From: Couchioplanes caeruleus
GTDB lineage: Bacteria; Actinomycetota; Actinomycetes; Mycobacteriales; Micromonosporaceae
Direction: 5' to 3'
Length of the DNA stretch: 64,000 nt
NCBI RefSeq assembly: GCF_003751945.1
Contig: NZ_RJKL01000001.1
Coordinates: 868,001-932,000 of the forward strand
Under the pieces are notes generated by a model, which was given only the letters and a program-made list of their open reading frames with translations, was not told the origin of the DNA and made no database searches. This document shows positions 1-64,000 of this stretch, in pieces. How positions within the stretch are numbered: the stretch's first letter is position 1; every line of letters begins with the position of its first letter. Both the position numbers and the translations under genes were made by a program.

Positions 1-75
1 GACGGCGATCTCGACGCAGTTGTCTGCACTGCCGCTGCGGGTGGACTTGCGCCAGTTGGTGAAGCGGTGGGGCAT
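1..75 (-). CDS. DUF397 protein, N-terminal part (runs off the window)
   Basis: The 25 visible codons begin MPHRFTNWRKSTRSGS and continue ADNCVEIAV. This is the characteristic start of DUF397 proteins (W-x-KS-x-x-S, then a conserved Asn-Cys-Val-Glu). The start codon overlaps the stop of the XRE-DUF5753 gene by one base (TGATG), so the two genes are translationally coupled. DUF397 proteins are small partners of XRE-DUF5753 regulators in actinomycetes and are regarded as regulator or toxin-antitoxin-like pairs. The rest of the gene lies outside the window. Confidence 0.85.
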   Translation of the reverse strand, partial: MPHRFTNWRKSTRSGSADNCVEIAV

Positions 76-956
76 CAGATGGCTCCTTGGTGTTCGGGTA
101 GCTCCTCGGCCACGGCGGCGAGGAAGTCGAGGGTCTGCTCCGGCGTCAGGGCCGCCGCCCGGAGGCGGTCGTACAGAGTCAGGTAATGGCTTACCTCGAC
201 GGCCTCGGTCAGGACAAGGTCCGAGGTGATGGTGTCGACGGAAACCACGATCGGGTCGGCGGAATCTGGGTAGCGGTAGATGGAAAACGCCGAGCGTGGC
301 ACTACATGGCCGGCGATCGACGCGGCGATCGGTAGCACCCGAATGGTGACCCGGTCGTGTGTGCGCCCGAGGTCGGCCAGATGTCGAAGCTGCCCTCTAA
401 CAACGTGCACGGGCGCGGCAAACCTTCGGATCGCCAGCTCGTCAATAACGACCTCGTAGGTGGGGCCGCCGGGCCGTTCCAGGAAGCGTTGCCGCGTGAG
501 GCGCGCCTCTAGGGCGCGGGCGGGGTCAACTCCTTGCGTGTGGGCGGAGGGGTCGGCGTGGACCCGAGACTGGCTGAATGCCGGGGTTTGCAGCAGCCCC
601 GGCAGCAAGGTCATCTGGTACTCGTAGATCCGGTGGGCGCCGGCCTCCAGACTCGCCGAGAGCGCCTGCCGAGGACCCATCTGTTCGGCGTGACGTTCCC
701 ACCAGCCGCGCTCCTGGGCTTCGCGAGCGATCGTCATGATCTGCGCCCAACGCTTCTCGCCGACGTTGAACACCGCGAGGATCCGCATGATCAGGTCAGG
801 GTCGGGCCGTACGTGGCCGTTCTCGATCCGACTGATGGTCTGCCGCTTCACCCCGACCGCACTGGCAAGACGGTCAGCAGAGAAGCCGTACTCGTCGCGT
901 AGTCGCAGGATCTCCATCGCGAGCCGACGCCGTCGCACATATGGGCTGACCATCAT
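75..956 (-). CDS. XRE-family helix-turn-helix regulator with DUF5753
   Basis: An XRE/Cro-type helix-turn-helix occupies about residues 10-65 (RLASAVGVKRQTISRIENG, then a long connector). It is followed by DUF5753, recognisable from the EAGAHRIYEYQ and LLPGLLQTPAFS segments. I chose the ATG at 956 (the second at 953 is also possible) because GGAGG sits five bases upstream and family members begin near SPYVRRRR; the frame extends upstream without a site. It is the first gene of a pair with the DUF397 gene. It is divergent from the nucleotide-modification operon, so it is a plausible regulator of that operon, although this pair is common in actinomycetes without such a link. The family is known to control development and antibiotic production. 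The target here is inferred from position only. Confidence 0.88.
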   Translation of the reverse strand: MMVSPYVRRRRLAMEILRLRDEYGFSADRLASAVGVKRQTISRIENGHVRPDPDLIMRILAVFNVGEKRWAQIMTIAREAQERGWWERHAEQMGPRQALSASLEAGAHRIYEYQMTLLPGLLQTPAFSQSRVHADPSAHTQGVDPARALEARLTRQRFLERPGGPTYEVVIDELAIRRFAAPVHVVRGQLRHLADLGRTHDRVTIRVLPIAASIAGHVVPRSAFSIYRYPDSADPIVVSVDTITSDLVLTEAVEVSHYLTLYDRLRAAALTPEQTLDFLAAVAEELPEHQGAI

Positions 957-1046
957 CAAGTCCTCCAGCCACACCGGCCATGTCAGCTCACTGACCGTCT
1001 CCGTGGACTGTCAGCGCGCGAAGAGCGTAACCCCGGAATCGTCCAT

Positions 1047-1065
1047 GTTGATCACTAGTTGATCA
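1047..1065. promoter_or_regulatory. direct repeat GTTGATCA-CTA-GTTGATCA, candidate operator
   Basis: Two identical 8-mers lie 11 bases apart start to start, about one helical turn, in the space between the divergent XRE regulator and the GPP34 operon. Each contains the palindrome TGATCA. This arrangement would suit cooperative binding by a dimeric helix-turn-helix protein. No binding evidence exists in the sequence itself. Confidence 0.35.
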
Positions 1066-1189
1066 GGGCGGATCCGCAAAACCGCTGGTCAGCGGCCAGT
1101 CACCCCGCAAATCTCCCCCTAAGTCTCCCCATAGAACGGGGTTCCGGCCCGACGGACAGTCCGTTATCGTGGACTCACGACACGCAATA

Positions 1190-1234
1190 CATCGATGGCT
1201 ACGGCAGCCCCCCAGGGCTGCGTCCTCATCGATG
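1190..1234 (+). ncRNA. nested hairpin in the 5' leader of the operon
   Basis: Two copies of the palindrome CATCGATG (1190-1197 and 1227-1234) flank a GC-rich hairpin with arms GCAGCCC (1204-1210) and GGGCTGC (1215-1221) and a CCCA loop. The outer arms can also pair with each other, giving a two-tier stem. It lies about 50 bases upstream of the first start codon, so it would be in the leader of an operon message transcribed from further upstream. It could be an attenuator or an mRNA-stability element. No riboswitch class is recognised. Confidence 0.3.
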
Positions 1235-1285
1235 AAGGCGTCCCGATCAGCGACGGCACGAGAGGCCAGGCAGGGGAGGCGACCG

Positions 1286-2185
1286 ATGCAGGCACAGCAC
1301 CCATTGGCGGCGCAGGCTACGCCTGGACCTGCGCAGCCCCACGTTCCGCGCGGTGATGCCGGCGTGCCGTACCAGGATCCCCGGCCCGCCGCTGCTGTCA
1401 CATGGCCGGCGGCGGGCCGGGCGCCAGCACCACGCACGCCCCGGACCACCGTCCCAATTCCGGCCCGGCACGCGGCCCCTGAACCGGACGGACACCCGGT
1501 AACGCAGATCCCCGGGGGACCGGTCCGCCCGAACCCGTCGGTGCCGCCTCGGACTCGGTGGCCGCGGCTGGCTGATGACCTGTTTCGGCTGGCGCACCAT
1601 GACACGACGGGCCGTCCGCTGTTGCACTCGACGGTGGCGGGTCTCGGGCTGGCCGCCGCGCTGCTGGCGGAGTTGGCCTTCACCGACACGATCGTGATCG
1701 AGCACGACCAGGTGCACGTCATCAGCCGCACGCCGCCGAGCGACGCGCTCGCGCACACGGTTCTGGATCAGCTCGCCGGCGAGACGATCGCGCACACCGT
1801 GCGGACCTGGCTGGCGTTCCTGTCGCAGACCTCGCACGAGCAAGTGGCATCGCGGATGCTGCGGTCGGGGCACGTCCGCGCCGAGACCAGCAGACGACTG
1901 CTGACCAAGAGCACGACCTACGTCCCCACCGACGCCAACGTGGCGGCGTGGCCGTGGGCGCGGCTGTCCACCCGGCTGCGCAACGCCCAGCCGCTGGACG
2001 CCTTCGACACCGTCCTCGCCGGGCTAACGCTCGCCGCCGACCTGCACCGACACGTCCTCGACGGCGTCCCTGGGCACGTCATCACGAGCCTTCGCCAGCT
2101 CATCGACACCACGCCGCCGTCCCTGCGGCTGCTGCTGCATCACACCGAGGCCGCCATCGGCGACGCCGTCCTCACCGGCCACTGA
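1286..2185 (+). CDS. GPP34 (GOLPH3/Vps74-like) family phosphoprotein
   Basis: The protein is 299 residues long. The first 90 or so are Pro/Ala-rich and look disordered. The rest is a helical GPP34 domain (LADDLFRLAHHDTTGRP, then a hydrophobic helix GLGLAAALLAELA, then paired helices around residues 120-290). In eukaryotes this fold binds phosphatidylinositol-4-phosphate and recruits glycosyltransferases to membranes. Actinomycetes have many paralogues of unknown function. The ATG at 1286 is preceded by GGGGAGG at good distance; an earlier GTG at 1169 falls in the structured leader and is less likely. It is the first gene of an operon that also holds a glycosyltransferase, so a membrane-recruitment role by analogy is possible but unproven. 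Confidence 0.8.
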   Translation: MQAQHPLAAQATPGPAQPHVPRGDAGVPYQDPRPAAAVTWPAAGRAPAPRTPRTTVPIPARHAAPEPDGHPVTQIPGGPVRPNPSVPPRTRWPRLADDLFRLAHHDTTGRPLLHSTVAGLGLAAALLAELAFTDTIVIEHDQVHVISRTPPSDALAHTVLDQLAGETIAHTVRTWLAFLSQTSHEQVASRMLRSGHVRAETSRRLLTKSTTYVPTDANVAAWPWARLSTRLRNAQPLDAFDTVLAGLTLAADLHRHVLDGVPGHVITSLRQLIDTTPPSLRLLLHHTEAAIGDAVLTGH

Positions 2186-2214
2186 CCCCCTTTCGCATAC
2201 GAGGAGCGCTCACC

Positions 2215-3744
2215 ATGTCCGTCCCCAGACCCCGGACGCCTGCCAGCAATGTCTCGCTGGCGTTGGCGCGTTCCCGTCTCGGCGTGTGGCCGGTGGTGTT
2301 CATCGTGATGGCCGCCGCCGCTCCGCTGACGGTGGTGGCCGGCGGCGCCACCACCGGCTACGCCGTCACCGGCGTGACCGGTATCCCAATCGCCTACCTC
2401 GCGGTCGCGGTAGCCCTCGGACTGTTCTCCGTCGGCTACGTCGCCATGTCCCGCCGCGTGGTCAACGCCGGGGCCTTCTACACCTACGTGTCACGCGGCC
2501 TGGGCAAGGTATCCGGCGTGGGGGCCTCGTTCGTCGCGGTCGCGGCCTACAACACCATGCAGATCGGCCTCTACGGAGGGTTCGGCGCCGTCCTCGCCGG
2601 TCTGTTGGAGGACTGGCTCGGCTGGTCGGTGCCGTGGTCGGTGTGCGCGTTCGCCGGCTGGGCCGTGGTGGCGGTCCTCGGGGTACGGCGCATCGACCTC
2701 AACGGCCGCGTGCTGGCCGTGATCCTGCTGGTCGAGATCGCGGTCGCGGTGGTGTTCGCCGTGGTGCAGCTCGCCCACCCGGCCGACGGGCGGGTCACCT
2801 TCGACACCCTCGCGCCGAGCAACCTCCTCGGCGCCGGGATCGGCGCCGCGCTGGTGACGGCCGTTGCGGGGTTCGTCGGGTTCGAGGGCACCGCGGTCTT
2901 CTCCGAGGAGTCCAAGGACCCGCAGCGCACCGTCGCCAAGGCCACCTACCGCGCCCTGGCGATCATCGGCCTGCTCTACGCCTTCTGCGCGTGGACGATG
3001 TCGGTCGCGACCGGCCCGGACCGCATCGTCGAGGCCGCGAAGGCCGACGGCACCGAACTGATCTTCAACCTGGTCGCGCCGCACGTCGGCGGGTTCGTGG
3101 TCGGCGTCGGGCACCTGCTGTTCGTGACGAGCCTGTTCGCGGCGCTGCTGTCGTTCCACAACACGGTGGCCCGGTACTTGTTCGCCCTCGGTCGCGAGCG
3201 GGTGTTGCCGCCGGTCCTGGGACGGACCAGCACCCGGACCCGCGCGCCGAAGGTCGGCTCGATCGTGCAGTCCGGGCTGGCCGCGATGGTCCTGGCCGTC
3301 TACGCGGCGATGGGGTGGGATCCGATCGTTCACCTGTTCTTCTGGCTCACCGTCGTGGGCGGTCTCGGCGTGTTGATCCTGATGGCCGGTACCTCGGTCG
3401 CGGTCATCGCGTTCTTCGCCCGCCGCTCCAACCGCGAGGACATCAGCGCGTGGCGGTGCCTGATCGCCCCCGCCCTCGCGGCTGCCGCGCTGCTGTGGAT
3501 CCTGTGGGCCACCATCGATCAGTTCCACATCCTGCTCGGTGTCGAGGCCAACAACCCGCTGCGCTGGATCTTCCCGGGTGCCTTCGGGGTCGCCGCCGTC
3601 CTCGGGGTGCTGTGGGCGCTGGTGTTGCGGGCCGTCAGGCCAGCGGTGTACGCCGGGATCGGCAGGGGCGCGAACAGCGTCACCACCGAGTTGGCCGCCC
3701 CGCTCGGGCAGCCGAATCCCGCGCCGGCCGCGAGCGGGTGGTGA
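2215..3744 (+). CDS. APC-superfamily permease
   Basis: The 509-residue polytopic membrane protein has about twelve hydrophobic segments. The first helix shows the APC signature region (FIVMAAAAPLTVVAGG), and helix 6 carries the conserved GFVGFEGTAVFSEE segment (Phe-Glu-Gly, then Glu). Both are typical of amino-acid/polyamine/organocation exchangers. GAGGAG lies ten bases before the ATG. The stop overlaps the next start (GTGA), which ties it to the downstream enzymes. In this setting it may import a precursor such as an amino acid or base, or move the product. The substrate cannot be read from the sequence. The nearby GTG and ATG codons upstream lie in the GPP34 gene and lack ribosome binding sites. 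Confidence 0.9.
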   Translation: MSVPRPRTPASNVSLALARSRLGVWPVVFIVMAAAAPLTVVAGGATTGYAVTGVTGIPIAYLAVAVALGLFSVGYVAMSRRVVNAGAFYTYVSRGLGKVSGVGASFVAVAAYNTMQIGLYGGFGAVLAGLLEDWLGWSVPWSVCAFAGWAVVAVLGVRRIDLNGRVLAVILLVEIAVAVVFAVVQLAHPADGRVTFDTLAPSNLLGAGIGAALVTAVAGFVGFEGTAVFSEESKDPQRTVAKATYRALAIIGLLYAFCAWTMSVATGPDRIVEAAKADGTELIFNLVAPHVGGFVVGVGHLLFVTSLFAALLSFHNTVARYLFALGRERVLPPVLGRTSTRTRAPKVGSIVQSGLAAMVLAVYAAMGWDPIVHLFFWLTVVGGLGVLILMAGTSVAVIAFFARRSNREDISAWRCLIAPALAAAALLWILWATIDQFHILLGVEANNPLRWIFPGAFGVAAVLGVLWALVLRAVRPAVYAGIGRGANSVTTELAAPLGQPNPAPAASGW

Positions 3745-4364
3745 CGACCGTGGGCGCGCTCACTCCGATCATCCGCCGTGCCACCCCGGCCGAGATCGAC
3801 ACTGTGGCCGCCGTGCTCGCCGAGGCGTTCCTGCACGGCGACCTCGCTCCCTGGCTGATCCTCAACGTCGACACCCGCGAGAAGGTGTACTGGCCGTACT
3901 TCAGGCTCCTCGCCGAGGTGGCCCAGGCGGCCGGCTGGATCGACGTCACCGACGACCTCGCCGCCGTCGCCCTCTGGTACCCGGTTGGTGACCGGTTCGA
4001 CGTCGAGTTCCCGAACTACGACACCCGCCTCGCGCAGGCGTGCGGCCAGCACCTGCACCGGTTCGTCGCCCTCGACCAGATCATGCACGAACACCACCCC
4101 ACCGGCACGCCGCACCACTACCTCGCCCACCTCGGCGTGCACCCGGACCGGCAACGCCAGGGGCTCGGCAGCGCCCTGCTGAAGCACCACCACGGCCAGC
4201 TCGACGCCATCGGAATGCCCGCCTACCTGGAGGCCACCAGCAGCCGCCACGGCGTCTTCTACCGCCGGCACGGCTACCTGCCCCGCCCGGGATACCGGCT
4301 GCCGAAGGGGCCGGAGCTGTACCCGATGTGGCGGCGCCCGCGCTCGGCCTGGGAGGCGCGATGA
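3741..4364 (+). CDS. GNAT-family N-acetyltransferase
   Basis: The 207-residue protein has the GNAT acetyl-CoA binding motif A (LAHLGVHPDRQRQGLGSALL, with the RxxGxG loop) around residues 130-155 and the terminal FYRRHGY segment of motif B. It begins at a GTG that overlaps the permease stop (GTGA), and its stop overlaps the next ATG (ATGA). GNAT enzymes transfer an acetyl group to amines. Its place between the permease and the glycosyltransferase suggests it acylates an intermediate or product of the same pathway, or detoxifies it. The substrate is unknown. Confidence 0.9.
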   Translation: MTTVGALTPIIRRATPAEIDTVAAVLAEAFLHGDLAPWLILNVDTREKVYWPYFRLLAEVAQAAGWIDVTDDLAAVALWYPVGDRFDVEFPNYDTRLAQACGQHLHRFVALDQIMHEHHPTGTPHHYLAHLGVHPDRQRQGLGSALLKHHHGQLDAIGMPAYLEATSSRHGVFYRRHGYLPRPGYRLPKGPELYPMWRRPRSAWEAR

Positions 4365-5398
4365 GGGTCGGGTATAGCTGCTGGGGGTTTCTCGGCCCCG
4401 GGGTGGTGGACACGCCGGACGGGTCGCGGGCCTACCGCCGCCCGCTGATCGACGGGCTCACCGCCGCCGGTCACGAGGTGGTGCTCGTCCAGCGCAACCG
4501 GGACCTGGCCGAGGCGGGCCTGGACCTGCGCGAGGAGTACACGTACGGCGGGCTGCCCGACTTCGACGTGCTGATGCTGGAGTGGCGGTGGCCGCTGCCC
4601 GGTCGCAACACCACTCCGTGTGGCACGCCGAGGCACACCTGCGACCTGCACCGGCAGACCGAGTTGTTGGAGCACTACACCCGCGCGTGCGGCATCCCGA
4701 CGGTGATCTGGGACCTCGACCGGCAGCTCCCCGCCGACGACCCGCTCCGCGTGCTGCCGAACGTGGCGGTGTGCGAGTTCGCCCTGCACCCGACGCCGGG
4801 CGCCACGACGGTGCTTTGCCCGGTCCCGGACGCCGTGTTGGACGCCGCCGACCCGGCCGCGCTGGCGGGTATGGCCCGGCCGGTGTCGCTGGTGTACGTC
4901 GGCAACCAGTACGACCGCGACGACGCCTTCGACCACTACTTAGCTCCGGCAGCGCGGCAGGTCGGGCACCGGGTGGCCGGCAAGTGGCCGCGCACCGAGC
5001 GGTGGCCGCACGTCACCTTCACCGGCCGCTGCCCGTTCGCCGAGGTCGAGGCCATTCACCGGCAGGCCCTGGCCACGGTGCTGCTGCTGCCCGAGCGCTA
5101 CAACGCGGTCGGGCACATGACGTCGCGGCTGTTCGAGGCCCTGCTCGCCGGCTGCCTGCCCCTGCTGCCCGCCGAGTTCGTCGGCGGGGAGGTGTTCGTG
5201 CCGCCGGTGCTGCGCGTCAGCGACGGGGCGGACGTGGTGCAGCGGGTCGAGCACCTGCACCGCATGGCCGGCAGCACCGAGCACGCGGACCTGATCGCGG
5301 CCTGTTTGGGCTTCCTCGAGCCGATGCGGCTGTCCCGGCAGCTCGCCGTCCTCGATGACGTCTTCACCACCCTGACCAGCCTGAGCCCCCGGAGGTAG
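4361..5398 (+). CDS. GT-B-like glycosyltransferase
   Basis: The 345-residue protein starts MRVGYSCWGFLG and has two Rossmann-like halves. The C-terminal half holds the donor-binding pattern (LVYVGNQYDRDD, VTFTGRCPF, then HMTSRLFEALLAGCLPLLPAEFVGG), resembling CgeB/GT4-type glycosyltransferases and phage enzymes that decorate nucleotides. Glu in SRLFEALLAG is the usual nucleotide-sugar ribose contact. The ATG overlaps the previous stop (ATGA). The next gene begins two bases after the stop. Because its immediate neighbour is a dCMP/CMP-hydroxymethylase-like enzyme, it could glycosylate a hydroxymethylated pyrimidine nucleotide or nucleoside; that is inference. Donor and acceptor are not determinable here. 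Confidence 0.78.
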   Translation: MRVGYSCWGFLGPGVVDTPDGSRAYRRPLIDGLTAAGHEVVLVQRNRDLAEAGLDLREEYTYGGLPDFDVLMLEWRWPLPGRNTTPCGTPRHTCDLHRQTELLEHYTRACGIPTVIWDLDRQLPADDPLRVLPNVAVCEFALHPTPGATTVLCPVPDAVLDAADPAALAGMARPVSLVYVGNQYDRDDAFDHYLAPAARQVGHRVAGKWPRTERWPHVTFTGRCPFAEVEAIHRQALATVLLLPERYNAVGHMTSRLFEALLAGCLPLLPAEFVGGEVFVPPVLRVSDGADVVQRVEHLHRMAGSTEHADLIAACLGFLEPMRLSRQLAVLDDVFTTLTSLSPRR

Positions 5399-5400
5399 CC

Positions 5401-6426
5401 ATGGTCTACGGCCCCACCTACGACAGCTTCCAGCAGGCGTACCTCGCGGTGCTGCGCACCGTCGCCCGCCGCTACCAGTACGAGACCGCCAGCCGTGGCA
5501 AGAAGGCCCGGGAGATCATCAACAGCAGCTTCACGATCACCGACCCGATCGACCGCACCCCGTACCTCGCCGCGCGGCGGACCAACATCGTGTTCAACCA
5601 CGCCGAGGCGCTGTGGTACCTGACCGGCCGCGACGACGTCGACATGATCGGGTACTACGCGCCGCGGCTGCGCGACCTCGCCGTCGAGGGCCGGCTCACC
5701 GGCACCGCCTACGGGCCGAGGCTGTTCAACCCCACCGGTGAGGACGGGCGCAGCCAGTTCGACCGGGTGATGTCGCTGCTGCGGGAGGACCCGGACACGA
5801 AGCGGGCCGCGATGGTGATCATGCGGCCGGACGAGCTGACCGACCCGACCCATCCCGACGTGGCGTGCACCCTCGGCCTGCAGTTCCTGCTCCGCGACGG
5901 GCGACTGCACGCCGCCGCCTACATGCGCGGCAACGATGCGGTGATCGGGCTGCTGTGCGACACGTTCTCGTTCACCTTCCTCCAGGAGTACACGGCCCGC
6001 CGCCTCGGCGTGCCGGTGGGCACCTACGCCCACCACGTCGGCTCGATGCACATCAACCTGCTCGACCTGGACCGCGTCGACGCGATCCTCACCGAGGCCG
6101 CCGGGCCGAACGCCCGGCCGAGGTTCCCGGTTCCGTCGATGCCGGTGACCAGCCATGACGACCTGGCCTTGGTCATGGCGTGGGAGGAGGGCCTGCGCAC
6201 CGACACCCGGCGTCTGGACCCGGTGCGGCTGGACCGTGTTCCGCTGCCGCTGTACTGGCAGCAGGTGCTCGCCCTGTTCGAGGTGTACCGGCAGATCGTC
6301 CACGACCCCGACGGTCCCGTCAGCCCGGACGCCATGGCCGCGCTGCACCCCGGCCACCGGTGGCTTGTCGCGGCGCGCTGGCCGGACCGGATGCCCGCCA
6401 CCATCCGGGTGGGGTGGGCGTCGTGA
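5401..6426 (+). CDS. thymidylate-synthase-fold enzyme, predicted (d)CMP hydroxymethylase or methylase
   Basis: This 341-residue protein aligns without gaps to the E. coli thymidylate synthase (ThyA) active-site half. Nucleophile Cys146 corresponds to Cys156, Arg166 to Arg176, Asp169 to Asp179 and His207 to His217. Glu58 and the tyrosine of the AYG motif are also present. The decisive residue Asn177, which reads the uracil face of dUMP, is Asp187 (LLCDTFSF instead of the usual PFNI). Asp at this place is the hallmark of dCMP hydroxymethylase of T-even phages and of engineered dCMP-preferring thymidylate synthase. His147, after the catalytic Cys, is Thr. I therefore predict a cytidylate substrate and a 5-hydroxymethyl or 5-methyl product. 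A housekeeping thymidylate synthase is unlikely. It sits between the glycosyltransferase and the NDK homologue. Confidence 0.85.
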   Translation: MVYGPTYDSFQQAYLAVLRTVARRYQYETASRGKKAREIINSSFTITDPIDRTPYLAARRTNIVFNHAEALWYLTGRDDVDMIGYYAPRLRDLAVEGRLTGTAYGPRLFNPTGEDGRSQFDRVMSLLREDPDTKRAAMVIMRPDELTDPTHPDVACTLGLQFLLRDGRLHAAAYMRGNDAVIGLLCDTFSFTFLQEYTARRLGVPVGTYAHHVGSMHINLLDLDRVDAILTEAAGPNARPRFPVPSMPVTSHDDLALVMAWEEGLRTDTRRLDPVRLDRVPLPLYWQQVLALFEVYRQIVHDPDGPVSPDAMAALHPGHRWLVAARWPDRMPATIRVGWAS

Positions 6427-6941
6427 CGCCGCCCCGGGTGGACTGGTCGGATTGGACCGTCATCCTGCTCAAGCCCGACTGCTTGGCCCGTGGCCTGCGC
6501 GAACCGGTCCTGGTTTGGCTCCAGCGCGAGGTCCAGGTGGTCGACGTCCGCACGATCTGGCCGACCGAGGCGCAGATTTTCGTGCACTACTCCGACATGC
6601 TGCCGCTGTCCACGCAGATCGGCCGCGACGTGCCCGCCGAGCTGCGGCGCATCTTCGTCGGGCAACCCACTGGACTCGCCCTCGGCTATGGTCCCAACGC
6701 CGCACCCCGGCTGCGGGAACGCCTCGGCCCCACCGACCCGGCCACCGCACCGGCCGACACCATCCGAGGCCGGTTCGGCATCGACAGCCTCCGGACCGCG
6801 ATGGCCGAAGGTCGCCTCGTAGACAACCTGATTCACAGCTCCGACACCGTCGAGGTCGTTCCCCGCGACTTCGGCATCTGGTACGGCCCCACCGCCGCGC
6901 ACCTACTTACCGCCCCCACCCCTTCCGGAGGCACCCGGTGA
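6423..6941 (+). CDS. nucleoside-diphosphate-kinase homologue
   Basis: The 172-residue protein has the NDK N-terminal strand (TVILLKPDCLARG, matching the invariant KPD) and the active-site segment NLIHSSD with the phosphorylated histidine at residue 138. These match the family NxxH-G/S-SD motif. It is about 30 residues longer than housekeeping NDK (near 140), with an insertion around residues 60-110, so it is a divergent paralogue. GTG at 6423 overlaps the previous stop (GTGA), and its stop overlaps the radical SAM start. The likely role is phosphorylation of the modified nucleotide made by the upstream enzyme, or phosphotransfer within the pathway. Specificity is not predictable. Confidence 0.85.
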   Translation: MTPPRVDWSDWTVILLKPDCLARGLREPVLVWLQREVQVVDVRTIWPTEAQIFVHYSDMLPLSTQIGRDVPAELRRIFVGQPTGLALGYGPNAAPRLRERLGPTDPATAPADTIRGRFGIDSLRTAMAEGRLVDNLIHSSDTVEVVPRDFGIWYGPTAAHLLTAPTPSGGTR

Positions 6942-8185
6942 CCAGCACCGCCATACCCACCTTCACCCCCGGCCCCCGGCTACTGCCGGTCATGCCCGCC
7001 GACCAGCAAGCCGAGCTGGACCCGTACATGGCGCAGATCGTCGGCTACCGCAAGTCCGGGCTCAGCCTCAACCACATCATCGGCTGCCCGCTGGAGTGCG
7101 GCTACTGCGTGCGGCACTTCTGGGGCAACTTCGAGGTCAAGGTCCCGCACTTGCTTATGCCCACCGAGGAGGCGATCGACAGGCTCGTCGGGCACGAGGC
7201 GTTCCGGCCCGGCGTCACCCCGATCCAACTGTTCAACAAAGCCACCGACCCGTTCCTGCCCGGCGTCAAACCGCACCTGTTCCAGGTGCTGCAGGCCCTG
7301 GACGCGAGCGGGTTCACCAACCACGTCCTGCTGATCACCCGGTTCAAGGTCACAGAGGCGGACATGGCCGCGCTGGAGAGGCTGCAGCACCTGCGGGTCA
7401 CGCTGCTGTTCACCTACTCCGGGATCACCGACCCGCGCGTGGAGCCGATCTCCAAGAGCGAGATCACCGTGACGTCGATCCGCACCGCCGCCGCCCACAA
7501 GCGCCGCACCGGGGTGGTGCTGTACTGGCGGCCGATCGTGCCCGGCTGGAACGACGCCCCCGACACCATGGCCCGGGTGCTCGACGTCGGCCGCGACGCC
7601 GACGCGATCGTGTTCACCGGCTACTACCACAAGCCCGAGAACGCCGACTACCTCCGCGGCCTCGGCGTGCCCGTGCCTTTCGGGGAGGACTACCACCGGC
7701 GCAAGACCATGCCCGCCGACCTCGACGCCGCCGTGGTCGCCGCCTGGCGGACCTCCGGCATCAGCACCCCGCTGTTCCGCAAGACGAGCTGCGGCGTCGC
7801 CTACGCCCACGAGGTGCCCGACTACAACGGGCACTGGGGCGTGCGGGAGCTGTGCGACATCTGCCCCGCCGCCCAGCAGCAACGCTGCGCCGACGACCAC
7901 ACCCCACCGACGCCGGCCAGCATGGACCGCATCCTCGGCCAGCTCGGCTACCAGACGCAGTACGTCATCGAGGACGGCCACGTGTGGACCCACGGCCTCG
8001 GCGAGCAGCGCCGCTACGCCATCCAACACGGCCTGCGCTATCAGATCTGGGAACTCGACCAGCCCCACCACCTGCACGCCCACGGCCGATCCCTCAACGG
8101 CCACCGCGCCGACGCCGCACAGGTCGAGGTGTTCACGGCGGTGCGCCAGCAGTTCGAGCAGGAGGCGCGGTATGAAGACGACTGA
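6938..8185 (+). CDS. radical SAM enzyme, spore-photoproduct-lyase/COG1533-like, with extra C-terminal cysteines
   Basis: The 415-residue protein carries the canonical CX3CX2C cluster motif (Cys50, Cys54, Cys57, in IGCPLECGYCVRH), followed by a partial TIM barrel. The DPFLPG and VLLITRF segments recall the DNA-photolyase-like COG1533 radical SAM group. A second cysteine set (Cys285, Cys306, Cys309, Cys317) near LCDICPAAQQQRC could hold an auxiliary iron-sulfur cluster. The C-terminal 95 residues form a further domain of unknown type. The GTG start at 6938 has GGAG upstream and overlaps the NDK stop. In this operon a radical carbon-carbon or carbon-sulfur step on a pyrimidine nucleotide or on an attached group is plausible. 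The reaction cannot be named. Confidence 0.85.
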   Translation: MTSTAIPTFTPGPRLLPVMPADQQAELDPYMAQIVGYRKSGLSLNHIIGCPLECGYCVRHFWGNFEVKVPHLLMPTEEAIDRLVGHEAFRPGVTPIQLFNKATDPFLPGVKPHLFQVLQALDASGFTNHVLLITRFKVTEADMAALERLQHLRVTLLFTYSGITDPRVEPISKSEITVTSIRTAAAHKRRTGVVLYWRPIVPGWNDAPDTMARVLDVGRDADAIVFTGYYHKPENADYLRGLGVPVPFGEDYHRRKTMPADLDAAVVAAWRTSGISTPLFRKTSCGVAYAHEVPDYNGHWGVRELCDICPAAQQQRCADDHTPPTPASMDRILGQLGYQTQYVIEDGHVWTHGLGEQRRYAIQHGLRYQIWELDQPHHLHAHGRSLNGHRADAAQVEVFTAVRQQFEQEARYEDD

Positions 8186-8849
8186 CCCCGACACCCGGCA
8201 GGACGGACCCGTGACCAGCACCGACGCCCCCTGGCACCAGGCCGACCTCGTCGCCCTGGATTTGGAAGGCAGCGGCGCCCAGGACCGCGACAACGAGGCC
8301 ATCCTGGAGATCGCACTCGTCCCGCTCACCGCCGGAAAGCCTGCCGTCGCCGAGTCGTATGCCACCCTGGTCAACCCCGGCCGCTCGATCCCGGCCCGGC
8401 CGTGGATTTCACCCGGGTTGACTAACGACGTACTCAGCCGCGCCCGGCCGCTCACCGCGATCGAGCCTGAGCTGGCCGACCGCATCAACGGCCGCTGGCT
8501 CGTCGGGCACAACATCGGCGTCGACTGGCGCCTGCTGCACCGACGCTGCCCCGACATCGCACCGGCCGGGCTCATCGACACGCTGCGCCTGGCCCGCGCC
8601 TGCCACCTCGACGCCGGCGGCCACAGCCTCACCACGCTGCTCGACCACCTCGAACTGACCGCCACCGTGACCGGGGTAGTGCCGCACGGGCAGCCCCACC
8701 GAGCCCTGTGGGACACCGTCGGCGCGGCCATCCTCCTCGGCAGCCTCGTCACCCGACGGTGGCCCACCGGTGTCGGTCTTGCCGGACTGCGCACGGTGGC
8801 CGCCCTGCCGGACGTAGCACCCACGCAGGCGCCGGACACGTTGTTCTGA
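8172..8849 (+). CDS. DEDDh 3'-5' exonuclease (DnaQ/RNase T-like)
   Basis: The 225-residue protein has the exonuclease I motif LDLEG (metal-binding Asp and Glu), the exo II region LVGHNIGVDWRLL, and the exo III motif HRALWDTVG with His and Asp. These are the four acidic ligands and the histidine of the DEDDh class. It starts 14 bases inside the end of the radical SAM gene and closes the operon. A trimming nuclease at the end of a modified-nucleotide operon could remove modified nucleotides from DNA or RNA or degrade competing nucleic acid. It could also act on a small oligonucleotide. No partner domain is fused. Confidence 0.85.
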   Translation: MKTTDPDTRQDGPVTSTDAPWHQADLVALDLEGSGAQDRDNEAILEIALVPLTAGKPAVAESYATLVNPGRSIPARPWISPGLTNDVLSRARPLTAIEPELADRINGRWLVGHNIGVDWRLLHRRCPDIAPAGLIDTLRLARACHLDAGGHSLTTLLDHLELTATVTGVVPHGQPHRALWDTVGAAILLGSLVTRRWPTGVGLAGLRTVAALPDVAPTQAPDTLF

Positions 8850-8854
8850 CCCGA

Positions 8855-8936
8855 GCTGAGTACGAGGCTCAGCCGCAAGGAACCAACCCTGACTCGGCGA
8901 GTCGAGTCGCTTGCCGCGGTGTTGATCCGAACACCG
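8855..8936. terminator. two short hairpins between convergent genes
   Basis: GCTGAG (8855-8860) pairs with CTCAGC (8868-8873). CGGTGTT (8917-8923) pairs with AACACCG (8930-8936) around a six-base loop. They lie just after the exonuclease stop and before the end of the convergent Mrr-like gene. There is no T-run, as is common in actinomycetes, so termination is inferred from position. Confidence 0.4.
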
Positions 8937-9000
8937 GGAAGGCCGGACCATCCGATCGGGCGGCCCTGATGTCCGCCGAGCGAGAGTGGCGACCTGGGTG

Positions 9001-10209
9001 CTACCTGAGCCCGTACTCGGCCACCAACCACGGACGCTCCGAGAGCATGGTTGTCAACCGCGGCTCGGGCCAAAGATCAATGAACGGCACCTTGCCGGCC
9101 TCGTTGTGCCTCTCGACCCACGCAACAGCATCCGGGGTGAAATGGCCGCTGGTCGCCACGACGAAACCTCGAACTACCGGGGGCTCCCAGAGGGTGATGC
9201 GGGTGAGCGCACTGGTGATCTCCTCCGGCGGTACGGACTTCGACAGCCAATGCTTGGCCTGGACGATCACGCGCTCAGTACGCACCCCGCCCGCGCCATC
9301 GTGGAGGACACGTTCAGCCGAGATGTCCCGGCCCCGGTCCGCAGCGTTGGCCTTCATGAGCAACTGGACGTTCTGGTAGCCAGGTAGGTTCCGTAGAAGA
9401 TCATGAAGCAGGCGCTCGAAGACGTCGGGGTCGAGTTTGTTCCACGACAGTTTGGTGGAGGCCCCGCCGACGGGTCGTTGGGAAGCAGCCCTGCCGAGGT
9501 CGATGTCGGGCACGGGCAGGGGGTCGTCCTCGGAGAACATCGCTGCCTCGATGTCCGGCTTGAGGGTAGGCCAGTCGAGTTCGTAGATGTCGTGCCAGTC
9601 GTGTCCTTGACCGAAGTGCATGTGTCGGTGAAGGTCGCTCCACCGTCCGCGGCGCGAGGCGGTGGCGCCCATCAGCCGTTCAATCTCGGCGATGGCGGCA
9701 TCGACCTCGGACGCCCGGGCATCCTCCAAGCGCTCCAACGAGTCACGCGGGACATCCGCCAACAATTGCGGCAGAAGGGTATCGACCTTCGTGACCAGTT
9801 CTTGCATCCGGTCGCGGACGGCGCGCCGGCGGGCCCGGTTCAGGCGATGCCGATACTCCGCGAGCGCCTTGCCAGGCGCGTCTGAAGCGTCCATGAGGCC
9901 GAATGGCGGCTCGCCAAACTCGGCGTACTCGAGGTACGCCATTCCGATCGCGTGCATGTCTGGCAGTCGCTCGGTAATCGTCCAGTCATCGATCTTGGGC
10001 AAGCCGCGAAGCAGGTCGCCCCACGTGCGGGTGAGATCCTCGTACTCCGGCGTGGATCCCCCTGACGGGCCAATGGGGAGCATCGGACCAGCCCTCTCCC
10101 ACACGGCTTGAAGCCGTTCGAGGTTGGCGGCGGCGCGGTCCATGACGGCCAGCAGTTCGTCAAGGCTCAGCATCCCGTTGCGGACGTGCCCGCCGACCTG
10201 ATCAGCCAC
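9001..10209 (-). CDS. Mrr-like restriction endonuclease with N-terminal helical region
   Basis: The 402-residue protein has a long, mostly helical N-terminal region without a clear family match. The C-terminal Mrr_cat-type PD-(D/E)XK nuclease domain covers about residues 255-390. The domain begins LDPDVFERLLHDLLRNL and has the catalytic Asp295 (in RGRDIS) and Gln317-x-Lys319 (in VIVQAKHWL), the QxK variant typical of Mrr. Mrr enzymes cut modified DNA (type IV restriction). The GTG at 10209 is the longest start; ATG at residue 13 is an alternative because no strong ribosome binding site is seen. It faces the nucleotide-modification operon and opens the defence island, so it may attack modified phage DNA. 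Confidence 0.8.
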   Translation of the reverse strand: MADQVGGHVRNGMLSLDELLAVMDRAAANLERLQAVWERAGPMLPIGPSGGSTPEYEDLTRTWGDLLRGLPKIDDWTITERLPDMHAIGMAYLEYAEFGEPPFGLMDASDAPGKALAEYRHRLNRARRRAVRDRMQELVTKVDTLLPQLLADVPRDSLERLEDARASEVDAAIAEIERLMGATASRRGRWSDLHRHMHFGQGHDWHDIYELDWPTLKPDIEAAMFSEDDPLPVPDIDLGRAASQRPVGGASTKLSWNKLDPDVFERLLHDLLRNLPGYQNVQLLMKANAADRGRDISAERVLHDGAGGVRTERVIVQAKHWLSKSVPPEEITSALTRITLWEPPVVRGFVVATSGHFTPDAVAWVERHNEAGKVPFIDLWPEPRLTTMLSERPWLVAEYGLR

Positions 10210-10350
10210 GCTGCATAGCGTACTGGGTACGCTCGGCTAGATCCGATCCTGTTGATATGCCATCTCGTGCCGATCGATCGGCGCCGGTGTCAGCCGGTCG
10301 CCCTCCACCCTCCGCGTTAGACACTCCGGCTGGCGAGAGGTAAGACAGCG

Positions 10351-11511
10351 ATGGGGTCTGCCAGTCCGGCGGGCCTGCTCAATGCGACCGGCAGGGAGGT
10401 CACCATCGCGGCAGCTGGATACATCACCGGCGTCACTCGCCGGCGGCTCATCGACGGGTTGGCCGAGATGGGGGCGCATTGGAGCGGCGCACTTGAAGAG
10501 GTCGACTTTCTGGGCAGACTCTACGACGTCGATGCACTGCCGAGCCGCGATCCGCGGTTCAGTACCGCCGGCCAGGACATCGTCCAGCATCGTTGGCTGA
10601 ACAACGACTGGGATGACGACTGGATCTTCCATGACTCTCGGTTCGGCCTGGCGGACGGCGACGAGGCGCTCCTGGCGCTCCTCGTTGAGATGTTGCACCC
10701 GGAGGTCCGCACGGATGTGACCGAAGTAGAGCGGATACGGAGCTTCCTGAACCGTGTGCTGATCAGCGACGGCTACGAGCTTGTCCAGGTCGATGACATC
10801 AGCGGCGCACCGATCTTCGCCGCGTGCCGTGTCGGCGCAGGCGTCCGCGGCACCATGAAGAACTTGATCTTTGCCTCCATCGGTCCCAAGCCGGAAATTG
10901 TGCTCGCCGACGCGGTGAACAACGATCTACGCATCGTTCGGCACGGGCAGAACTGCCTGATCTACGACCGGCCGCTGGCGGCGCATGGCCTGACCTGGGC
11001 CGAACTGACTGCCTGGTGGGCGGACCAGGAAGGCATCGCCGCGGCATCGGAGCGCGATGTAGCCCGTAGCCTCTACCAGCGGCTGGACCGGTCCCTCGGC
11101 GGGAACGACGCCGAACGGCGAATCTTGCGGACCTATGCCGAGCGGTACGTACGGCTCGGCCCCGACATCCCCGCCCTGATCCCGCAGGTCTACCTCCACT
11201 ACGACCCCTACATACGCACGCATCACCAGCCCGGCGCGGCGTCACTGGCAAGGCAGCGAATGGACTTCCTTCTACTGCTGCCGCACCGGGTCCGTGTCGT
11301 GATCGAGTGCGACGGCAAGCAGCACTACGCAGACGACGACGGCCGGGCCAGTCCCCGCCGCTATGCCGAGATGATGGCCGAAGACCGCGAGCTGCGGCTC
11401 AACGGTTACGAGGTCTACCGCTTCGGAGGTGCTGACCTCGTCGATGGCCCAGAGACGGTACGCCGCCTCGACGCCTTCTTCGACCGGCTCGCCACTCGCC
11501 ACGCTGTTTGA
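10351..11511 (+). CDS. AbiJ_NTD3-type defence protein with C-terminal nuclease domain
   Basis: The 386-residue protein has the AbiJ_NTD3 pattern in its first 165 residues. It runs RRRLIDGLAEMGAHWSG, VDFLGRLYDVDALPS and QHRWLNNDWDDDWIF, then an EMLHPEVR segment. The C-terminal third looks like a Vsr/DUF559-like nuclease: Asp305 in MDFLLLLP, then Glu319-Cys-Asp321-Gly-Lys323 and a downstream RELRLNGYEVYRF segment. Abortive-infection proteins with this N-terminal domain are found in phage-defence islands. The gene stands alone between the Mrr-like gene and DISARM. The start codon ATG at 10351 follows AGAGG. Biological target unknown. Confidence 0.8.
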   Translation: MGSASPAGLLNATGREVTIAAAGYITGVTRRRLIDGLAEMGAHWSGALEEVDFLGRLYDVDALPSRDPRFSTAGQDIVQHRWLNNDWDDDWIFHDSRFGLADGDEALLALLVEMLHPEVRTDVTEVERIRSFLNRVLISDGYELVQVDDISGAPIFAACRVGAGVRGTMKNLIFASIGPKPEIVLADAVNNDLRIVRHGQNCLIYDRPLAAHGLTWAELTAWWADQEGIAAASERDVARSLYQRLDRSLGGNDAERRILRTYAERYVRLGPDIPALIPQVYLHYDPYIRTHHQPGAASLARQRMDFLLLLPHRVRVVIECDGKQHYADDDGRASPRRYAEMMAEDRELRLNGYEVYRFGGADLVDGPETVRRLDAFFDRLATRHAV

Positions 11512-11985
11512 ACGCCGAGAAGCGCGCGGGAAGCGATGCCGATTCGCGCACTTGGCAAGTACGGGGGCCCGGTCACTGCCGCGTGTTGGTCTGCTCCTGG
11601 TTCGCTCGAAGCCCAGACGGGCTGCACGCCGGGTGCCTACCATACCGCTTATGTCCAAGTTGATCCGTGGCGCCCTTTTCATGCGGAATCACCCTTTGGG
11701 GTCAAAGTTCGCGCAAGGCGGGCCGGACGTGACGACGAAGGACGAACTCCGCCCACGTCCGGCCCATGCGGGTGCTACGCGGTCCACGGCGGGACTCGCG
11801 CCGGTCCAGAGCACGTATCAACTGCGCGACTGGGTCTGGTATCGAGACAACGACTGCAGGGGGCCGAAGCGTCTCCACCGGACGCCGGTGGATGTTCATC
11901 TGACTTGTCAACGCCACGGCAGCTCGCTTGACCGGACCGCCGACTCGTCCTTCGCCATGGCCGCCGACTCCGGAAAGGCGTATCG
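11512..11985. other. intergenic region before DISARM, no convincing gene
   Basis: I find no reading frame with a ribosome binding site and family resemblance here. It contains a 12-bp inverted repeat (listed separately) and a small hairpin at 11875-11891 with arms CCACCGG and CCGGTGG. The DISARM promoter probably lies in the last 150 bases. Confidence 0.5.
11720..11765. promoter_or_regulatory. 12-bp perfect inverted repeat upstream of DISARM
   Basis: Arms GGGCCGGACGTG (11720-11731) and CACGTCCGGCCC (11754-11765) are separated by 22 bases. It may end transcription of the upstream nuclease gene or be an operator for the DISARM operon, whose start is 220 bases further on. Confidence 0.4.
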
Positions 11986-14900
11986 GTGACGGCGGCGGTC
12001 GAGGCGCCGGAAGTCGGCGAGCTGGTCAGAGTGCGTGGCCAGCAGTGGGTGGTCGCCCGGTGCAGCGTGAGCACGCAACCCCGCGACGAGCTGGCGGCAA
12101 GTCAGCCGCCTGGTCGCACTCTGGTAACGCTGACCAGCGTCAGCGACGACGACCTGGGTGAAGAGCTGACCCTGGCCTGGGAGGTCGAGCCCGGCCGAAA
12201 GGTGCTGCCGGAGACCCAACTTCCCCAGGTCACCGAAACTGGGTGGGACGATCCGGAAACGCTCGGTGCCTTCCTAGACGCCGTGCGGTGGGGCACCGTC
12301 GCGAGCGCTGACGACCAAACCTTGCAAGCGCCGTTCCGGGCTGGCATCACGATCGAGGAGTACCAGCTCGAACCGGTCGCGAAGGCACTCGCGATGCCCC
12401 GGGTGAACCTGCTGATTGCCGACGACGTGGGCCTCGGGAAGACCATCGAGGCGGGCCTTGTCATCCAGGAGATGCTGCTGCGGCACCGCGCCCGGAGGGT
12501 GATCGTGGTGTGCCCTGCGCCGCTGACGGGCAAGTGGCGCGATGAGATGACCGACCGGTTCGGCCTGGATTTCACCGTCCTTGACGCCGCAGCGCTCAAG
12601 CAGTTGCGGCGTACCCACGGGTTGGAAGCCAACCCGTTCCAGGTGTTTCCTCGCACCATCATCAGCCTGCCGTGGCTACGCACCCCAAGGGTGCAGCGCC
12701 TGCTCGACGAGGTACTCACCCCGCAGGCGCGACACCCCGGCTTTTTCGACATCCTCCTGGTCGACGAGGCCCACCACTGCGCCCCGCCTGCGCCGGGCGG
12801 CGGGAAACGCTACCTTGTCGACACCCGCCAGACCCAAGCGGTGCGCCGCCTCGGTGAGCACTCGGCGCATCGACTGTTCCTCAGCGCCACACCGCACAAC
12901 GGCTACAGCGAGTCGTGGCAGGCGCTGTTGGAGATGCTTGATCCCCAGCGGTTCCTCCGCGGTGCGGAGCCTGACCCCGCGCTGGTACAGCAGGTGATGG
13001 TGCGCCGGCTCAAGGACTCCATCCTCGACGCCGACGGCCAACCAAAGTTCCCCGGCCGCGAACCCCGCGCGATAGAGGTGCACTACAGCGCCGATGAGAC
13101 CGCCGGGCATGTCCTGCTCGATCGATACACCCGGGCACGGCAACGTGTCACCGGCACCGCCGCCGTCAGAGCCGGCGACCTCATCACCCTCTTGCTGAAG
13201 AAGCGATTGTTCTCCTCCCCGGCAGCCTTCGCCGCCACCCTCGCCGCTCACCGCCAAACCATCGGCAACGCGCACCGCACCCAGGACGAAGACATCCCAG
13301 AGTGGCTGTCCGAGGCGCTGGCCTGGGACGATGACGACACCGACGACCAGGCACAAGAGGCCGACCTTGAGCTGCTCGGCCGCGCCGCGACCCTGGTCGA
13401 TGCCCCTGACGACAACGAAGCTCACCTACTCGACGAGCTGACCGCATGGGCCGAGCGGCACGGGGAGCCGGCCGACAGCAAGGCCAACCGACTGATCGAC
13501 GAACTCACCAGCATCTGCCGGCGCGGCAAGACGTGGACCGACGAGCGGGTCATCGTCTTCACCGAGTACCGCGACACCCAGAACTGGCTAGCAGGCCTAC
13601 TCGAAGCGCGAGGCCTGGGCGGCGCACGGCTCGGTCTGCTCTACGGCGGGATGGACGACGCCAAACGCGAACACCTCAAACAAGCCTTCCAGGCCGCCCC
13701 TGACCGCGACCCGGTCCGCATCCTGCTCGCCACCGACACGGCCAGCGAAGGTATCGACCTGCAGGACCACTGCCATCGCGTCATCCACTACGACATCCCG
13801 TTCAACCCGAACCGGCTCGAACAGCGCATCGGTCGAGTCGACCGCTACGGCCAACACCACAAGGTCGACGTCGCGCACTTCGTCGGCGCCGGCTGGGAAC
13901 ACGCCGAAGCCGGCTCCTACGAAGCCGACCTGGAATTCCTCAGCCGGGTAGCCCGCAAGGTAGCAACCGAGCGCCGTGACCTGGGCAGCGTCAACCCCGT
14001 CCTCGCCCACGCCGTAGAAGCGCGGATGCTCGGCCGCCCAGTCTTGCTCGACCCGCTCCAAGTCACCCCCAAGGTCTCCACCAGCGTCCTCAAAGCCGAG
14101 CAGCACCTACGCGCCCAGGCAGAGCGGCTGCGCGGCCAACTCGACCGATCCATAGCGGCGCTGCACGTAGCACCCGCGAACATCCGCCGAGTCGTCGACA
14201 CCGCGCTCCACCTCGCTGGGCAGCCGCCACTGGTCGACGAAGGAGACGGCACCGTGGCGCCCCCACAACTCAAAGCGGGCTGGGAGCGCACGGTGGCCGG
14301 CTCGGTCGACCCTCTCAGCGGCACCCCGCGACCACTCACCTTCGACGCCCGCGAGCTCGCCAACCGTAAGGATGCGGTCCTCGCCCACCTCGGGCATCCG
14401 TTGGTAGCGCAGAGCACCCGGCTGCTGCGCAGCGCACTCTGGGGAGGCCGCACCGACCTACACCGCGTCGCCGCGGTGCTCTTCACGCCCCCACCCGGCC
14501 TCAACCTGCGCGGCCCCTTGGTCACGGTATTCGCCAGACTCGTTGTAGTGGGCAGCGACGGCAGCCGCCTACACGAAGAGGTCATCCTCGCCGCCCGCGA
14601 ACTGCCCGAAACCGGTCGCGGCAAGCGAGTGGACCTCGAACAACGCGGCTACACCGACCTGCGAGCCGCCGTCGAGGCCGCCCTCGAACCCGGCGCTTGC
14701 CGTCCCGCACCGCCGCCATTGCGAGCCGCATTCGCGCAGCGCTGGCCAGAGCTGACCGACCGGCTGGTAGCCGACATTCAGGCCCGAGCGACCCGGCAAC
14801 GGGAGTCACTGCGTCACAAACTTGACGAGCGACTGAACACAGACCTGCACCGCACGAACGTCGTCTTCGACCAGCTCCGCGCCACCCTGGACAGCGCTCT

Positions 14901-15123
14901 GGCAGACCCGGGCAACGTTCAGCTCACCCTCGATGGACTCGACCAGGACGAGACCCGCCAGTTCGAGCGGGACCGCCGCGCCTGGCAAGAACGCCGCGAC
15001 CGGCTCGACGAGAACCGCGCCACCGAACTCACCGCACTGCACAAGCGCTACGCCGACGTCCACGGCCTCGTGTTCCCGTTCGCGGTGGCGTTCTGCGTCC
15101 CGGACTCCGGAGCGATTCAGTGA
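11986..15123 (+). CDS. drmD: DISARM SNF2-like helicase DrmD
   Basis: The 1,045-residue protein has a SNF2/SF2 ATPase core. Walker A is DDVGLGKT with Lys152, and the DEAH box is at residues 260-263 (LLVDEAHHC). SATPHNG forms motif III, and the C-terminal RecA lobe is VIVFTEYRDTQNWL ... ATDTASEGIDLQ ... QRIGRVDRYGQ. This is the layout of DrmD, the helicase that defines class 1 DISARM. GTG at 11986 is preceded by GGAAAGG, and its stop overlaps the methyltransferase start (GTGA). The C-terminal 350 residues are helical and charged and may contact partner subunits. Known role: DISARM restricts incoming phage DNA; DrmD is expected to translocate on DNA. Confidence 0.92.
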   Translation: MTAAVEAPEVGELVRVRGQQWVVARCSVSTQPRDELAASQPPGRTLVTLTSVSDDDLGEELTLAWEVEPGRKVLPETQLPQVTETGWDDPETLGAFLDAVRWGTVASADDQTLQAPFRAGITIEEYQLEPVAKALAMPRVNLLIADDVGLGKTIEAGLVIQEMLLRHRARRVIVVCPAPLTGKWRDEMTDRFGLDFTVLDAAALKQLRRTHGLEANPFQVFPRTIISLPWLRTPRVQRLLDEVLTPQARHPGFFDILLVDEAHHCAPPAPGGGKRYLVDTRQTQAVRRLGEHSAHRLFLSATPHNGYSESWQALLEMLDPQRFLRGAEPDPALVQQVMVRRLKDSILDADGQPKFPGREPRAIEVHYSADETAGHVLLDRYTRARQRVTGTAAVRAGDLITLLLKKRLFSSPAAFAATLAAHRQTIGNAHRTQDEDIPEWLSEALAWDDDDTDDQAQEADLELLGRAATLVDAPDDNEAHLLDELTAWAERHGEPADSKANRLIDELTSICRRGKTWTDERVIVFTEYRDTQNWLAGLLEARGLGGARLGLLYGGMDDAKREHLKQAFQAAPDRDPVRILLATDTASEGIDLQDHCHRVIHYDIPFNPNRLEQRIGRVDRYGQHHKVDVAHFVGAGWEHAEAGSYEADLEFLSRVARKVATERRDLGSVNPVLAHAVEARMLGRPVLLDPLQVTPKVSTSVLKAEQHLRAQAERLRGQLDRSIAALHVAPANIRRVVDTALHLAGQPPLVDEGDGTVAPPQLKAGWERTVAGSVDPLSGTPRPLTFDARELANRKDAVLAHLGHPLVAQSTRLLRSALWGGRTDLHRVAAVLFTPPPGLNLRGPLVTVFARLVVVGSDGSRLHEEVILAARELPETGRGKRVDLEQRGYTDLRAAVEAALEPGACRPAPPPLRAAFAQRWPELTDRLVADIQARATRQRESLRHKLDERLNTDLHRTNVVFDQLRATLDSALADPGNVQLTLDGLDQDETRQFERDRRAWQERRDRLDENRATELTALHKRYADVHGLVFPFAVAFCVPDSGAIQ

Positions 15124-18100
15124 GCGCCCGGGGCACACGGCGACGCCGCTACACCGCTGGAGAGGCGGCACGACGTCGCCACGCCTGGCTGGAGCTTGTC
15201 CAGCAGAGCGGACCGTTCCTCACCCTGCCCGTTGTCGATCGCGTATTCCCCGACGGCCTTCCGGAGGTCCCCGTGGCCAGCAGGGCAGCGGTCCGCGCCG
15301 CCGTGGCCGACATGCTGGAGGGCAAAGGAACGAACCGCCGCACGGTCGTCTCGCAGATGCTCCGCGACGTCCTCGATTGGGGCGACCACCTCCGCATGGA
15401 TCATGAGATTCCCGCCGCCCTCGCCGAGCCGGTCCCCGATCACGGCCTGACACTGACCGCCGACTTCGGCTTCTACGCCGAGGACTCCACCGACGAGCTT
15501 GCCGACGAGTCCGCACGGGAAGCTGATACCGACGAGACAGACGACACCGACGAGGACGGCGACAGTGAGGAACCCGGGCCGGCTCAGGGCCCCTGGCGGC
15601 TGCTGGGCATGCTGACACCCTGGGAGACCCACCCGCTCACCCGCACGACCGAGAACGGCTGGACCGCGAGCCCCGTCGAGCGCCTGGCACACCTCCTGCG
15701 AGCCCGCGACGTGCCCATCGGGCTCGTCACCGACGGCCGGTGGTGGGCCCTGGTTTGGGCACCTGTCGGCGGCAGCATGGGTGCCGCGGTCTGGGACGCC
15801 AGCCTCTGGAGCGAAGAACCCGAAACACTGCAGGCCTTCGTCGTCCTGCTCACCCGAGCCCGCTTCCTCGCCGTCGGCACGCAAGACACCCTGCCGCAGC
15901 TGCTCACGGAAAGCCTCGGCGCACAGGAGGAAGTCACCGTAACCCTCGGCCGCCAGGTCCGCGACGCCGTCGAGCTGCTCATCACCACCCTCGACCGCCT
16001 CGACGCAGACTCCGAAGGCCAACTGCTTGCCGGGGTCGACGACGACACCCTCTACGACGGCGTCGTCACCGTGATGATGCGCGTCGTGTTCCTCCTCTTC
16101 GCCGAGGAACGCCGCCTGCTACCCAGCGACGACCACGTCTACATCACCGGCTACAGCGTCGCCCGACTCGTCGAGCAACTGGACGAACAGAAGGAACTGG
16201 CAGGCGAACAGAGCCTGGAGCACCGCACCGGAGCCTGGCACCGCCTCCTCGCCATAGCCCGAGCCCTGCACCGAGGCGTCGCCCACGAGGACCTACGGCT
16301 ACCCGCGTACGGTGGCGGCCTGTTCGACCCAGACCGCTATCCGTGGCTCGAAGGCCGGTCACCGGCAGACGGCAGCGACGCCGTACCACCCGCGATCGAC
16401 GACCGCACCGTCTGGCTAATGCTGCGGGCGGTGCAGTACGTCAACATCGGTGGAGAACGACGCCGGCTCACCTTCCGCGCCCTCGACGTCGAACAGATCG
16501 GCTACGTCTATGAGGGTCTGCTCGAACTGGAGGTCCGCACCGCAGCCGAGACGATGCTATGTCTCGAACGCGCGAAGAAGTGGCCCAAGGCAAAGCACCC
16601 GTCCGAGGTGTCGCTGTCCGCCGCGAGCGCTGCCGGCAGCTCAGGCTCTCCGGAACTGATCGAATGGTTGGCCGGCCGCACTGGGTACGGCAAGACCCAA
16701 CTCGCGACACTGCTCGGTAGCCCCGTCAAACCCGAGCACCACGCTGGCCTGCTTCTTGTAACAGGTGCAGACACCAGGCTAGTCAAGGCAATCGAGCCCT
16801 TCGCCGCAGTCCTGCGCTACGACGAACGCGACCTGCCGGTCGTCGTGATGCCTGGCCGACGCTACATCGCCCCCAGCACCCGTCGAACCGTCACCGGCAC
16901 CCATTACACCCCCCGTTCCCTGGCCGAGGACGTCGCCAACAACACCCTTGAACCGCTCGTCTATCGCCCCGGGCCACTCGAGACCGCCGACCGCAAGGGA
17001 TGGAGAATCCGACCATCCAATGAGCTGCTTGACCTGCGCGTCGCAGACATCGCCATGGGATCAGGAGCTTTCCTCGTCGCCTCCTGCCGTTACCTCGCCG
17101 ACCGGCTTGTCGACGCCTGGGTCGAGGAAGGCAAGCAAGAGGCGCTGATCGCCGAACGCAAGCGGACCGCACCGTCGACGAGCGACACCGAGGTCGACCA
17201 GATCGCGCTCGACGCCCGACGCCTCGTCGCAGAGCACTGCCTCTACGGCGTGGACATCAACCCGCTCGCCGTCGAAATGGCCAAGCTGTCCCTGTGGCTG
17301 GTCACCATGGACCGCGAACGGCCCTTCGGCTTCCTCGATGACCGCCTCGTTACCGGTGACAGCCTGCTCGGACTCGCTTCGCTCGACCAGTTGGAGACCT
17401 TGCACGTCAACCCGCCCGATGGCCGCCGCCTGCACCGCGGAGCCTTCGATTTCTCGGCGCAGTGGCGGCCGCTGCTTGCGGAAGCGGCCGATCTGCGGCG
17501 GAGGATCACGGCTGCACCAGTGGTGACAATGCGCGACGTCGAACACAAGCAGCGACTGCTCGCGGAGGCTCAACAGCTCGCCCGCTCACTGGACTCCGTT
17601 GCCAGCGCAGTAACCGCAACTGGGGTTCGGTACGCCGCCGCTCGGGCTCGGGAAACGGACGGCGCCTTCGTTGCTCTGCAAGTTCGCGTGGCCAACGCAC
17701 TGCCCGATGATGCCGAGAAGCTCCTTTCCGAAGCGGAGCAGGAACTGCAGTCGGGTCGTCCGCAGGGCGTCGAGCCGCGTAGGCCCCAGCACTGGCCGTT
17801 GACTTTCCCGGAGGTCTTTGTCGATGCCGCCGATACCGGCTTCGACGCCGTTGTCGGCAATCCGCCATTCGCCGGCGGACAAAAGCTCTCTGGTCTGCTG
17901 GGGCAGGACTACCTTGCCTGGCTGCAACGCTGGGACGGCCACGGAGTCAAAGGCAGCGCTGACCTGGCCGCCCGCTTCGTGCTGCGTGCCGAGCGGTTAC
18001 TCTCGCGACGCGGTCAACTCGGCTACATCACCACCAATACCCTTGTCCAAGGGGCCACACTGCAGGTCGGCCTCGGACAGGTCGCTGAACGTGGACTCCA

Positions 18101-19214
18101 ACTTCGTCGGGGGACGTCCAGTCATCCATGGCCGAGTGCCAGCGCCAACCTAGAGATCGTCGAGATATGGGCTACACGCACCCCGCCGGGTCCGGGCGGA
18201 GTTCGTTGTCTCGACGGAGAGGATGTGCCCTCAATCGGAGTCGACCTCGAGCCGGTCGGCCGTGTTACTGGCCGCCCTGTCAGACTAAGCGAGAACGAAG
18301 GCATCGCCTTTCAAGGTTCCATCGTTCTGGGGCTTGGTTTCACCCTTACGCGCGAGCAGGCTGCAGAACTGATCGCGCGCGATCCGCGCAACGCCGAAAT
18401 CCTCCAGCCATACGTGATCGGCAAGGACCTCAACCAGCGCCCAGACTGCTCAGCTAGCCGCTGGATCATCAACTTCCGTGACTGGGACGAGGAGCGCGCT
18501 CGCTCCTACCCAGATGCCTTTGCGATTGTTGAAAGACTCGTGAAGCCAGACCGCCAACGACACGGCTTCGCTGGTTGGCGGCGCAAGTCAGCCACCTTCT
18601 ACTGGCAATACGAAGGGCGACGGACCGAGCTTTACGAGACGATCGCGAGCGCCAACAACGTGCTGGCGATGGCGTTGGTTGGGAACGCGGTGATGCCAGT
18701 CCGTGTTCCGACCGGGCAAGTGTTCTCGCACAAGACCGCAGTTTTTGCCCTTGAAGACTATGCAAGCATGGCGGTGCTTTCGTCGAGCATTCACGTCCTT
18801 TGGGTCATTCGCTACACTTCTACTATGAGGACCGACATCAACTACTCGCCTTCTGATGTCTTCCTCACCTTTCCGTTGCCTGACGTAACCTCAGAGCTAG
18901 AAACCCTCGGGCGGCGTCTCGATACCGAACGGCGGAACCTGATGCTTGACCGAGGCTGGGGGTTAACAACCACGTACATCCGGCACGTGCACAACCCAGC
19001 CGACCGCGACCCTGAAGTGCAAGCCCTCCGTGATCTGCATACCGAAATTGACCATGCGGTGCTCGCGGCGTACGGATGGAGCGGCCTTGACCCGCAGATG
19101 GGCCACCATCCAACCAAGATCGGCACACGGTGGACCTTCAGCAAGGACGCCCGCTTCCAGTTGCTGGACTGCCTATTGGAGGAGAACCACCGCCGTCACG
19201 AGGCCGAGCAGTGA
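15120..19214 (+). CDS. drmMI: DISARM class 1 adenine-N6 methyltransferase DrmMI
   Basis: The 1,364-residue protein resembles the Eco57I/class 1 DISARM methyltransferases. The SAM-binding motif I lies at residues 643-650 (DIAMGSGAFL). The catalytic motif IV is NPPF at residues 914-917, the N6-adenine signature. A SLxG segment (LVTGDSLLG) lies between the two. The N-terminal 500 residues include a region like the N-terminal domains of type IIG enzymes, and the C-terminal part is a likely target-recognition domain (LQPYVIGKDLNQRP). It methylates host DNA to mark self. It overlaps drmD by four bases. No nuclease motif is evident, so it is not a stand-alone type IIG enzyme. Confidence 0.92.
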   Translation: MSARGTRRRRYTAGEAARRRHAWLELVQQSGPFLTLPVVDRVFPDGLPEVPVASRAAVRAAVADMLEGKGTNRRTVVSQMLRDVLDWGDHLRMDHEIPAALAEPVPDHGLTLTADFGFYAEDSTDELADESAREADTDETDDTDEDGDSEEPGPAQGPWRLLGMLTPWETHPLTRTTENGWTASPVERLAHLLRARDVPIGLVTDGRWWALVWAPVGGSMGAAVWDASLWSEEPETLQAFVVLLTRARFLAVGTQDTLPQLLTESLGAQEEVTVTLGRQVRDAVELLITTLDRLDADSEGQLLAGVDDDTLYDGVVTVMMRVVFLLFAEERRLLPSDDHVYITGYSVARLVEQLDEQKELAGEQSLEHRTGAWHRLLAIARALHRGVAHEDLRLPAYGGGLFDPDRYPWLEGRSPADGSDAVPPAIDDRTVWLMLRAVQYVNIGGERRRLTFRALDVEQIGYVYEGLLELEVRTAAETMLCLERAKKWPKAKHPSEVSLSAASAAGSSGSPELIEWLAGRTGYGKTQLATLLGSPVKPEHHAGLLLVTGADTRLVKAIEPFAAVLRYDERDLPVVVMPGRRYIAPSTRRTVTGTHYTPRSLAEDVANNTLEPLVYRPGPLETADRKGWRIRPSNELLDLRVADIAMGSGAFLVASCRYLADRLVDAWVEEGKQEALIAERKRTAPSTSDTEVDQIALDARRLVAEHCLYGVDINPLAVEMAKLSLWLVTMDRERPFGFLDDRLVTGDSLLGLASLDQLETLHVNPPDGRRLHRGAFDFSAQWRPLLAEAADLRRRITAAPVVTMRDVEHKQRLLAEAQQLARSLDSVASAVTATGVRYAAARARETDGAFVALQVRVANALPDDAEKLLSEAEQELQSGRPQGVEPRRPQHWPLTFPEVFVDAADTGFDAVVGNPPFAGGQKLSGLLGQDYLAWLQRWDGHGVKGSADLAARFVLRAERLLSRRGQLGYITTNTLVQGATLQVGLGQVAERGLQLRRGTSSHPWPSASANLEIVEIWATRTPPGPGGVRCLDGEDVPSIGVDLEPVGRVTGRPVRLSENEGIAFQGSIVLGLGFTLTREQAAELIARDPRNAEILQPYVIGKDLNQRPDCSASRWIINFRDWDEERARSYPDAFAIVERLVKPDRQRHGFAGWRRKSATFYWQYEGRRTELYETIASANNVLAMALVGNAVMPVRVPTGQVFSHKTAVFALEDYASMAVLSSSIHVLWVIRYTSTMRTDINYSPSDVFLTFPLPDVTSELETLGRRLDTERRNLMLDRGWGLTTTYIRHVHNPADRDPEVQALRDLHTEIDHAVLAAYGWSGLDPQMGHHPTKIGTRWTFSKDARFQLLDCLLEENHRRHEAEQ

Positions 19215-19304
19215 ACGGCTACTGCGCGGTCACCCCGCTCTCGCATCTCGGCGGCGGCCGGCTTCGCCCTGAGGGAGTGGGCAAGCGAAAGGGGAGGCGG
19301 ACTG

Positions 19305-22300
19305 GTGAGTGACGGCATCACCTCATTTGAGGTGCGGGCGGAGTTGGAGAGCCTGCTGGAGCGTGACCTGCGCGGCCCATGGGACGGTCCGGACGAGGAG
19401 CTCCCGCCGGGCGTCCCGCCGGCCGAGCGGTATCTCCTAGGTCGGCTAGTGCCGCGCACCCGTCCGAGCGCGCCGCCACCGGAGCAGACCCATCTGGATG
19501 ACGACCCTGCGCTCGTCGACCTGGAGGTGACCGGCGCCGGCGACGACACCGACGCGGAGGTGGAAACCTCGCAGTCGACTCGTACCGGAAGCATGGCCGC
19601 CTCCGCCCTGGGTTTGTCCTTCCGCGTCCCAGCCGAAGTCGAACGGCTGGTAGTGGAGGCGTCGTGGGGTCGTTATGCCCCGGCGAAGTCGGAGACGCAC
19701 GTCACCGAGCAGGGCCGGCCAAGGTCCGTGTGGAAACGCAGCCCGGCCGGCGGTCGTGTCGAGGTAGCCCTCGTGGAGGGTGATAGCAAACCCATCGTCG
19801 TCGATCCGAACCATGAGGGCGTCGTACTGCGGGTCACCGTCCGCACCAGGGGAAGTTGCAAGGTCGTGGACCTGGCGTTGGTCAACGACCAGGGTGTGCC
19901 CGATGCCAACGTCGACTCGTCACGGCTCTACCAAACGTTCCTGATGGTGACCGCGCTCGACGGGGCTAGCGCCATCTTTATCGGCCACAACGACCCGGAG
20001 ATCGGTGCGCGGCCCTCCACGAGCGACGACGAGCGGCTGCATCTAGCCCTGCTCTATCGGGCCAAGCGCGAGTACGCCCATGGCAGGCAGTGCGCCGTGG
20101 ACGCCGATGTCCGTGATGGCGAGATCCGGGCGTGGCGGCTGGCGACAACCTGCTTCCCAGTAGCCGACGTGCCGTTGACCGTGCCGGCCGACACTGCCAC
20201 GATGCCCGGACTGGTGCTCGACATGGCGCGGCTGGGCAGCGCCGAATTGGCCCGGGACGACCTCGTACGTGCTCTCAAACCGCTAGCGACCGGCTACCGG
20301 GGCTGGCTGCAAACCCAGCGTGCCCGCCTGGAGGAACCGGAGATCGCCGCTTACGCCCCGGCCGGGGTGCATGCCCTCGACCGGGCCGACGCCCTTGCCG
20401 ACCGCCTGGACCGCGCCGTCGAACTGCTTCGTGGCGACAGCCTGGCGCGGGAGGCGTTTCGTTTTGCTAACCAGGCGATGGCGTTGCAGCGGGTACGCAG
20501 CGAGGTTACTCGGGAGCGCATGGCCCATCCCGACGAGAGTCTGGCTGCGCTGCTGTCCCGCTTCGACGTGCCCGTCAAGCGCAGTTGGCGCCCGTTCCAG
20601 TTGGCGTTCGTGTTGCTGTGCTTGCCGGGCCTGACCGACCCTGCTCACCCGGACGCGCACCGAGGCATCGATGACGGTGAGGCGCAACTGCTGTTCTTCC
20701 CGACCGGTGGCGGCAAGACTGAGGCCTATCTGGGCCTGACCGCGTACACCTTCGCCATCCGACGTCTCCAAGGCGTCGTCGGCGTAGGCGACGACGCGCG
20801 GGATGGCACCGAGGGTGTGGCGGTGCTCATGCGCTATACCCTGCGGCTGCTGACCGCCCAGCAGTTCCAGCGCGCCGCCGCGCTGGTGTGCGCGTGCGAA
20901 TGGCTGCGACGGGAGCGGCTCGCGGCCGGGGACGGTCGATGGGGCTCGACACCGTTCCGCGTCGGCCTGTGGGTCGGCAGCAAGGTCACACCGAACTCCT
21001 TCGAGGAGGCGAAACGTCAGGTCGAGGACAGCCGCGGTCAGGACGACGCCCTGGGCGGGCCTCTGCAACTCGCCGTCTGCCCGTGGTGTGGGCAGCGGCT
21101 GTCCGCTGGCGGGGACCTGCGCACCGACGACAAGCGACGCCGGGTCCTGCTGTTCTGCAGCGACCCGGAAGGCCGATGCGAGTTCACCCCGCGGAACTCG
21201 CCGGGGGAAGGGCTGCCCGTCGTCACCGTGGACGAGGAGATTTACCGCCTTACCCCGGCGTTGGTCATCGGTACCGTCGACAAGTTCGCCCAACTACCGT
21301 GGAAGGCCGCGACGAGCACGCTGTTCGGCCTCCTCGACGAGCGCTGCCCCCGGCACGGCTGGAAGACGCCGGACTTTGAGACGTTCTGCAAGGGCAACCA
21401 CCAACGCACACCGCGCCTGCCGGCCGCCCAACCGCAGCCCACGATGCGGCTACGTCCCCCGGACCTGATCATCCAGGACGAGTTGCACCTTATCTCCGAC
21501 GCGCTCGGCTCGATGGTCGGCCTCTACGAGACCGTCATCGACCGGCTGTGCAGCCGCACCGATGATGACCGGATCATCCGGCCGGTCCTCGTCGCGTCCA
21601 CCGCGACCGTGCGACGCGCCCGCGACCAGGTCGAGCAGGTCTTCGCCCGCGGGTTGTCCGTGTTCCCACCACAGACCCTCGACGCGGGCGAGACGTTCTT
21701 CTCCACCGTGAAACCGCCCTCGCCCACCACACCCAGCCGCCGTTACCGCGGCATCTGCGCGACCGGCGAGCGGATCAAAGCGGTCGAAATCCGGGTGGCC
21801 GCAGCGATCATGGAACACGCGCAGTACCTGCTCGACCGTCACGGCGCCGCGGCCGACCCGTACATGACCCTGGTGGACTACTTCACCTCCACCCGAGAAC
21901 TCGCCGGCATGCGGCGCCTCGTCGAGGATGACGTTGCAGACCGCCTCGCCAGCCTGCAGGTACGTACCCGCCGCCGCCGTCCCACCGTCAGCGAACTCAC
22001 CAGCCGGATGCCGAGCAGCAAGATCGCTTCCACCCTCGCCGACCTCGAACGCACCTTCGACGCCGTCCTGGACAGCTCCGACCACCTCGACCAACTCCGC
22101 CGCGACCGCAAGGCCGGCACCGACCGGACCCTGGCACCCCGGGCACAACCCCTCGACGTGCTGCTGGCCACGTCCATGCTGCAGGTAGGTGTCGACGTCC
22201 AACGCCTCGGACTAATGGTCGTCACTGGCCAGCCGAAAAACACCGCCGAATACATCCAGGCCACCTCCCGCGTCGGCCGCGATGCCGCCCGGCCCGGCCT

Positions 22301-22871
22301 CGTCCTCACGATCTTCCAGTGGAGCCGCCCACGCGACCTGGCCCACTACGAGAGCTTCGCCTATGACCACTCCACCTTCGGCATGCGCGTGGAGGGCTTG
22401 ACCACCACACCCTTCAGCGACCGCGCCATCGACCGTGGCCTAAGCGCCGTACTCACGGCCGCCATCCGGCACAGCGCGACAAGCGCGCTGCCCAACACCG
22501 CCGCATCCACGGTGCCGCTGTCCGGACCCGCGGCGGACCTCGTCCTCGACCTGCTGGCCCGGCGCGCCGAACGGGTCACCCACGACAACGACCGTGTCCA
22601 CCGGGTACGTCAATGGACCCAGCACCGCCTCGACCGATGGGCACACCGCCGGGCACACCTGCAAACCGGGCTGCTCGGCTACCAACAGGCCGTCGACGTC
22701 ACCGGGCTGCTCCGCAAACCCGACGACGGCGCCTGGGAACTGTGGTCGGCACCGATGAGCCTGCGTGAGGTCGAACCCGAGGTGCTGCTACAGCTCGACA
22801 AACGCGACCCCGGCGTCGACGACGAACCCCCGTGGAGCTACGACCGGGCACCACGAGGAGGATCCCGATGA
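19305..22871 (+). CDS. drmA: DISARM helicase DrmA
   Basis: The 1,188-residue SF2 helicase has an unusual Walker A, FFPTGGGKTEAY, with Lys471. Its Walker B box is DELH (residues 725-728, IIQDELHLISD). The late helicase motifs are LLATSMLQVGVDVQRLGLMVV and EYIQATSRVGRD. These are the hallmarks of DrmA. A four-cysteine patch near CPWCGQRL and CSDPEGRCEF is a probable zinc site around residues 590-625. GTG at 19305 follows GGGGAGG. DrmA works with DrmB to engage phage DNA with 5' overhangs. Its stop overlaps the drmB start (ATGA). Confidence 0.92.
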   Translation: MSDGITSFEVRAELESLLERDLRGPWDGPDEELPPGVPPAERYLLGRLVPRTRPSAPPPEQTHLDDDPALVDLEVTGAGDDTDAEVETSQSTRTGSMAASALGLSFRVPAEVERLVVEASWGRYAPAKSETHVTEQGRPRSVWKRSPAGGRVEVALVEGDSKPIVVDPNHEGVVLRVTVRTRGSCKVVDLALVNDQGVPDANVDSSRLYQTFLMVTALDGASAIFIGHNDPEIGARPSTSDDERLHLALLYRAKREYAHGRQCAVDADVRDGEIRAWRLATTCFPVADVPLTVPADTATMPGLVLDMARLGSAELARDDLVRALKPLATGYRGWLQTQRARLEEPEIAAYAPAGVHALDRADALADRLDRAVELLRGDSLAREAFRFANQAMALQRVRSEVTRERMAHPDESLAALLSRFDVPVKRSWRPFQLAFVLLCLPGLTDPAHPDAHRGIDDGEAQLLFFPTGGGKTEAYLGLTAYTFAIRRLQGVVGVGDDARDGTEGVAVLMRYTLRLLTAQQFQRAAALVCACEWLRRERLAAGDGRWGSTPFRVGLWVGSKVTPNSFEEAKRQVEDSRGQDDALGGPLQLAVCPWCGQRLSAGGDLRTDDKRRRVLLFCSDPEGRCEFTPRNSPGEGLPVVTVDEEIYRLTPALVIGTVDKFAQLPWKAATSTLFGLLDERCPRHGWKTPDFETFCKGNHQRTPRLPAAQPQPTMRLRPPDLIIQDELHLISDALGSMVGLYETVIDRLCSRTDDDRIIRPVLVASTATVRRARDQVEQVFARGLSVFPPQTLDAGETFFSTVKPPSPTTPSRRYRGICATGERIKAVEIRVAAAIMEHAQYLLDRHGAAADPYMTLVDYFTSTRELAGMRRLVEDDVADRLASLQVRTRRRRPTVSELTSRMPSSKIASTLADLERTFDAVLDSSDHLDQLRRDRKAGTDRTLAPRAQPLDVLLATSMLQVGVDVQRLGLMVVTGQPKNTAEYIQATSRVGRDAARPGLVLTIFQWSRPRDLAHYESFAYDHSTFGMRVEGLTTTPFSDRAIDRGLSAVLTAAIRHSATSALPNTAASTVPLSGPAADLVLDLLARRAERVTHDNDRVHRVRQWTQHRLDRWAHRRAHLQTGLLGYQQAVDVTGLLRKPDDGAWELWSAPMSLREVEPEVLLQLDKRDPGVDDEPPWSYDRAPRGGSR

Positions 22872-24730
22872 CCGTTGCGAACCCGCGCCCCGCCGGACAA
22901 CGCGGCCAACCCTCCCGCATCGGCGGCGCCCGCCCCAGCCACCTCATCACCACAGCCGGGATCGGCTCGATCGTCGACCTGCCCACGATGAGTGTCGTTG
23001 TCCGCGGTATCGACACCTGGGGACTCGAACGCGCCGAAGCCATCGACGAGCCCCGCCTACTCGAAGAGGTCCGTCGCGTCATCGGCCCCCAAGTCAGAAC
23101 GCTGCGCTCAGCCCCCTGGGATCCCCAAGACAGCGACGACCCCTGGACCCGGACCGGAGTACCGGTCAGCCCGTTCCCCGGCTGGCTGCGATGCCCCCGC
23201 TGCCACCGCCTCGGGCCACTCAACCCGCCCGGACAATTCGAGTTGATCCACCGCAGCGGCAAACGCCCCGACCTGGCCAAATGGGTCCACGCCAGATGCA
23301 CCCAACAGACCCAAGTCTCCGACCGCCGCAAACGCGCCTGTCTGCCGGCCCGCTTCGTCGTCGTCTGCGAAGCCGGCCACCTAGACGACTTCCCCTACGT
23401 CGACTTCATCCACCACGGCCAGACCGCGCCCTGCCTAGGGCCGAAACTCAAGATGCGCGACAGCGCCAGCACCCTCGGCCCCCGCGTCACCGTCCGCTGC
23501 GACGAGTGCGGGGCATCCCGCAACATTCAAGACGCCGCCGGACGCGACGGCTGGGAAGCGCTGCCCGCCTGCCGCGGCCGACACCCTCACCTGCGCCGCT
23601 TTGACGGATGCGGCCGAGACCTACGGCTGATGGTGCTCGGCGCATCCAACCTGTGGTTCAGCGTTACCGCCAGTGCCCTGCACCTGCCCCAGAGCCAAAC
23701 CGTCACCGACCTGGTCTCCGCCCACTGGGACCTGCTAGGACAGCTCCCCAACGCCACCGTCGTGCAGACTGTGGTCGACGGCATGGACGCCCTGCGCGGC
23801 CTGCGTGACACGCCCGTCGACCAAACATGGGCTGCCATCGAACAGCTGCGCGCGAACGGCGGGCCCACCGCCGAGGAGGGCAGCGTCGACCTGCTGCAGG
23901 CGGAATGGCAACTGCTGGCCAGACCCACCACCGAGCGTCAAGACGACGACTTCCGCGCCGTCGCTACCCCCAACCCCACCGGCTACGACAACCTGCTCGA
24001 CCAGGTCGTACTCGTCACCCGGCTGCGCGAGGTCCAAGCCCTCGTCGGATTCACCCGACTGTCAGCCCCCGAACGACGCGACCTCGAGCCGAACAACAGG
24101 CTCCCACTCGGGCGAGCCACCCCGGCCTGGGTACCGGCGTTCGAACAACGCGGCGAAGGCATCTTCCTACAGCTGCGCGAAGACCGCGTGCGTGCCTGGA
24201 CCGCCCGAGTATCGGATCATCCCCGCATCGAGGCGCTCCGTGCCGCCCACACCCGATGGAGCGCTAACCGAGACCGCCCCGTCGACGACACCTTTCCCAT
24301 CCCACGATTCCTGCTCCTCCACACCGTCAGCCACCTGCTCATCCGCCAGGTCGCGCTGGAATGCGGCTACTCCTCATCCAGCATCCGCGAACGCCTGTAC
24401 GTCGGCACACCCACGGACCCCGCAGCCGGGATCCTGCTGTCCACGGCAGCCAGCGACAGTGAGGGAACCCTCGGCGGGCTCGTCGCCCTCGGCGAAGCCC
24501 AGCACCTCAAACGACTCCTCGACCTCGCGCTGGAGGACGCCGCACGATGCTCGTCCGACCCGCTGTGCGCCGAACACGTACCACAGGACCCCTCGGACAC
24601 CCTGCACGCCGCGGCCTGTCACGCCTGCCTCTTCGCCTCCGAAACCACCTGCGAGACGAACAACCGGTGGCTCGACCGAGCCGTGCTCCTCAACCTCACC
24701 GGAGATGGGCTGGCGTTCCTCGATGGATGA
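22868..24730 (+). CDS. drmB: DISARM DUF1998 protein DrmB
   Basis: The 620-residue protein has the N-terminal pattern of DrmB (PSHLITTAGIGSIVDLPTMSVVVRG). Cysteine pairs follow at CPRCHRLG and CDECGASR, and a C-terminal DUF1998 signature is rich in His and Cys (LHAAACHACLFASETTCETNN). The last region resembles the MrfB/DrmB DUF1998 zinc site. GAGGAG precedes the ATG by seven bases. DrmA and DrmB form the core complex in known DISARM systems. A longer reading frame begins at 22832 inside drmA but lacks a site. Confidence 0.92.
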   Translation: MTVANPRPAGQRGQPSRIGGARPSHLITTAGIGSIVDLPTMSVVVRGIDTWGLERAEAIDEPRLLEEVRRVIGPQVRTLRSAPWDPQDSDDPWTRTGVPVSPFPGWLRCPRCHRLGPLNPPGQFELIHRSGKRPDLAKWVHARCTQQTQVSDRRKRACLPARFVVVCEAGHLDDFPYVDFIHHGQTAPCLGPKLKMRDSASTLGPRVTVRCDECGASRNIQDAAGRDGWEALPACRGRHPHLRRFDGCGRDLRLMVLGASNLWFSVTASALHLPQSQTVTDLVSAHWDLLGQLPNATVVQTVVDGMDALRGLRDTPVDQTWAAIEQLRANGGPTAEEGSVDLLQAEWQLLARPTTERQDDDFRAVATPNPTGYDNLLDQVVLVTRLREVQALVGFTRLSAPERRDLEPNNRLPLGRATPAWVPAFEQRGEGIFLQLREDRVRAWTARVSDHPRIEALRAAHTRWSANRDRPVDDTFPIPRFLLLHTVSHLLIRQVALECGYSSSSIRERLYVGTPTDPAAGILLSTAASDSEGTLGGLVALGEAQHLKRLLDLALEDAARCSSDPLCAEHVPQDPSDTLHAAACHACLFASETTCETNNRWLDRAVLLNLTGDGLAFLDG

Positions 24731-25466
24731 CGCGGACATCCAACTCACGATCTCGCTCGTCAGCCGCCTCCCGCCCGCCGACGTGGCGAAACTCGCCCAC
24801 GCAACCTCAGCAGGACTACAGGACCTGCACCGGCTGACCGCGAACTCAGCCAGCGACAAGCTACGGTCGGCCTGCCAACAACTCGTCGCAGCGCTCAACC
24901 GTGGCGCCGACCCACGCGCGCTCAGCGGCGCACTTCTCGGAGCCGACCACGCCGCCCGCCACACCCGAGGTGCACTCGCGCTCGACGTTGTCTGGACCGG
25001 CCCCACCTCGAACGTCACAGCCAGTCGTCTGACATGGGCGGTGATCTCCGCCATCCTCGGCGAGGCCCAGCGCTCCGTCCTTCTGATCGGCTATGCCGTA
25101 CAGAGCGAGCCGAGCGTAGCGAAGGCGCTGGAAGCTGCGGTCAGCCGCGGCGCGGAGGTCACTCTCCTTCTCGAGCGGTCCATCGACAACCCCAACTACG
25201 CGGGGACCGGCTCCCCATTCCCGTCACTGCCAGCCAGGCGCCTCGCCTGGCCCGCGGAGCACCGACCGACCGGAGGCGCTGCGCTGCACGCCAAAGTACT
25301 GGTCGTTGACCGTTCTGTCGCACTCGTCGGCAGCGCCAACGTCACCGGCTGGGCACTCGAACGCAATCTTGAGTGCGGCATCCTTGTGCGGGGCGGTCCC
25401 CAACCCGCAGTGATCCACGAACACATCGACGCGCTCGTCTCCAACGGCTCTCTAGTGCCGATTTGA
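24723..25466 (+). CDS. drmC: DISARM phospholipase-D-like protein DrmC
   Basis: The 247-residue protein has a helical first 100 residues and then a phospholipase D fold with one HKD motif: His189, Lys191 and Asp196 (LHAKVLVVDRSVALVGSANVTGW), with the GSxN follow-up. Single-HKD proteins usually dimerise to build the active site, as in Nuc-type nucleases. DrmC is the putative nuclease of DISARM but is not always essential. The ATG at 24723 overlaps drmB by eight bases; ATG 24705 is an alternative with a poorly placed site. Confidence 0.9.
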   Translation: MDDADIQLTISLVSRLPPADVAKLAHATSAGLQDLHRLTANSASDKLRSACQQLVAALNRGADPRALSGALLGADHAARHTRGALALDVVWTGPTSNVTASRLTWAVISAILGEAQRSVLLIGYAVQSEPSVAKALEAAVSRGAEVTLLLERSIDNPNYAGTGSPFPSLPARRLAWPAEHRPTGGAALHAKVLVVDRSVALVGSANVTGWALERNLECGILVRGGPQPAVIHEHIDALVSNGSLVPI

Positions 25467-25576
25467 CCGCGCGGTAATGGCCACCGGCGGTTGTGCTGCG
25501 GCAATCGACTGCGCGCTTCAGATCAGCCATGTCACGGTTGCAACGAGCGGAATCCGGCGGCTGAAAGGATCGCACT

Positions 25577-26740
25577 GTGACTACTGACGGGGTCTTCTGG
25601 CAGGCCGATGGACATCTTGTTCTGATGGAACAGGCGCCCTACGACACCGAGTCTGTGCTGCAGCAGTTGCTCGCGTCGTACCCGGAGGTCATTGCTGGAC
25701 CGACGACCGAAGACGATGACGAGCCGCGGCTGCTGCTTGTCCGTCGGGAGGTGCCAGTGCCCAGCGCCGGTGGTGGAGGGAGAACGTGGAGCCTCGATCA
25801 TCTGTTCATTGACGCACAAGGCGTGCTGGTGCTGGTAGAGGTCAAACGATCAAGCGACACCCGCATCCGACGGGAATACGTCGGCCAAATGCTCGACTAT
25901 GCGGCCAACGCAGTCAGATACTGGCCGCTCGCGGACCTTAGGCATTGGCTGCAGCAGAGGGCGGAGGAACGAAGCAGCGAGATGGGGGAACTGCTCACCG
26001 AGGAGAACCTGCTCTCGGAGCTGCGGCCGGACGTGGATCCCGACGAGTTCTGGAAGGCAGTGGAGACTAACCTGAGCGCCGGGCGAATCCGCATGTTGTT
26101 CGTCGCCGACGAGCTGCCGGATGAACTCGTGCGCATCATCGAGTTCCTCAACGAGCAGATGAACCCTGCCGAGGTGCTCGGTGTCGAAGTACGCAAGCAC
26201 ATCGGCGACGAACACACCGTATACGTCCGGACCGTTAGAGGGCGCACGACGGCTGCCGTCACCGTGAAGACGCGTGAGCTCGGGCCTCGGTGGGAGCGGG
26301 AGTCGTTCCTGGACACCGCATCCAAGCGCTGCCCAGACGCCGAGGTAGCACTCATGCGCCGACTACTCGACGACGTCGACCAACGCGGCGGTCAAGTTTG
26401 CGGGGGCCGAGGCGCCAAGATGCCCAACGTCAACGGGCGGTACCCGCTCGCCGGTAAGTTGAGTCCGGTCTGGCAGCTCAGTACCAGCAGCGACCGTCCC
26501 GGCACGAACGCGTGGCTGCGATTCCGCCTCGACGGCATTGTGCGAAGGCTGGGGGCAGCGCGCGTTGACCGTGCCGCAAAGGCATTGGAGACGATTCCCG
26601 CGCTCGCCCCGAGGATTGCGGCCGCGCGTGAGAAGGAGTGGCGAGCCTGGCCGCCGTTGTATCTCAACGAGGTCGTCTCCAGCGAGCATCACACCCAGTC
26701 TGTCTTCGACGCGATAGGCGATCTAGTCGCTGATAATTGA
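25577..26740 (+). CDS. PD-(D/E)XK nuclease-like protein downstream of DISARM
   Basis: The 387-residue protein shows a PD-(D/E)XK core: Asp74 (SLDHLFID), then Glu88-x-Lys90 (VLVEVKR), followed by helices with RREYVGQMLDYAANA. This resembles endonucleases of the NucS/DUF91 type. The middle and C-terminal parts have no family I recognise. GAAAGGAT precedes the GTG start. It lies 110 bases after drmC with its own leader. It may be an accessory nuclease of the island rather than a DISARM subunit. Its TGA stop coincides with the target-site copy left of the IS5 element, so the insertion happened exactly at its end and did not truncate it. Confidence 0.75.
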   Translation: MTTDGVFWQADGHLVLMEQAPYDTESVLQQLLASYPEVIAGPTTEDDDEPRLLLVRREVPVPSAGGGGRTWSLDHLFIDAQGVLVLVEVKRSSDTRIRREYVGQMLDYAANAVRYWPLADLRHWLQQRAEERSSEMGELLTEENLLSELRPDVDPDEFWKAVETNLSAGRIRMLFVADELPDELVRIIEFLNEQMNPAEVLGVEVRKHIGDEHTVYVRTVRGRTTAAVTVKTRELGPRWERESFLDTASKRCPDAEVALMRRLLDDVDQRGGQVCGGRGAKMPNVNGRYPLAGKLSPVWQLSTSSDRPGTNAWLRFRLDGIVRRLGAARVDRAAKALETIPALAPRIAAAREKEWRAWPPLYLNEVVSSEHHTQSVFDAIGDLVADN

Positions 26741-26760
26741 GAGCGTGTTTGACATAGGCG

Positions 26761-27594
26761 TCAGTCGGGGGTGTCGGGCCAGCGCCAGCGGCGTTGTCGG
26801 GTGGCGGGGTGACCCCGATCGATGCGGTTCAGGATGCCGGCGATGGCGGCCCAGCGGATCAGGGCCTCTGAGGTGGTGGGGAGACGTTCGTAGTCGCGGG
26901 CCAAGCGGCGGTGGGCAACTAGCCAGGCCAGGGTCCGCTCGACGCACCAGCGGCGCGGGATGACGGCAAAGCCCCGCTGACCAGGCGCTTTGCGAACGAC
27001 GGCGACGGTGGTGCGCAGGACCTGGGCGGCCCAGTCGACCAGGCGGCCGGCGAAGTCGGCGTAGACGAAGCGGACTGGGCTGGCCAGATACGTCGTGAGG
27101 AGGATGGTCTTGGCGCCGTCGCGGTCTTGGACGCTGGCGGCGCACACCATGACGGTCATGAGCAGGCCGAGGGTGTCGGTGACGATGAACCGCTTACGGC
27201 CGTTGACCTTCTTCCCGGCGTCGTAGCCGCGTGACTCGCGTGCAACGGTGTCGGCGCCGCGAATCGACTGCGAGTCGATGATCGCAGCGCTCGGCTGCGC
27301 TGTTCGGCCTTGGGCGAGGCGGGCCTGTTCGCGTAGTCGGCTGAGGATCCGCTCGGTGACCCCGCGGGCGTTGAATCGCCCGAAGTGCCAGTACACCGTC
27401 TGCCAGGGCGGGAAGTCGATGGGCAAGTAGCGCCATGGGCAGCCGGTGCGGGTGACGTACAAGATCGCGTCGACGATCGCCCGCCGCGGGTGCTTCTCGG
27501 GCCGCCCGAACCACTTCGGTAGCGGCAGCATCGGCTCGATTAGCTCCCACTGCGCGTCGGTCAGGTCCGAGGGGTAACGCCGCTGTGGCTGCAT
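26761..27594 (-). CDS. IS5-family transposase
   Basis: The 277-residue protein begins MQPQRRYPSDLTDAQWELI, typical of IS5/IS427-type transposases in actinomycetes. It carries the DDE residues: Asp in AAIIDSQSIRG, Asp in VYADFAGRL, and Glu in RRWCVERTLAWL followed by the R-x-x-x-R region. The frame is complete, so the element may be active. It starts divergently from the HAD passenger gene and ends 20 bases from the left terminal repeat. Confidence 0.93.
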   Translation of the reverse strand: MQPQRRYPSDLTDAQWELIEPMLPLPKWFGRPEKHPRRAIVDAILYVTRTGCPWRYLPIDFPPWQTVYWHFGRFNARGVTERILSRLREQARLAQGRTAQPSAAIIDSQSIRGADTVARESRGYDAGKKVNGRKRFIVTDTLGLLMTVMVCAASVQDRDGAKTILLTTYLASPVRFVYADFAGRLVDWAAQVLRTTVAVVRKAPGQRGFAVIPRRWCVERTLAWLVAHRRLARDYERLPTTSEALIRWAAIAGILNRIDRGHPATRQRRWRWPDTPD

Positions 27595-27677
27595 CCACCG
27601 ACCCTGGACCGATCAGCACCGATCGACGACATCGAGCGGCCGCGTCCGCGCCAGCACACCATCGTTACCCTGCAGCC

Positions 27678-28187
27678 ATGCCTGCTCCTGCCCATCGCCC
27701 GGTGCTGTTCCTCGACGTTGATGGACCCCTCATCCCGTTCGGGGCCCCACCGTCGCGCTCCGTGGGGCGCGCAGGAGACCAGGCGCAGCCGCGACTTCCC
27801 CAGGTAACCGGAAACCCCTTGCTGGATAGGCTTGACCCACGACACGGATCACGGTTGTCGGCGCTGCCGTGTGAGCTGGTCTGGGCTACGACGTGGATGA
27901 GCGACGCGAACGACGTGATCGCCCCCGCGCTCGGCCTGCCCGCGTTGCCGGTTGTGGACTGGCCCGATGAGGACGAGGACGGCCCGCTGCACTGGAAAAC
28001 GCGCGCACTGGTCGGCTGGGCCGCCGGACGCCCGTTCGTCTGGATCGATGACGAGATCACCGATGCCGACCGTGCCTGGGTATCAGTGCACCATCAAGGC
28101 CACGCCCTCCTCCATCGCGTGGATCCACGCTGCGGCCTCACGGACGCGGACTTCGCCGTCATCGCCGACTGGCTGGCGCAGCTATAA
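27678..28187 (+). CDS. HAD-domain hydrolase carried by the IS element
   Basis: The 169-residue protein shows HAD motif I (VLFLDVDGPL, Asp13 and Asp15), motif II in VWATTWM and motif IV in FVWIDDEIT. It lacks a large cap domain, so it is a small HAD phosphatase-type protein. The frame extends upstream to 27585 into the divergent transposase, but ATG 27678 starts right before the first conserved strand. It lies between the terminal repeats of the IS5 element. Passenger HAD genes are not needed for transposition, so it may give the host or the element an unknown advantage. Substrate unknown. Confidence 0.8.
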   Translation: MPAPAHRPVLFLDVDGPLIPFGAPPSRSVGRAGDQAQPRLPQVTGNPLLDRLDPRHGSRLSALPCELVWATTWMSDANDVIAPALGLPALPVVDWPDEDEDGPLHWKTRALVGWAAGRPFVWIDDEITDADRAWVSVHHQGHALLHRVDPRCGLTDADFAVIADWLAQL

Positions 28188-28251
28188 CCCAGCCAGCCGT
28201 CACCACCATCACGACAGCGCCGACATGGCGGTCTTCTCAAACACGCTCTGA

Positions 28252-29111
28252 CTGGACGTTTGAATCGGATTAGCGATGGTAAGGCCAGCTTCGCGTATCG
28301 AGTGCGGCAGCCTGCAGTGCTCGATTTGCCATAGTTTCAACGTTAGCGGGCAATTTGATAATAGCCGTTTGGACACCTTCGGTAACGGTAAGCGTGTTTG
28401 ATTCGTTTATGCCATGGCTTGTGGGTCATCCAGCCTTGCAGCGGACGTTCGCCGGGCGCTGTATCTCCCAACCGGAGGCCACGAAACCCCGCAAATCGCC
28501 TCGAAAAGGCAAACATGAATCAGAATGAGACGCCCTCTGAGACATGGCCACCGACCATGGTAAGAGACACCTCGCACTGCGGGCCGCAGGGTCTAGAGCG
28601 GGGGTTGGCGCTTGAGGATCTCCGGCGGCCTGGCGCATCAGTGCGCGGACCGTGCTGCCGTTGTCCCGGGAGGGCAAGCCCGCTGCTCCCAAAGTGAAGT
28701 CGGCCGCAGAAACTCCAAGCCGAATATGCAACCGATGCGGTAGGTTTCTTCAAGCCATCAGGGAAACATCCACGCAGAAGACTCTGTTCAGGATGCTTTG
28801 AGCAGCCGGACACATCGGTTCCGAGCATCTCTGGTGGTCTCCCGACGCTCGGCAAGGCCGTTAGCGATACGCGCCGGCCGATCTTCGCCGAAGGCAACAG
28901 AATTACCGGCTCCGGTCGAAGACCGCTCACGCTTCTCGGCCATGTGCGGAGACTGACTCTGCGTCCGCGCCGAGCAGAGACTCGGTCGCGGAATTACCCC
29001 AGTTCGTCACGAACCGTAGTCGCCCGGCCTCGACGATGCCGTTGGGCGAGCCAGAGCTCGTTCGGAACCGAGCCCAATACCGCGGTGGCACCGTCGATGA
29101 CGATTTCGCTG
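28252..29111. other. gene-free segment between the IS element and the recombinase
   Basis: Parts of this 860-base stretch look less GC-rich than their neighbours, for example around 28250-28400. No frame is convincing; a 60-codon frame starting with ATG at 28515 has a weak AAAGG site and no family. It contains a lone IS-end-like sequence at 28391. It looks like a decayed or flanking piece of the integrated element. Confidence 0.5.
28391..28401 (+). repeat. solo copy of the IS5 terminal repeat (11 of 12 bases)
   Basis: AGCGTGTTTGA lies 143 bases beyond the right end of the IS5 element, in the orientation of its left repeat. It may be the leftover end of an earlier insertion or an alternative end. 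Confidence 0.4.
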
Positions 29112-30818
29112 TCAGGCTGCTGCTCCCGTGGGGTTGTGGTATCGATCGCCCCTCGGACACCACACAGGTACACGGTCGATCTCTTTCGACCTGACCTCCG
29201 CGAGCACCGTTTCGGTGCCGGGACGGTAGATCATCTGCAAGCCAATCCGGGTGTAGATCTCTGCCCGATCCTGCCGCTCCGCCCTCCTGAGCAGGCCCAG
29301 CAACCCGCCGAACGCCTCCACTATCGCGGCGATCTGCTGTTCGGTCATCCGTTCCGGTGGCACCTGCGTGAGGCCAAGCCTTGCCTGTGCCGCCTTCTTG
29401 ATCGCCGTCGTCTCCGAGATCCAGCCGGCGACAAGGGCGGGGTCGCCTCCCGCGTCGAGCGTGGCCCGATATCGCACGGTCTTGGCGTCACACTCGGCGA
29501 TGGTGGTCCGGAGCCTCGGTGCCTCGTCGTCTTTCTGATGCTCGGCGAGCGCAGCGCGGTGGCTGGCGTCGGCGATGCGACGCAGGGTGTCGGGTAGACG
29601 TGCCTGGCCGAGTTCCTCGGAGAGGAAGCGGTCCACGGGATCGGTGATTGACTCCTGCCGCACGTACAGGACCGGCGGATGCGCGATCTCGTGCTGGCGG
29701 ACGTAGTCGCGTGATGCCTTGCATCGGTAGTAGATGCGTCCGTGGTTGACGCTACCTGCCATCACCCGCCCGCAGAGTGCGCATCGCAGCAGGCCGCGGA
29801 ACAGGTAGGGGTGCCGGCTGCGACGTGGTGCCTTGCCCGCATCGCCGCGGGTGCCGCGCGCCTTCACCGTCTGCTGCGCTCGCTCGAAGACGTCGGTGCT
29901 GATAAGCGGCGTGTGCGCCTCGGTGTTTGACCAGACCCATTCGCTCGGGTGGTTCCAGCGGTGGCGTGCTTCATGGCCGAGAGCGACGTCATCCACGTCG
30001 ATCAGGACCTCATCGGTGCGGGCGCGGTTCCACACCTGCCGGCCGGTGTACCGGGGGTTCTGCAGGATCGCGCGGATGGCCGTGGTCTCCCACACCTCAG
30101 TCCGACGATGCGGATTACGCCCGCGGTCATAGGCCGACGGGCACGGGATGCCGTCCTGGGTCAGACCTCGCGCGATCGACGTCATGCCCCGCCCGGCGAT
30201 GTACTCGACGAAGATCCGCTCGACCACCGGAGCGGTGATCGGGTCGGGTTCGAGTTTGTGGAGTCGCTTGCCCTCGCCGGCCTTGCCTGGGTTGGGGTGC
30301 GGACCGGCGTCGGTGAGCCGGTAGCCATAGGGTGGCCGTCCGCCGAGATAGCGGCCTTCCAACTCGGTTTGCGCCTTCATCGCCGACCGGACGCGAATCT
30401 TGATGCGGTTGCGCTCGCCTTTGCTCATGCCGCCGTAGAGCGCCATGACGAGATCGTGGGCGTCGGAGCCAGGGTCGACGGCACCGCCGACCTCGGGCAC
30501 CCAGAGGCCGACGCCGTAGTGGATGAAGATCGGGAACGTCATGCCGAACTGGCTGCCGTAGAAGGCGCGCTGCGGCTCGCCGATGACCACGGCGTCGAAG
30601 TCGCGGCTCGGGCTCTTGATCGTGTCGAGCAGCCGGAGCGCTTCTGGCCGCCGTTTCCATGGCAGCGAGCGGGACAAGCCGATGTCGAAGAACTCCGCGA
30701 CGATCCCGCCACCGGCTGGCTCGATCAGGCTGCGAGCGCGGGAAAGCTGCCAGGCTTTCGATGCCTGCGGGTCCTGCTGGTCCTCGGTGGATACGCGTCC
30801 GTAGAAGGCGAACCTCAT
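29112..30818 (-). CDS. large serine recombinase (integrase)
   Basis: The 568-residue protein begins MRFAFYGRVSTEDQQDP with the nucleophile Ser10 in the resolvase catalytic domain. Next comes the recombinase domain (GGRPPYGYRL ... NPRYTGRQVWNR), a zinc ribbon (CALCGRVMAG ... RCKASRDY) and a coiled-coil C-terminus. This is the architecture of phage and ICE integrases. Its ATG overlaps the small upstream gene (ATGA). A frame extending further upstream lacks conserved residues. The last codons read WCPRGD because the gene end overlaps a tRNA 3'-end-like sequence at 29149, the probable attachment site. It is the likely integrase of the conjugative element to its right. Confidence 0.93.
   Translation of the reverse strand: MRFAFYGRVSTEDQQDPQASKAWQLSRARSLIEPAGGGIVAEFFDIGLSRSLPWKRRPEALRLLDTIKSPSRDFDAVVIGEPQRAFYGSQFGMTFPIFIHYGVGLWVPEVGGAVDPGSDAHDLVMALYGGMSKGERNRIKIRVRSAMKAQTELEGRYLGGRPPYGYRLTDAGPHPNPGKAGEGKRLHKLEPDPITAPVVERIFVEYIAGRGMTSIARGLTQDGIPCPSAYDRGRNPHRRTEVWETTAIRAILQNPRYTGRQVWNRARTDEVLIDVDDVALGHEARHRWNHPSEWVWSNTEAHTPLISTDVFERAQQTVKARGTRGDAGKAPRRSRHPYLFRGLLRCALCGRVMAGSVNHGRIYYRCKASRDYVRQHEIAHPPVLYVRQESITDPVDRFLSEELGQARLPDTLRRIADASHRAALAEHQKDDEAPRLRTTIAECDAKTVRYRATLDAGGDPALVAGWISETTAIKKAAQARLGLTQVPPERMTEQQIAAIVEAFGGLLGLLRRAERQDRAEIYTRIGLQMIYRPGTETVLAEVRSKEIDRVPVWCPRGDRYHNPTGAAA
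29149..29164. other. attachment-site-like relic A (tRNA 3'-end sequence)
   Basis: CCCCTCGGACACCACA matches 16 of 16 bases at site C (60641-60658 region), and its core CCTCGGACACCA recurs at site B (55226). The core has the form of a tRNA acceptor 3' strand, discriminator A and CCA. It lies within the last codons of the recombinase gene. Confidence 0.5.
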
Positions 30819-30988
30819 GTTTGCCGAGTCTTCCGGGCGCGGTCGATGATGCGCCACAGCGCATCGGCGGCGGCATCCGTGAGCGGGACTTCTAGGGACG
30901 TCTTGAGCTGGCCATTCTCGATTTCCAGCGTCTTGCTTGTTCGTATGCTGCGACTTCTCCCCTCTCCAGGCGGACCGTTGGTGGTCAT
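30815..30988 (-). CDS. small protein coupled to the recombinase, excisionase candidate
   Basis: The 57-residue protein begins MTTNGPPGEGRSRSIRTSK and ends in a helix with ALWRIIDRARKT. GGAGG stands eight bases before the ATG at 30988, and the stop overlaps the recombinase start (ATGA). A position just upstream of an integrase, and the small basic character, fit an excision or directionality factor, but no helix-turn-helix family is recognised. Confidence 0.6.
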   Translation of the reverse strand: MTTNGPPGEGRSRSIRTSKTLEIENGQLKTSLEVPLTDAAADALWRIIDRARKTRQT

Positions 30989-31017
30989 CGCGAGCCTCCT
31001 TCCTGCCAGGCAGTGGG

Positions 31018-31100
31018 TGTCCGCACGGTCGTCCGTCCGTCGTCCGTCCGCGCGCTGATCTGCGCAGACGCGCGCGAGCGGACGGACGTCCGCGCGGACG
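31018..31100. repeat. GTCCG-rich inverted and direct repeats, candidate transfer locus
   Basis: GTCCG recurs about six times and its complement CGGAC several times. CGTCCGTCCG on the left and CGGACGGACG on the right form an inverted repeat around CGCGC tracts. It is positioned between the FtsK/Tra gene and the integrase module. In actinomycete elements the Tra translocase binds short repeated clt sequences near its own gene. This could be such a site or a terminator. Confidence 0.4.
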
Positions 31101-31107
31101 ATCGGGG

Positions 31108-32850
31108 TCAGGCCCGCCAACGTCCGCGGGTGACCTGACGGGCATCTCCGGCGGCAGCAAGCGCCTGGAGCCGGTCGTAGACCCAGGTGCGTCGCATGCC
31201 GGTGGCGTCGATGAGTTCCGGGACGGTCAGACCGTCGTCGGGCGCGTGAGCGAGTGCGGTCAGGAGCGCTTGCTCGGGGTCGTCGGCGATCGTCGTCGGC
31301 GGTTCGAGGGCGCGCGGCTGGTGCTCGATCGCTGCCCTGGACAGCGGGTCGAGATCGGGTCTCTGGTCGGCGTAGCGGGCGGCGGTCTCCCGCACGTGTT
31401 CATCCGTGACGAGGTAGCCGCGGGCGCGGCGCGGTTGGTTGTGGCCGTCCGCCAGGACGTAGAACTTGCCCGGACCGTCGAGCGTGTGGGCATGCCAGCC
31501 GGCGGCGAGCATCCCCTTGTCCAGGATGAGGTCGACGTCGCGGCGTTCCCGCACGCGCAGGCAGACCCGAACGCTCATCTGCGAGCGCAGCGCTCCCCCA
31601 CCCATGGCCTTCTGCGTCGGCCGCTGGGTAGCGGTGAGCAGGTCGACGGCGACCGCCCGGCCGCGGCGCGCGATCGATTCGGCATGACCGACGGCAGCCG
31701 GCGCCGTGTCGGCGAGTTCGGCATACTCGTCGATCACAATGACCAGCGCCGGTGCGGTCGGCGTGGGCTCCCAGACGCGAGTGTTGTCGCGGCCGGACGC
31801 GTGCGCCCGTGCATCGAGGATGGCGACAGCGTCAGCGAGCAGTTGCGTCGCCTCCGCCGAGGTGGTCGCGAGCCGGGCAAGACATGACGACCACGGCCGC
31901 AGTTCCATGCCGCCTTTGAGGTCGATGCCCCACAGGACGACGTCGGAGCAAGCGGCGAGGTTGCCGAGGACGACGTTCAGCACGCCGCTCTTGCCTGAGT
32001 CGGTGGTGCCACCGATGAGCACGTGCCGTCGCAGCAGTGGAACCCGGACGGTTGTCGCGTCCTCGAAGACGCCGAGTTCGATCGGATCGGCCAGCGATCG
32101 AGCGGACGGGCCGGGCCATGGGATGGCGCCGGCGTGCGGGTCGATCGCGACGACCCGCATCGTGCAGCGGCCGGCGTGTGCCGGGTCCTGCTCGACGCGG
32201 ACCGCCCCGGGTCGCGTACCCAAAGCTGATTCGATGGCCGGCACCCGGGCGATGACGTCGGCGACGCTATGTCCCGGCCGTAGTTTCATTCGGGCTCGCC
32301 AGCCCCAGGTGTCCACGACGGCGGACATGACCCGAGAGCCGTCGAGGCCGATCGCCTCGGCGAGGTCCGGCCAGGCACGGACGACGCGGTCCACCCGGAC
32401 GCGTGCACGGCGCCGCCGGTGCGCCCACCACGGCACCCCGAGAACCACCACGGCCGACAACAGGGCTGTAGGCAGCGGACCACGGCCGGGGCCGATTGCC
32501 GTCGCGGCGGCGAGCCAACCTCCCGCGACCACGGTCACTGATGCCGCATACGCGCGTTCTTCAAGCCGGATGAGTCCCCAAGGCCACCCGCGCAGTCCGG
32601 CCGCAAGGGCCGCCAGCGTCGCCAGGACCGCGACCATCGGCCATGCGCCGGGTTGCTTGTGGTGCAGCAGGAGTCCGGCGACCTCGAGGACGAGTCCGGA
32701 CGTGATCGGGGCGAGTCCGGACCGATACCGGAATAGGGCGCGCCCTATCGCGGCCAAGCCGGCAATGAGGAGCGGTTCATCCGGTACGAGCAGGAGCGGT
32801 TGCGGGTTGCGGCGGCTCCAGCGACGGTGCCGACGTCCGTAGGCCCTCAT
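31108..32850 (-). CDS. FtsK/SpoIIIE-type conjugative DNA translocase (Tra-like)
   Basis: The 580-residue protein has N-terminal membrane segments (residues 25-130), then an FtsK ATPase domain. Its Walker A is GGTTDSGKS with Lys287, and its Walker B region is LVIVIDEYAEL. A RecA-like segment follows (LLTATQRPTQKAMG). The last 60 residues form a winged-helix-like domain (LTVPELIDATGMRRTWVYDRLQAL), as expected for recognition of clt repeats. Such proteins alone transfer double-stranded DNA between mycelial cells in AICEs. ATG at 32850 overlaps the previous stop (ATGA). Confidence 0.92.
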   Translation of the reverse strand: MRAYGRRHRRWSRRNPQPLLLVPDEPLLIAGLAAIGRALFRYRSGLAPITSGLVLEVAGLLLHHKQPGAWPMVAVLATLAALAAGLRGWPWGLIRLEERAYAASVTVVAGGWLAAATAIGPGRGPLPTALLSAVVVLGVPWWAHRRRRARVRVDRVVRAWPDLAEAIGLDGSRVMSAVVDTWGWRARMKLRPGHSVADVIARVPAIESALGTRPGAVRVEQDPAHAGRCTMRVVAIDPHAGAIPWPGPSARSLADPIELGVFEDATTVRVPLLRRHVLIGGTTDSGKSGVLNVVLGNLAACSDVVLWGIDLKGGMELRPWSSCLARLATTSAEATQLLADAVAILDARAHASGRDNTRVWEPTPTAPALVIVIDEYAELADTAPAAVGHAESIARRGRAVAVDLLTATQRPTQKAMGGGALRSQMSVRVCLRVRERRDVDLILDKGMLAAGWHAHTLDGPGKFYVLADGHNQPRRARGYLVTDEHVRETAARYADQRPDLDPLSRAAIEHQPRALEPPTTIADDPEQALLTALAHAPDDGLTVPELIDATGMRRTWVYDRLQALAAAGDARQVTRGRWRA

Positions 32851-33167
32851 TCGGCGAGGCCGGTATCGGTGGGTGGTGTGAAGGCCCGATGCTCGGCAAC
32901 CGCATCACGGAGATAGGTCAGCGGGTCGGACTCGCCGTCGTGGTCGGCGGCCAAAGTACCGCGGGCGGCGGCGAGGAGGTTGGCGAAGTCCCACCGGGTA
33001 CGGCTCAGGAGCCAGGCGAGACGGTCGATCTCGGCGAGCAGGAGAGGGATGTCAGCGATGGCAGTCCAAGCCGCAAGCGGCGTCGGCCGCAGGCGGACGG
33101 CGTGCAGGTGGATGAGAACGGCCTCCTTGTCGACGGTCGGGCGCGGGATACGCGGATCGGTAGTCAT
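32847..33167 (-). CDS. hypothetical protein of the conjugation operon
   Basis: The 106-residue protein begins MTTDPRIPRPTVDKEAV and is mostly helical (LLLAEIDRLAWLLSRTRWDFANLLAAARGTL). It has no known domain. Both ends overlap neighbours by ATGA, so it is certainly co-translated with the membrane protein before it and the translocase after it. Confidence 0.8.
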   Translation of the reverse strand: MTTDPRIPRPTVDKEAVLIHLHAVRLRPTPLAAWTAIADIPLLLAEIDRLAWLLSRTRWDFANLLAAARGTLAADHDGESDPLTYLRDAVAEHRAFTPPTDTGLAE

Positions 33168-33793
33168 GAGCGGGAAGGAGCCTCCTTTCGGTCGGTGTTC
33201 TCTGCGGCGAGTTGGCGCCGCAGCTCGGTCGCCTTGGGTCCGGCGATGCGAAGCGCCGAGCGCAAGCCGTCTCGGCTGATCGGGCGTCCGCCGTGCAAGG
33301 CGCGGTGCCGGGCGTCGGCTTCGCGGGCGGCGTTCAGGAGGGCGGCATCGGTACGCCGGGGCCGGACTCCGGTACGGATCTCGGTCCGGTCCTCTGGAAC
33401 GGAGACGATGGTTCTCAGCGCGTGGAGGTGTGCGGTCAGTCCGAGGACGGCAGCCGGTACAGCGCCGACGAGGACGACGATCGGCCAGGAGATCGCGACG
33501 AGGCCGACGGCGACGAGGTGGTATCCGGCGTTGCCGACGATGCTCGTCACAATCGCGCCGATCGCGTTGGCGCGAGCGAACCTCCGGGCTCGGCTGCTGC
33601 CGACCGTCCCGGTGAGCCACACCCGGGTCGAGGTCATCGCATATGCGTCGATGGTGACCGGCAGCAGCCACGCGAGCCGGTCCGGCCAGCCGGCGACGTG
33701 AGCCAGGCCCCGGAGTCCGGCGAAGCTCGCCACCGCGGCGGAGACAGCGGCAACCGTCATGCCGACGATCACCCACCAGTCGCGGTGCCTCAC
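33164..33793 (-). CDS. DUF2637/SpdB2-like membrane protein
   Basis: The 209-residue protein has four or five membrane segments in its first 130 residues (VIVGMTVAAVSAAVASFAG, LAWLLPVTIDAYAM, IVTSIVGNAGYHLVAVG). A basic cytoplasmic tail with a helix-turn-helix-like segment follows (ISRDGLRSALRIAGPKATELRRQLA). This is DUF2637, found next to Tra in AICEs and conjugative plasmids and linked to plasmid spread. The GTG start at 33793 follows the previous stop by one base. Confidence 0.85.
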   Translation of the reverse strand: MRHRDWWVIVGMTVAAVSAAVASFAGLRGLAHVAGWPDRLAWLLPVTIDAYAMTSTRVWLTGTVGSSRARRFARANAIGAIVTSIVGNAGYHLVAVGLVAISWPIVVLVGAVPAAVLGLTAHLHALRTIVSVPEDRTEIRTGVRPRRTDAALLNAAREADARHRALHGGRPISRDGLRSALRIAGPKATELRRQLAAENTDRKEAPSRS

Positions 33794-33794
33794 C

Positions 33795-33989
33795 TCAGAG
33801 GACCAGGCCGGCGATGAACCGGGCCAGGGCGCGGAGCCCGTTGCCGACCTCCGGCCCGATGGACGATGAGGAGAGGTAGTAGCCGAAGGCTGCGCAGATG
33901 GCGGCCTGCCAGAGCGGCAGGCGGGCGTAACGCCAGAGCAGGTAGACGAAGACGCCGAGCAGGACGACGGCGGATACGGCGATCGTCAT
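33795..33989 (-). CDS. small SpdB3-like membrane protein
   Basis: The 64-residue protein has two hydrophobic segments (IAVSAVVLLGVFVYLL and LWQAAICAAFGYYLSS) separated by RYARLP. The start overlaps the stop of the zinc-finger gene (ATGA). Small membrane proteins of this size are usual in spd operons that promote spread of conjugative elements. Assignment by size, topology and place, not by a domain hit. Confidence 0.75.
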   Translation of the reverse strand: MTIAVSAVVLLGVFVYLLWRYARLPLWQAAICAAFGYYLSSSSIGPEVGNGLRALARFIAGLVL

Positions 33990-34189
33990 TCGTCGCCACC
34001 GTCCCGGCTCCGTCGGGCTCGACGCGTACGGATGGCTCGGTCTGCTCCTCCGTGACTGCCGCGAGCCTGATGCCGGCGAGTCCAGCGGGAGCGGGCGACG
34101 CACTTGCGGCACAGGGTCGGGTGCCCCGCGCTGAGCTGCGCCCCGCACGGGCAGGTCGGGACCTCGTTCGTGAAGTGCTGGGTGTCCAT
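33986..34189 (-). CDS. small zinc-ribbon protein, first gene of the conjugation operon
   Basis: The 67-residue protein has CPCGAQL and CRKC, a four-cysteine zinc ribbon, followed by a very basic tail. AGAGGAG precedes the ATG at 34189 by eight bases. It begins the transfer operon that runs to the recombinase. Function unknown; DNA binding is possible from the basic tail. Confidence 0.75.
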   Translation of the reverse strand: MDTQHFTNEVPTCPCGAQLSAGHPTLCRKCVARSRWTRRHQARGSHGGADRAIRTRRARRSRDGGDE

Positions 34190-34289
34190 TGCTGATCTCC
34201 TCTCGGGCCGGCGATGCGTGACCCGCATCGATGCCTCCGAGAGTGCGATTTGAGGACGGGACGTGATCAGGTCATGGCTGGACGTGTCC

Positions 34290-34309
34290 GAGACGTCTCG
34301 CCTAAGGTG
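34290..34309. promoter_or_regulatory. promoter/operator element of the first XRE-DUF5919 gene
   Basis: A perfect palindrome, GAGACGTCTC (34290-34299), is followed by CGCCTAAGGTGG. Nearly the same arrangement (GACTTCT, four bases, TAGGAT) lies upstream of the second paralogue at 36931-36949. The TAAGGT/TAGGAT part would be the -10 box. Confidence 0.4.
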
Positions 34310-34341
34310 GTTTCGCTGCCGGACGTCCTGACGGGAAGACG

Positions 34342-35076
34342 ATGCCGAACGACCGACTACGCACCGCGATGTTGGAGCGCGGCATCACCCCGGCCGGTTT
34401 GGCGGAAGTGCTCAAGGTGGACCCGAAGAGCGTCGAGCGGTGGATCAGCGGGCGCACACCGTACCGGCGTCATCGGTATGCGGTCTCGGCTCATCTCGGG
34501 GTGGACGAGGTCTATCTGTGGCCGGACGCGCTGAGCTCTGACCAGGTGGCCAGCGCCAGCGAGAGCGAGATCATCAACATCTATCCGCACCGCTGGACCG
34601 TTCCGTCGGACCTTTGGCGCAACATGTTCGACAGCGCCGAGGAGGAGATCGGCGTCCTTGTCTACAGCGGCTTGTTCCTCTCCGAGGATGCCGGCATCCA
34701 GCGCATCTTCCGGCAGAAGGCCGATGCCGGGGTACGCGTACGCATCCTGCTCGGTGATCCGGACAGTGAGGCTGTCGCCCAGCGCGGCGCTGACGAGGGC
34801 GTGGACGACGTTCAGGCCGCGAAGATCAGAAATGCGCTCGTGATGTACCGGCCGTTGCGCGAGGTCGACGGCATCGAGTTCCGATTGCACCGTACGGTGC
34901 TCTACAACTCGATCTACCGTGCCGACGATCAGTTGCTCGTCAACACTCACATCTACAGCTTCACCGCGGCTCAAGCCCCGGTACTCCACCTGCGTCGGGT
35001 AGCCGGCGGCGGCATGGTGTCGACGTACCTGGACAGCTTCGAGCGGGTGTGGGACGACGCGACCCCGGTGGAGTGA
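34342..35076 (+). CDS. XRE-DUF5919 protein, first paralogue
   Basis: The 244-residue protein has an N-terminal helix-turn-helix (residues 15-55, LAEVLKVDPKSVERWISG, recognising its operator). A C-terminal phospholipase-D-like DUF5919 domain covers residues 75-235, with IGVLVYSGLFLSED, GVRVRILLGDPDSEAV and LHRTVLYNSIYRADDQLLVN. The last resembles an HKD motif with Lys replaced, so it may bind rather than hydrolyse. It is divergent from the conjugation operon and is followed by a NUDIX gene, an association seen around AICE regulators. It is probably the element's regulator that senses a nucleotide-derived ligand; that part is inference. Confidence 0.82.
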   Translation: MPNDRLRTAMLERGITPAGLAEVLKVDPKSVERWISGRTPYRRHRYAVSAHLGVDEVYLWPDALSSDQVASASESEIINIYPHRWTVPSDLWRNMFDSAEEEIGVLVYSGLFLSEDAGIQRIFRQKADAGVRVRILLGDPDSEAVAQRGADEGVDDVQAAKIRNALVMYRPLREVDGIEFRLHRTVLYNSIYRADDQLLVNTHIYSFTAAQAPVLHLRRVAGGGMVSTYLDSFERVWDDATPVE

Positions 35077-35083
35077 GGACGGC

Positions 35084-35560
35084 ATGGGACGGCGCATCGA
35101 CTTCTACGACGACCCTGAGGCGCCCCGCCCGACGTCCATTGTTCCCTCGGCGAACGTCGTCGTCACGAACGAGGACGGGGAGATCCTCCTGATCCGCCGA
35201 TCGGACAACGGGAACTGGGCGCTTCCCGGCGGTGCGATGGACCTCGGCGAGTCCCTGCCCGATGCCGCAGTGCGCGAGACCGCCGAAGAGACCGGGGTCG
35301 ACGTCGAGGTCACCGGCCTGGTCGGGATCTTCACCGACCCCCGACACGTCATCCTCTATACCAGCGATGGCGAGGTGCGGCAGGAGTTCTCCGTCGTCTT
35401 CGCCGCCCGGCCCATCGGCGGGTCCCTGGCCCGCAGTGCCGAGACGACCGAAGTGCGATGGGTACCCGTACGTGAAATCGGCTCGCTGCCGATGGACCGC
35501 TCCATGCGCATGCGGCTCGACCACTTCCTGACCGCGCCGCAGGACGTACACCTTGGATAG
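35084..35560 (+). CDS. NUDIX hydrolase
   Basis: The 158-residue protein has a complete Nudix box (GAMDLGESLPDAAVRETAEE, then TGV) with the catalytic Glu residues. It lies seven bases after the XRE-DUF5919 gene. NUDIX genes are common companions of regulators in actinomycete integrative elements. Its substrate is likely a nucleoside diphosphate linked to another group. It overlaps the next gene by eight bases. Confidence 0.9.
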   Translation: MGRRIDFYDDPEAPRPTSIVPSANVVVTNEDGEILLIRRSDNGNWALPGGAMDLGESLPDAAVRETAEETGVDVEVTGLVGIFTDPRHVILYTSDGEVRQEFSVVFAARPIGGSLARSAETTEVRWVPVREIGSLPMDRSMRMRLDHFLTAPQDVHLG

Positions 35561-36005
35561 CGACTGGTTGAGCGCCTTCGCCGATGTCTTCTCCGCGGTG
35601 GGCACCGTCGGCGCGTTTCTGGTCGGGTTCCTTCTTCTACGGCGTGAGCATCGCCGGGAGGCTGACCGTGCCGAGGACGAACGCCGCGCCCAGACAGAGC
35701 GCATCAGTGCGTGGGTGGAGCTGACCCGTAAGGTCGACGGCGGCCGGGACCTGGCGTTCCACATTCACAATGCGAGCGACATGCCGATCTACGAGGTCGA
35801 GCTGCCGATGCCCGCGCGCAACGGCGAGCAGCCGGACGCAGAGTTCGTCGGCCTCGTCCCACCCGGCCGGACGGTTCAGCGACCGGCGCCGTCGGACTGG
35901 CTGCGGACGTACATCGAGCCGGAGCCCGTACAGATCGAATTTCTGGACAGCGCCGGCCGCCGGTGGAGCCGCGACGAACAGGGCTCGCTCTGCCGGGCCG
36001 ACTGA
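35553..36005 (+). CDS. single-pass membrane protein of unknown function
   Basis: The 150-residue protein starts at a TTG that overlaps the NUDIX stop. A transmembrane segment (FSAVGTVGAFLVGFLLL) near residues 12-30 is followed by a charged helix (RREHRREADRAEDERRAQ) and a beta-rich domain with WVELTRKVDGGRDLAFHIHN. It resembles small actinomycete membrane-anchored proteins found next to regulatory genes. Co-translation with NUDIX is likely. Confidence 0.7.
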   Translation: MDSDWLSAFADVFSAVGTVGAFLVGFLLLRREHRREADRAEDERRAQTERISAWVELTRKVDGGRDLAFHIHNASDMPIYEVELPMPARNGEQPDAEFVGLVPPGRTVQRPAPSDWLRTYIEPEPVQIEFLDSAGRRWSRDEQGSLCRAD

Positions 36006-36006
36006 G

Positions 36007-36555
36007 TCAGTCCTCGTGGAGTGCCTTCGTGATCACCTGAACCGAGTTGATGATCAGCGGGCTCGCCTCACGGATCGACTCGGCGACGATGTCACCGTCC
36101 CCATAGCGGGCGAGGATCTCGGCAAGGCGCGGCTCTACGTCGGTCGGCTCGCCTACCGGTGTAGTCGTCATGTCCGCGTACGTGATCGCATGCGACATGA
36201 TGCCTGGCACCTGCGGGAATTCGTTTGCGAGCTGACCATCGAGGCCACGGTTCCGGGCCTCGATGAACGCGCACGAATGGTGGGCGACCAGCCGGCAGAC
36301 CAGCTCGTCGGCGTGGACGACGTCGCGCAGGTAGCGGGCGCCGTCGAGCTGATGCATGCCAGTAACCACGAGATCGGGTGCGTACCCGATGTCGTGCAGC
36401 CAGGCGGCAGATATCAACGCCGTCCCTTCGTCCCCGACGAGGTGGGCAACTGACTCGGCCTTGCGGCCGACACCTTGGCTGTGTGACCAGCGACGTGGGA
36501 TCGATTCGGCCAGCAACTGGCGCGCGAGATCGCGGGCTCGTTCGATCTGCTCCAC
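36007..36555 (-). CDS. HD-domain phosphohydrolase
   Basis: The 182-residue protein has metal-binding residues of an HD domain. His25 lies in WSHSQGV, His54-Asp55 in WLHDIGYAP, a further His pair in VAHHSCAF and an Asp in ITYADMTTTP. HD proteins hydrolyse nucleotides or cyclic nucleotides. GTG at 36555 is the longest start and no ribosome binding site is obvious. It faces the NUDIX operon tail to tail (one base between stops). A role in the same nucleotide metabolism is possible but unproven. Confidence 0.85.
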   Translation of the reverse strand: MEQIERARDLARQLLAESIPRRWSHSQGVGRKAESVAHLVGDEGTALISAAWLHDIGYAPDLVVTGMHQLDGARYLRDVVHADELVCRLVAHHSCAFIEARNRGLDGQLANEFPQVPGIMSHAITYADMTTTPVGEPTDVEPRLAEILARYGDGDIVAESIREASPLIINSVQVITKALHED

Positions 36556-36597
36556 CGGAGCAGACTAACGAACGCCCCGCCGACGGGATCAAGGTCG

Positions 36598-36837
36598 CTA
36601 CCTGCTGCTCTCCCCCTCAGCCTGGTGATCCTGACCGGAGCCTGCCATCAGTGCCGAGGCGAGCCGATCGGCGATGGGTGGCAACACGTCACCGATGCGA
36701 ACCACTGCCCTACCCTGACGGCCGACGGCGTCATGGAGTGCGGGAAACTCTTGGCCGACGTCGAACCCGGCGTCCTCGAGCGCCAGCGCCAGGCGCTCCG
36801 CTGACCTCCGCGCCGCCTCGTCTTCTTCCTTGGCCAT
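36598..36837 (-). CDS. small hypothetical protein (79 residues)
   Basis: It begins MAKEEDEAARRSAERLALAL. The N-terminal half is an amphipathic helix, followed by GFDVGQEFPALHDAVGRQGRAVVRIGDVLPP. The upstream GAGGTGG is further away than usual. No known domain. It lies between the HD gene and the second DUF5919 paralogue on the opposite strand and is likely a small gene of the integrative element. Confidence 0.55.
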   Translation of the reverse strand: MAKEEDEAARRSAERLALALEDAGFDVGQEFPALHDAVGRQGRAVVRIGDVLPPIADRLASALMAGSGQDHQAEGESSR

Positions 36838-36930
36838 CGTCGCCCGTCCACCTCGACTCCTGATGTTCTCTCGCTGTCGACTCTGAACGTGGAGTGACGA
36901 CAGGTGAACCACGCCGTGAGGACGTCTTGG

Positions 36931-36949
36931 GACTTCTTGGCTAGGATGA
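36931..36949. promoter_or_regulatory. promoter/operator element of the second XRE-DUF5919 gene
   Basis: GACTTCTTGGCTAGGATGA matches the element upstream of the first paralogue (GACGTCT, CGCC, TAAGGTGG) with the same spacing. A further GACGTCT lies at 36921-36927. The TAGGAT would be a -10 box about 35 bases before the GTG start. Confidence 0.4.
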
Positions 36950-36977
36950 CGTTCTCGCCAGCGATCGGAGTCGTTGC

Positions 36978-37709
36978 GTGAACCATCCTCTCGCCCGAGC
37001 CCTCCGCGGTGCAGGCATCGACGCAGTTGACGTTGCGGCGCGCCTGGGTGTCGACCCGAAGACCGTGCAGCGATGGATGACGGGCCGCCAGCCGTACCCG
37101 CGGCATCGGGAGGCGCTGGTGGCGCTGACCGGCTGGTCTCCACACGACCTTTGGCCCGAACTGGCACGTCCGGCCGATCCGGCGACCCTGGCCGACGAGG
37201 TGCGGATCGTCTACCCGCACCGCTCCGCCGTGCCGGCCGATGCGTGGGCAGGATTGCTGAGCCGTGCTGAGCATGAGGTCGCGATCCTGGCTTACAGCGC
37301 GCTCTTTCTCGCCGAGAACGTCGCGGTGACCGACCTGTTGCGGGAGAAAGCCCGAGCAGGTGTACGGGTTCGCATCGCGCTCGGCGATCCGGCTGGCAAG
37401 CACGTTGCCACGCGCGGGGACGAGGAACGGATCGGTGCCGGGATGAGCGCCCGCATCCGCACAGCGCTGGTCGGCTTCGGTCCGCTGGCTGAAGAGCCCG
37501 GGGCCGCGCTGGGTTTGCACGACACCGTGCTCTACAACTCGATCTGCCGCGCCGACGACGAACTGCTCGTGACCTCGCACATCTATGGACGGCCCGGCGC
37601 CCACGCTCCGGTGCTGCATTTGAAGGGCAGCCGCGTGGACGGGATGGTGGCGACCTATCTCGCCTCGTTCGAACGCGTCTGGTCTGTCACGAAGCCCGCC
37701 ATCGTCTGA
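36978..37709 (+). CDS. XRE-DUF5919 protein, second paralogue
   Basis: The 243-residue protein has the same order as the first paralogue. The helix-turn-helix is in VAARLGVDPKTVQRWMTG, followed by DUF5919 with VAILAYSALFLAENV, GVRVRIALGDPAGKHV and LHDTVLYNSICRADDELLVT. The DUF5919 part is clearly related but diverged, so duplication was not recent. It is preceded by a promoter element shared with the first paralogue. Its 3' end overlaps a convergent small gene by 55 bases. Likely a second regulator of the element, not necessarily redundant. Confidence 0.8.
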   Translation: MNHPLARALRGAGIDAVDVAARLGVDPKTVQRWMTGRQPYPRHREALVALTGWSPHDLWPELARPADPATLADEVRIVYPHRSAVPADAWAGLLSRAEHEVAILAYSALFLAENVAVTDLLREKARAGVRVRIALGDPAGKHVATRGDEERIGAGMSARIRTALVGFGPLAEEPGAALGLHDTVLYNSICRADDELLVTSHIYGRPGAHAPVLHLKGSRVDGMVATYLASFERVWSVTKPAIV

Positions 37710-37930
37710 GAACCGGTGGTTCGGACTCCTGCGACACCCGGTCGCCGCTTGGGCAGGACTCCGTACCGGAGAAGCACCTGAAGTGCTGCATAGCGTCCTG
37801 AGCACGGCTCGGGCTCAGCGCAGGTGACGCAGAGACCGCCCGGCGTCACGGGAAGGTGGAAGTACAGGTCTGCCTCCGCGATCGCGATCTGTGCGCGGGC
37901 GACATGAGACAGGTACACCGTCGGGGTCAT
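37655..37930 (-). CDS. small hypothetical protein, third of a coupled trio
   Basis: The 91-residue protein begins MTPTVYLSHVARAQIAIAEA and has CVTCAEPEPC, which could bind a metal. The start overlaps the previous stop (ATGA). The end runs 55 bases into the convergent XRE-DUF5919 gene, which lowers certainty about the C-terminus. No known family. Confidence 0.6.
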   Translation of the reverse strand: MTPTVYLSHVARAQIAIAEADLYFHLPVTPGGLCVTCAEPEPCSGRYAALQVLLRYGVLPKRRPGVAGVRTTGSQTMAGFVTDQTRSNEAR

Positions 37931-38184
37931 GACGTGGTCCTCGATGCGGGCCCGCCGGGTAGGTGCTGGATGCCGGTGACGCGTATCTGCGCGTAGCGCT
38001 CCTCGCCCTCGTAGCCGTTCGGCCACAACGGGATGCCGTCGACGACCACCCAGGGCCCGTCATCGAGGTACACGAGGTAGTGCACCGTGGTGATCCTCAG
38101 CGTTATAGAGCCGACGCCGTAGCAGTAGTCCGGTTCGGCTACCTGGATCACGTCTCCCGCGCGTACCGGGGCGACGCGGCTCAC
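37927..38184 (-). CDS. small hypothetical protein, second of a coupled trio
   Basis: The 85-residue protein begins at a GTG that overlaps the stop of the gene before it (GTGA), and its own stop overlaps the next ATG (ATGA). It is rich in beta strands (AGDVIQVAEPDYCYGVGSITLRITTVHYLVYLDD) and may be an OB- or SH3-like small domain. Function unknown. Confidence 0.65.
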   Translation of the reverse strand: MSRVAPVRAGDVIQVAEPDYCYGVGSITLRITTVHYLVYLDDGPWVVVDGIPLWPNGYEGEERYAQIRVTGIQHLPGGPASRTTS

Positions 38185-38423
38185 GAGGCGTCGGCTCCGT
38201 ATTGAGGCTGCGGAGGAGCCGGGATAATCGGCTCTGCCTCTCGGGCGGCGGGGGCGAACAGCCGCTCGGATGCGAATCGCCAGTCCTCGCACCTCGGCAC
38301 TCGGCAGACCAGGCACGCGCCGATGACCGGATCATCGGCGTGCATGGCGACAACGTCGCGGTAATAGGACAGGAGTCGATCGGTCAGGGACACAGGCTCG
38401 TATCCGTGCTGTTCAGAAGCCAT
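38181..38423 (-). CDS. small hypothetical protein with cysteine pairs, first of a coupled trio
   Basis: The 80-residue protein begins MASEQHGYEPVSLTDRLLSYY and has CLVCRVPRC, a probable zinc site. GGAGG precedes the ATG at 38423 by six bases. It opens a three-gene operon with two four-base overlaps, so the trio is real. It is probably part of the integrative element and adjacent to the polymorphic toxin gene. Confidence 0.65.
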   Translation of the reverse strand: MASEQHGYEPVSLTDRLLSYYRDVVAMHADDPVIGACLVCRVPRCEDWRFASERLFAPAAREAEPIIPAPPQPQYGADAS

Positions 38424-38918
38424 CGGTGTCCTCCGTGCGGCGACAGCCCGGCCGCCCGGAGGCAACTGTCACGGACGGCCGGGGTCTTGGGCGAGCGCCA
38501 CGCGAAGTGGCAACTCCACGAGCAAGGCTCGTCGCCGCCAGAACTGATCGGCACCGCGTGGCCCTGGACGTCTCGCGACTTCTAGATGTCCCGCCCAGGC
38601 CGCTGTCCCGGGCGTGCGCCGACGGGATGCTGATCTTGCGACAGCTCTACGCACGCGGACTTGAGGGCTTCTGGCGAGACATTGAATACGCACGGCCTTC
38701 GCCCAGCTCGTCCACATTTCCCGCGTGGTTGATGTGACGGCGCGTGCGTTGTGGTGCGGCTTCGCGATGCGACGGTCAGCCTTTCGGGCATTGGATTCCG
38801 CCCCTGCATGTCAGCTGCACGCCGGGCCGGAGGATCCGTATCCGGTCGATTGCATCTGCTGCGCGTATGCCGCAAATCCGTACCGTTCGGTCATCTGACG
38901 GTTGTCGAAGGGTTGCAG
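38424..38918. other. leader region before the toxin gene, no firm gene
   Basis: A 103-codon frame at 38426-38737 lacks a site and family and is not called. The toxin promoter should lie here. The toxin reading frame stays open back to 38751, but the signal peptide fits only the ATG at 38919. Confidence 0.45.
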
Positions 38919-41900
38919 ATGCTGCGGCAGGAACCTCGCACGTTCGCGGTACCGGCGGTTGGACGCGCGGGCTGGCGGTCACGCCGGCTCACCACGCTCA
39001 CGCTGGCCTGCGTGCTCGCGCTGCTTGTGCCCTTCATCGCCGTGCCGCCGGCGTCGGCTGCAGGGGTGGTCACGGTGACCAACCCGTACGGTCAGGCCGC
39101 GCCGACCGGGGTCGCCTACTCCAAGGCGATGACCGCGACCGGCGGCACCACCCCGTACGCGTGGTCAGCGTTGTCGCTTCCGCCGGGCCTGGCCATCGAC
39201 GCCACGACGGGTCTGATCTCCGGCACCCCGACCATCGCGGGCACGTATGCGACGAAGGTAACCGCCACCGACACCACCGGTGTCGCGGGCACGGTGTCGT
39301 TCTCCTTCGCCACCGGTGTGATCGTCACCTACCCCAGCAGCCGGGGCAGCAACACCGGCACCCCCATCGCCCCGCTCGCGCTCAAGGTCGCCGGCGGCAC
39401 CGGCGAATACACCTGGACCGCCACCGGCTTGCCCACTGGCCTGGCCATCGATGCCGCAACCGGTGTCATCACCGGCACCCCTACCGCTGACGGCGCCTAC
39501 ACGGTCAAGGCCACCGCTACCGACACCGCCGGCAAGGCCGGCTCCACCGGCTTCACCTGGACCGTCGCCCCCGGCGCCACCATCACCGACCCCGGACCCG
39601 TGCACGCCACCACCGGCGTGGCCGCGTCGAAGCAGATGATCGCCACCGGCGGCACCACGCCGCACACCTGGACCGCCACCGGCCTTCCCGCCGGCCTGAC
39701 CATCAAGGCCAGCACCGGCCTCATCTCCGGCACGGCCACCGCTGCCACCGACGGCACCGCGTCGGTACTGATCACCGTCACCGACGCCGCAAAGATCGCC
39801 ACCACCATCACCGTCCCGGTCACCGTCGCCACCCCGGTCTCGATCACCGACCCGGGCACCCGCAGCGACGCCACCGGCAATCCCGTCTCCGCAACTCTTG
39901 CTGCCGCCGGCGGTGTCGCGCCCTACACGTGGTCGGCCGCTGGCCTGCCCGCCGGCCTGGCCCTCGACCGAGTCACGGGTGTCGTCTCAGGCACCCCCAC
40001 CACTGTCGGGTCCAGCCCCGTGAGCGTCACCGCCACCGACGCCGGCCAGCGCACCCACACGACCACGTTTACCTGGAACATCGTCGCGCCGATCACGATC
40101 GGCAACCCGGGTGGTCAGGTCGGTCCCACCGGCGTCGCGTATGCCAAGACCTTGACCGCCAGCGGCGGCACCACTCCCTACCGGTGGAGCGCCACGGGTC
40201 TTCCTGCCGGCCTGTCCATCGACGCGGCCACCGGTGTCATCTCGGGTACCCCCACCACCGCGGGTAGCCAGACGACGAAGGTCACCGTCACCGACAAGAA
40301 TGGCATCACCGGCAGCGTCTCGTTCTCCTTCGCCACCGGCGTCATCGTCACCTACCCCAGCAGCCGCGGCTCTGGCATCGGCATGCCGATCACCCCGCTG
40401 GCGATCAAGGCTGCCGGCGGTACCGGCGACTACACCTGGACCGCCACCGGCCTTCCTCCCGGCCTGAGCATCGACCCAGCCAGTGGCGTCATCACCGGAA
40501 CCCCGACCACCAACGGTGTCTACACTGCCAAGGTCACCGCCACCGACGCGGCTCGCGTCTCCGGCGCGACCAGTTTCCCTTGGACCATCGCCGCCGCACC
40601 CGAGCTGACCAACCCCGGCACGGTGCACGCCACCACCGGTATCGCGCTGTCCCATCAGATGACCGCCACCGGCGGCAAAGCCCCCTACACCTGGAGCGCC
40701 ACCGGCCTGCCCGCCGGACTGACCATCAAGGCCAGCACCGGCCTCATCACCGGCACCGTCACCACTCCCGCCACGGCGTCCGTGACGGTCACAGTCACGG
40801 ATGCCCTGAAGATCACCAACACGGTGACCTTCGCGCTCACCGTAGGTACGCCCATCGCCGTCACCAGCCCGGGCACCCGCGCCAGCACCGCCGGGGCCGC
40901 CATCACCAACGTCGTCTTGAACGCTGATGGCGGGACCGCGCCGTACACGTGGATCGTCAACGGCCTGCCCGCCGGCCTGTCGGCCACCGTGGCCGGTGTC
41001 GTCTCCGGCGTCCCGACCGGGGCGACGACGTCAGTTGTCACCGCGACCGTCATCGACGGTGCCGGCCGCACCGCCACGACGTCGTTCACCTGGAACGTCG
41101 CCGGGCCCTTGGCCGTCGCCGATCCCGGTGCGCAGGCCGGAACCATTGGCGTTGCCACCACGCTGGAGCTCGTCGCCACCGGCGGCTCTGGTGATCTCCG
41201 GTGGGCCGCGACCGGTCTGCCTACCGGGATGAGCCTGAACGCTGCCACGGGCGAAATCTCTGGCACACCCACCACCGAGGGAACCTGGACGGTAGCGGTC
41301 ACGGTCACCGACGCCAACGACGGCACCGCCAGCATCGAATTCGCCTGGAACGCGGCGACCGCCGTCGCCGCGGTCAACCCTGGTGACCAGACCACGCTCG
41401 TCGGCCAGCCGGTGAACCTCACCCTGGTCGCCGGCGGCGGCGCCACCCCCTACACCTGGACCGTCGACGGCCTGCCGGCCGGGCTGGCGCTGGACCCGCG
41501 CACGGGGATCGTGACCGGAGCGCCGGGTGACGCGAGCGCCGGAGCTACCGTCACCGCCACCATCACCGACGCCGCCGGACGCACCGACCACATCGCGTTC
41601 ACGTGGGTTGTCGAGCTGTTGACACCGATCGCGTTGACCGCCCACGCCGAGGGCCTGCAGACGGTGCAGCTCGAGTGGGCCTCAGTTGAAGGCGCCGCCG
41701 GCTACGGCATCTACCGCGACGGCGCCCGAGTGGCCACCACCGGCACAGACACGACCTTGTGGGACCGCCAGCTCGACGGCGCCACCACCTACCAGTACCG
41801 CGTCACCGCGATCAGCGGCGAAGGCGTGGAAACCGCCACCAGCACGCAGACCGCGGCGACCACGCTGCCCACGCCGGCCGCGCCCGAGAACTACACCACC

Positions 41901-44900
41901 TGCCCCGACAGCGACACCCACAGCTGCGCCTACACCGCCAGCACACCCGCCGACGCGACACACCCGGACGCCGGCCGTGGACTGACCGACGGCGTCCACG
42001 GCGACTTGAACGCCGCCGGTGTGGCCTGGCAGGGCCGTCCCGCCACCGACAAGTACACGTTCACGGTGGACCTGGGCACCAGCCGGCCCATCACCGAGAT
42101 CAACAGCACCTGGCTGCAGAAGCAGAATCAGGATGTCGAACTGCCGGTGACCGTCGCCTACGCCTTCTCCAACGACGGGCAGAACTTCACCGACCTCACC
42201 CTCGTCTCCCGCCCGTACGTTTCCGATGCGGACCAGGTCAAGGCCTACCGCGCGGTCGGCCTCAATGACACCGCCCGCTACGTGCGCGCCACCGTCAACG
42301 GCAGCGCCGGCTGGAGCCTCATCGACGAGATCGAGATCCGCGGCGTCATCGCCGGGATCCCGGCCGCGCTGACACTGTCCGAGCCGAAGCCTGCACCCGT
42401 CGATCAGGGCCAGCAGGTCCCTGCCCTGGCGATGACCGTGGACGAGCCCGTGGGGCCGTTCGCCTGGACCGCCGACGGCCTCCCTGAGGGCTTGACGATC
42501 GACCGCACCACCGGCGTCATCACTGGCACCGTGCGCGCGGCCGGTACCTTCACCGTCACCGTCACTGCCACCAGCGGCAGCGGGCGTACCGGTCACACCA
42601 TCTTCCCCTGGCTCGTGTACGCGGGCCCGGCTACGGGTCCCGTCATGAGCTCGGGCATGGTTGCCGGGTTTGGGTCGGACGTGAGCAGCGGTGGTGTGGC
42701 CGTGCTGGGCGGCTACGCCTACACCGCCATGGGTTACAAGGTCGTGCGCTACGACCTGGCCGCGGGCAAGGACGCTACCGCGCAGACGGTGGCCGGTAAC
42801 GGCAGCAACCTCTGCGTCGACGCCAGCAGCGGCGCCCAAGCCCGCATCTGGTCCAGCACCGCCCGGGTAATCGGCACCGACGGTTCACTGATCTACGTCT
42901 ACGACTACAGCTGTGGTCTACGCGCGGTCAACCCGGCCACCGGCGCCACCCGCACCATCAAGGCGACGGTCAACACCACCACGGCCATCGCCGGCCGCTA
43001 CCTCTACACCCACGACGGCAGCAGCAGCAAGATCTGGCGCTACGACCTGCAATCCGGCCAGAGCACCGTGGTGGTCGGCGTCTTCAACATGGCCAGTGGC
43101 GGCGTCCTGGCCGCCGACAACACCCACCTGTGGGTGTTCCGCAACGACGACGACCGGCTTTACCGCCTCGATCTGAACAACACCAGCGCCACCGCTCAGA
43201 CGTTTGCGCTGCCTAGCACCGAGGCGTTCACCGCGGCCCGCTCGGCCGGTGACTACATCTACTACACCGACAGCCGGAACCTGCTCACCCGCATCAGCAA
43301 GAGCGACGGCAGCACGCAGATCGTCGCCGGCGATGGCGCCCACGACGACGAGCTGCTCTACAACACCACCGCCATCGCCACCGACGGCACCTACCTCTAC
43401 ACCGCCGGCGACCACGGCCTCGCCAAACTCACTGTCAAAACCCGCACCTACGCACCACCCGCCACCGGACCGGTCATGAGCTCGGGCATGGTTGCCGGGT
43501 TTGGGTCGGACGTGAGCAGCGGTGGTGTGGCCGTGCTGGGCGGCTACGCCTACACCGCCATGGGTTACAAGGTCGTGCGCTACGACCTGGCCGCGGGCAA
43601 GGACGCTACCGCGCAGACGGTGGCCGGTAACGGCAGCAACCTCTGCGTCGACGCCAGCAGCGGCGCCCAAGCCCGCATCTGGTCCAGCACCGCCCGGGTA
43701 ATCGGCACCGACGGTTCACTGATCTACGTCTACGACTACAGCTGTGGTCTACGCGCGGTCAACCCGGCCACCGGCGCCACCCGCACCATCAAGGCGACGG
43801 TCAACACCACCACGGCCATCGCCGGCCGCTACCTCTACACCCACGACGGCAGCAGCAGCAAGATCTGGCGCTACGACCTGCAATCCGGCCAGAGCACCGT
43901 GGTGGTCGGCGTCTTCAACATGGCCAGTGGCGGCGTCCTGGCCGCCGACAACACCCACCTGTGGGTGTTCCGCAACGACGACGACCGGCTTTACCGCCTC
44001 GATCTGAACAACACCAGCGCCACCGCTCAGACGTTTGCGCTGCCTAGCACCGAGGCGTTCACCGCGGCCCGCTCGGCCGGTGACTACATCTACTACACCG
44101 ACAGCCGGAACCTGCTCACCCGCATCAGCAAGAGCGACGGCAGCACGCAGATCGTCGCCGGCGATGGCGCCCACGACGACGAGCTGCTCTACAACACCAC
44201 CGCCATCGCCACCGACGGCACCTACCTCTACACCGCCGGCGACCACGGCCTCGCCAAACTCACTGTCAAAACCCGCACCTACGCACCACCCGCCACCGGA
44301 CCGGTCATGAGCTCGGGCATGGTTGCCGGGTTTGGGTCGGACGTGAGCAGCGGTGGTGTGGCCGTGCTGGGCGGCTACGCCTACACCGCCATGGGTTACA
44401 AGGTCGTGCGCTACGACCTGGCCGCGGGCAAGGACGCTACCGCGCAGACGGTGGCCGGTAACGGCAGCAACCTCTGCGTCGACGCCAGCAGCGGCGCCCA
44501 AGCCCGCATCTGGTCCAGCACCGCCCGGGTAATCGGCACCGACGGTTCACTGATCTACGTCTACGACTACAGCTGTGGTCTACGCGCGGTCAACCCGGCC
44601 ACCGGCGCCACCCGCACCATCAAGGCGACGGTCAACACCACCACGGCCATCGCCGGCCGCTACCTCTACACCCACGACTACGACAAGATCTGGCGCTACG
44701 ACCTGCAATCCGGTCAGAGCGCCGTGGTGGTCAAACCCTTCTACATGAGCGGCGTCCTGGCCGCCGACAACACATACGTGTGGGCGTTCAACAACAACGA
44801 CTACAAGCTCTGGCGCCTCGACCCCACCGGCGGCGTCGAACCCAAAACATTCCCGCTACCCGACAACGGCGTGACCGCGGCCCGCTCGGCCGGTGACTAC

Positions 44901-47900
44901 ATCTACTACACCGACAGCCGGAACCTGCTCACCCGCATCAGCAAGAGCGACGGCAGCACGCAGATCGTCGCCGGCGACGGCGCCCACGACGACGAGCTGC
45001 TCTACAACACCACCGCCATCGCCACCGACGGCACCTACCTCTACACCGCCGGCGACCACGGCCTCGCCAAACTCGCCACGGTCTCCCGCGTCTATGAGGA
45101 GCCGGCCGTGCGTGCGCCGGTGAACTTCGGCGACGTACGTCCGCTCGGCCCGGACGTCCAAACCAATGGTGTGGCCGTGCTGGGCGGCTACGCCTACACC
45201 GCCATGGGTTACAAGGTCGTGCGCTACGACCTGGCCGCGGGCAAGGACGCTACCGCGCAGACGGTGGCCGGTAACGGCAGCAACCTCTGCGTCGACGCCA
45301 GCAGCGGCGCCCAAGCCCGCATCTGGTCCAGCACCGCCCGGGTAATCGGCACCGACGGTTCACTGATCTACGTCTACGACTACAGCTGTGGTCTACGCGC
45401 GGTCAACCCGGCCACCGGCGCCACCCGCACCATCAAGGCGACGGTCAACACCACCACGGCCATCGCCGGCCGCTACCTCTACACCCACGACTACGACAAG
45501 ATCTGGCGCTACGACCTGCAATCCGGTCAGAGCGCCGTGGTGGTCAAACCCTTCTACATGAGCGGCGTCCTGGCCGCCGACAACACATACGTGTGGGCGT
45601 TCAACAACAACGACTACAAGCTCTGGCGCCTCGACCCCACCGGCGGCGTCGAACCCAAAACATTCCCGCTACCCGACAACGGCGTGACCGCGGCCCGCTC
45701 GGCCGGTGACTACATCTACTACACCGACAGCCGGAACCTGCTCACCCGCATCAGCAAGAGCGACGGCAGCACGCAGATCGTCGCCGGCGACGGCGCCCAC
45801 GACGACGAGCTGCTCTACAACACCACCGCCATCGCCACCGACGGCACCTACCTCTACACCGCCGGCGACCACGGCCTCGCCAAACTCGCCACGGTCTCCC
45901 GCGTCTATGAGGAGCCGGCCGTGCGTGCGCCGGTGAACTTCGGCGACGTACGTCCGCTCGGCCCGGACGTCCAAACCAATGGTGTGGCCGTGCTGGGCGG
46001 CTACGCCTACACCGCCATGGGTTACAAGGTCGTGCGCTACGACCTGGCCGCGGGCAAGGACGCTACCGCGCAGACGGTGGCCGGTAACGGCAGCAACCTC
46101 TGCGTCGACGCCAGCAGCGGCGCCCAAGCCCGCATCTGGTCCAGCACCGCCCGGGTAATCGGCACCGACGGTTCACTGATCTACGTCTACGACTACAGCT
46201 GTGGTCTACGCGCGGTCAACCCGGCCACCGGCGCCACCCGCACCATCAAGGCGACGGTCAACACCACCACGGCCATCGCCGGCCGCTACCTCTACACCCA
46301 CGACTACGACAAGATCTGGCGCTACGACCTGCAATCCGGTCAGAGCGCCGTGGTGGTCAAACCCTTCTACATGAGCGGCGTCCTGGCCGCCGACAACACA
46401 TACGTGTGGGCGTTCAACAACAACGACTACAAGCTCTGGCGCCTCGACCCCACCGGCGGCGTCGAACCCAAAACATTCCCGCTACCCGACAACGGCGTGA
46501 CCGCGGCCCGCTCGGCCGGTGACTACATCTACTACACCGACAGCAGTGACCTGCTCACCCGCATCAGCAAGAGCGACGGCAGCCTGCAAGTCGTCGCCGG
46601 TGAAGGCGCCCACGACGACGAGCTGCTCTACAACACCACCGCCATCGCCACCGACGGCACCCAGGTATACACCGCCGGCGCCCACGGCATCGCCAAACTC
46701 GCCGCCAAAATTCGCACCTTCGCCCCACCTGCTACTGGACCGGTCATGGACTCGGGAAGAGTCACCCGGTTCGGACCGGATCGCTGGGCCAAGGGCGTGA
46801 CCGTGCTCAACGGCTACGCGTACACCGCCGTCGGTTACAGGATCGTCCGGTTTGATCTCGCAACCGGAGCCGGCGAGCAGGTTGTTGCGGGTAACGAAAG
46901 CTACGGCTGCACCGACGCCGGCAGCGGCGGTCTAGCTAGCTTCCGGTACCCGAACGTTATCGGCAACGATGGCAAATTGATCTACGTCGCAGATTCCAGC
47001 TGTGGACTACGGGAAGTCAACCCGAACACCGGATCGACCCGCAAGATCAACGCTCGGGCAAACCCCCACAGTGTTATCGCGGGTCCGAACCTCTACACCC
47101 TCGACAGTGCCGGCAAGATCTGGCGCTACAACCTGAGCACTCGCCAGCCCACCCCCCTGTTCACCGACATGACCGTCATGGGCACCCTGGCAGCAGACAG
47201 CTCATTCGTGTGGGCATTCAACAACAACGATGGCATGCTCCACCGCCTCGATCCGAGCGGCAAGACCGAAACCAAGACCTTCCCCATACCCGAGAAGAGC
47301 GCGTACACCGCGCTGTCAGCCGGAAACTACATCTACTACACCGACAGCAGCAACGTACTCCGACGGATCAGCAAGATCGACGGCAGCCTCCGGATCATCG
47401 CCGGCGACGGCGCCCACGACGACGACCTTCTATTCAGCGTCATGGATATCGCCAGCGACAACGGCAGGCTGTACGTCGCCGATGAGCATGGATTGCACCG
47501 GATCACGGTTGCGAACCGGAATTACGCGCCGACACCCCCGCTCGGCCCCGCGGAAAACAGCGGAAATCTAACCAGGATCGACGTTATGCACGGCGACCGC
47601 TGGGGAATTACCGTGCTTCGCGGCATGGCTTACACAGCCGAGCGCTCGAAAATCACCTGGACCAACATCTTTCACCCCGCCGACACGGGCACGGTGGCCG
47701 GCGGCGATGACAGCGGCTGCATGGATGGCAACTCCGGGGCACTCTCAAGCTTCTCCCGGGCCTCAATCGTGGGCAATGACGGAGTGCTGATTTACGTAGC
47801 AGACGATGTTTGCGGCCTGCGAGCCGTCAACCCGGACACTGGGTCCACCCGCACCCTACGGGCGCCTGCCAACATGCGATCAGTCATCGCACGCAAATAC

Positions 47901-49643
47901 CTCTACACCCTCGACAGCTCGGGCACCCTCTATCAGTACGGGCTCGAAAGCGGCGTCACCAACGTCGTCGGACGAGACATCGCGATCAGCTCACTACTAA
48001 CCGCCGACAGTTCCGCCGCCTGGCTAATCAACGGTCGAACACTGACCAAACTGTCCTTGTCCGACACCGACGGAAAGCTCTCAACTACGCCGATCGGAAC
48101 CCCCGACACCATCACTACTGGACTTGCCTACCAGGTGATGGGTGCACACATCGCATCGGCCGGAAACCTGATCTACGCCATGGTGGACGTGCCACCACTC
48201 GCGGACGGCACGCTCCAGAAGCCCCGGATCGCACGAATTCACAAAAACGACTACGGCTTCACCGAGACGCTCTCCAGTCCATGGGATGGCGCAATGACCG
48301 GCCTCGCGGTGACATACAATGACGTATACACCCTGGACAGTCAAAATGGATACACTAACATCGTAAGCCTGCATTTCCCGACTTCGCCCGACGAGAGCTA
48401 CTACATTGAGCCTGGTACCGCCTTCGTCCCGAGCGGGAATCGCAGCGACGTCGATTACCTCAGTTTCAATCACACTGTCATCTGGGATCCGGCCACCCGC
48501 CTATGCGTCGATCACTGTACAGGAATCCGAGCACTTGCCACCGCGAAAGCCTGGGATACGTGGGACTTCTGCCTCTTTGACGACCTCCAGGGCCCTGAGT
48601 CACAGTGCGATGTAAATGCACAAGAGAGTTTTCTCGTTGAGAAATTCGTCAATGATCAACAGATCTACAATCTGAATGGAACCCTAAAGCTAGAAGCGAA
48701 GGTGGACACCTTCAATAAATCTTGCGCAACTCTTGCCATCTTCACGGGAGCTTGCCAAGAACGGGACGCTATCCAAAAGGCCGTCGAGACCGCCGAGACA
48801 CTTTTGGACGTCGCCTCAACGATTAAAGACTTTCTCGATATCCGGGGAGGCCTGCGCCCGAATAACACCAGCTGCAACAGCTTCCGCGCCGACACCCGGG
48901 TCCTTATGGCCGATGGTGACACGGTCCCGATCAAGGACATCAGGCCAGGTCAGCAAGTGCTCGCTGCCGACCCGGTCAGCCAGGAAACCGCTGCACAACC
49001 AGTGACCGCGGTGCACGTCAATACCGACACGGAACTGACGGACCTGACCCTGGCCGACGGATCCGTTGTTCATACCACCGCGCACCATCCATTCTGGACA
49101 CCCGCAGAACAGCGTTGGACCGACGCACAAGATCTCGTCGCCGGCACGATCTTGAGTAGTACCGACGGCGTTTCCACGACAGTACAATCGGTGCACAACT
49201 TCACGGGCAGCATGACGATGTACAACCTGACAGTTGACCGCCTGCACACGTATTATGTGATGGCCGCCAACACGCCGGTGCTCGTACACAACACGGACTG
49301 CGATCACATTGCCCTTGGTCTGGAAGACGTAGATGGCGAATCAGCACTAGCTGTGTTCGCAATGGAGCGCGAAGCATTGACACACAGAGAATGGCCCGGC
49401 AACGAAATGTGGTACGACAAACTTAAGAGCTATCTGAGCAGTGGCTCGAACAAGCGAATCTCATTCAACCTTGATGGAATCGTGGATCCTGTCGCCTCGG
49501 CACGTGCGGGAGCTGGTGTTGATCCGAGCATGTACGAAAACTTGACGAACTGGGAGTTGCATCAGGTAAGCCAAAGCCCGGACGCCTGGAGTCGAATTAC
49601 ATTTTATCGAGGAGGCCGCGTTGTCCCGAACCCATTCGAATAA
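38919..49643 (+). CDS. giant secreted polymorphic toxin (Ig, discoidin, NHL propellers, Hint, toxin tip)
   Basis: This 3,574-residue protein has a signal peptide ending near residue 47 (PASAAG). Ten putative-Ig (He_PIG) domains to about residue 895 repeat GLPAGL and TGVISGTPT. They are followed by an FN3-like segment (899-985), a discoidin-like segment (989-1145) and an eleventh Ig domain. Seven NHL-type propeller modules of 269-277 residues cover about 1242-3190 (VAGNGS, VIGTDGSLIYV, LRAVNPATGATR). A Hint domain starts at Cys3319 and ends at His3457-Asn3458. The last 114 residues are the toxin tip (IALGLEDVDGESALAVFAME, DAWSRITFYRGGRVVPNPFE). Hint domains release the tip by self-cleavage; propeller and Ig stalks reach the target cell. 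AAGGG precedes ATG 38919. Secretion by Sec is likely. The tip resembles small Hint-linked actinomycete toxins; its activity is not assigned. Confidence 0.85.
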   Translation: MLRQEPRTFAVPAVGRAGWRSRRLTTLTLACVLALLVPFIAVPPASAAGVVTVTNPYGQAAPTGVAYSKAMTATGGTTPYAWSALSLPPGLAIDATTGLISGTPTIAGTYATKVTATDTTGVAGTVSFSFATGVIVTYPSSRGSNTGTPIAPLALKVAGGTGEYTWTATGLPTGLAIDAATGVITGTPTADGAYTVKATATDTAGKAGSTGFTWTVAPGATITDPGPVHATTGVAASKQMIATGGTTPHTWTATGLPAGLTIKASTGLISGTATAATDGTASVLITVTDAAKIATTITVPVTVATPVSITDPGTRSDATGNPVSATLAAAGGVAPYTWSAAGLPAGLALDRVTGVVSGTPTTVGSSPVSVTATDAGQRTHTTTFTWNIVAPITIGNPGGQVGPTGVAYAKTLTASGGTTPYRWSATGLPAGLSIDAATGVISGTPTTAGSQTTKVTVTDKNGITGSVSFSFATGVIVTYPSSRGSGIGMPITPLAIKAAGGTGDYTWTATGLPPGLSIDPASGVITGTPTTNGVYTAKVTATDAARVSGATSFPWTIAAAPELTNPGTVHATTGIALSHQMTATGGKAPYTWSATGLPAGLTIKASTGLITGTVTTPATASVTVTVTDALKITNTVTFALTVGTPIAVTSPGTRASTAGAAITNVVLNADGGTAPYTWIVNGLPAGLSATVAGVVSGVPTGATTSVVTATVIDGAGRTATTSFTWNVAGPLAVADPGAQAGTIGVATTLELVATGGSGDLRWAATGLPTGMSLNAATGEISGTPTTEGTWTVAVTVTDANDGTASIEFAWNAATAVAAVNPGDQTTLVGQPVNLTLVAGGGATPYTWTVDGLPAGLALDPRTGIVTGAPGDASAGATVTATITDAAGRTDHIAFTWVVELLTPIALTAHAEGLQTVQLEWASVEGAAGYGIYRDGARVATTGTDTTLWDRQLDGATTYQYRVTAISGEGVETATSTQTAATTLPTPAAPENYTTCPDSDTHSCAYTASTPADATHPDAGRGLTDGVHGDLNAAGVAWQGRPATDKYTFTVDLGTSRPITEINSTWLQKQNQDVELPVTVAYAFSNDGQNFTDLTLVSRPYVSDADQVKAYRAVGLNDTARYVRATVNGSAGWSLIDEIEIRGVIAGIPAALTLSEPKPAPVDQGQQVPALAMTVDEPVGPFAWTADGLPEGLTIDRTTGVITGTVRAAGTFTVTVTATSGSGRTGHTIFPWLVYAGPATGPVMSSGMVAGFGSDVSSGGVAVLGGYAYTAMGYKVVRYDLAAGKDATAQTVAGNGSNLCVDASSGAQARIWSSTARVIGTDGSLIYVYDYSCGLRAVNPATGATRTIKATVNTTTAIAGRYLYTHDGSSSKIWRYDLQSGQSTVVVGVFNMASGGVLAADNTHLWVFRNDDDRLYRLDLNNTSATAQTFALPSTEAFTAARSAGDYIYYTDSRNLLTRISKSDGSTQIVAGDGAHDDELLYNTTAIATDGTYLYTAGDHGLAKLTVKTRTYAPPATGPVMSSGMVAGFGSDVSSGGVAVLGGYAYTAMGYKVVRYDLAAGKDATAQTVAGNGSNLCVDASSGAQARIWSSTARVIGTDGSLIYVYDYSCGLRAVNPATGATRTIKATVNTTTAIAGRYLYTHDGSSSKIWRYDLQSGQSTVVVGVFNMASGGVLAADNTHLWVFRNDDDRLYRLDLNNTSATAQTFALPSTEAFTAARSAGDYIYYTDSRNLLTRISKSDGSTQIVAGDGAHDDELLYNTTAIATDGTYLYTAGDHGLAKLTVKTRTYAPPATGPVMSSGMVAGFGSDVSSGGVAVLGGYAYTAMGYKVVRYDLAAGKDATAQTVAGNGSNLCVDASSGAQARIWSSTARVIGTDGSLIYVYDYSCGLRAVNPATGATRTIKATVNTTTAIAGRYLYTHDYDKIWRYDLQSGQSAVVVKPFYMSGVLAADNTYVWAFNNNDYKLWRLDPTGGVEPKTFPLPDNGVTAARSAGDYIYYTDSRNLLTRISKSDGSTQIVAGDGAHDDELLYNTTAIATDGTYLYTAGDHGLAKLATVSRVYEEPAVRAPVNFGDVRPLGPDVQTNGVAVLGGYAYTAMGYKVVRYDLAAGKDATAQTVAGNGSNLCVDASSGAQARIWSSTARVIGTDGSLIYVYDYSCGLRAVNPATGATRTIKATVNTTTAIAGRYLYTHDYDKIWRYDLQSGQSAVVVKPFYMSGVLAADNTYVWAFNNNDYKLWRLDPTGGVEPKTFPLPDNGVTAARSAGDYIYYTDSRNLLTRISKSDGSTQIVAGDGAHDDELLYNTTAIATDGTYLYTAGDHGLAKLATVSRVYEEPAVRAPVNFGDVRPLGPDVQTNGVAVLGGYAYTAMGYKVVRYDLAAGKDATAQTVAGNGSNLCVDASSGAQARIWSSTARVIGTDGSLIYVYDYSCGLRAVNPATGATRTIKATVNTTTAIAGRYLYTHDYDKIWRYDLQSGQSAVVVKPFYMSGVLAADNTYVWAFNNNDYKLWRLDPTGGVEPKTFPLPDNGVTAARSAGDYIYYTDSSDLLTRISKSDGSLQVVAGEGAHDDELLYNTTAIATDGTQVYTAGAHGIAKLAAKIRTFAPPATGPVMDSGRVTRFGPDRWAKGVTVLNGYAYTAVGYRIVRFDLATGAGEQVVAGNESYGCTDAGSGGLASFRYPNVIGNDGKLIYVADSSCGLREVNPNTGSTRKINARANPHSVIAGPNLYTLDSAGKIWRYNLSTRQPTPLFTDMTVMGTLAADSSFVWAFNNNDGMLHRLDPSGKTETKTFPIPEKSAYTALSAGNYIYYTDSSNVLRRISKIDGSLRIIAGDGAHDDDLLFSVMDIASDNGRLYVADEHGLHRITVANRNYAPTPPLGPAENSGNLTRIDVMHGDRWGITVLRGMAYTAERSKITWTNIFHPADTGTVAGGDDSGCMDGNSGALSSFSRASIVGNDGVLIYVADDVCGLRAVNPDTGSTRTLRAPANMRSVIARKYLYTLDSSGTLYQYGLESGVTNVVGRDIAISSLLTADSSAAWLINGRTLTKLSLSDTDGKLSTTPIGTPDTITTGLAYQVMGAHIASAGNLIYAMVDVPPLADGTLQKPRIARIHKNDYGFTETLSSPWDGAMTGLAVTYNDVYTLDSQNGYTNIVSLHFPTSPDESYYIEPGTAFVPSGNRSDVDYLSFNHTVIWDPATRLCVDHCTGIRALATAKAWDTWDFCLFDDLQGPESQCDVNAQESFLVEKFVNDQQIYNLNGTLKLEAKVDTFNKSCATLAIFTGACQERDAIQKAVETAETLLDVASTIKDFLDIRGGLRPNNTSCNSFRADTRVLMADGDTVPIKDIRPGQQVLAADPVSQETAAQPVTAVHVNTDTELTDLTLADGSVVHTTAHHPFWTPAEQRWTDAQDLVAGTILSSTDGVSTTVQSVHNFTGSMTMYNLTVDRLHTYYVMAANTPVLVHNTDCDHIALGLEDVDGESALAVFAMEREALTHREWPGNEMWYDKLKSYLSSGSNKRISFNLDGIVDPVASARAGAGVDPSMYENLTNWELHQVSQSPDAWSRITFYRGGRVVPNPFE
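42645..43475 (+). repeat. propeller module 1 (831 bp)
   Basis: Start of five nearly identical in-frame DNA repeats inside the toxin gene. It begins at MSSGMVAGFGSDV and is 277 codons long. The first two units match base for base over almost all of their length. Confidence 0.85.
43476..44306 (+). repeat. propeller module 2 (831 bp)
   Basis: A copy of module 1 with the same 831-base period, including the codons for SSKIWRYDLQSGQSTVVVG. The near-identity indicates a recent tandem duplication or gene conversion. Confidence 0.85.
44307..45119 (+). repeat. propeller module 3 (813 bp), chimeric
   Basis: The 5' half is the module 1/2 sequence. The 3' half switches, after the TTTAIAGRYLYTHD codons, to the type of modules 4 and 5 (YDKIWRYDLQSGQSAVVVKPFY). 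It looks like a recombination joint between the two unit types. Confidence 0.8.
45120..45932 (+). repeat. propeller module 4 (813 bp)
   Basis: Begins with codons for VNFGDVRPLGPDV instead of MSSGMVAGFGSDV; otherwise nearly identical to module 5 and to the 3' half of module 3. Confidence 0.8.
45933..46745 (+). repeat. propeller module 5 (813 bp)
   Basis: Nearly identical to module 4 until the end, where it grades into a more diverged sequence (SSDLLTRISKSDGSLQVVAGEG). Confidence 0.8.
46746..47552 (+). repeat. propeller module 6, diverged (807 bp)
   Basis: Same architecture as modules 1-5 but clearly diverged in DNA and protein (FGPDRWAKGVTVLNGYAYTAV). A seventh, more diverged module follows from 47553 to about 48400. 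The older modules at the 3' end and identical ones at the 5' end show growth at one side. Confidence 0.75.
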
Positions 49644-50025
49644 GAACGCCGAGCCGTTCACCTCTAATCGCAGATTCAAGCTCTGGCGATACGGCGTCGG
49701 TCACTCCCAGCTGCTACTACGCTCGCTACCGTCAGAAGGGAAGCGGTGTCTCGATGTCCACTTCGAGAGCGTTGCCTGGGTAAGCCTGCCGACTTCGTTC
49801 GATGGGGTTGAGCTCAAACTAGGTACTACCACGGACCAGGATCTACCAAGGGGAGCCGCCGACTTGATCGATGAGAAAGAACTCTTATTGGTAAAGATAT
49901 CATCACAAAGGACTTCCGGTTTTGTTATTTGCGGTCGAGTTGAGGCGGCCTATACAGCGTGGAGTCCAACGGTCGCCGATCTTGACAGCGAGCGAGAGAT
50001 TGTCTGGAGCCTTCGCAAAAGCTGA
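49621..50025 (+). CDS. candidate immunity protein for the polymorphic toxin
   Basis: The 134-residue protein begins at TTG 49621, with AGGAGG five bases upstream inside the toxin's last codons, and overlaps the toxin end by 23 bases. This tight placement after a polymorphic toxin is the rule for immunity genes. It is a soluble alpha/beta protein without signal peptide (GYGVGHSQLLLR replaced here by RYGVGHSQLLLRSLPSEG) and looks like an Imm-type family, not named. It should bind the toxin tip in the cytoplasm and protect the producer. The AT-richer 3' end differs from the flanking DNA. Confidence 0.7.
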   Translation: MSRTHSNKNAEPFTSNRRFKLWRYGVGHSQLLLRSLPSEGKRCLDVHFESVAWVSLPTSFDGVELKLGTTTDQDLPRGAADLIDEKELLLVKISSQRTSGFVICGRVEAAYTAWSPTVADLDSEREIVWSLRKS

Positions 50026-50199
50026 AGAGAAGCCGGCTGCTGGGCCACGTGACTTCGAGCATCGAGGCGACAGCAAACGCCCTGACCGGCATGACCGTCA
50101 TCCTCTGCGACGTCAGCGGTCCGGCAGGGTAATCGACGAATCGGATCACCGCCGTATCGGAAGCGGCCGCCGATGGACAGTTCGTCCCACCCACCAGGC

Positions 50200-50330
50200 A
50201 GGGCGCGCACCTGCTCAGCCATCTCGACTTGACCATTGACAACGGCCCTGATGTGCTCCAGGGAGCCGGGCATGTGCCGCCTTCTTGATCGTGGTCGTCT
50301 CGCTGAGCCAGCTGGCTACTGAGCACACGC
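50200..50330 (-). pseudogene. fragment of a large serine recombinase
   Basis: The minus strand reads VASWLSETTTIKKAAHARLPG, which matches VAGWISETTAIKKAAQARLG of the intact recombinase at 29112-30818. After a frame change it continues with EHIRAVVNGQVEMAEQVRAL. Nucleotide similarity to 29388-29440 is also visible. It is a leftover C-terminal piece of a second integrase copy. Confidence 0.65.
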
Positions 50331-50903
50331 CAGCTGCCGACCGACCTCCAGCCTCGCGACGCAGGCAGCTCATCGGATTGGTGATCACTGTGCTGGTCCT
50401 AGTCGGTGCGGGCGTCATTGCCCGGGTGGGGATCCGTCCCGCAACGGAGCCGATCGGCTCGTACTCCTGCATAACCACCGGCTCGCAGGCTGAGGAAGAA
50501 ATGGCCACTGCTCTGGCACTCTGCGACCGCGAAGCCCTGGACGAGAGCAACCGCAAGCCCTGCCGTGCGCGGCCGGCATCGACCCCGCCGCTTCCCGGGT
50601 GTGGCGTGCTCTCTTCGATGCGATCTGCGCTCCGGACGGCGGCGACTTCGATTGTCGGGCACTGCGACGCGCCACAGAAGCCGACGTTGAAATGCTTCGA
50701 CAGGTGCTTCACGACGAGGTCTTCCCCGACGCGATCGTGCGCCTTGCTCGCCCCGCGACGACCCGGCCCCACCGGGCGCGATCATGTACGCCGCCACCCT
50801 ACCCGGCGGGGTCTGCATCGTCACCTACGCCGAGATGGGCGATGGACCCGACTCCCCGGACATCAGCGGGCCCCTCCCCGACGGCCGCTGCCTGGCACCC
50901 TGA
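50330..50903 (+). pseudogene. frameshifted membrane-anchored protein
   Basis: A basic N-terminus and one hydrophobic segment (QLIGLVITVLVLVGAGVIARV) are followed by a domain that must be read in three successive frames. The pieces are TGSQAEEEMATALALCDRE, then AAGIDPAASRVWRALFDAIC, then PPGAIMYAATLPGGVCIVTYAEMG. Two single-base changes (around 50550 and 50750) break it, from natural decay or sequencing error. The stop is at 50901-50903. Function unknown. Confidence 0.55.
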
Positions 50904-51023
50904 GGCCCCGGGGCGGCGACGCGTACTCATTTAGCCGTGTTGGGCGCGGGCCGACCGGTCACCAGGTAGTCGCCGGACCATGCACCATGGTGCAGTGGGA
51001 TACGAGACTGGAGGGCAACGCAC

Positions 51024-51260
51024 GTGGACCCGAGCAACGTCGAGACACGCGACGACTTCGCCCGCTACCTCTCGGCTGTGCTGGCTGACTTCCGATCGAC
51101 AGGAGCAGCCGACTGGGAGAACGGCACCCTTGATCGTTTCCTCGATGGCCTATCGGCGTATGCCGACGCCCGTGTCGCCGAAGCGCCTGATCTTGAAAGA
51201 GACCAAGCCTCCTGGCGCTTGTTTGCCGCGATGGTTCAGGCCGCAACCGGGTACGAGTAG
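51024..51260 (+). CDS. DUF7660-like small protein
   Basis: The 78-residue protein has NVETRDDFARYLSAVLADF and ends SWRLFAAMVQAATGYE, with conserved Trp and a long helix. This matches a family of small acidic actinomycete proteins annotated DUF7660. Start GTG at 51024 is placed after GGAGGG at moderate distance. Such genes often accompany polymorphic toxins and may be orphan immunity-type proteins; that is inference. Confidence 0.65.
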   Translation: MDPSNVETRDDFARYLSAVLADFRSTGAADWENGTLDRFLDGLSAYADARVAEAPDLERDQASWRLFAAMVQAATGYE

Positions 51261-51564
51261 CCCGCACTTCCCTGCCGCGTCGACTGCGTGGCGCATGGGC
51301 TTGAAGTGACGCACCGTGAGCTATGACTGTCGTCCCTGATCCCGAGCAAACCACTGACATTCTAGACGATCGTGTTCTTCGTACCGCGGTGGCCGCGTAC
51401 CTAGGCCCTACCATTCATCCTTGTCCGCGCTGGTTGCGACGATGAGTCCGTGCCTGACTGGGGCGCGGCGGGAATGGACCACCTGGACGCGCTTGGCGCG
51501 GAGCAATTTCGTCAAGCTCGGCAGCTGGTGGTGTGCGAATCTCATGCGCTGACCATCCTTCGAG
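51261..51564. other. no gene recognised
   Basis: Short frames on both strands lack ribosome binding sites and resemblance. The segment separates the DUF7660 gene from the membrane-protein gene and presumably holds the promoter of the latter. Confidence 0.4.
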
Positions 51565-52293
51565 GTGTTTCCTGAAGCGGTGGGATCGCGAACGGGCAGA
51601 CATACGTGGCTGCAAGCATTGATCGACACCCCGTTCAGACCGCACATCCTGCTGACGGTCGCGTTCACGGTGGTATGCCTGGGGGTGCCGGGCCTTCGCG
51701 CGCTCGATCAGCTGGTGACGAGGGACCACGAGGTCACGGAACAGCGACAACGCGGCGACATCCACCTCGATGCCATGAGGACGATGGACGCCGTTGTGAC
51801 GCGCTTCCTGACGCTGCTCGACGACTACCTAACCTCCGAGCAGGACCGCCAGCCTGGCCGCGATGTCCTCGACGCTGCGCTCAATGAGGTGGAGAAGAGC
51901 GAAGGCGAATACGAGGCACGCGTCCTCACCCTGCACTTCTCGGAGATGCTTGCCGTCTCCGACTTCGAGAAGGCATGGGAAAAATGTCGTAAGGTGCTGC
52001 AAAACGACATGCTCTTACGGGGCGACCAAAAGGGGGAAGAGGGCGCGGCGAACCGGACCGAGCTTCGGGCGCTGTCGTACGACATCCGCCAGGCCACCAA
52101 CAAACTGTCGGACGCCACGAGCCGGGTCGTGGCCGAGCGGAAGAGATCCGCACAGGAGGAGTACAGGGAGGCCTGGATCCACCTAGCAGCATTGGCTATC
52201 GCTGGCCTGCTGCTCGAGGCGGTGCTAGTGATCTGCGTCGTTACAGTGAGACAGCGAAAATCCGTCCGTCCGCAGCAAACCGGTCGAGAATGA
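51565..52293 (+). CDS. membrane protein with an extracytoplasmic helical domain
   Basis: The 242-residue protein has two transmembrane segments, about residues 28-48 (HILLTVAFTVVCLGVPG) and 206-228 (LAALAIAGLLLEAVLVICV). They bracket a coiled, charged domain (VTEQRQRGDIHLDAMRTMDAV). The layout resembles the sensor part of chemoreceptors and four-helix-bundle sensors, without a signalling output domain. GTG at 51565 is the start given. Function unknown. Confidence 0.6.
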   Translation: MFPEAVGSRTGRHTWLQALIDTPFRPHILLTVAFTVVCLGVPGLRALDQLVTRDHEVTEQRQRGDIHLDAMRTMDAVVTRFLTLLDDYLTSEQDRQPGRDVLDAALNEVEKSEGEYEARVLTLHFSEMLAVSDFEKAWEKCRKVLQNDMLLRGDQKGEEGAANRTELRALSYDIRQATNKLSDATSRVVAERKRSAQEEYREAWIHLAALAIAGLLLEAVLVICVVTVRQRKSVRPQQTGRE

Positions 52294-52429
52294 TGCGGTG
52301 CCGCTGCACGGCTACCGCGGGTTAACGCACAAGTCACGTCGCTCAATACCGGCGAGCCGAGACCGCTACCAACGCTAGTGGTATCTCACCGAAGGTGGCT
52401 CCCGACTACACGCACAGAAGAATCACGAG

Positions 52430-52595
52430 CAAACGCTGGGACCCAAACTCACGGCTGATCGAACTGGTCTACCCCACCAGCTGGTGGACCCAGGACGAAG
52501 CCGAGAACGCGATCTTCAATACATCGACGGCTGGTACAAACACCCGCCACATCCAACGCGAGCTCGGCCACCTCAGCTCAGACGAATATGAGTTC
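52430..52595 (+). pseudogene. IS3 transposase fragment, plus strand
   Basis: It encodes LIELVYPTSWWTQDEAENAIF and, after two frame changes, TRHIQRELGHLSSDEYE. It thus matches the C-terminal end of IS3 OrfB (ELVYRTSWRSREEAENGLF in the neighbouring copy). It is a short remnant facing the next IS3 copy, so the two could have formed an inverted pair. Confidence 0.65.
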
Positions 52596-52618
52596 CTCCC
52601 GCTTCTCCGGAGCGTTGG

Positions 52619-53780
52619 TTACCTGGCGCCGGTTGCCGCCAAGGTGGTGTGGGTGAGGTCTGGCTGATCGTGCCAGGCAGTCTCGTACTCGTCGGGGCTG
52701 AGGTAGCCGAGTTCGCGTTGGATGCGGCGGGTGTTGTACCACCCGTCGATGTAGGCGAAGAGCCCGTTCTCGGCCTCCTCGCGGGATCGCCAGCTGGTCC
52801 GGTAGACCAGCTCGGTCTTCAGGGTAGAGAAGAAGTACTCCATCAGGGCGTTATCGAAGCTGTCGCCGACCGAACCCATCGAGGCGGCGATGCCGTGGTC
52901 GGCCAGCCGAGCACCGAAGCGAAACGCGGTGTAGGTCGATCCTTGATCGCTGGGATGAATCCACTCGCCAGCGCGCACGTCACGGGACCAGACGCCGTAC
53001 TCCAGGGCGCCGAGCACCAGATCGGTGCTACACCGGTCACTGGTCTTCCAGCCGACGATGCGCCGGGAGAACACGTCTCGGACGGTGGCCAGCCAGAACA
53101 CCCCCTCGCCGCAGGGGATTCGGGTGGCGTCAGCGACCCACAGCCGATTCGGCGCGCTCGCGGTGAACTGCCGGTTGACCAGGTCCGGCGCGGGTGTGGC
53201 GCGCGAGTCTCGGCGGGTGGATCCCCCGCGCCAGCCGCGTCGTAGATAGGCGCCCCGCCAGCCTTGAACGGCCATCAGCCTCTCGATGCGCTTGCGTCCG
53301 AGCGGATACCGTCGCGGCGCAGCTGCTGATGCACCCGGTCAGCGCCGTAGGTGCCACCCGATGCCTGCCAGATCTCGTGGATGTTGCTCAACAGAGCACG
53401 GTCGACGTCGTAGCGGTCGCACGGCTGCTCGACCTTGGCCAGCCACTCGTAGTAGGTGGACTCGCTGACGCCCGGGACCCGTAGCAGGAGCGCGACCACG
53501 TAGCGGCCACGGTGTTCATCGACGAACCTCATGACCGACGCCGGGTCGGGTCGCACTCCGCGGCGAAAAACGCCGACGCTGCCTTGAGGACCTCGTTGAT
53601 CCGGCGCAGCTCCGCGTTCTCCCGCCGCAGCCGGCGGTTCTCCTGCACCATGTCCGTCGTCGGCCGGTCGTCACGCTACCCGCGGTCGGCCTCGTCCTGC
53701 CGGATCCAGTTCCGCAACGCCTCGTGAGACTCCGGAGAAGCGGGGGGACTCACCCGGATGCCGAAGGCTTCGCCGGTGCC
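52619..53780 (-). pseudogene. IS3-family element, broken orfA and orfB
   Basis: The orfA part (about 53560-53780) encodes ALRNWIRQDEADRG, then a TAG stop, then RDDRPTTDMVQENRRLRREN and INEVLKAASAFFAAE. The orfB part is split by a frameshift near 53300 into an N-terminal piece (53275-53556, VSESTYYEWLAKVEQ and GTYGADRVHQQL) and a C-terminal piece (52619-53275, with RLWVADATRIP, HPSDQGSTYTAF and NALMEYFFSTLKTEL carrying the DDE residues). Broken in both genes, it cannot transpose on its own. Confidence 0.78.
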
Positions 53781-53884
53781 GTGCAGGAGCTGTGCCGGTT
53801 GTCGGGGCAGCCGGTGCCTGGCTATGCGACTTCGGCGGCCGCCAAGGTTGCGATCTGGGGTCGAGCACACTGAGGCGAAGACCC

Positions 53885-54261
53885 ACGGTTCTCGGGCACA
53901 GCTACGGGACAACCGCGATCGGCTACACGGCGCGCGAACCCGAAGGGCTCGACGCCGACGACCTCATCCTCGTGGCAAGTCCTGGCATCGGTGTGTGGCA
54001 AGCCTCAGACCTGCCGACCATCGCAGCGGACCACGTCTGGGTGACGACACACGCGTTCGACATCATCCACCTCCCAGGCCAGGTCTTCTGGAACATGATC
54101 GATCCAATGGACTGGCCTTCGGCGCGAACATCTTCGCCCGGGGATGGGTCCCCGACATTCCCAACGAGCACTCCGATTACTGGACCGACGACTACAGCGA
54201 GAACGACGTGCGGCGCAGCATCGCCGCCATCACCACCGGGGACTACGGCTCCGTCGAGTAA
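53885..54261 (+). pseudogene. truncated alpha/beta hydrolase (DUF1023-like)
   Basis: The fragment begins TVLGHSYGTTAIGY, the nucleophile elbow GHSYG. It continues LDADDLILVASPGIGV and changes frame near 54110 before FGANIFARGWVPDIPNEHSDYW and the stop. This is the DUF1023 pattern. The N-terminal half is missing at the IS3 side, so the insertion may have removed it. Confidence 0.65.
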
Positions 54262-54362
54262 TAGTCCGAGAGCCACTCGCGGGGCGCCGGGTGCAAGGAT
54301 CACCGGCCCGGCGTCCCGCTCCCGCGCCTGCTCATGACTCGACCGACCAGGAGATGCACGAC

Positions 54363-54668
54363 ATGCCATACGACGCCAGCCCGCCGACGGGCAAAGCCCT
54401 CGGCCTGGGCGTCGTCCTGGGTCTGGCACCGCATGGGTTGCTGGCACTTCTCATAGTGCTCGGCGCTTCCACCACCAAGGGAAGCGAGCGGGGGGTGAAC
54501 GCGATGTGGGGGTTCGCCGAGATCTTCCTGTTGCCGGTGGCCGCCATCCTCATCATCGTGCTGTTCAGCCTCCGCACCACCCGGGATTGGGCCGCGGGCA
54601 TCCTCTTCGGGACGATGATCGGAGTGTTGCTGGTCGTCGGCGCGATGTCCGCCGTCGACCGTCCATGA
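54363..54668 (+). CDS. small three-helix membrane protein
   Basis: The 101-residue protein has three hydrophobic segments (GVVLGLAPHGLLALLIVLG, AEIFLLPVAAILIIVLFSL, AGILFGTMIGVLLVVGAM). AGGAG precedes ATG 54363 by eight bases. No family recognised. It is intact within a zone of broken genes. Confidence 0.65.
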   Translation: MPYDASPPTGKALGLGVVLGLAPHGLLALLIVLGASTTKGSERGVNAMWGFAEIFLLPVAAILIIVLFSLRTTRDWAAGILFGTMIGVLLVVGAMSAVDRP

Positions 54669-54737
54669 CGCCGGAATGGCGGTAGAGCGACCGAACAGGA
54701 CGGCCGGGACCCGGGATCCCGGCCGTCGCCGTCCGGT

Positions 54738-55150
54738 TCTCAGCCGATGCTGACCCCAGGCGTCGTCGAGGCTGCCGTGGACCTGGTCGTTGTTGACGCC
54801 CGTACCCTTGCCACCCAGGCTGAGCGGCTGGGTGGTGACCGCCGACAGGCCGGCGGGCAGTGTCGCGCTGTCCTCCCGCCCGGTCGTCGACGAGGATCGA
54901 CAGCATGGTGCCAGCGCGGCGGCACTCGATAGTGTGCCAGTTGCCGTCGGCCATGGACTTGCCGCTCTTGGCGACGTGGATGCCCGTGGCCTCCTTGTTG
55001 CTCATCACGCAGCTCGGCTTGCCGGACACGCCGTCGATCTGGAGCTTGTGCTGGCCGCCCGCGGTCGAGTAAACCTTCTGCAGGATGTTCTCCCCCGACG
55101 AGGTCTCCGCCGACGAGTGTTCGCGCGTGCCGATGGACGGGCAATAGGTG
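54738..55150 (-). pseudogene. LamG-domain fragment, frameshifted
   Basis: The minus strand encodes HKLQIDGVSGKPSCVMSNKE, MADGNWHTIECRRAGTMLSI and LVDDRAGGQ, a laminin-G/concanavalin-like domain pattern. After a frame change near 54870 it continues PLSLGGKGTGVNNDQVHGSL. No start or signal peptide is left. It is the rear part of a secreted lectin-like protein. Confidence 0.55.
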
Positions 55151-55225
55151 AGGCGATAGAACTCCTCACGTTCCGCAAGCCAGCTCTTTGCTCACGATCA
55201 CCGTGTGCTTATCTTGAGTGTTGAT

Positions 55226-55237
55226 CCTCGGACACCA
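55226..55237. other. attachment-site-like relic B
   Basis: CCTCGGACACCA in the same orientation as at 29149 and 60635. The bases before it (TTGATC) match those before site C, with a gap. It stands just before a complete tyrosine recombinase module. Confidence 0.45.
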
Positions 55238-55242
55238 TTAAT

Positions 55243-55283
55243 CGTGAAGTTTCGCATTCGATGCGGAATTTCACGATTTTTTG
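55243..55283. terminator. long hairpin followed by T-run
   Basis: Arms CGTGAAGTTTCGCAT (55243-55257) and ATGCGGAATTTCACG (55261-55275) pair over 15 positions, with two G-U pairs and a TCG loop, followed by ATTTTTT. On the plus strand it looks like an intrinsic terminator. It sits six bases after the attachment-like site B, so it could also belong to that site. Confidence 0.5.
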
Positions 55284-55494
55284 TTCCCAGGGGCGGAGCG
55301 ACGGCAAGATGCCGGTCGATCGGTCAGACTTTGCCGCTTACCGCCCTCACCGTCGCTGTGACGCGGACCATGAACCCATGGGCAGTACCGTTCGTCGGCA
55401 TCCCCACATCGATGGACAAGCCGACTACAGCGAACAGTTGATCGGCGCCCTCGTGCCGCCCGAGTCTCGAAGACGGCCGATCCCGGCAGCGCCG

Positions 55495-55891
55495 ATGGCG
55501 GTTCCCCAGCTACCTGCGGCACGCCTGCCGGTAGGCGAGCATCCGTCTTCGTTTCACCTCGGCCTAGCCCGGCCGGATGCAGCGGGTCGCGTCTCGATCC
55601 GGTACCTGTTGCGGGTCCTGGGTTGGTCCGGCGGAGACCGCATCGAGCATGCCGTCGTCGACGACGCGATCGTCATCGTCCGCTCCCCTACCGGAAAATC
55701 GATTGTCGGTAGCCGCGGCGATCTCCTGATCCCCGGAGCCGTTCGCTCGTTCGCCGTGGTGAACGAGCGAACGGCCCGTGGTCCTGGTCGCCGCACCGGC
55801 ACACGACATCCTGGTCGTCCATCCGGAAACGGCCATCGCCGACCTGATCGCGCGGCACTACGCCCAGCGGGAAGCCGTCGATGACGGCTGA
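55495..55891 (+). pseudogene. AbrB/MazE-type DNA-binding protein, frameshifted
   Basis: The N-terminal part, FHLGLARPDAAGRVSIRYLL and RVLGWSGGDRIEHAVVDDA, is a swapped-hairpin AbrB-like fold. The C-terminal part, VVLVAAPAHDILVVHPETAI and ADLIARHYAQ, follows in the next frame. The break lies at a 15-bp perfect inverted repeat (55738-55775). The second part ends 11 bases inside the recombinase gene, the normal coupling for this pair. The start is uncertain (ATG 55378 or 55495). Either a decayed regulator or a sequence error. Confidence 0.6.
55738..55775. repeat. 15-bp perfect inverted repeat inside the AbrB-like gene
   Basis: GCCGTTCGCTCGTTC and GAACGAGCGAACGGC are separated by eight bases. 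The frame of the host gene changes in or just after the right arm. This may be a structure prone to base loss, a recoding signal or an operator. Confidence 0.7.
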
Positions 55892-56897
55892 GACGCCCGA
55901 CCCGGCACACACCATGCTCGCCCGCTTCGGCCTCGCCGTAGCCGAGCCGACGAGCCACGCGATAACCGTCCAGGAGTACCTGCCGCAAGTGATCGCGGCA
56001 TCCAGCCCAGCGAGCACCCGGTCCTACGGCACCTACTGGACCCGGATGGTCGAACACTGGGGCGAGCGGCAGATCGATAGCATCCGGGCATCCGACGTCG
56101 AAGCCTTCCAACGTGACTGCACCGCTCGTTCCCGCCAGCAGCGGCGCAACTATCGAGGCGGGCGGCACGCCGGCGAGAACGCAAACTCCGCGGCCCGCGC
56201 CTTCTTCCGCCGCGCCGAGGCCGACGGTCTCATTCCCGTCGGATCAAGTCCCGCGCATCAGGTTCCTAAACCACGGCGGCTCCCCAGCACCCGCCGAGCC
56301 TTGCTTCCCTGGGAGATGCAGGCGATCACCGAGGTGGCCCGCACGACCGGCAACGACGTCATCCTCGACAGCCTCATCCTGCGCCTGCACACCGAGACCG
56401 CCTGCCGACGCGGCGGCGCCCTCGGCCTACGGCTGGCAGATCTGGACACCACCAACGGTCTCGTCCTTGTGCGGGAGAAAGGCGAAACGATCCGATGGCA
56501 GCCGATCACCCTGAGCCTCGCCACCAGACTCGACGAACACGCTCACGCCCGCGGCGCCGTCGTTGCTGAGGATCCGATACTGCGGTATCGCAACGGACGG
56601 CCGATCACCACCCGCCGCTACGACCGGCTGTGGAAACGCATCGGCGAACAGCTCCCCTGGGCCGCCGCCCAGGGCGTCTCCACCCACTGGCTACGGCACA
56701 CCACCCTGACCTGGGTCGAACGCAACTTCAGCTACGGCATCGCCCGCGCCTACGCCGGCCACACCGACAACACCGGCCCCGCTACCACCACCTATATCAA
56801 GGCCGACCTCCATGCCGTCGCCGCCGCCCTCGCAGCCCTCACCGGCGAACCCCACCCACTCGCCCTGCACACCAACGACCTCGGCTTCCTCACCTGA
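55881..56897 (+). CDS. tyrosine recombinase/integrase
   Basis: The 338-residue protein has the full catalytic set: Arg176 (TETACRRGG), Lys in VREKGETIRW, His269-x-x-Arg272 (THWLRHTTL), His294 (YAGHTD) and the nucleophile Tyr305 (TTTYIKAD). The N-terminal core-binding domain (VQEYLPQVIAASSPASTRSY) is complete. The ATG overlaps the end of the AbrB-like gene. It is likely to be the integrase of an element bounded by sites B and C. Intact and possibly active. Confidence 0.92.
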   Translation: MTAETPDPAHTMLARFGLAVAEPTSHAITVQEYLPQVIAASSPASTRSYGTYWTRMVEHWGERQIDSIRASDVEAFQRDCTARSRQQRRNYRGGRHAGENANSAARAFFRRAEADGLIPVGSSPAHQVPKPRRLPSTRRALLPWEMQAITEVARTTGNDVILDSLILRLHTETACRRGGALGLRLADLDTTNGLVLVREKGETIRWQPITLSLATRLDEHAHARGAVVAEDPILRYRNGRPITTRRYDRLWKRIGEQLPWAAAQGVSTHWLRHTTLTWVERNFSYGIARAYAGHTDNTGPATTTYIKADLHAVAAALAALTGEPHPLALHTNDLGFLT

Positions 56898-57169
56898 CCC
56901 AGCGGTTGCGCGTGTCAAAGTCGACGCATCGGCTCCGTCGCACAACGCGCGCACTGCCGGGACGTGCGCACCTGAGCGCCGGTCCGGCGGCTTCGCGGGC
57001 GTCATCCGGGCCGGCCGGATACTGTGCTGCATGATCGGTGGCTCCACCAAACCTGACGAAGACAAATTTGAGCGCCCCACATCATGGCAGGCCTCCATCG
57101 ACGCAGCGACGCACTTTCCGTCAGATCACGCTCTGCCTGCCCGCCCTCGACTGGGCCTTTAGGCTCAAT

Positions 57170-57542
57170 AGACAAGTCGGACGGCAAAATCGAGCAGACG
57201 GAGCGCGGATGCCTGGTCGGACCGGGACAGGCCTGGCGCCCGAGTTGGGCATCTGCCTGGCAGCGCAGCAAGTCATGAATGGCCTGGTCGGTGCCGTCGT
57301 CACGCCACAGTCTGAAGTAGTAGTACACCGCTGACCAGGGCGGCAGGTCGTTTGGCAGGTACATCCACTGGCAGCCGGTCCGGTTCTGATAGAAGATCGC
57401 GTTCACGATCGCCCGCAGTTCGTAGCGGCCCCTCATGCCCCGACGGCGACGGGCGTTTCGCTTTCCACGCCTGCAGAAACGGATCGATCAACGCCCACTG
57501 CCGGTCGGACAGGTCACTCGGGTACCCGGAACGCTCACCCAT
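57170..57542 (-). pseudogene. IS5-family transposase fragment
   Basis: The minus strand starts MGERSGYPSDLSDRQWALI, changes frame near 57440, continues ELRAIVNAIFYQNRTGCQWM and YLPNDLPPWSAVYYYF, and ends within QADAQLGRQACP. It covers only the first third of an IS5-type transposase with no DDE residues. A different subtype from the intact element at 26741. Confidence 0.75.
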
Positions 57543-57688
57543 GACCAGGTAGTACACGGTTCAAGGTGGGTCATGTCGGTCACGGCCGCTACATCACGAC
57601 ATCGAGCAATGACAAAAGCTCAGGAAACGGCCGAAACCCGAACAACGTCCGAAAGCATCTATGCCGCACTTATCGCCCACTGAGTTGT

Positions 57689-58237
57689 TCAGGGGGCGCG
57701 GGCCGCTATCGTGTCGGCCCAGGCGCGGAAGGCCAGGTAACGTTCAGCGGGCAGGTTCCCGGCGGCGAGCAACACGTCGTGGTGGCCGTAGTTGCCCCAT
57801 TCCGACGTTGCCAGGGTAAGAGCGGTCATCCAGTCCCACACCCTGTCGCGGATCTGTTTTATCTCTTGATCGTCGAATCCCCAGGCGTGCAGCTTGCTTT
57901 CGCAGCCGGCGCGGGTCACCTCGTCGTAGTCGATGTCGAGGAACGGTTCGAGCAGGTTTGACCAGACATCACCGCGTTTACGCACCGGCACCTGGGCTGC
58001 CGTCAGTGCCACGGCGAGCTCGGCCTGCCGTTCCCGGCTGATGAAAACGGTCCGCCCGTCGGTAAGCCGCAGTTCCGGCGGAAACATGTCCGGGTCGGCG
58101 TCGCGGACGGCACTCCACGCGATCCACGTGCCGCTGTAGCGTTCCTCGGCCGACCCGAGCGGCCACCGCAGCGTGATCCCGTCCGGCCCGATCGTCACCT
58201 CGTCCGCGAACGGCTTTGTGCCCCACATCCTCCCCAC
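57689..58237 (-). CDS. hypothetical protein (182 residues)
   Basis: The protein begins MGRMWGTKPFADEVTIGPDG (GTG at 58237) or at ATG 58228, where GGGGAGG is too close. It has an N-terminal beta domain (ITLRWPLGSAEERYSGTW) and a C-terminal helical half with DIDYDEVTRAGCESKLHAWG. Not recognised. It lies between mobile remnants and the zinc-ribbon gene and appears intact. Confidence 0.65.
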   Translation of the reverse strand: MGRMWGTKPFADEVTIGPDGITLRWPLGSAEERYSGTWIAWSAVRDADPDMFPPELRLTDGRTVFISRERQAELAVALTAAQVPVRKRGDVWSNLLEPFLDIDYDEVTRAGCESKLHAWGFDDQEIKQIRDRVWDWMTALTLATSEWGNYGHHDVLLAAGNLPAERYLAFRAWADTIAARAP

Positions 58238-58607
58238 CTAAGCACCCCCGGTCCAGTGGCGGTCCAGTAGGGAGTCAGCGCGGCCTTTGAGGCTGTAGGC
58301 AATCGCACACCTTCGGCAAGAAGGTACACACGATATCCAGCAGATGGGGGCCGCTAATGGAGTCGGCGGAGTGTTCCGCCCGGGTTTGATGGAGACCGCC
58401 TACACGGCTACCGGCGACAGCTCCACTGGGCCAACACACCTACCGGCAACGACAATGGCCGGAAGGAACCCCGAATCTGGCCACCGGCGTAGTGACCGCG
58501 GGACCCGGGAGCGCGGCGTACGCCGCGGCGGACTCCCGGCTGGCTGTCGGTGGTGCGCACGGCCTCGCCCTCCTCGACCTGGGCTAGCCGTACCGAAGAG
58601 CCGCACA
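58238..58607. other. no intact gene; possible end of a WD40-like frame
   Basis: On the plus strand, 58480-58591 reads ATGVVTAGPGSAAYAAADS and RLAVGGAHGLALLDLG before a stop, resembling a last beta-propeller blade. No upstream reading frame supports it. Probably a remnant. Confidence 0.3.
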
Positions 58608-59471
58608 TCAGGGAGCCGGGACCGGCCGGTCGCCGGTGACCGGCGCCGATGGGGGCAGCGACACCGCGACCTTCTGCCCCCACGGCATCCGCAGCACCGC
58701 GACATCGCCGGCGGTGAACCGGACGGCATCCTCGGTGTCCCACTCCGTGTACTCGTGCGGGTATGCGGACACCGGCATCTCGACGCCGACGTCGACCCGG
58801 TGCAGTTCTCCGCCGGGCACCCGCAGCGCGCGCAGGCTCGCCCAGTCGAGCGTGACCCGGGCGCCGGACCGCTTGTCGAACAGGTCGGTGAAGTGCTGGT
58901 CGGTGCCGCGCACCCGGTATCCGTCCGCGACGAACCCAACGAGCCAGCGGCTGTCCGGCGAGAACACGGGCGGGTGCCCGGAGCCCGGCATCGCGGGCAG
59001 CCCACCGATGTGCCGGAACTCGGGCCGCACCTCGAACAGCTCGAAGCCGTGCGTGCGATGCCCCGAATCGATGAACAGCGCCACGTAGCGCTCGTCGGGG
59101 GACACCACGAACGCGTACTCACCGACCGGGGTGCTCGGCTCGAACGGCGCCACCTCGTCGGGCGCCCCCGGCGTGACCAGCGTGAGCGCGGGCTCGCCGA
59201 CGCGCCACTCGACGACGCTTGCACCGGCGTGAGCGGTGGGAGGGGCGTTGCACTCGGCCAGGATCTCGTCGAGCAGCCGCTGCTGGCCGTCGAGATCCTC
59301 GTCGCTCCACCGGTGCCCCGCCGGGCAGTACCAGTCCGGCTGCCCTGGCTCGATCATGCAGCCGCCGAGTCTGACGCGGCCGGCGTCGACGGCGCGGCTC
59401 AGCTGGGGACCGGGCAGACCGTAGATGAGCATCGTGCCGGGCTCACCGCACTCCGGGCAGTGGTCGATCAT
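58608..59471 (-). CDS. zinc-ribbon protein with beta-propeller-like C-terminal region
   Basis: The 287-residue protein begins MIDHCPECGEPGTMLIYGLP. Two cysteine groups (CPECG and WYCPAGHRW) form a ribbon. The later part has repeated strands (EYAFVVSPDERYVALFIDSG, HPPVFSPDSRWLVGFVADGY) like a WD40/propeller fold. GGGGAG precedes ATG 59471. A longer frame upstream is not supported. Function unknown. Confidence 0.7.
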   Translation of the reverse strand: MIDHCPECGEPGTMLIYGLPGPQLSRAVDAGRVRLGGCMIEPGQPDWYCPAGHRWSDEDLDGQQRLLDEILAECNAPPTAHAGASVVEWRVGEPALTLVTPGAPDEVAPFEPSTPVGEYAFVVSPDERYVALFIDSGHRTHGFELFEVRPEFRHIGGLPAMPGSGHPPVFSPDSRWLVGFVADGYRVRGTDQHFTDLFDKRSGARVTLDWASLRALRVPGGELHRVDVGVEMPVSAYPHEYTEWDTEDAVRFTAGDVAVLRMPWGQKVAVSLPPSAPVTGDRPVPAP

Positions 59472-59699
59472 ATGGGTAGCTCCCCTCGCCGCGTCCGAGG
59501 TCAGCCTATGGCGCCTTCTCATGCCGTGACCACGAACGTTCACAGTGCCGGTTGACACACCGTCGGCCCGACGTGCGCCCCCGCGTGGCGGCGTCGCATC
59601 GGCCAGATCCGGTGCACTCGTCGACACGATCGCGCGTTGGTTCATGGCTACGTTCCGGAGGCCATCAAGCGGTAAGGAAGTACTGTGGGCGGAAAATGA

Positions 59700-59915
59700 A
59701 TGAATATCATTTTCGGCCTCATTCTGATAGGTGACCGCGCACTGTGGTTCGCGCTCATGATCCTGGCAAGCATCATGATCGGCTCAGCGACCGGTCTTCT
59801 AGCCTGGGTCGGCGGTGACACCGTCGCAGCGGCCATCCTTGAAGACGGCGGCACTACGGGAGGCTCGCTCGCTCTGATGCTCGCATTGTTTCACTTCCTC
59901 GCATCCGGAAAATAG
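59700..59915 (+). CDS. small membrane protein
   Basis: The 71-residue protein has two hydrophobic segments (LWFALMILASIMIGSATGLL and a C-terminal LALMLALFHFLA). GGCGGAA stands before the ATG at 59700. Not recognised; plausible but unsupported by neighbours. Confidence 0.5.
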   Translation: MNIIFGLILIGDRALWFALMILASIMIGSATGLLAWVGGDTVAAAILEDGGTTGGSLALMLALFHFLASGK

Positions 59916-60596
59916 AAGCGCCACCTAGCTTCCGTTGGGCACGGGGATCAGCCGGTTTCGCCCGGACTTGGTGAGGTCGGCTGAACCGAGCGCATCATCT
60001 GGTGCACTCTCATCGGCCAAATGAGTGCTTCCATGGACAAAGGTGCGCGGGGCGGCGTCCTTCCGCCTATCTGGCACCACGACTTGAGGCGCACAGGTCC
60101 AGGATGAGCACCGTTGGCTACGTGAGGCGTGTCGACGCCTGGCCTTCACTAGACTGCGACCAGCCGGGCGGCCGTTGGCGCGTGCTGCACGTCCCGCATA
60201 GTGCCTGACCCACTCGTACGGGCAACGAAGCGACGATCCCGATCGGCCCGAGCCAGTGCGAGCCCTCGGCGTCAAGACGATCAGGACCGCCGCCCTGACT
60301 CCTTGCCCTCGGACCGCCAGTCGGGCCCTGCGGCAGCCGTGCAGCGCGCCGTGGCGGCCCGGCGGAGCACATGTTGCCGCACCGAGTCTCGGAGACGGTC
60401 GGAGAGAACCCGGACTGGACGAGATAACCGGACGGTTCGCCAGTGGCGCGATGACTCCGCTGCTCGTCAGCCTCCAGAACGTCGATTGCCACAGGAACCA
60501 CCTCGCCAGCCCTGCTCAGCCGAGGTGAACCCCATGGATGTCGCTCGCTCGAGGGATGGTCGACGAGAGGAAGAAGGGTAGGATTTAGCACATGAA
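59916..60596. other. no gene recognised
   Basis: Only unsupported overlapping frames occur here. The stretch ends at a hairpin and the attachment-like site C and may be decayed element DNA. Confidence 0.4.
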
Positions 60597-60620
60597 CACC
60601 GATGCCTTGTGGCATCGGTG
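60597..60620. terminator. perfect 10-bp hairpin
   Basis: CACCGATGCC (60597-60606) and GGCATCGGTG (60611-60620) with a TTGT loop. There is no T-run. It lies 15 bases before the attachment-like site C and may be part of that site or a terminator. Confidence 0.45.
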
Positions 60621-60634
60621 CCACGGTTTGTTGA

Positions 60635-60656
60635 TCAAGTCCCCCCTCGGACACCA
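60635..60656. other. attachment-site-like relic C: last 22 bases of a tRNA
   Basis: The sequence has the form of T-loop TCAAGT, T-stem CCCCC, acceptor CTCGGAC, discriminator A and CCA. It looks like the 3' end of a tRNA whose 5' acceptor would be GTCCGAG (a tRNA-Leu is likely). No 5' tRNA part is found upstream, so only the end was left by integration. Shared 16 bases with site A. Confidence 0.55.
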
Positions 60657-60865
60657 CAGATATAAGGCCGTTGACCTCCTGAAACAGGGGTGAGCGGCTT
60701 TGATCGTTTCTTGGCTCGTGTTCCCGGCGGGACACCGGGGATCATCAGACGCCGAGTTGTGCGGATCCTCGTACACTCGGGGGCGGATACGGGTCGCACT
60801 GGTGCACGCGCGGACGGGGCACGACCGAGCCGGTCGATGCCGCCCTTGCACGGGAGGGCAGGGGC

Positions 60866-61020
60866 ATGGCGACCATCGAGAAGCGACGGGTAAGGACGGC
60901 AAGGTCACCCGGCATCGGGTGAAGTGGCGGACCGGCGGACGTCGGGACGGCGAATGGGACAGCGAGTCGTTCGACAAGGCGCGCGACGCGAACCTGGAGC
61001 GGTGGCCAGGCACGTCTTGG
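60866..61020 (+). pseudogene. N-terminal fragment of a tyrosine integrase
   Basis: ATG 60866 follows GGGAGGG and encodes MATIEKR. One base of shift then gives TGKDGKVTRHRVKWRTGGR and EWDSESFDKARDA, the arm-binding start typical of actinophage-type integrases. The rest is gone. It stands just downstream of site C. Confidence 0.55.
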
Positions 61021-61217
61021 CCCAGTCCACGAAACCCGGCGACCGTGGGTGGCGCTAGGCGACGCGACCCAGTGCGCTCCCCCACGATCAGCGTGGCGGA
61101 GCGCGACGCCCTCGTCGCCGTGGTCCGGTGTCTGGACGCGATGCATCCCGCGGCGGTTGAGCGGCGCGTGCCGCAGCAGTGCCAGGACGTTGATGGCGTG
61201 GCGCCGGGGAGGACCAT

Positions 61218-61413
61218 GAGCTGCGCACCGTCCGGGTGGAGCACCTCACCGGTGCCGGCGACCGGACCGAGCTGCGGTTCGAGTTCGGCGACCGCAGCGT
61301 GCACGCGTCCGGGCCGCCGGACCCGGGCGTCGAGGCCCGGATCCGGCGCACCTGCCGGACGTGGTCACCGCCGCCGCCACCCGCGACGCCCCCCGGCGCG
61401 CCCCGGCCGGCTG
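61218..61413 (+). pseudogene. remnant of an unknown gene end
   Basis: ELRTVRVEHLTGAGDRTELR and FEFGDRSVHASGPPDPGVEA read in one frame; HLPDVVTAAATRDAPRRAPA up to the stop at 61411 read in another. High codon bias suggests a former gene. Not identified. Confidence 0.35.
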
Positions 61414-61421
61414 ACCGGCGG

Positions 61422-63044
61422 TCAGCGCGCGAAGGTCAGCCAGTTGACGTTGACGAAGTCGGCGCGCTGGCCGCTGGCGAACGTCAGGTACACGTCGTGC
61501 ACGCCGGTGACCGGGGCGGTGAGCGTGCCGTACACGGTCCGCCACGACTGCCAGCCGCCGGTGGTGGCGACCGAGAGTGAGCCGACCACCGGGGCGGTCG
61601 GGCCACCGAGCCGCACCTCGACCAGGCCGGAGACACCGGCCGCCGCGCCTGAGGCGGCCCGGACGGCGAACTTCCGCGCCGGCCCCTTGCCGAAGTCGAC
61701 CCGGTCGTAGCGCAGCCAGTCGCCGGCGCCGATCCAGCCGACGTTGCGGCCGCCCTCCGCGCAGCCCTGGGTCGCCGTGCCGGACTGCGCGTCGTGCCGC
61801 TCCGCCTCGGTCCGGCCGTACGCGTCGCGGACCGAGCCGCCCGCCGCCGGCGTGGTCGCCGCCGCGGCCGTGCCGACCGCCGGGGCGGCGCCGAACGGGG
61901 TCAGGGTGATCCGCATCCCCTTCGGCGCGTGGTCCTCCAGGTACGAGGCGTGGTCGTTGACGTCGTCGAAGGCGAAGCCGTACGCCCGTCGGTCCACGGA
62001 GTTCTCGTGCATCACCCGGGAATAGTGGTTGGTGACCGGGTTGCGGTAGTGGGCCGCCGCCTCCGCGACCGGCTGCTGCGCACGGTCGTGCAGCGTCGAC
62101 CGGTTCAGGGCGGCGCCCAGCACCGCCGCGACCGGGCCGGTGACGCCGTCGTTGGGGGCGGCCAGCGTACCGTCGCAGAAGAGCAGGTCACGGCTGCTTG
62201 GCCGGCCGAACGAGGCGGCGCCGCGGTTGAAGACGAGCCGGTCGCCGAGGACCCGGCCGGTGAACGTCCCGGCGTTCGTGGTCACCGTGAGCGGCCGCTG
62301 GGCGTAGGTGCGCCAGACGTGGTCGACGTAGCCGGCGAAGTAGCTTGCGGGGAACCGGCCGCCGTCGATGCCGTGCCCCGGGGCAATTACGCGCAGCCGG
62401 TCGCCGACCACCAGCCGCCCGAAGTCGGGCTGCGCCGCGACCGCCGCGAAGATCCGGTCCCGGCCACCCGGGGTGAGCAGGCCGGTGCGCTGCGACCTCT
62501 CGCCGTCGAGCTTGATCGACATCGGGATGCTGAACATGTCGACCATCGTGGTGTTGCAGAACATCCCGGCGTCGTTGTACGTGAACTCGATGCAGTCGTG
62601 CAGGACGCCGAAGCTCGGGTCGCCGGCCACCCAGCCGGCCGGGAACTGCAGCGCCGGCCTGCCGGCACCGTCGGTGACCACCTTGAACCGCAGCCGGTCG
62701 CCGATCGCCACGTACACCCGGCCGGACATCTTGGGCAGGATCAGGGTGGTGGTCCCGCCGGTGAGCGGGATGCCCAGGTCGGCGAAGCCGTCGGGGCCGT
62801 TCTGGGCGGTGCTGCACGGGGTGAAGCCACGGGACCGGCTGACGAAACCCTGGCGCCCGGCCGGGTCGGTACCGACCACGTACACCGTGATCGCGGAGTT
62901 CGGGAAGCGGCCGGTGTCGTTGGCGATCGTCAGGGGCAGCCCGTCGGCGGCGAACGCGCGGGTGGTCAGCGCGCCGACCAGCGGCACACCGGCGGCGACG
63001 GCGCCGGCGGTGAGGCCGAGCAGGGTCCTGCGGGTGATCGTCAT
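61422..63044 (-). CDS. secreted GH64 beta-1,3-glucanase with CBM6-like domain
   Basis: The 540-residue protein has a twin-arginine signal (TRRTLLGLTAGAVAAGVP). The thaumatin-like GH64 catalytic domain covers about residues 35-385 (TPCSTAQNGPDGFADLGIPL, DCIEFTYND, FCNTTMVDMFSIPMSI). The C-terminal carbohydrate-binding module is CBM6-like (about 410-540, GWIGAGDWLRYDRVDFG and WLTFAR). It cleaves beta-1,3-glucans such as fungal cell wall or laminarin outside the cell. GGAG precedes ATG 63044. Divergent from the sigma factor. Confidence 0.92.
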   Translation of the reverse strand: MTITRRTLLGLTAGAVAAGVPLVGALTTRAFAADGLPLTIANDTGRFPNSAITVYVVGTDPAGRQGFVSRSRGFTPCSTAQNGPDGFADLGIPLTGGTTTLILPKMSGRVYVAIGDRLRFKVVTDGAGRPALQFPAGWVAGDPSFGVLHDCIEFTYNDAGMFCNTTMVDMFSIPMSIKLDGERSQRTGLLTPGGRDRIFAAVAAQPDFGRLVVGDRLRVIAPGHGIDGGRFPASYFAGYVDHVWRTYAQRPLTVTTNAGTFTGRVLGDRLVFNRGAASFGRPSSRDLLFCDGTLAAPNDGVTGPVAAVLGAALNRSTLHDRAQQPVAEAAAHYRNPVTNHYSRVMHENSVDRRAYGFAFDDVNDHASYLEDHAPKGMRITLTPFGAAPAVGTAAAATTPAAGGSVRDAYGRTEAERHDAQSGTATQGCAEGGRNVGWIGAGDWLRYDRVDFGKGPARKFAVRAASGAAAGVSGLVEVRLGGPTAPVVGSLSVATTGGWQSWRTVYGTLTAPVTGVHDVYLTFASGQRADFVNVNWLTFAR

Positions 63045-63130
63045 CGAAGGCTCCTCGTACGGTCGGGCGCCGGCCCCGACGGGGCCGGCGCGCGGGTGGC
63101 GTCGAGGAGGAGACGCCTGCCGGTGGCGCC

Positions 63131-63161
63131 GATAACAGAAACGTCGGAGATCCTTGTTATC
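63131..63161. promoter_or_regulatory. inverted repeat GATAACA-N17-TGTTATC between glucanase and sigma factor
   Basis: Arms at 63131-63137 and 63155-63161 lie in the divergent promoter region. It may be an operator for a repressor or activator of the glucanase, the sigma factor, or both. Confidence 0.4.
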
Positions 63162-63231
63162 CCGGCCCCCGCGCCACGTCCCCAGCTCAGGGGCGCCCCG
63201 CGGGGCGGGCGCCGACGAGGAGGTACAGCGG

Positions 63232-64000
63232 ATGGCGGACGACGCGACACGGGCCGCGCGGACCGACGAGGCGACGGTACGGGCGGCCCGGGCCGGCGAC
63301 CAGCGGGCCGTCGACACGCTGGTCGCGGCGTACCTGCCGCTGGTCTACAACGTCGTGGGTCGGGCCCTGCAGGGCCATCCGGACACCGACGACGTGGTGC
63401 AGGAAACCATGCTGCGGATGCTGCGCGGCCTCGGCGAGCTGCGCGAGCCGGCCCGGTTCCGCTCCTGGCTGGTGGCGATCGCCATGCACCAGGTACGGGA
63501 CCGGCACCGCCGCCGGCCGCCGCTCGCCGACGCGGTACCGGAGGACGTCGCCGACCCGGGCGCCGACTTCGCCGACCTGACGATTTTGCAGCTGGGCCTG
63601 TCCGGGCAGCGGCGGGAGGTGGCCGAGGCGACCCGCTGGCTGGACCCGGACGACCGGGGGCTGCTCGCGCTGTGGTGGCTGGAGGCGGCCGGCCAGCTCG
63701 ACCGGGACGAGGTGGTGGCCGCCACCGGCCTCGACCGGGCCCACGTGGCGGTCCGGATCCAGCGGATGAAGGCCCAGCTGGAGACGGCCCGCGCGGTGGT
63801 ACGGGCGCTGCGCGCCACCCCGCGCTGCCTCGACCTCGCGGCGCTGACCGCCGGGTGGGACGGCCGCCCCCAGCCGCTGTGGCGCAAGCGGCTGGCCCGG
63901 CACACCCGGGACTGCCCGCGCTGCGGCCGGGCCTGGTCGGACCTGGTCGCCGCCGAGCGGCTGCTGGCCGGCGCGGCGCTGGTCCCGGTCCCGGCCGGCC
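63232..64000 (+). CDS. sigma-70 family RNA polymerase sigma factor (partial, runs off the window)
   Basis: The visible 256 residues hold sigma region 2 (VYNVVGRALQGHPDTDDVVQ, ETMLRMLRGLGELREPARF) and a region-4-like helix-turn-helix (ATGLDRAHVAVRIQRMKAQLE). A zinc-finger-like HTRDCPRCGRAWSDLVAAER segment follows, which may be a fused anti-sigma-type domain. GAGGAGG precedes ATG 63232. It is open at the window end. The GH64 gene diverges from it, so a link in carbohydrate response is likely but not shown. Confidence 0.88.
   Translation, partial: MADDATRAARTDEATVRAARAGDQRAVDTLVAAYLPLVYNVVGRALQGHPDTDDVVQETMLRMLRGLGELREPARFRSWLVAIAMHQVRDRHRRRPPLADAVPEDVADPGADFADLTILQLGLSGQRREVAEATRWLDPDDRGLLALWWLEAAGQLDRDEVVAATGLDRAHVAVRIQRMKAQLETARAVVRALRATPRCLDLAALTAGWDGRPQPLWRKRLARHTRDCPRCGRAWSDLVAAERLLAGAALVPVPAG

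Follow-up and report, generated by a model that had tools for sequence, protein, structure and literature searches.

Eight tightly packed genes of Couchioplanes caeruleus combine a glycosyltransferase (GT), a thymidylate synthase (TS) homologue, a nucleoside diphosphate kinase (NDK), a radical SAM enzyme and an exonuclease with a GPP34-domain protein, a permease and an acetyltransferase, and the question that this locus raises is what such a set makes and to what end. An earlier note on the 64,000-nucleotide stretch analysed here (the window) had proposed one operon for a modified, glycosylated pyrimidine nucleotide. Our tentative reading is a mobile operon whose product, a nucleotide analogue, would act within the cell and most likely serve against phage.

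Gene organization of the cluster

As that note described, all eight open reading frames lie on the forward strand, and most overlap or sit 2-30 bases apart (Table 1). Four-base overlaps join the permease and GNAT genes (read from the sequence), GNAT and GT (ATGA, 4361-4364), TS and NDK (GTGA, 6423-6426) and NDK and radical SAM (GTGA, 6938-6941). The TS gene, preceded by GGAGG, starts 2 bases past the GT stop, and the radical SAM and exonuclease genes overlap at 8172-8185, preceded by AGGAGG. Promoters, terminators and Rfam RNAs were looked for at the cluster and none were found. Relative to the Salinispora locus L010, the GNAT gene is the least constrained of the set, with a dN/dS of 0.61 where the other seven range over 0.14-0.31; these values, together with the recurrence of the core gene order in other families, indicate that the gene set is more than a chance assembly. 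The divergent XRE-type gene, with a dN/dS of 0.12, is retained upstream in Salinispora L009 and L010 (90-91%) and in L012 (63%), and probably encodes the regulator of the cluster.

Table 1. Features of the cluster and its upstream regulator, with positions in the window
Feature	Position	Strand	Evidence
Divergent XRE-type regulator with DUF5753 domain	75..974	-	PF19054 1e-38, HTH_3 2e-12
GPP34-domain protein, first gene of companion module	1286..2185	+	PF05719 6e-36
APC-family permease, companion module	2215..3744	+	PF00324 5e-15
GNAT acetyltransferase, companion module	3741..4364	+	PF13508 2e-9
GT-B glycosyltransferase (GT), core	4361..5398	+	PF13524 5.5e-4, below family cut-off
TS homologue, putative MilA-type CMP 5-hydroxymethylase, core	5401..6426	+	PF00303 8e-17
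Nucleoside diphosphate kinase (NDK), core	6423..6941	+	PF00334 1e-14
Predicted radical SAM enzyme, core	6938..8185	+	CxxxCxxC motif; no Pfam match at E<=1
DEDDh 3'-5' exonuclease, core	8172..8849	+	PF00929 6e-9

A conserved core and a separable companion module

The eight genes are two units, a core of GT, TS, NDK, radical SAM and exonuclease genes and a separable companion module of GPP34, permease and GNAT genes. NDK, radical SAM and exonuclease genes lay beside the TS gene in 22 of 26 TS-retrieved loci (22 of the 23 actinobacterial ones), the loci without the core being L029 and the alphaproteobacterial MAG loci L032-L034. The GT gene was present in 15 of these 22 loci and absent from 7. 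Full-length radical SAM loci in genomes of the family (n = 21; matches under 300 residues, at L053, L055 and L056, were left out) carried TS and NDK in 18 cases and the exonuclease in 19; TS was lacking at L052 (exonuclease present, one internal stop) and at L054 and L058, which are fragments belonging to a single genome.

The companion module immediately precedes the core in the window; of the 22 other core loci whose radical SAM gene is full-length, only 3 (L009, L010 and L012) share this arrangement, and a single conserved eight-gene unit was therefore rejected. The module lies past the opposite end of the core in three further cases (G019/L015, G034/L124 and G021/L125), elsewhere a few kb from the core or apart from it, and in L121, and less clearly in L123, its neighbour is another nucleoside-like cluster. 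The proposed operon thus stands as a co-conserved five-gene core but not for its first three genes, and conservation of the TS-radical SAM neighbourhood, which the earlier note had named as a check, extends to the core in actinobacteria and not to all eight genes. The GNAT belongs to a multi-copy family found in 60 of 60 genomes of the genus at E<=1e-20. The module would be an optional add-on, in which the permease may act in import or export and the GNAT in tailoring or self-resistance.

The TS homologue and the glycosyltransferase

Searched against the PDB, the TS homologue matched MilA (5jnh) with 284.6 bits, whereas the top thymidylate synthase outside the MilA group scored 52 and T4 dCMP hydroxymethylase 42. 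PMC5175136 describes CMP hydroxymethylases by a catalytic Cys, Lys133, a small residue at 176 and Asp186. The window protein carries Lys134, Cys156, Gly177 and Asp187 where MilA has Lys133, Cys155, Ala176 and Asp186, and an alignment of 121 rows contains Cys in 119, Lys in 119, Gly in 96 or Ala in 25, and Asp in all 121; the first TS of L029 is an exception, with Arg at the Lys position. Judged by these residues, the TS homologue is of the MilA (CMP) type rather than the T4 (dCMP) type, and it very probably converts CMP to 5-hydroxymethyl-CMP. Its proximity to MilA and its ribonucleotide signature (Lys, Gly/Ala, Asp) make this compound, and not a DNA precursor, the likely product. Cytidylate hydroxymethylation had been anticipated, and the description of the enzyme as cytidylate-type was correct, given the Asp at the base-specificity position.

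The assignment of a glycosyltransferase likewise held, the nearest solved structure to its model being, by a narrow margin, T4 DNA beta-glucosyltransferase (BGT; approximately 1.3 Z above other GT-B enzymes). By sequence, BGT was the sole PDB match, at a non-significant E of 0.17. Each of the 10 genus genomes with the GT also has a cytosine-type TS homologue paired with it, MilA-type in 7 and dCMP-type in 3. We predict, with reasonable confidence, that the acceptor of the GT is a cytidine nucleotide, modified at its 5-hydroxymethyl group.

The NDK, radical SAM enzyme and exonuclease

The NDK retained the catalytic NxxHxSD motif with its His in 58 of 58 matched loci, and database proteins include one TS-NDK fusion (P0084) and one NDK-radical SAM fusion (P0232). 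In the radical SAM protein, C50, C54 and C57 of the CxxxCxxC motif were invariant in 20 of 20 sequences, with four more invariant cysteines at C285, C306, C309 and C317. No match was detected in Pfam (E<=1) or NCBIfam, nor in the PDB at E<=10 with a 20-sequence profile; many plasmid records annotate relatives as 'radical SAM protein', and JGI calls them 'DNA repair photolyase'. Its motifs mark it as a radical SAM enzyme of an uncharacterised family. Viperin homology found no support from the profile in the PDB at the same threshold or, for three radical SAM proteins, from PADLOC; viperins are included in both libraries.

The exonuclease gene immediately follows the radical SAM gene on its 3' side in 22/22, 7/7, 15/16 and 19/21 loci of four sets. 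Its product keeps the catalytic motifs, and in 7 of 63 rows Glu stands in for the central Asp. We infer that this DEDDh exonuclease is a self-protection factor. Within PADLOC-DB 2.0.0, the GT, TS, NDK and radical SAM proteins matched no system model and the exonuclease matched only generic DEDDh and candidate PDC-S48 models.

Distribution, mobility and defence neighbourhood

At E<=1e-40 the radical SAM family was detected in 1 of 396 sampled genomes of the phylum, the source genome itself, and it occurred in 22 of 300 genomes within the taxonomic family. Relatives were present in 24 plasmid records at >=80% coverage, and 4 of the 7 viral contigs carrying the cassette contained phage structural genes. 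The window cluster falls with that of Salinispora (100/100) and apart from the remaining copies of the Actinoplanes group, and we read the core cassette as horizontally mobile. Sister cassettes, in which radical SAM, DEDDh exonuclease and small P-loop proteins recur without TS nearby, were found on alphaproteobacterial plasmids and phage-like contigs, some also encoding a SAMHD1-like dNTPase or a MazG-like protein. The alphaproteobacterial plasmid cassettes combine radical SAM, P-loop kinase-like protein and SAMHD1-like dNTPase, and their kinase-like gene was beside the core in 0 of 22 genome-contig loci. Sister-cassette radical SAM, P-loop and AKR proteins had no PADLOC system match, and the HD protein had a weak dGTPase match. 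The Nostoc locus L066 is without the exonuclease, and an aldo/keto reductase match at L080 is not annotated as a gene.

Sister radical SAM cassettes often lie beside CBASS, Gabija, Shedu, Qat or SIR2–HerA genes; CBASS, Qat, Gabija, dGTPase and SIR2-HerA neighbours were confirmed by PADLOC models, and Shedu and ABC-3C by name. Defence neighbours were found at 5 of 8 non-actinobacterial plasmid loci (L070, near-identical to L072, was left out), compared with 0 of 8 control stretches from the same plasmids, judged by names and with toxin-antitoxin genes (L083, L089), DEAD-box helicases (L084, L089) and a caspase-family protein (L089) not counted as anti-phage. A named anti-phage system was absent at the other three of these eight loci (L066, L069 and L075), and the Streptomyces and Nocardia plasmid loci carried toxin-antitoxin genes (L077, L078) and no named anti-phage system. 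Within the window, the one Micromonosporaceae locus scanned with PADLOC, DISARM lies 3 kb downstream of the cluster; inspection by eye of the Salinispora ORF maps retrieved showed no DISARM adjoining the cluster. The sequence surrounding the alphaproteobacterial cassettes, where the defence setting is strongest, contained no TS-NDK-GT genes. Since core genes recur beside virus-defence genes elsewhere, the cassette may represent a form of chemical defence, or an antibiotic, that has not been described before.

Proposed pathway and role

In our reading, the cassette is mobile, manufactures a nucleotide analogue and brings its own self-protection. The MilA-type enzyme would, with strong backing, first convert CMP to 5-hydroxymethyl-CMP, and the GT would, with moderate backing, add a sugar, probably glucose, to the new hydroxymethyl group. 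A host CMP kinase and the encoded NDK may then raise the product to the triphosphate, the radical SAM enzyme, around which the cassette is invariably built, would make the key change on the nucleotide, and the DEDDh exonuclease may clear the analogue from the 3' ends of the host's own nucleic acid. A SAMHD1-like dNTPase or MazG-like protein would add to this self-protection in sister cassettes. Precedents for such a scheme are thmA-C and the excision of ddhCMP by nsp14, both described below. Defence as the role of the cassette is evenly poised, and somewhat likelier than a secreted nucleoside. Unlikely, although worth stating, is the broader proposal of an immune class unrelated to viperins by sequence and carried on plasmids, prophages and defence islands of at least three phyla, in which a nucleotide that poisons polymerases comes from a radical SAM enzyme (with hydroxymethylated, glucosylated CMP as its starting point in actinobacteria) and the DEDDh exonuclease, joined in sister cassettes by a dNTPase or MazG-like protein, is the immunity factor. 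If true, bacteria would have, independently of viperins, another way of producing antiviral nucleotide analogues, equipped with its own antidote in the form of a proofreading exonuclease; this radical SAM family would gain a testable role, and hydroxymethylated, sugar-bearing ribonucleotides a source.

A nucleoside natural product is a real possibility, if short of probable: the radical SAM enzyme would rebuild glycosylated hydroxymethyl-CMP into a secreted antibiotic or signal, the GNAT and permease would acetylate and export it, and the exonuclease would confer resistance. The GT, the TS-type enzyme and GPP34-APC-GNAT recur in a second cluster with an epimerase, a carbamoyltransferase, a methyltransferase and phosphotransferases, and the position of the companion module beside this sugar-nucleoside-like cluster speaks for a secreted product, as do the first enzyme in common with mildiomycin, Streptomyces copies adjoining genes named 'natural product biosynthesis protein' and the precedent of thmA-C, a secreted nucleoside antibiotic (PMC12691670). 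Against it, the conserved core has no transporter, the NDK points to a triphosphate, and the cassette of other bacteria sits in defence regions and phage-like contigs. The mildiomycin comparison made earlier applies to the shared first enzyme but not beyond, as the base-releasing MilB N-glycosidase family (PF05014) was absent from the whole source genome (0/1; 3 of 14 control genomes were positive), and mildiomycin-like base release was rejected accordingly. Were the cluster to make a natural product, its pathway would still be a compact and widespread one for nucleosides, so far uncharacterised.

Incorporation into DNA or RNA, with the radical SAM enzyme further modifying a nucleotide akin to T-even glucosyl-hydroxymethylcytosine, is improbable. 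In its favour are the phage-like contigs and the likeness of the hydroxymethylase, the kinase and the BGT-like GT to the T-even trio, but nearly all 121 TS rows bear the ribonucleotide signature, which disfavours DNA hypermodification and leaves the earlier suggestion of a modified nucleotide for DNA unsupported; moreover, the GT is missing from 7 of 22 loci, the core includes no modification-dependent partner or polymerase, and 50,697 phage records contained no match to the Rhizobium radical SAM protein. More improbable still is a product that the divergent XRE regulators would sense as a regulatory or alarm nucleotide and that would not poison polymerases, for although many copies are flanked by XRE-type regulators, the regulator families vary among loci and the exonuclease is retained where they are absent.

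Comparison with known systems

No prior description of this gene set was found in the open-licence literature, in which the nearest analogue was the thmA–C 4'-thiothymidine cluster. The MilA and BcmA CMP 5-hydroxymethylases of mildiomycin and bacimethrin are by far the best PDB sequence match and share the Lys/Ala-or-Gly/Asp signature, whereas the window enzyme has Gly for Ala176 and is partnered with an NDK, a radical SAM enzyme and an exonuclease. T4 hydroxymethylcytosine glucosylation likewise joins a hydroxymethylase, a kinase and a GT, with BGT as the best structural match here, but the window TS has the CMP-type rather than the dCMP-type signature and the kinase is of the NDK family, whereas T4 uses a dNMP kinase. 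Photorhabdus thmA-C, likened by description, groups a radical SAM enzyme with a nucleoside kinase and a nucleoside triphosphatase for self-resistance, as on the alphaproteobacterial plasmids, while the gene-cluster section of PMC12691670 describes no TS, GT or exonuclease. Viperins, which make ddhCTP, differ in that the window radical SAM profile has no PDB similarity at E<=10 and no PADLOC match, but they share radical SAM and nucleotide chemistry and an antiviral setting, and their ddhCMP can be removed by a DEDDh-type exonuclease, the nsp14 exoribonuclease, according to the abstract of PMC9415739.

Conservation and probable transfer of the cluster

The eight genes that the earlier note had read as an operon for a modified, glycosylated pyrimidine nucleotide were confirmed on the plus strand, with coordinates and families unchanged and with overlapping or near-overlapping junctions (Table). 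That note had suggested gauging conservation from clusters in which the thymidylate synthase (TS) homologue neighbours the radical SAM gene, and this arrangement proved to be conserved: in 26 loci obtained by scanning genome contigs with the TS protein, NDK and radical SAM-exonuclease genes flanked TS in 22 (22 of 23 actinobacterial loci, the exception being L029; the three MAG loci from alphaproteobacteria, L032-L034, lack these neighbours), with the glycosyltransferase (GT) upstream of TS in 15 of the 22. The radical SAM protein as query matched 22 of 300 family genomes; among the 24 loci fetched, one of them in the window itself, 21 had a match of at least 300 residues, with TS and NDK in 18 and the exonuclease in 19. 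Single proteins fuse TS to NDK (P0084, n = 1) and NDK to radical SAM (P0232, n = 1). The catalytic His motif of NDK was kept in 58/58 matched loci and the first and third exonuclease motifs in 63/63 and 62/62, whilst Glu replaced Asp in the second in seven rows, all counts including near-duplicate loci. L029 (3961-15010), L121, L122 and L123 carry a second conserved nucleoside-like cluster, encoding an epimerase, a dCMP-type TS homologue, a carbamoyltransferase, a GT of the same family, a kinase-like protein, a methyltransferase, phosphotransferases and a phosphatase.

Features of the window
Feature	Position	Strand	Remark
XRE/DUF5753 regulator	75-974		divergent from the eight genes
Eight-gene cluster	1286-8849	+	
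Mrr-like gene	9001-10209	-	between cluster and DISARM
Candidate defence gene	10351-11511		between cluster and DISARM
DISARM (DrmD, DrmMI, DrmA, DrmB, DrmC)	11986-25466		PADLOC
Transposase- and recombinase-like ORFs	26761-30818, 52619-53556		by eye
Giant ORF (3574 codons)	38919-49643		3' part within the lowest-GC stretch, 48-50 kb

Horizontal transfer of the cluster is likely. The window TS is 90-91% identical to Salinispora proteins versus 58-66% to same-genus matches, and a 57-row tree, on which the TS-NDK association requires at least two changes, grouped the window with Salinispora L009/L010 (100/100) apart from other Actinoplanes-group copies. Against Salinispora, the five core genes gave dN/dS of 0.14-0.24. 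Two genes just left of the window in the 8.43-Mb host genome, one phosphotransferase-like and the other encoding an XRE-type regulator (L126:15435-17626), also precede the cluster in L009/L010, so that the transferred unit probably begins some 2.6 kb outside the left edge of the window. The transposase- and recombinase-like ORFs are in keeping with a genomic island. Elsewhere, a peptidase-like family (F5) recurs upstream of the core (L013, L014, L017, L024, L030), accompanied by an XRE-type regulator (F4) in L014, L017 and L024.

Predicted substrate of the TS homologue

The TS homologue matched MilA, which hydroxymethylates CMP at C5 in the mildiomycin pathway, with 284.6 bits; among thymidylate synthases other than MilA the highest score was 52, and T4 dCMP hydroxymethylase gave 42. 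PMC5175136 attributes the preference of MilA for CMP over dCMP to Lys133 and Ala176, and describes Asp186 as the mark of cytosine substrates. The window protein shares the Lys and Asp (Lys134, Asp187; also Cys156) but has Gly177 in place of Ala176. Across 121 aligned rows (the window and 120 matches listed of 538), Lys was kept in 119 and Asp in all 121, and position 177 was Gly (96) or Ala (25), never Ser. These scores and residues make activity on CMP likely, and the NDK adjoining a predicted CMP hydroxymethylase suggests that the product would reach the triphosphate.

Radical SAM cassettes on plasmids and viral contigs

The radical SAM family reaches beyond this operon. An alignment spanning actinobacteria, alphaproteobacteria and a Nostoc plasmid conserved CxxxCxxC and four further Cys in the radical SAM protein; a 20-sequence profile matched no PDB chain at E<=10. 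Among 72,556 plasmid records, 39 carried a member of the family, 24 of them with coverage of at least 80%; a search with two peptide patterns placed it on seven viral contigs as well, whilst the Rhizobium protein had no matches among 50,697 phage records. A PHROGs scan covered five of these contigs (all but L062 and L065): L059, L060, L061 and L063 encode phage proteins of the head, portal, terminase or tail, and the one protein scanned from L064 had no match. The 16 plasmid loci read encoded the exonuclease (15), a 190-200 aa P-loop protein of AAA_28 type (16), an aldo/keto reductase (8) and an HD protein (5), that of L068 matching 2o6i (E 1e-43) and SAMHD1 (2e-20). TS and NDK were present in six, all Streptomyces. 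Some copies are followed by a MazG-like protein (annotated in L079, by eye in L030).

Defence setting and possible role

PADLOC placed defence genes beside several cassettes: the cyclase and an E1-E2 protein of CBASS in L074 (Sinorhizobium meliloti), QatC in L081 (S. chiapasense), GajB and a dGTPase in L073 (Agrobacterium vitis), a type IIG-like methyltransferase in L072 (Labrenzia), and SIR2 and HerA immediately 5' of the cassette on viral contig L061. There, SIR2-HerA runs directly into radical SAM-exonuclease-P-loop (5060-10239) on a contig bearing phage head and terminase genes. Shedu and ABC-three-component genes were annotated in L068 and L081. Such genes occurred in five of eight distinct non-actinobacterial plasmid loci (L068, L072, L073, L074, L081; none at L066, L069 or L075), versus 0/8 controls of equal length from other parts of these plasmids, which were assessed solely by gene name. 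The one-sided exact probability, calculated by hand with controls so judged, was 0.013, or 0.038 without L072. Streptomyces and Nocardia plasmid loci had no anti-phage system by name; in the window, DISARM begins 3.1 kb 3' of the cluster (PADLOC).

Whether the cluster serves defence or makes a secreted antibiotic is a close call: the companion module (GPP34, APC permease, GNAT) and the second, sugar-nucleoside-like cluster favour an antibiotic, but the defence setting of the sister cassettes tips the balance towards defence. The constant partner of the radical SAM enzyme, a DEDDh exonuclease, joined in some relatives by a SAMHD1- or MazG-like protein, suggests a safeguard against a nucleotide that could poison nucleic-acid synthesis.

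No prior description of the gene set was found in the open-licence literature searched. Two published precedents fit this reading. The nsp14 exoribonuclease of SARS-CoV-2 takes the viperin product ddhCMP out of RNA (PMC9415739), a fitting precedent for an exonuclease that may remove a nucleotide analogue. The other is thmA-C, whose radical SAM enzyme works with a nucleoside kinase and a triphosphatase to yield 4'-thiothymidine, and in which thmC, the triphosphatase, confers resistance (PMC12691670).
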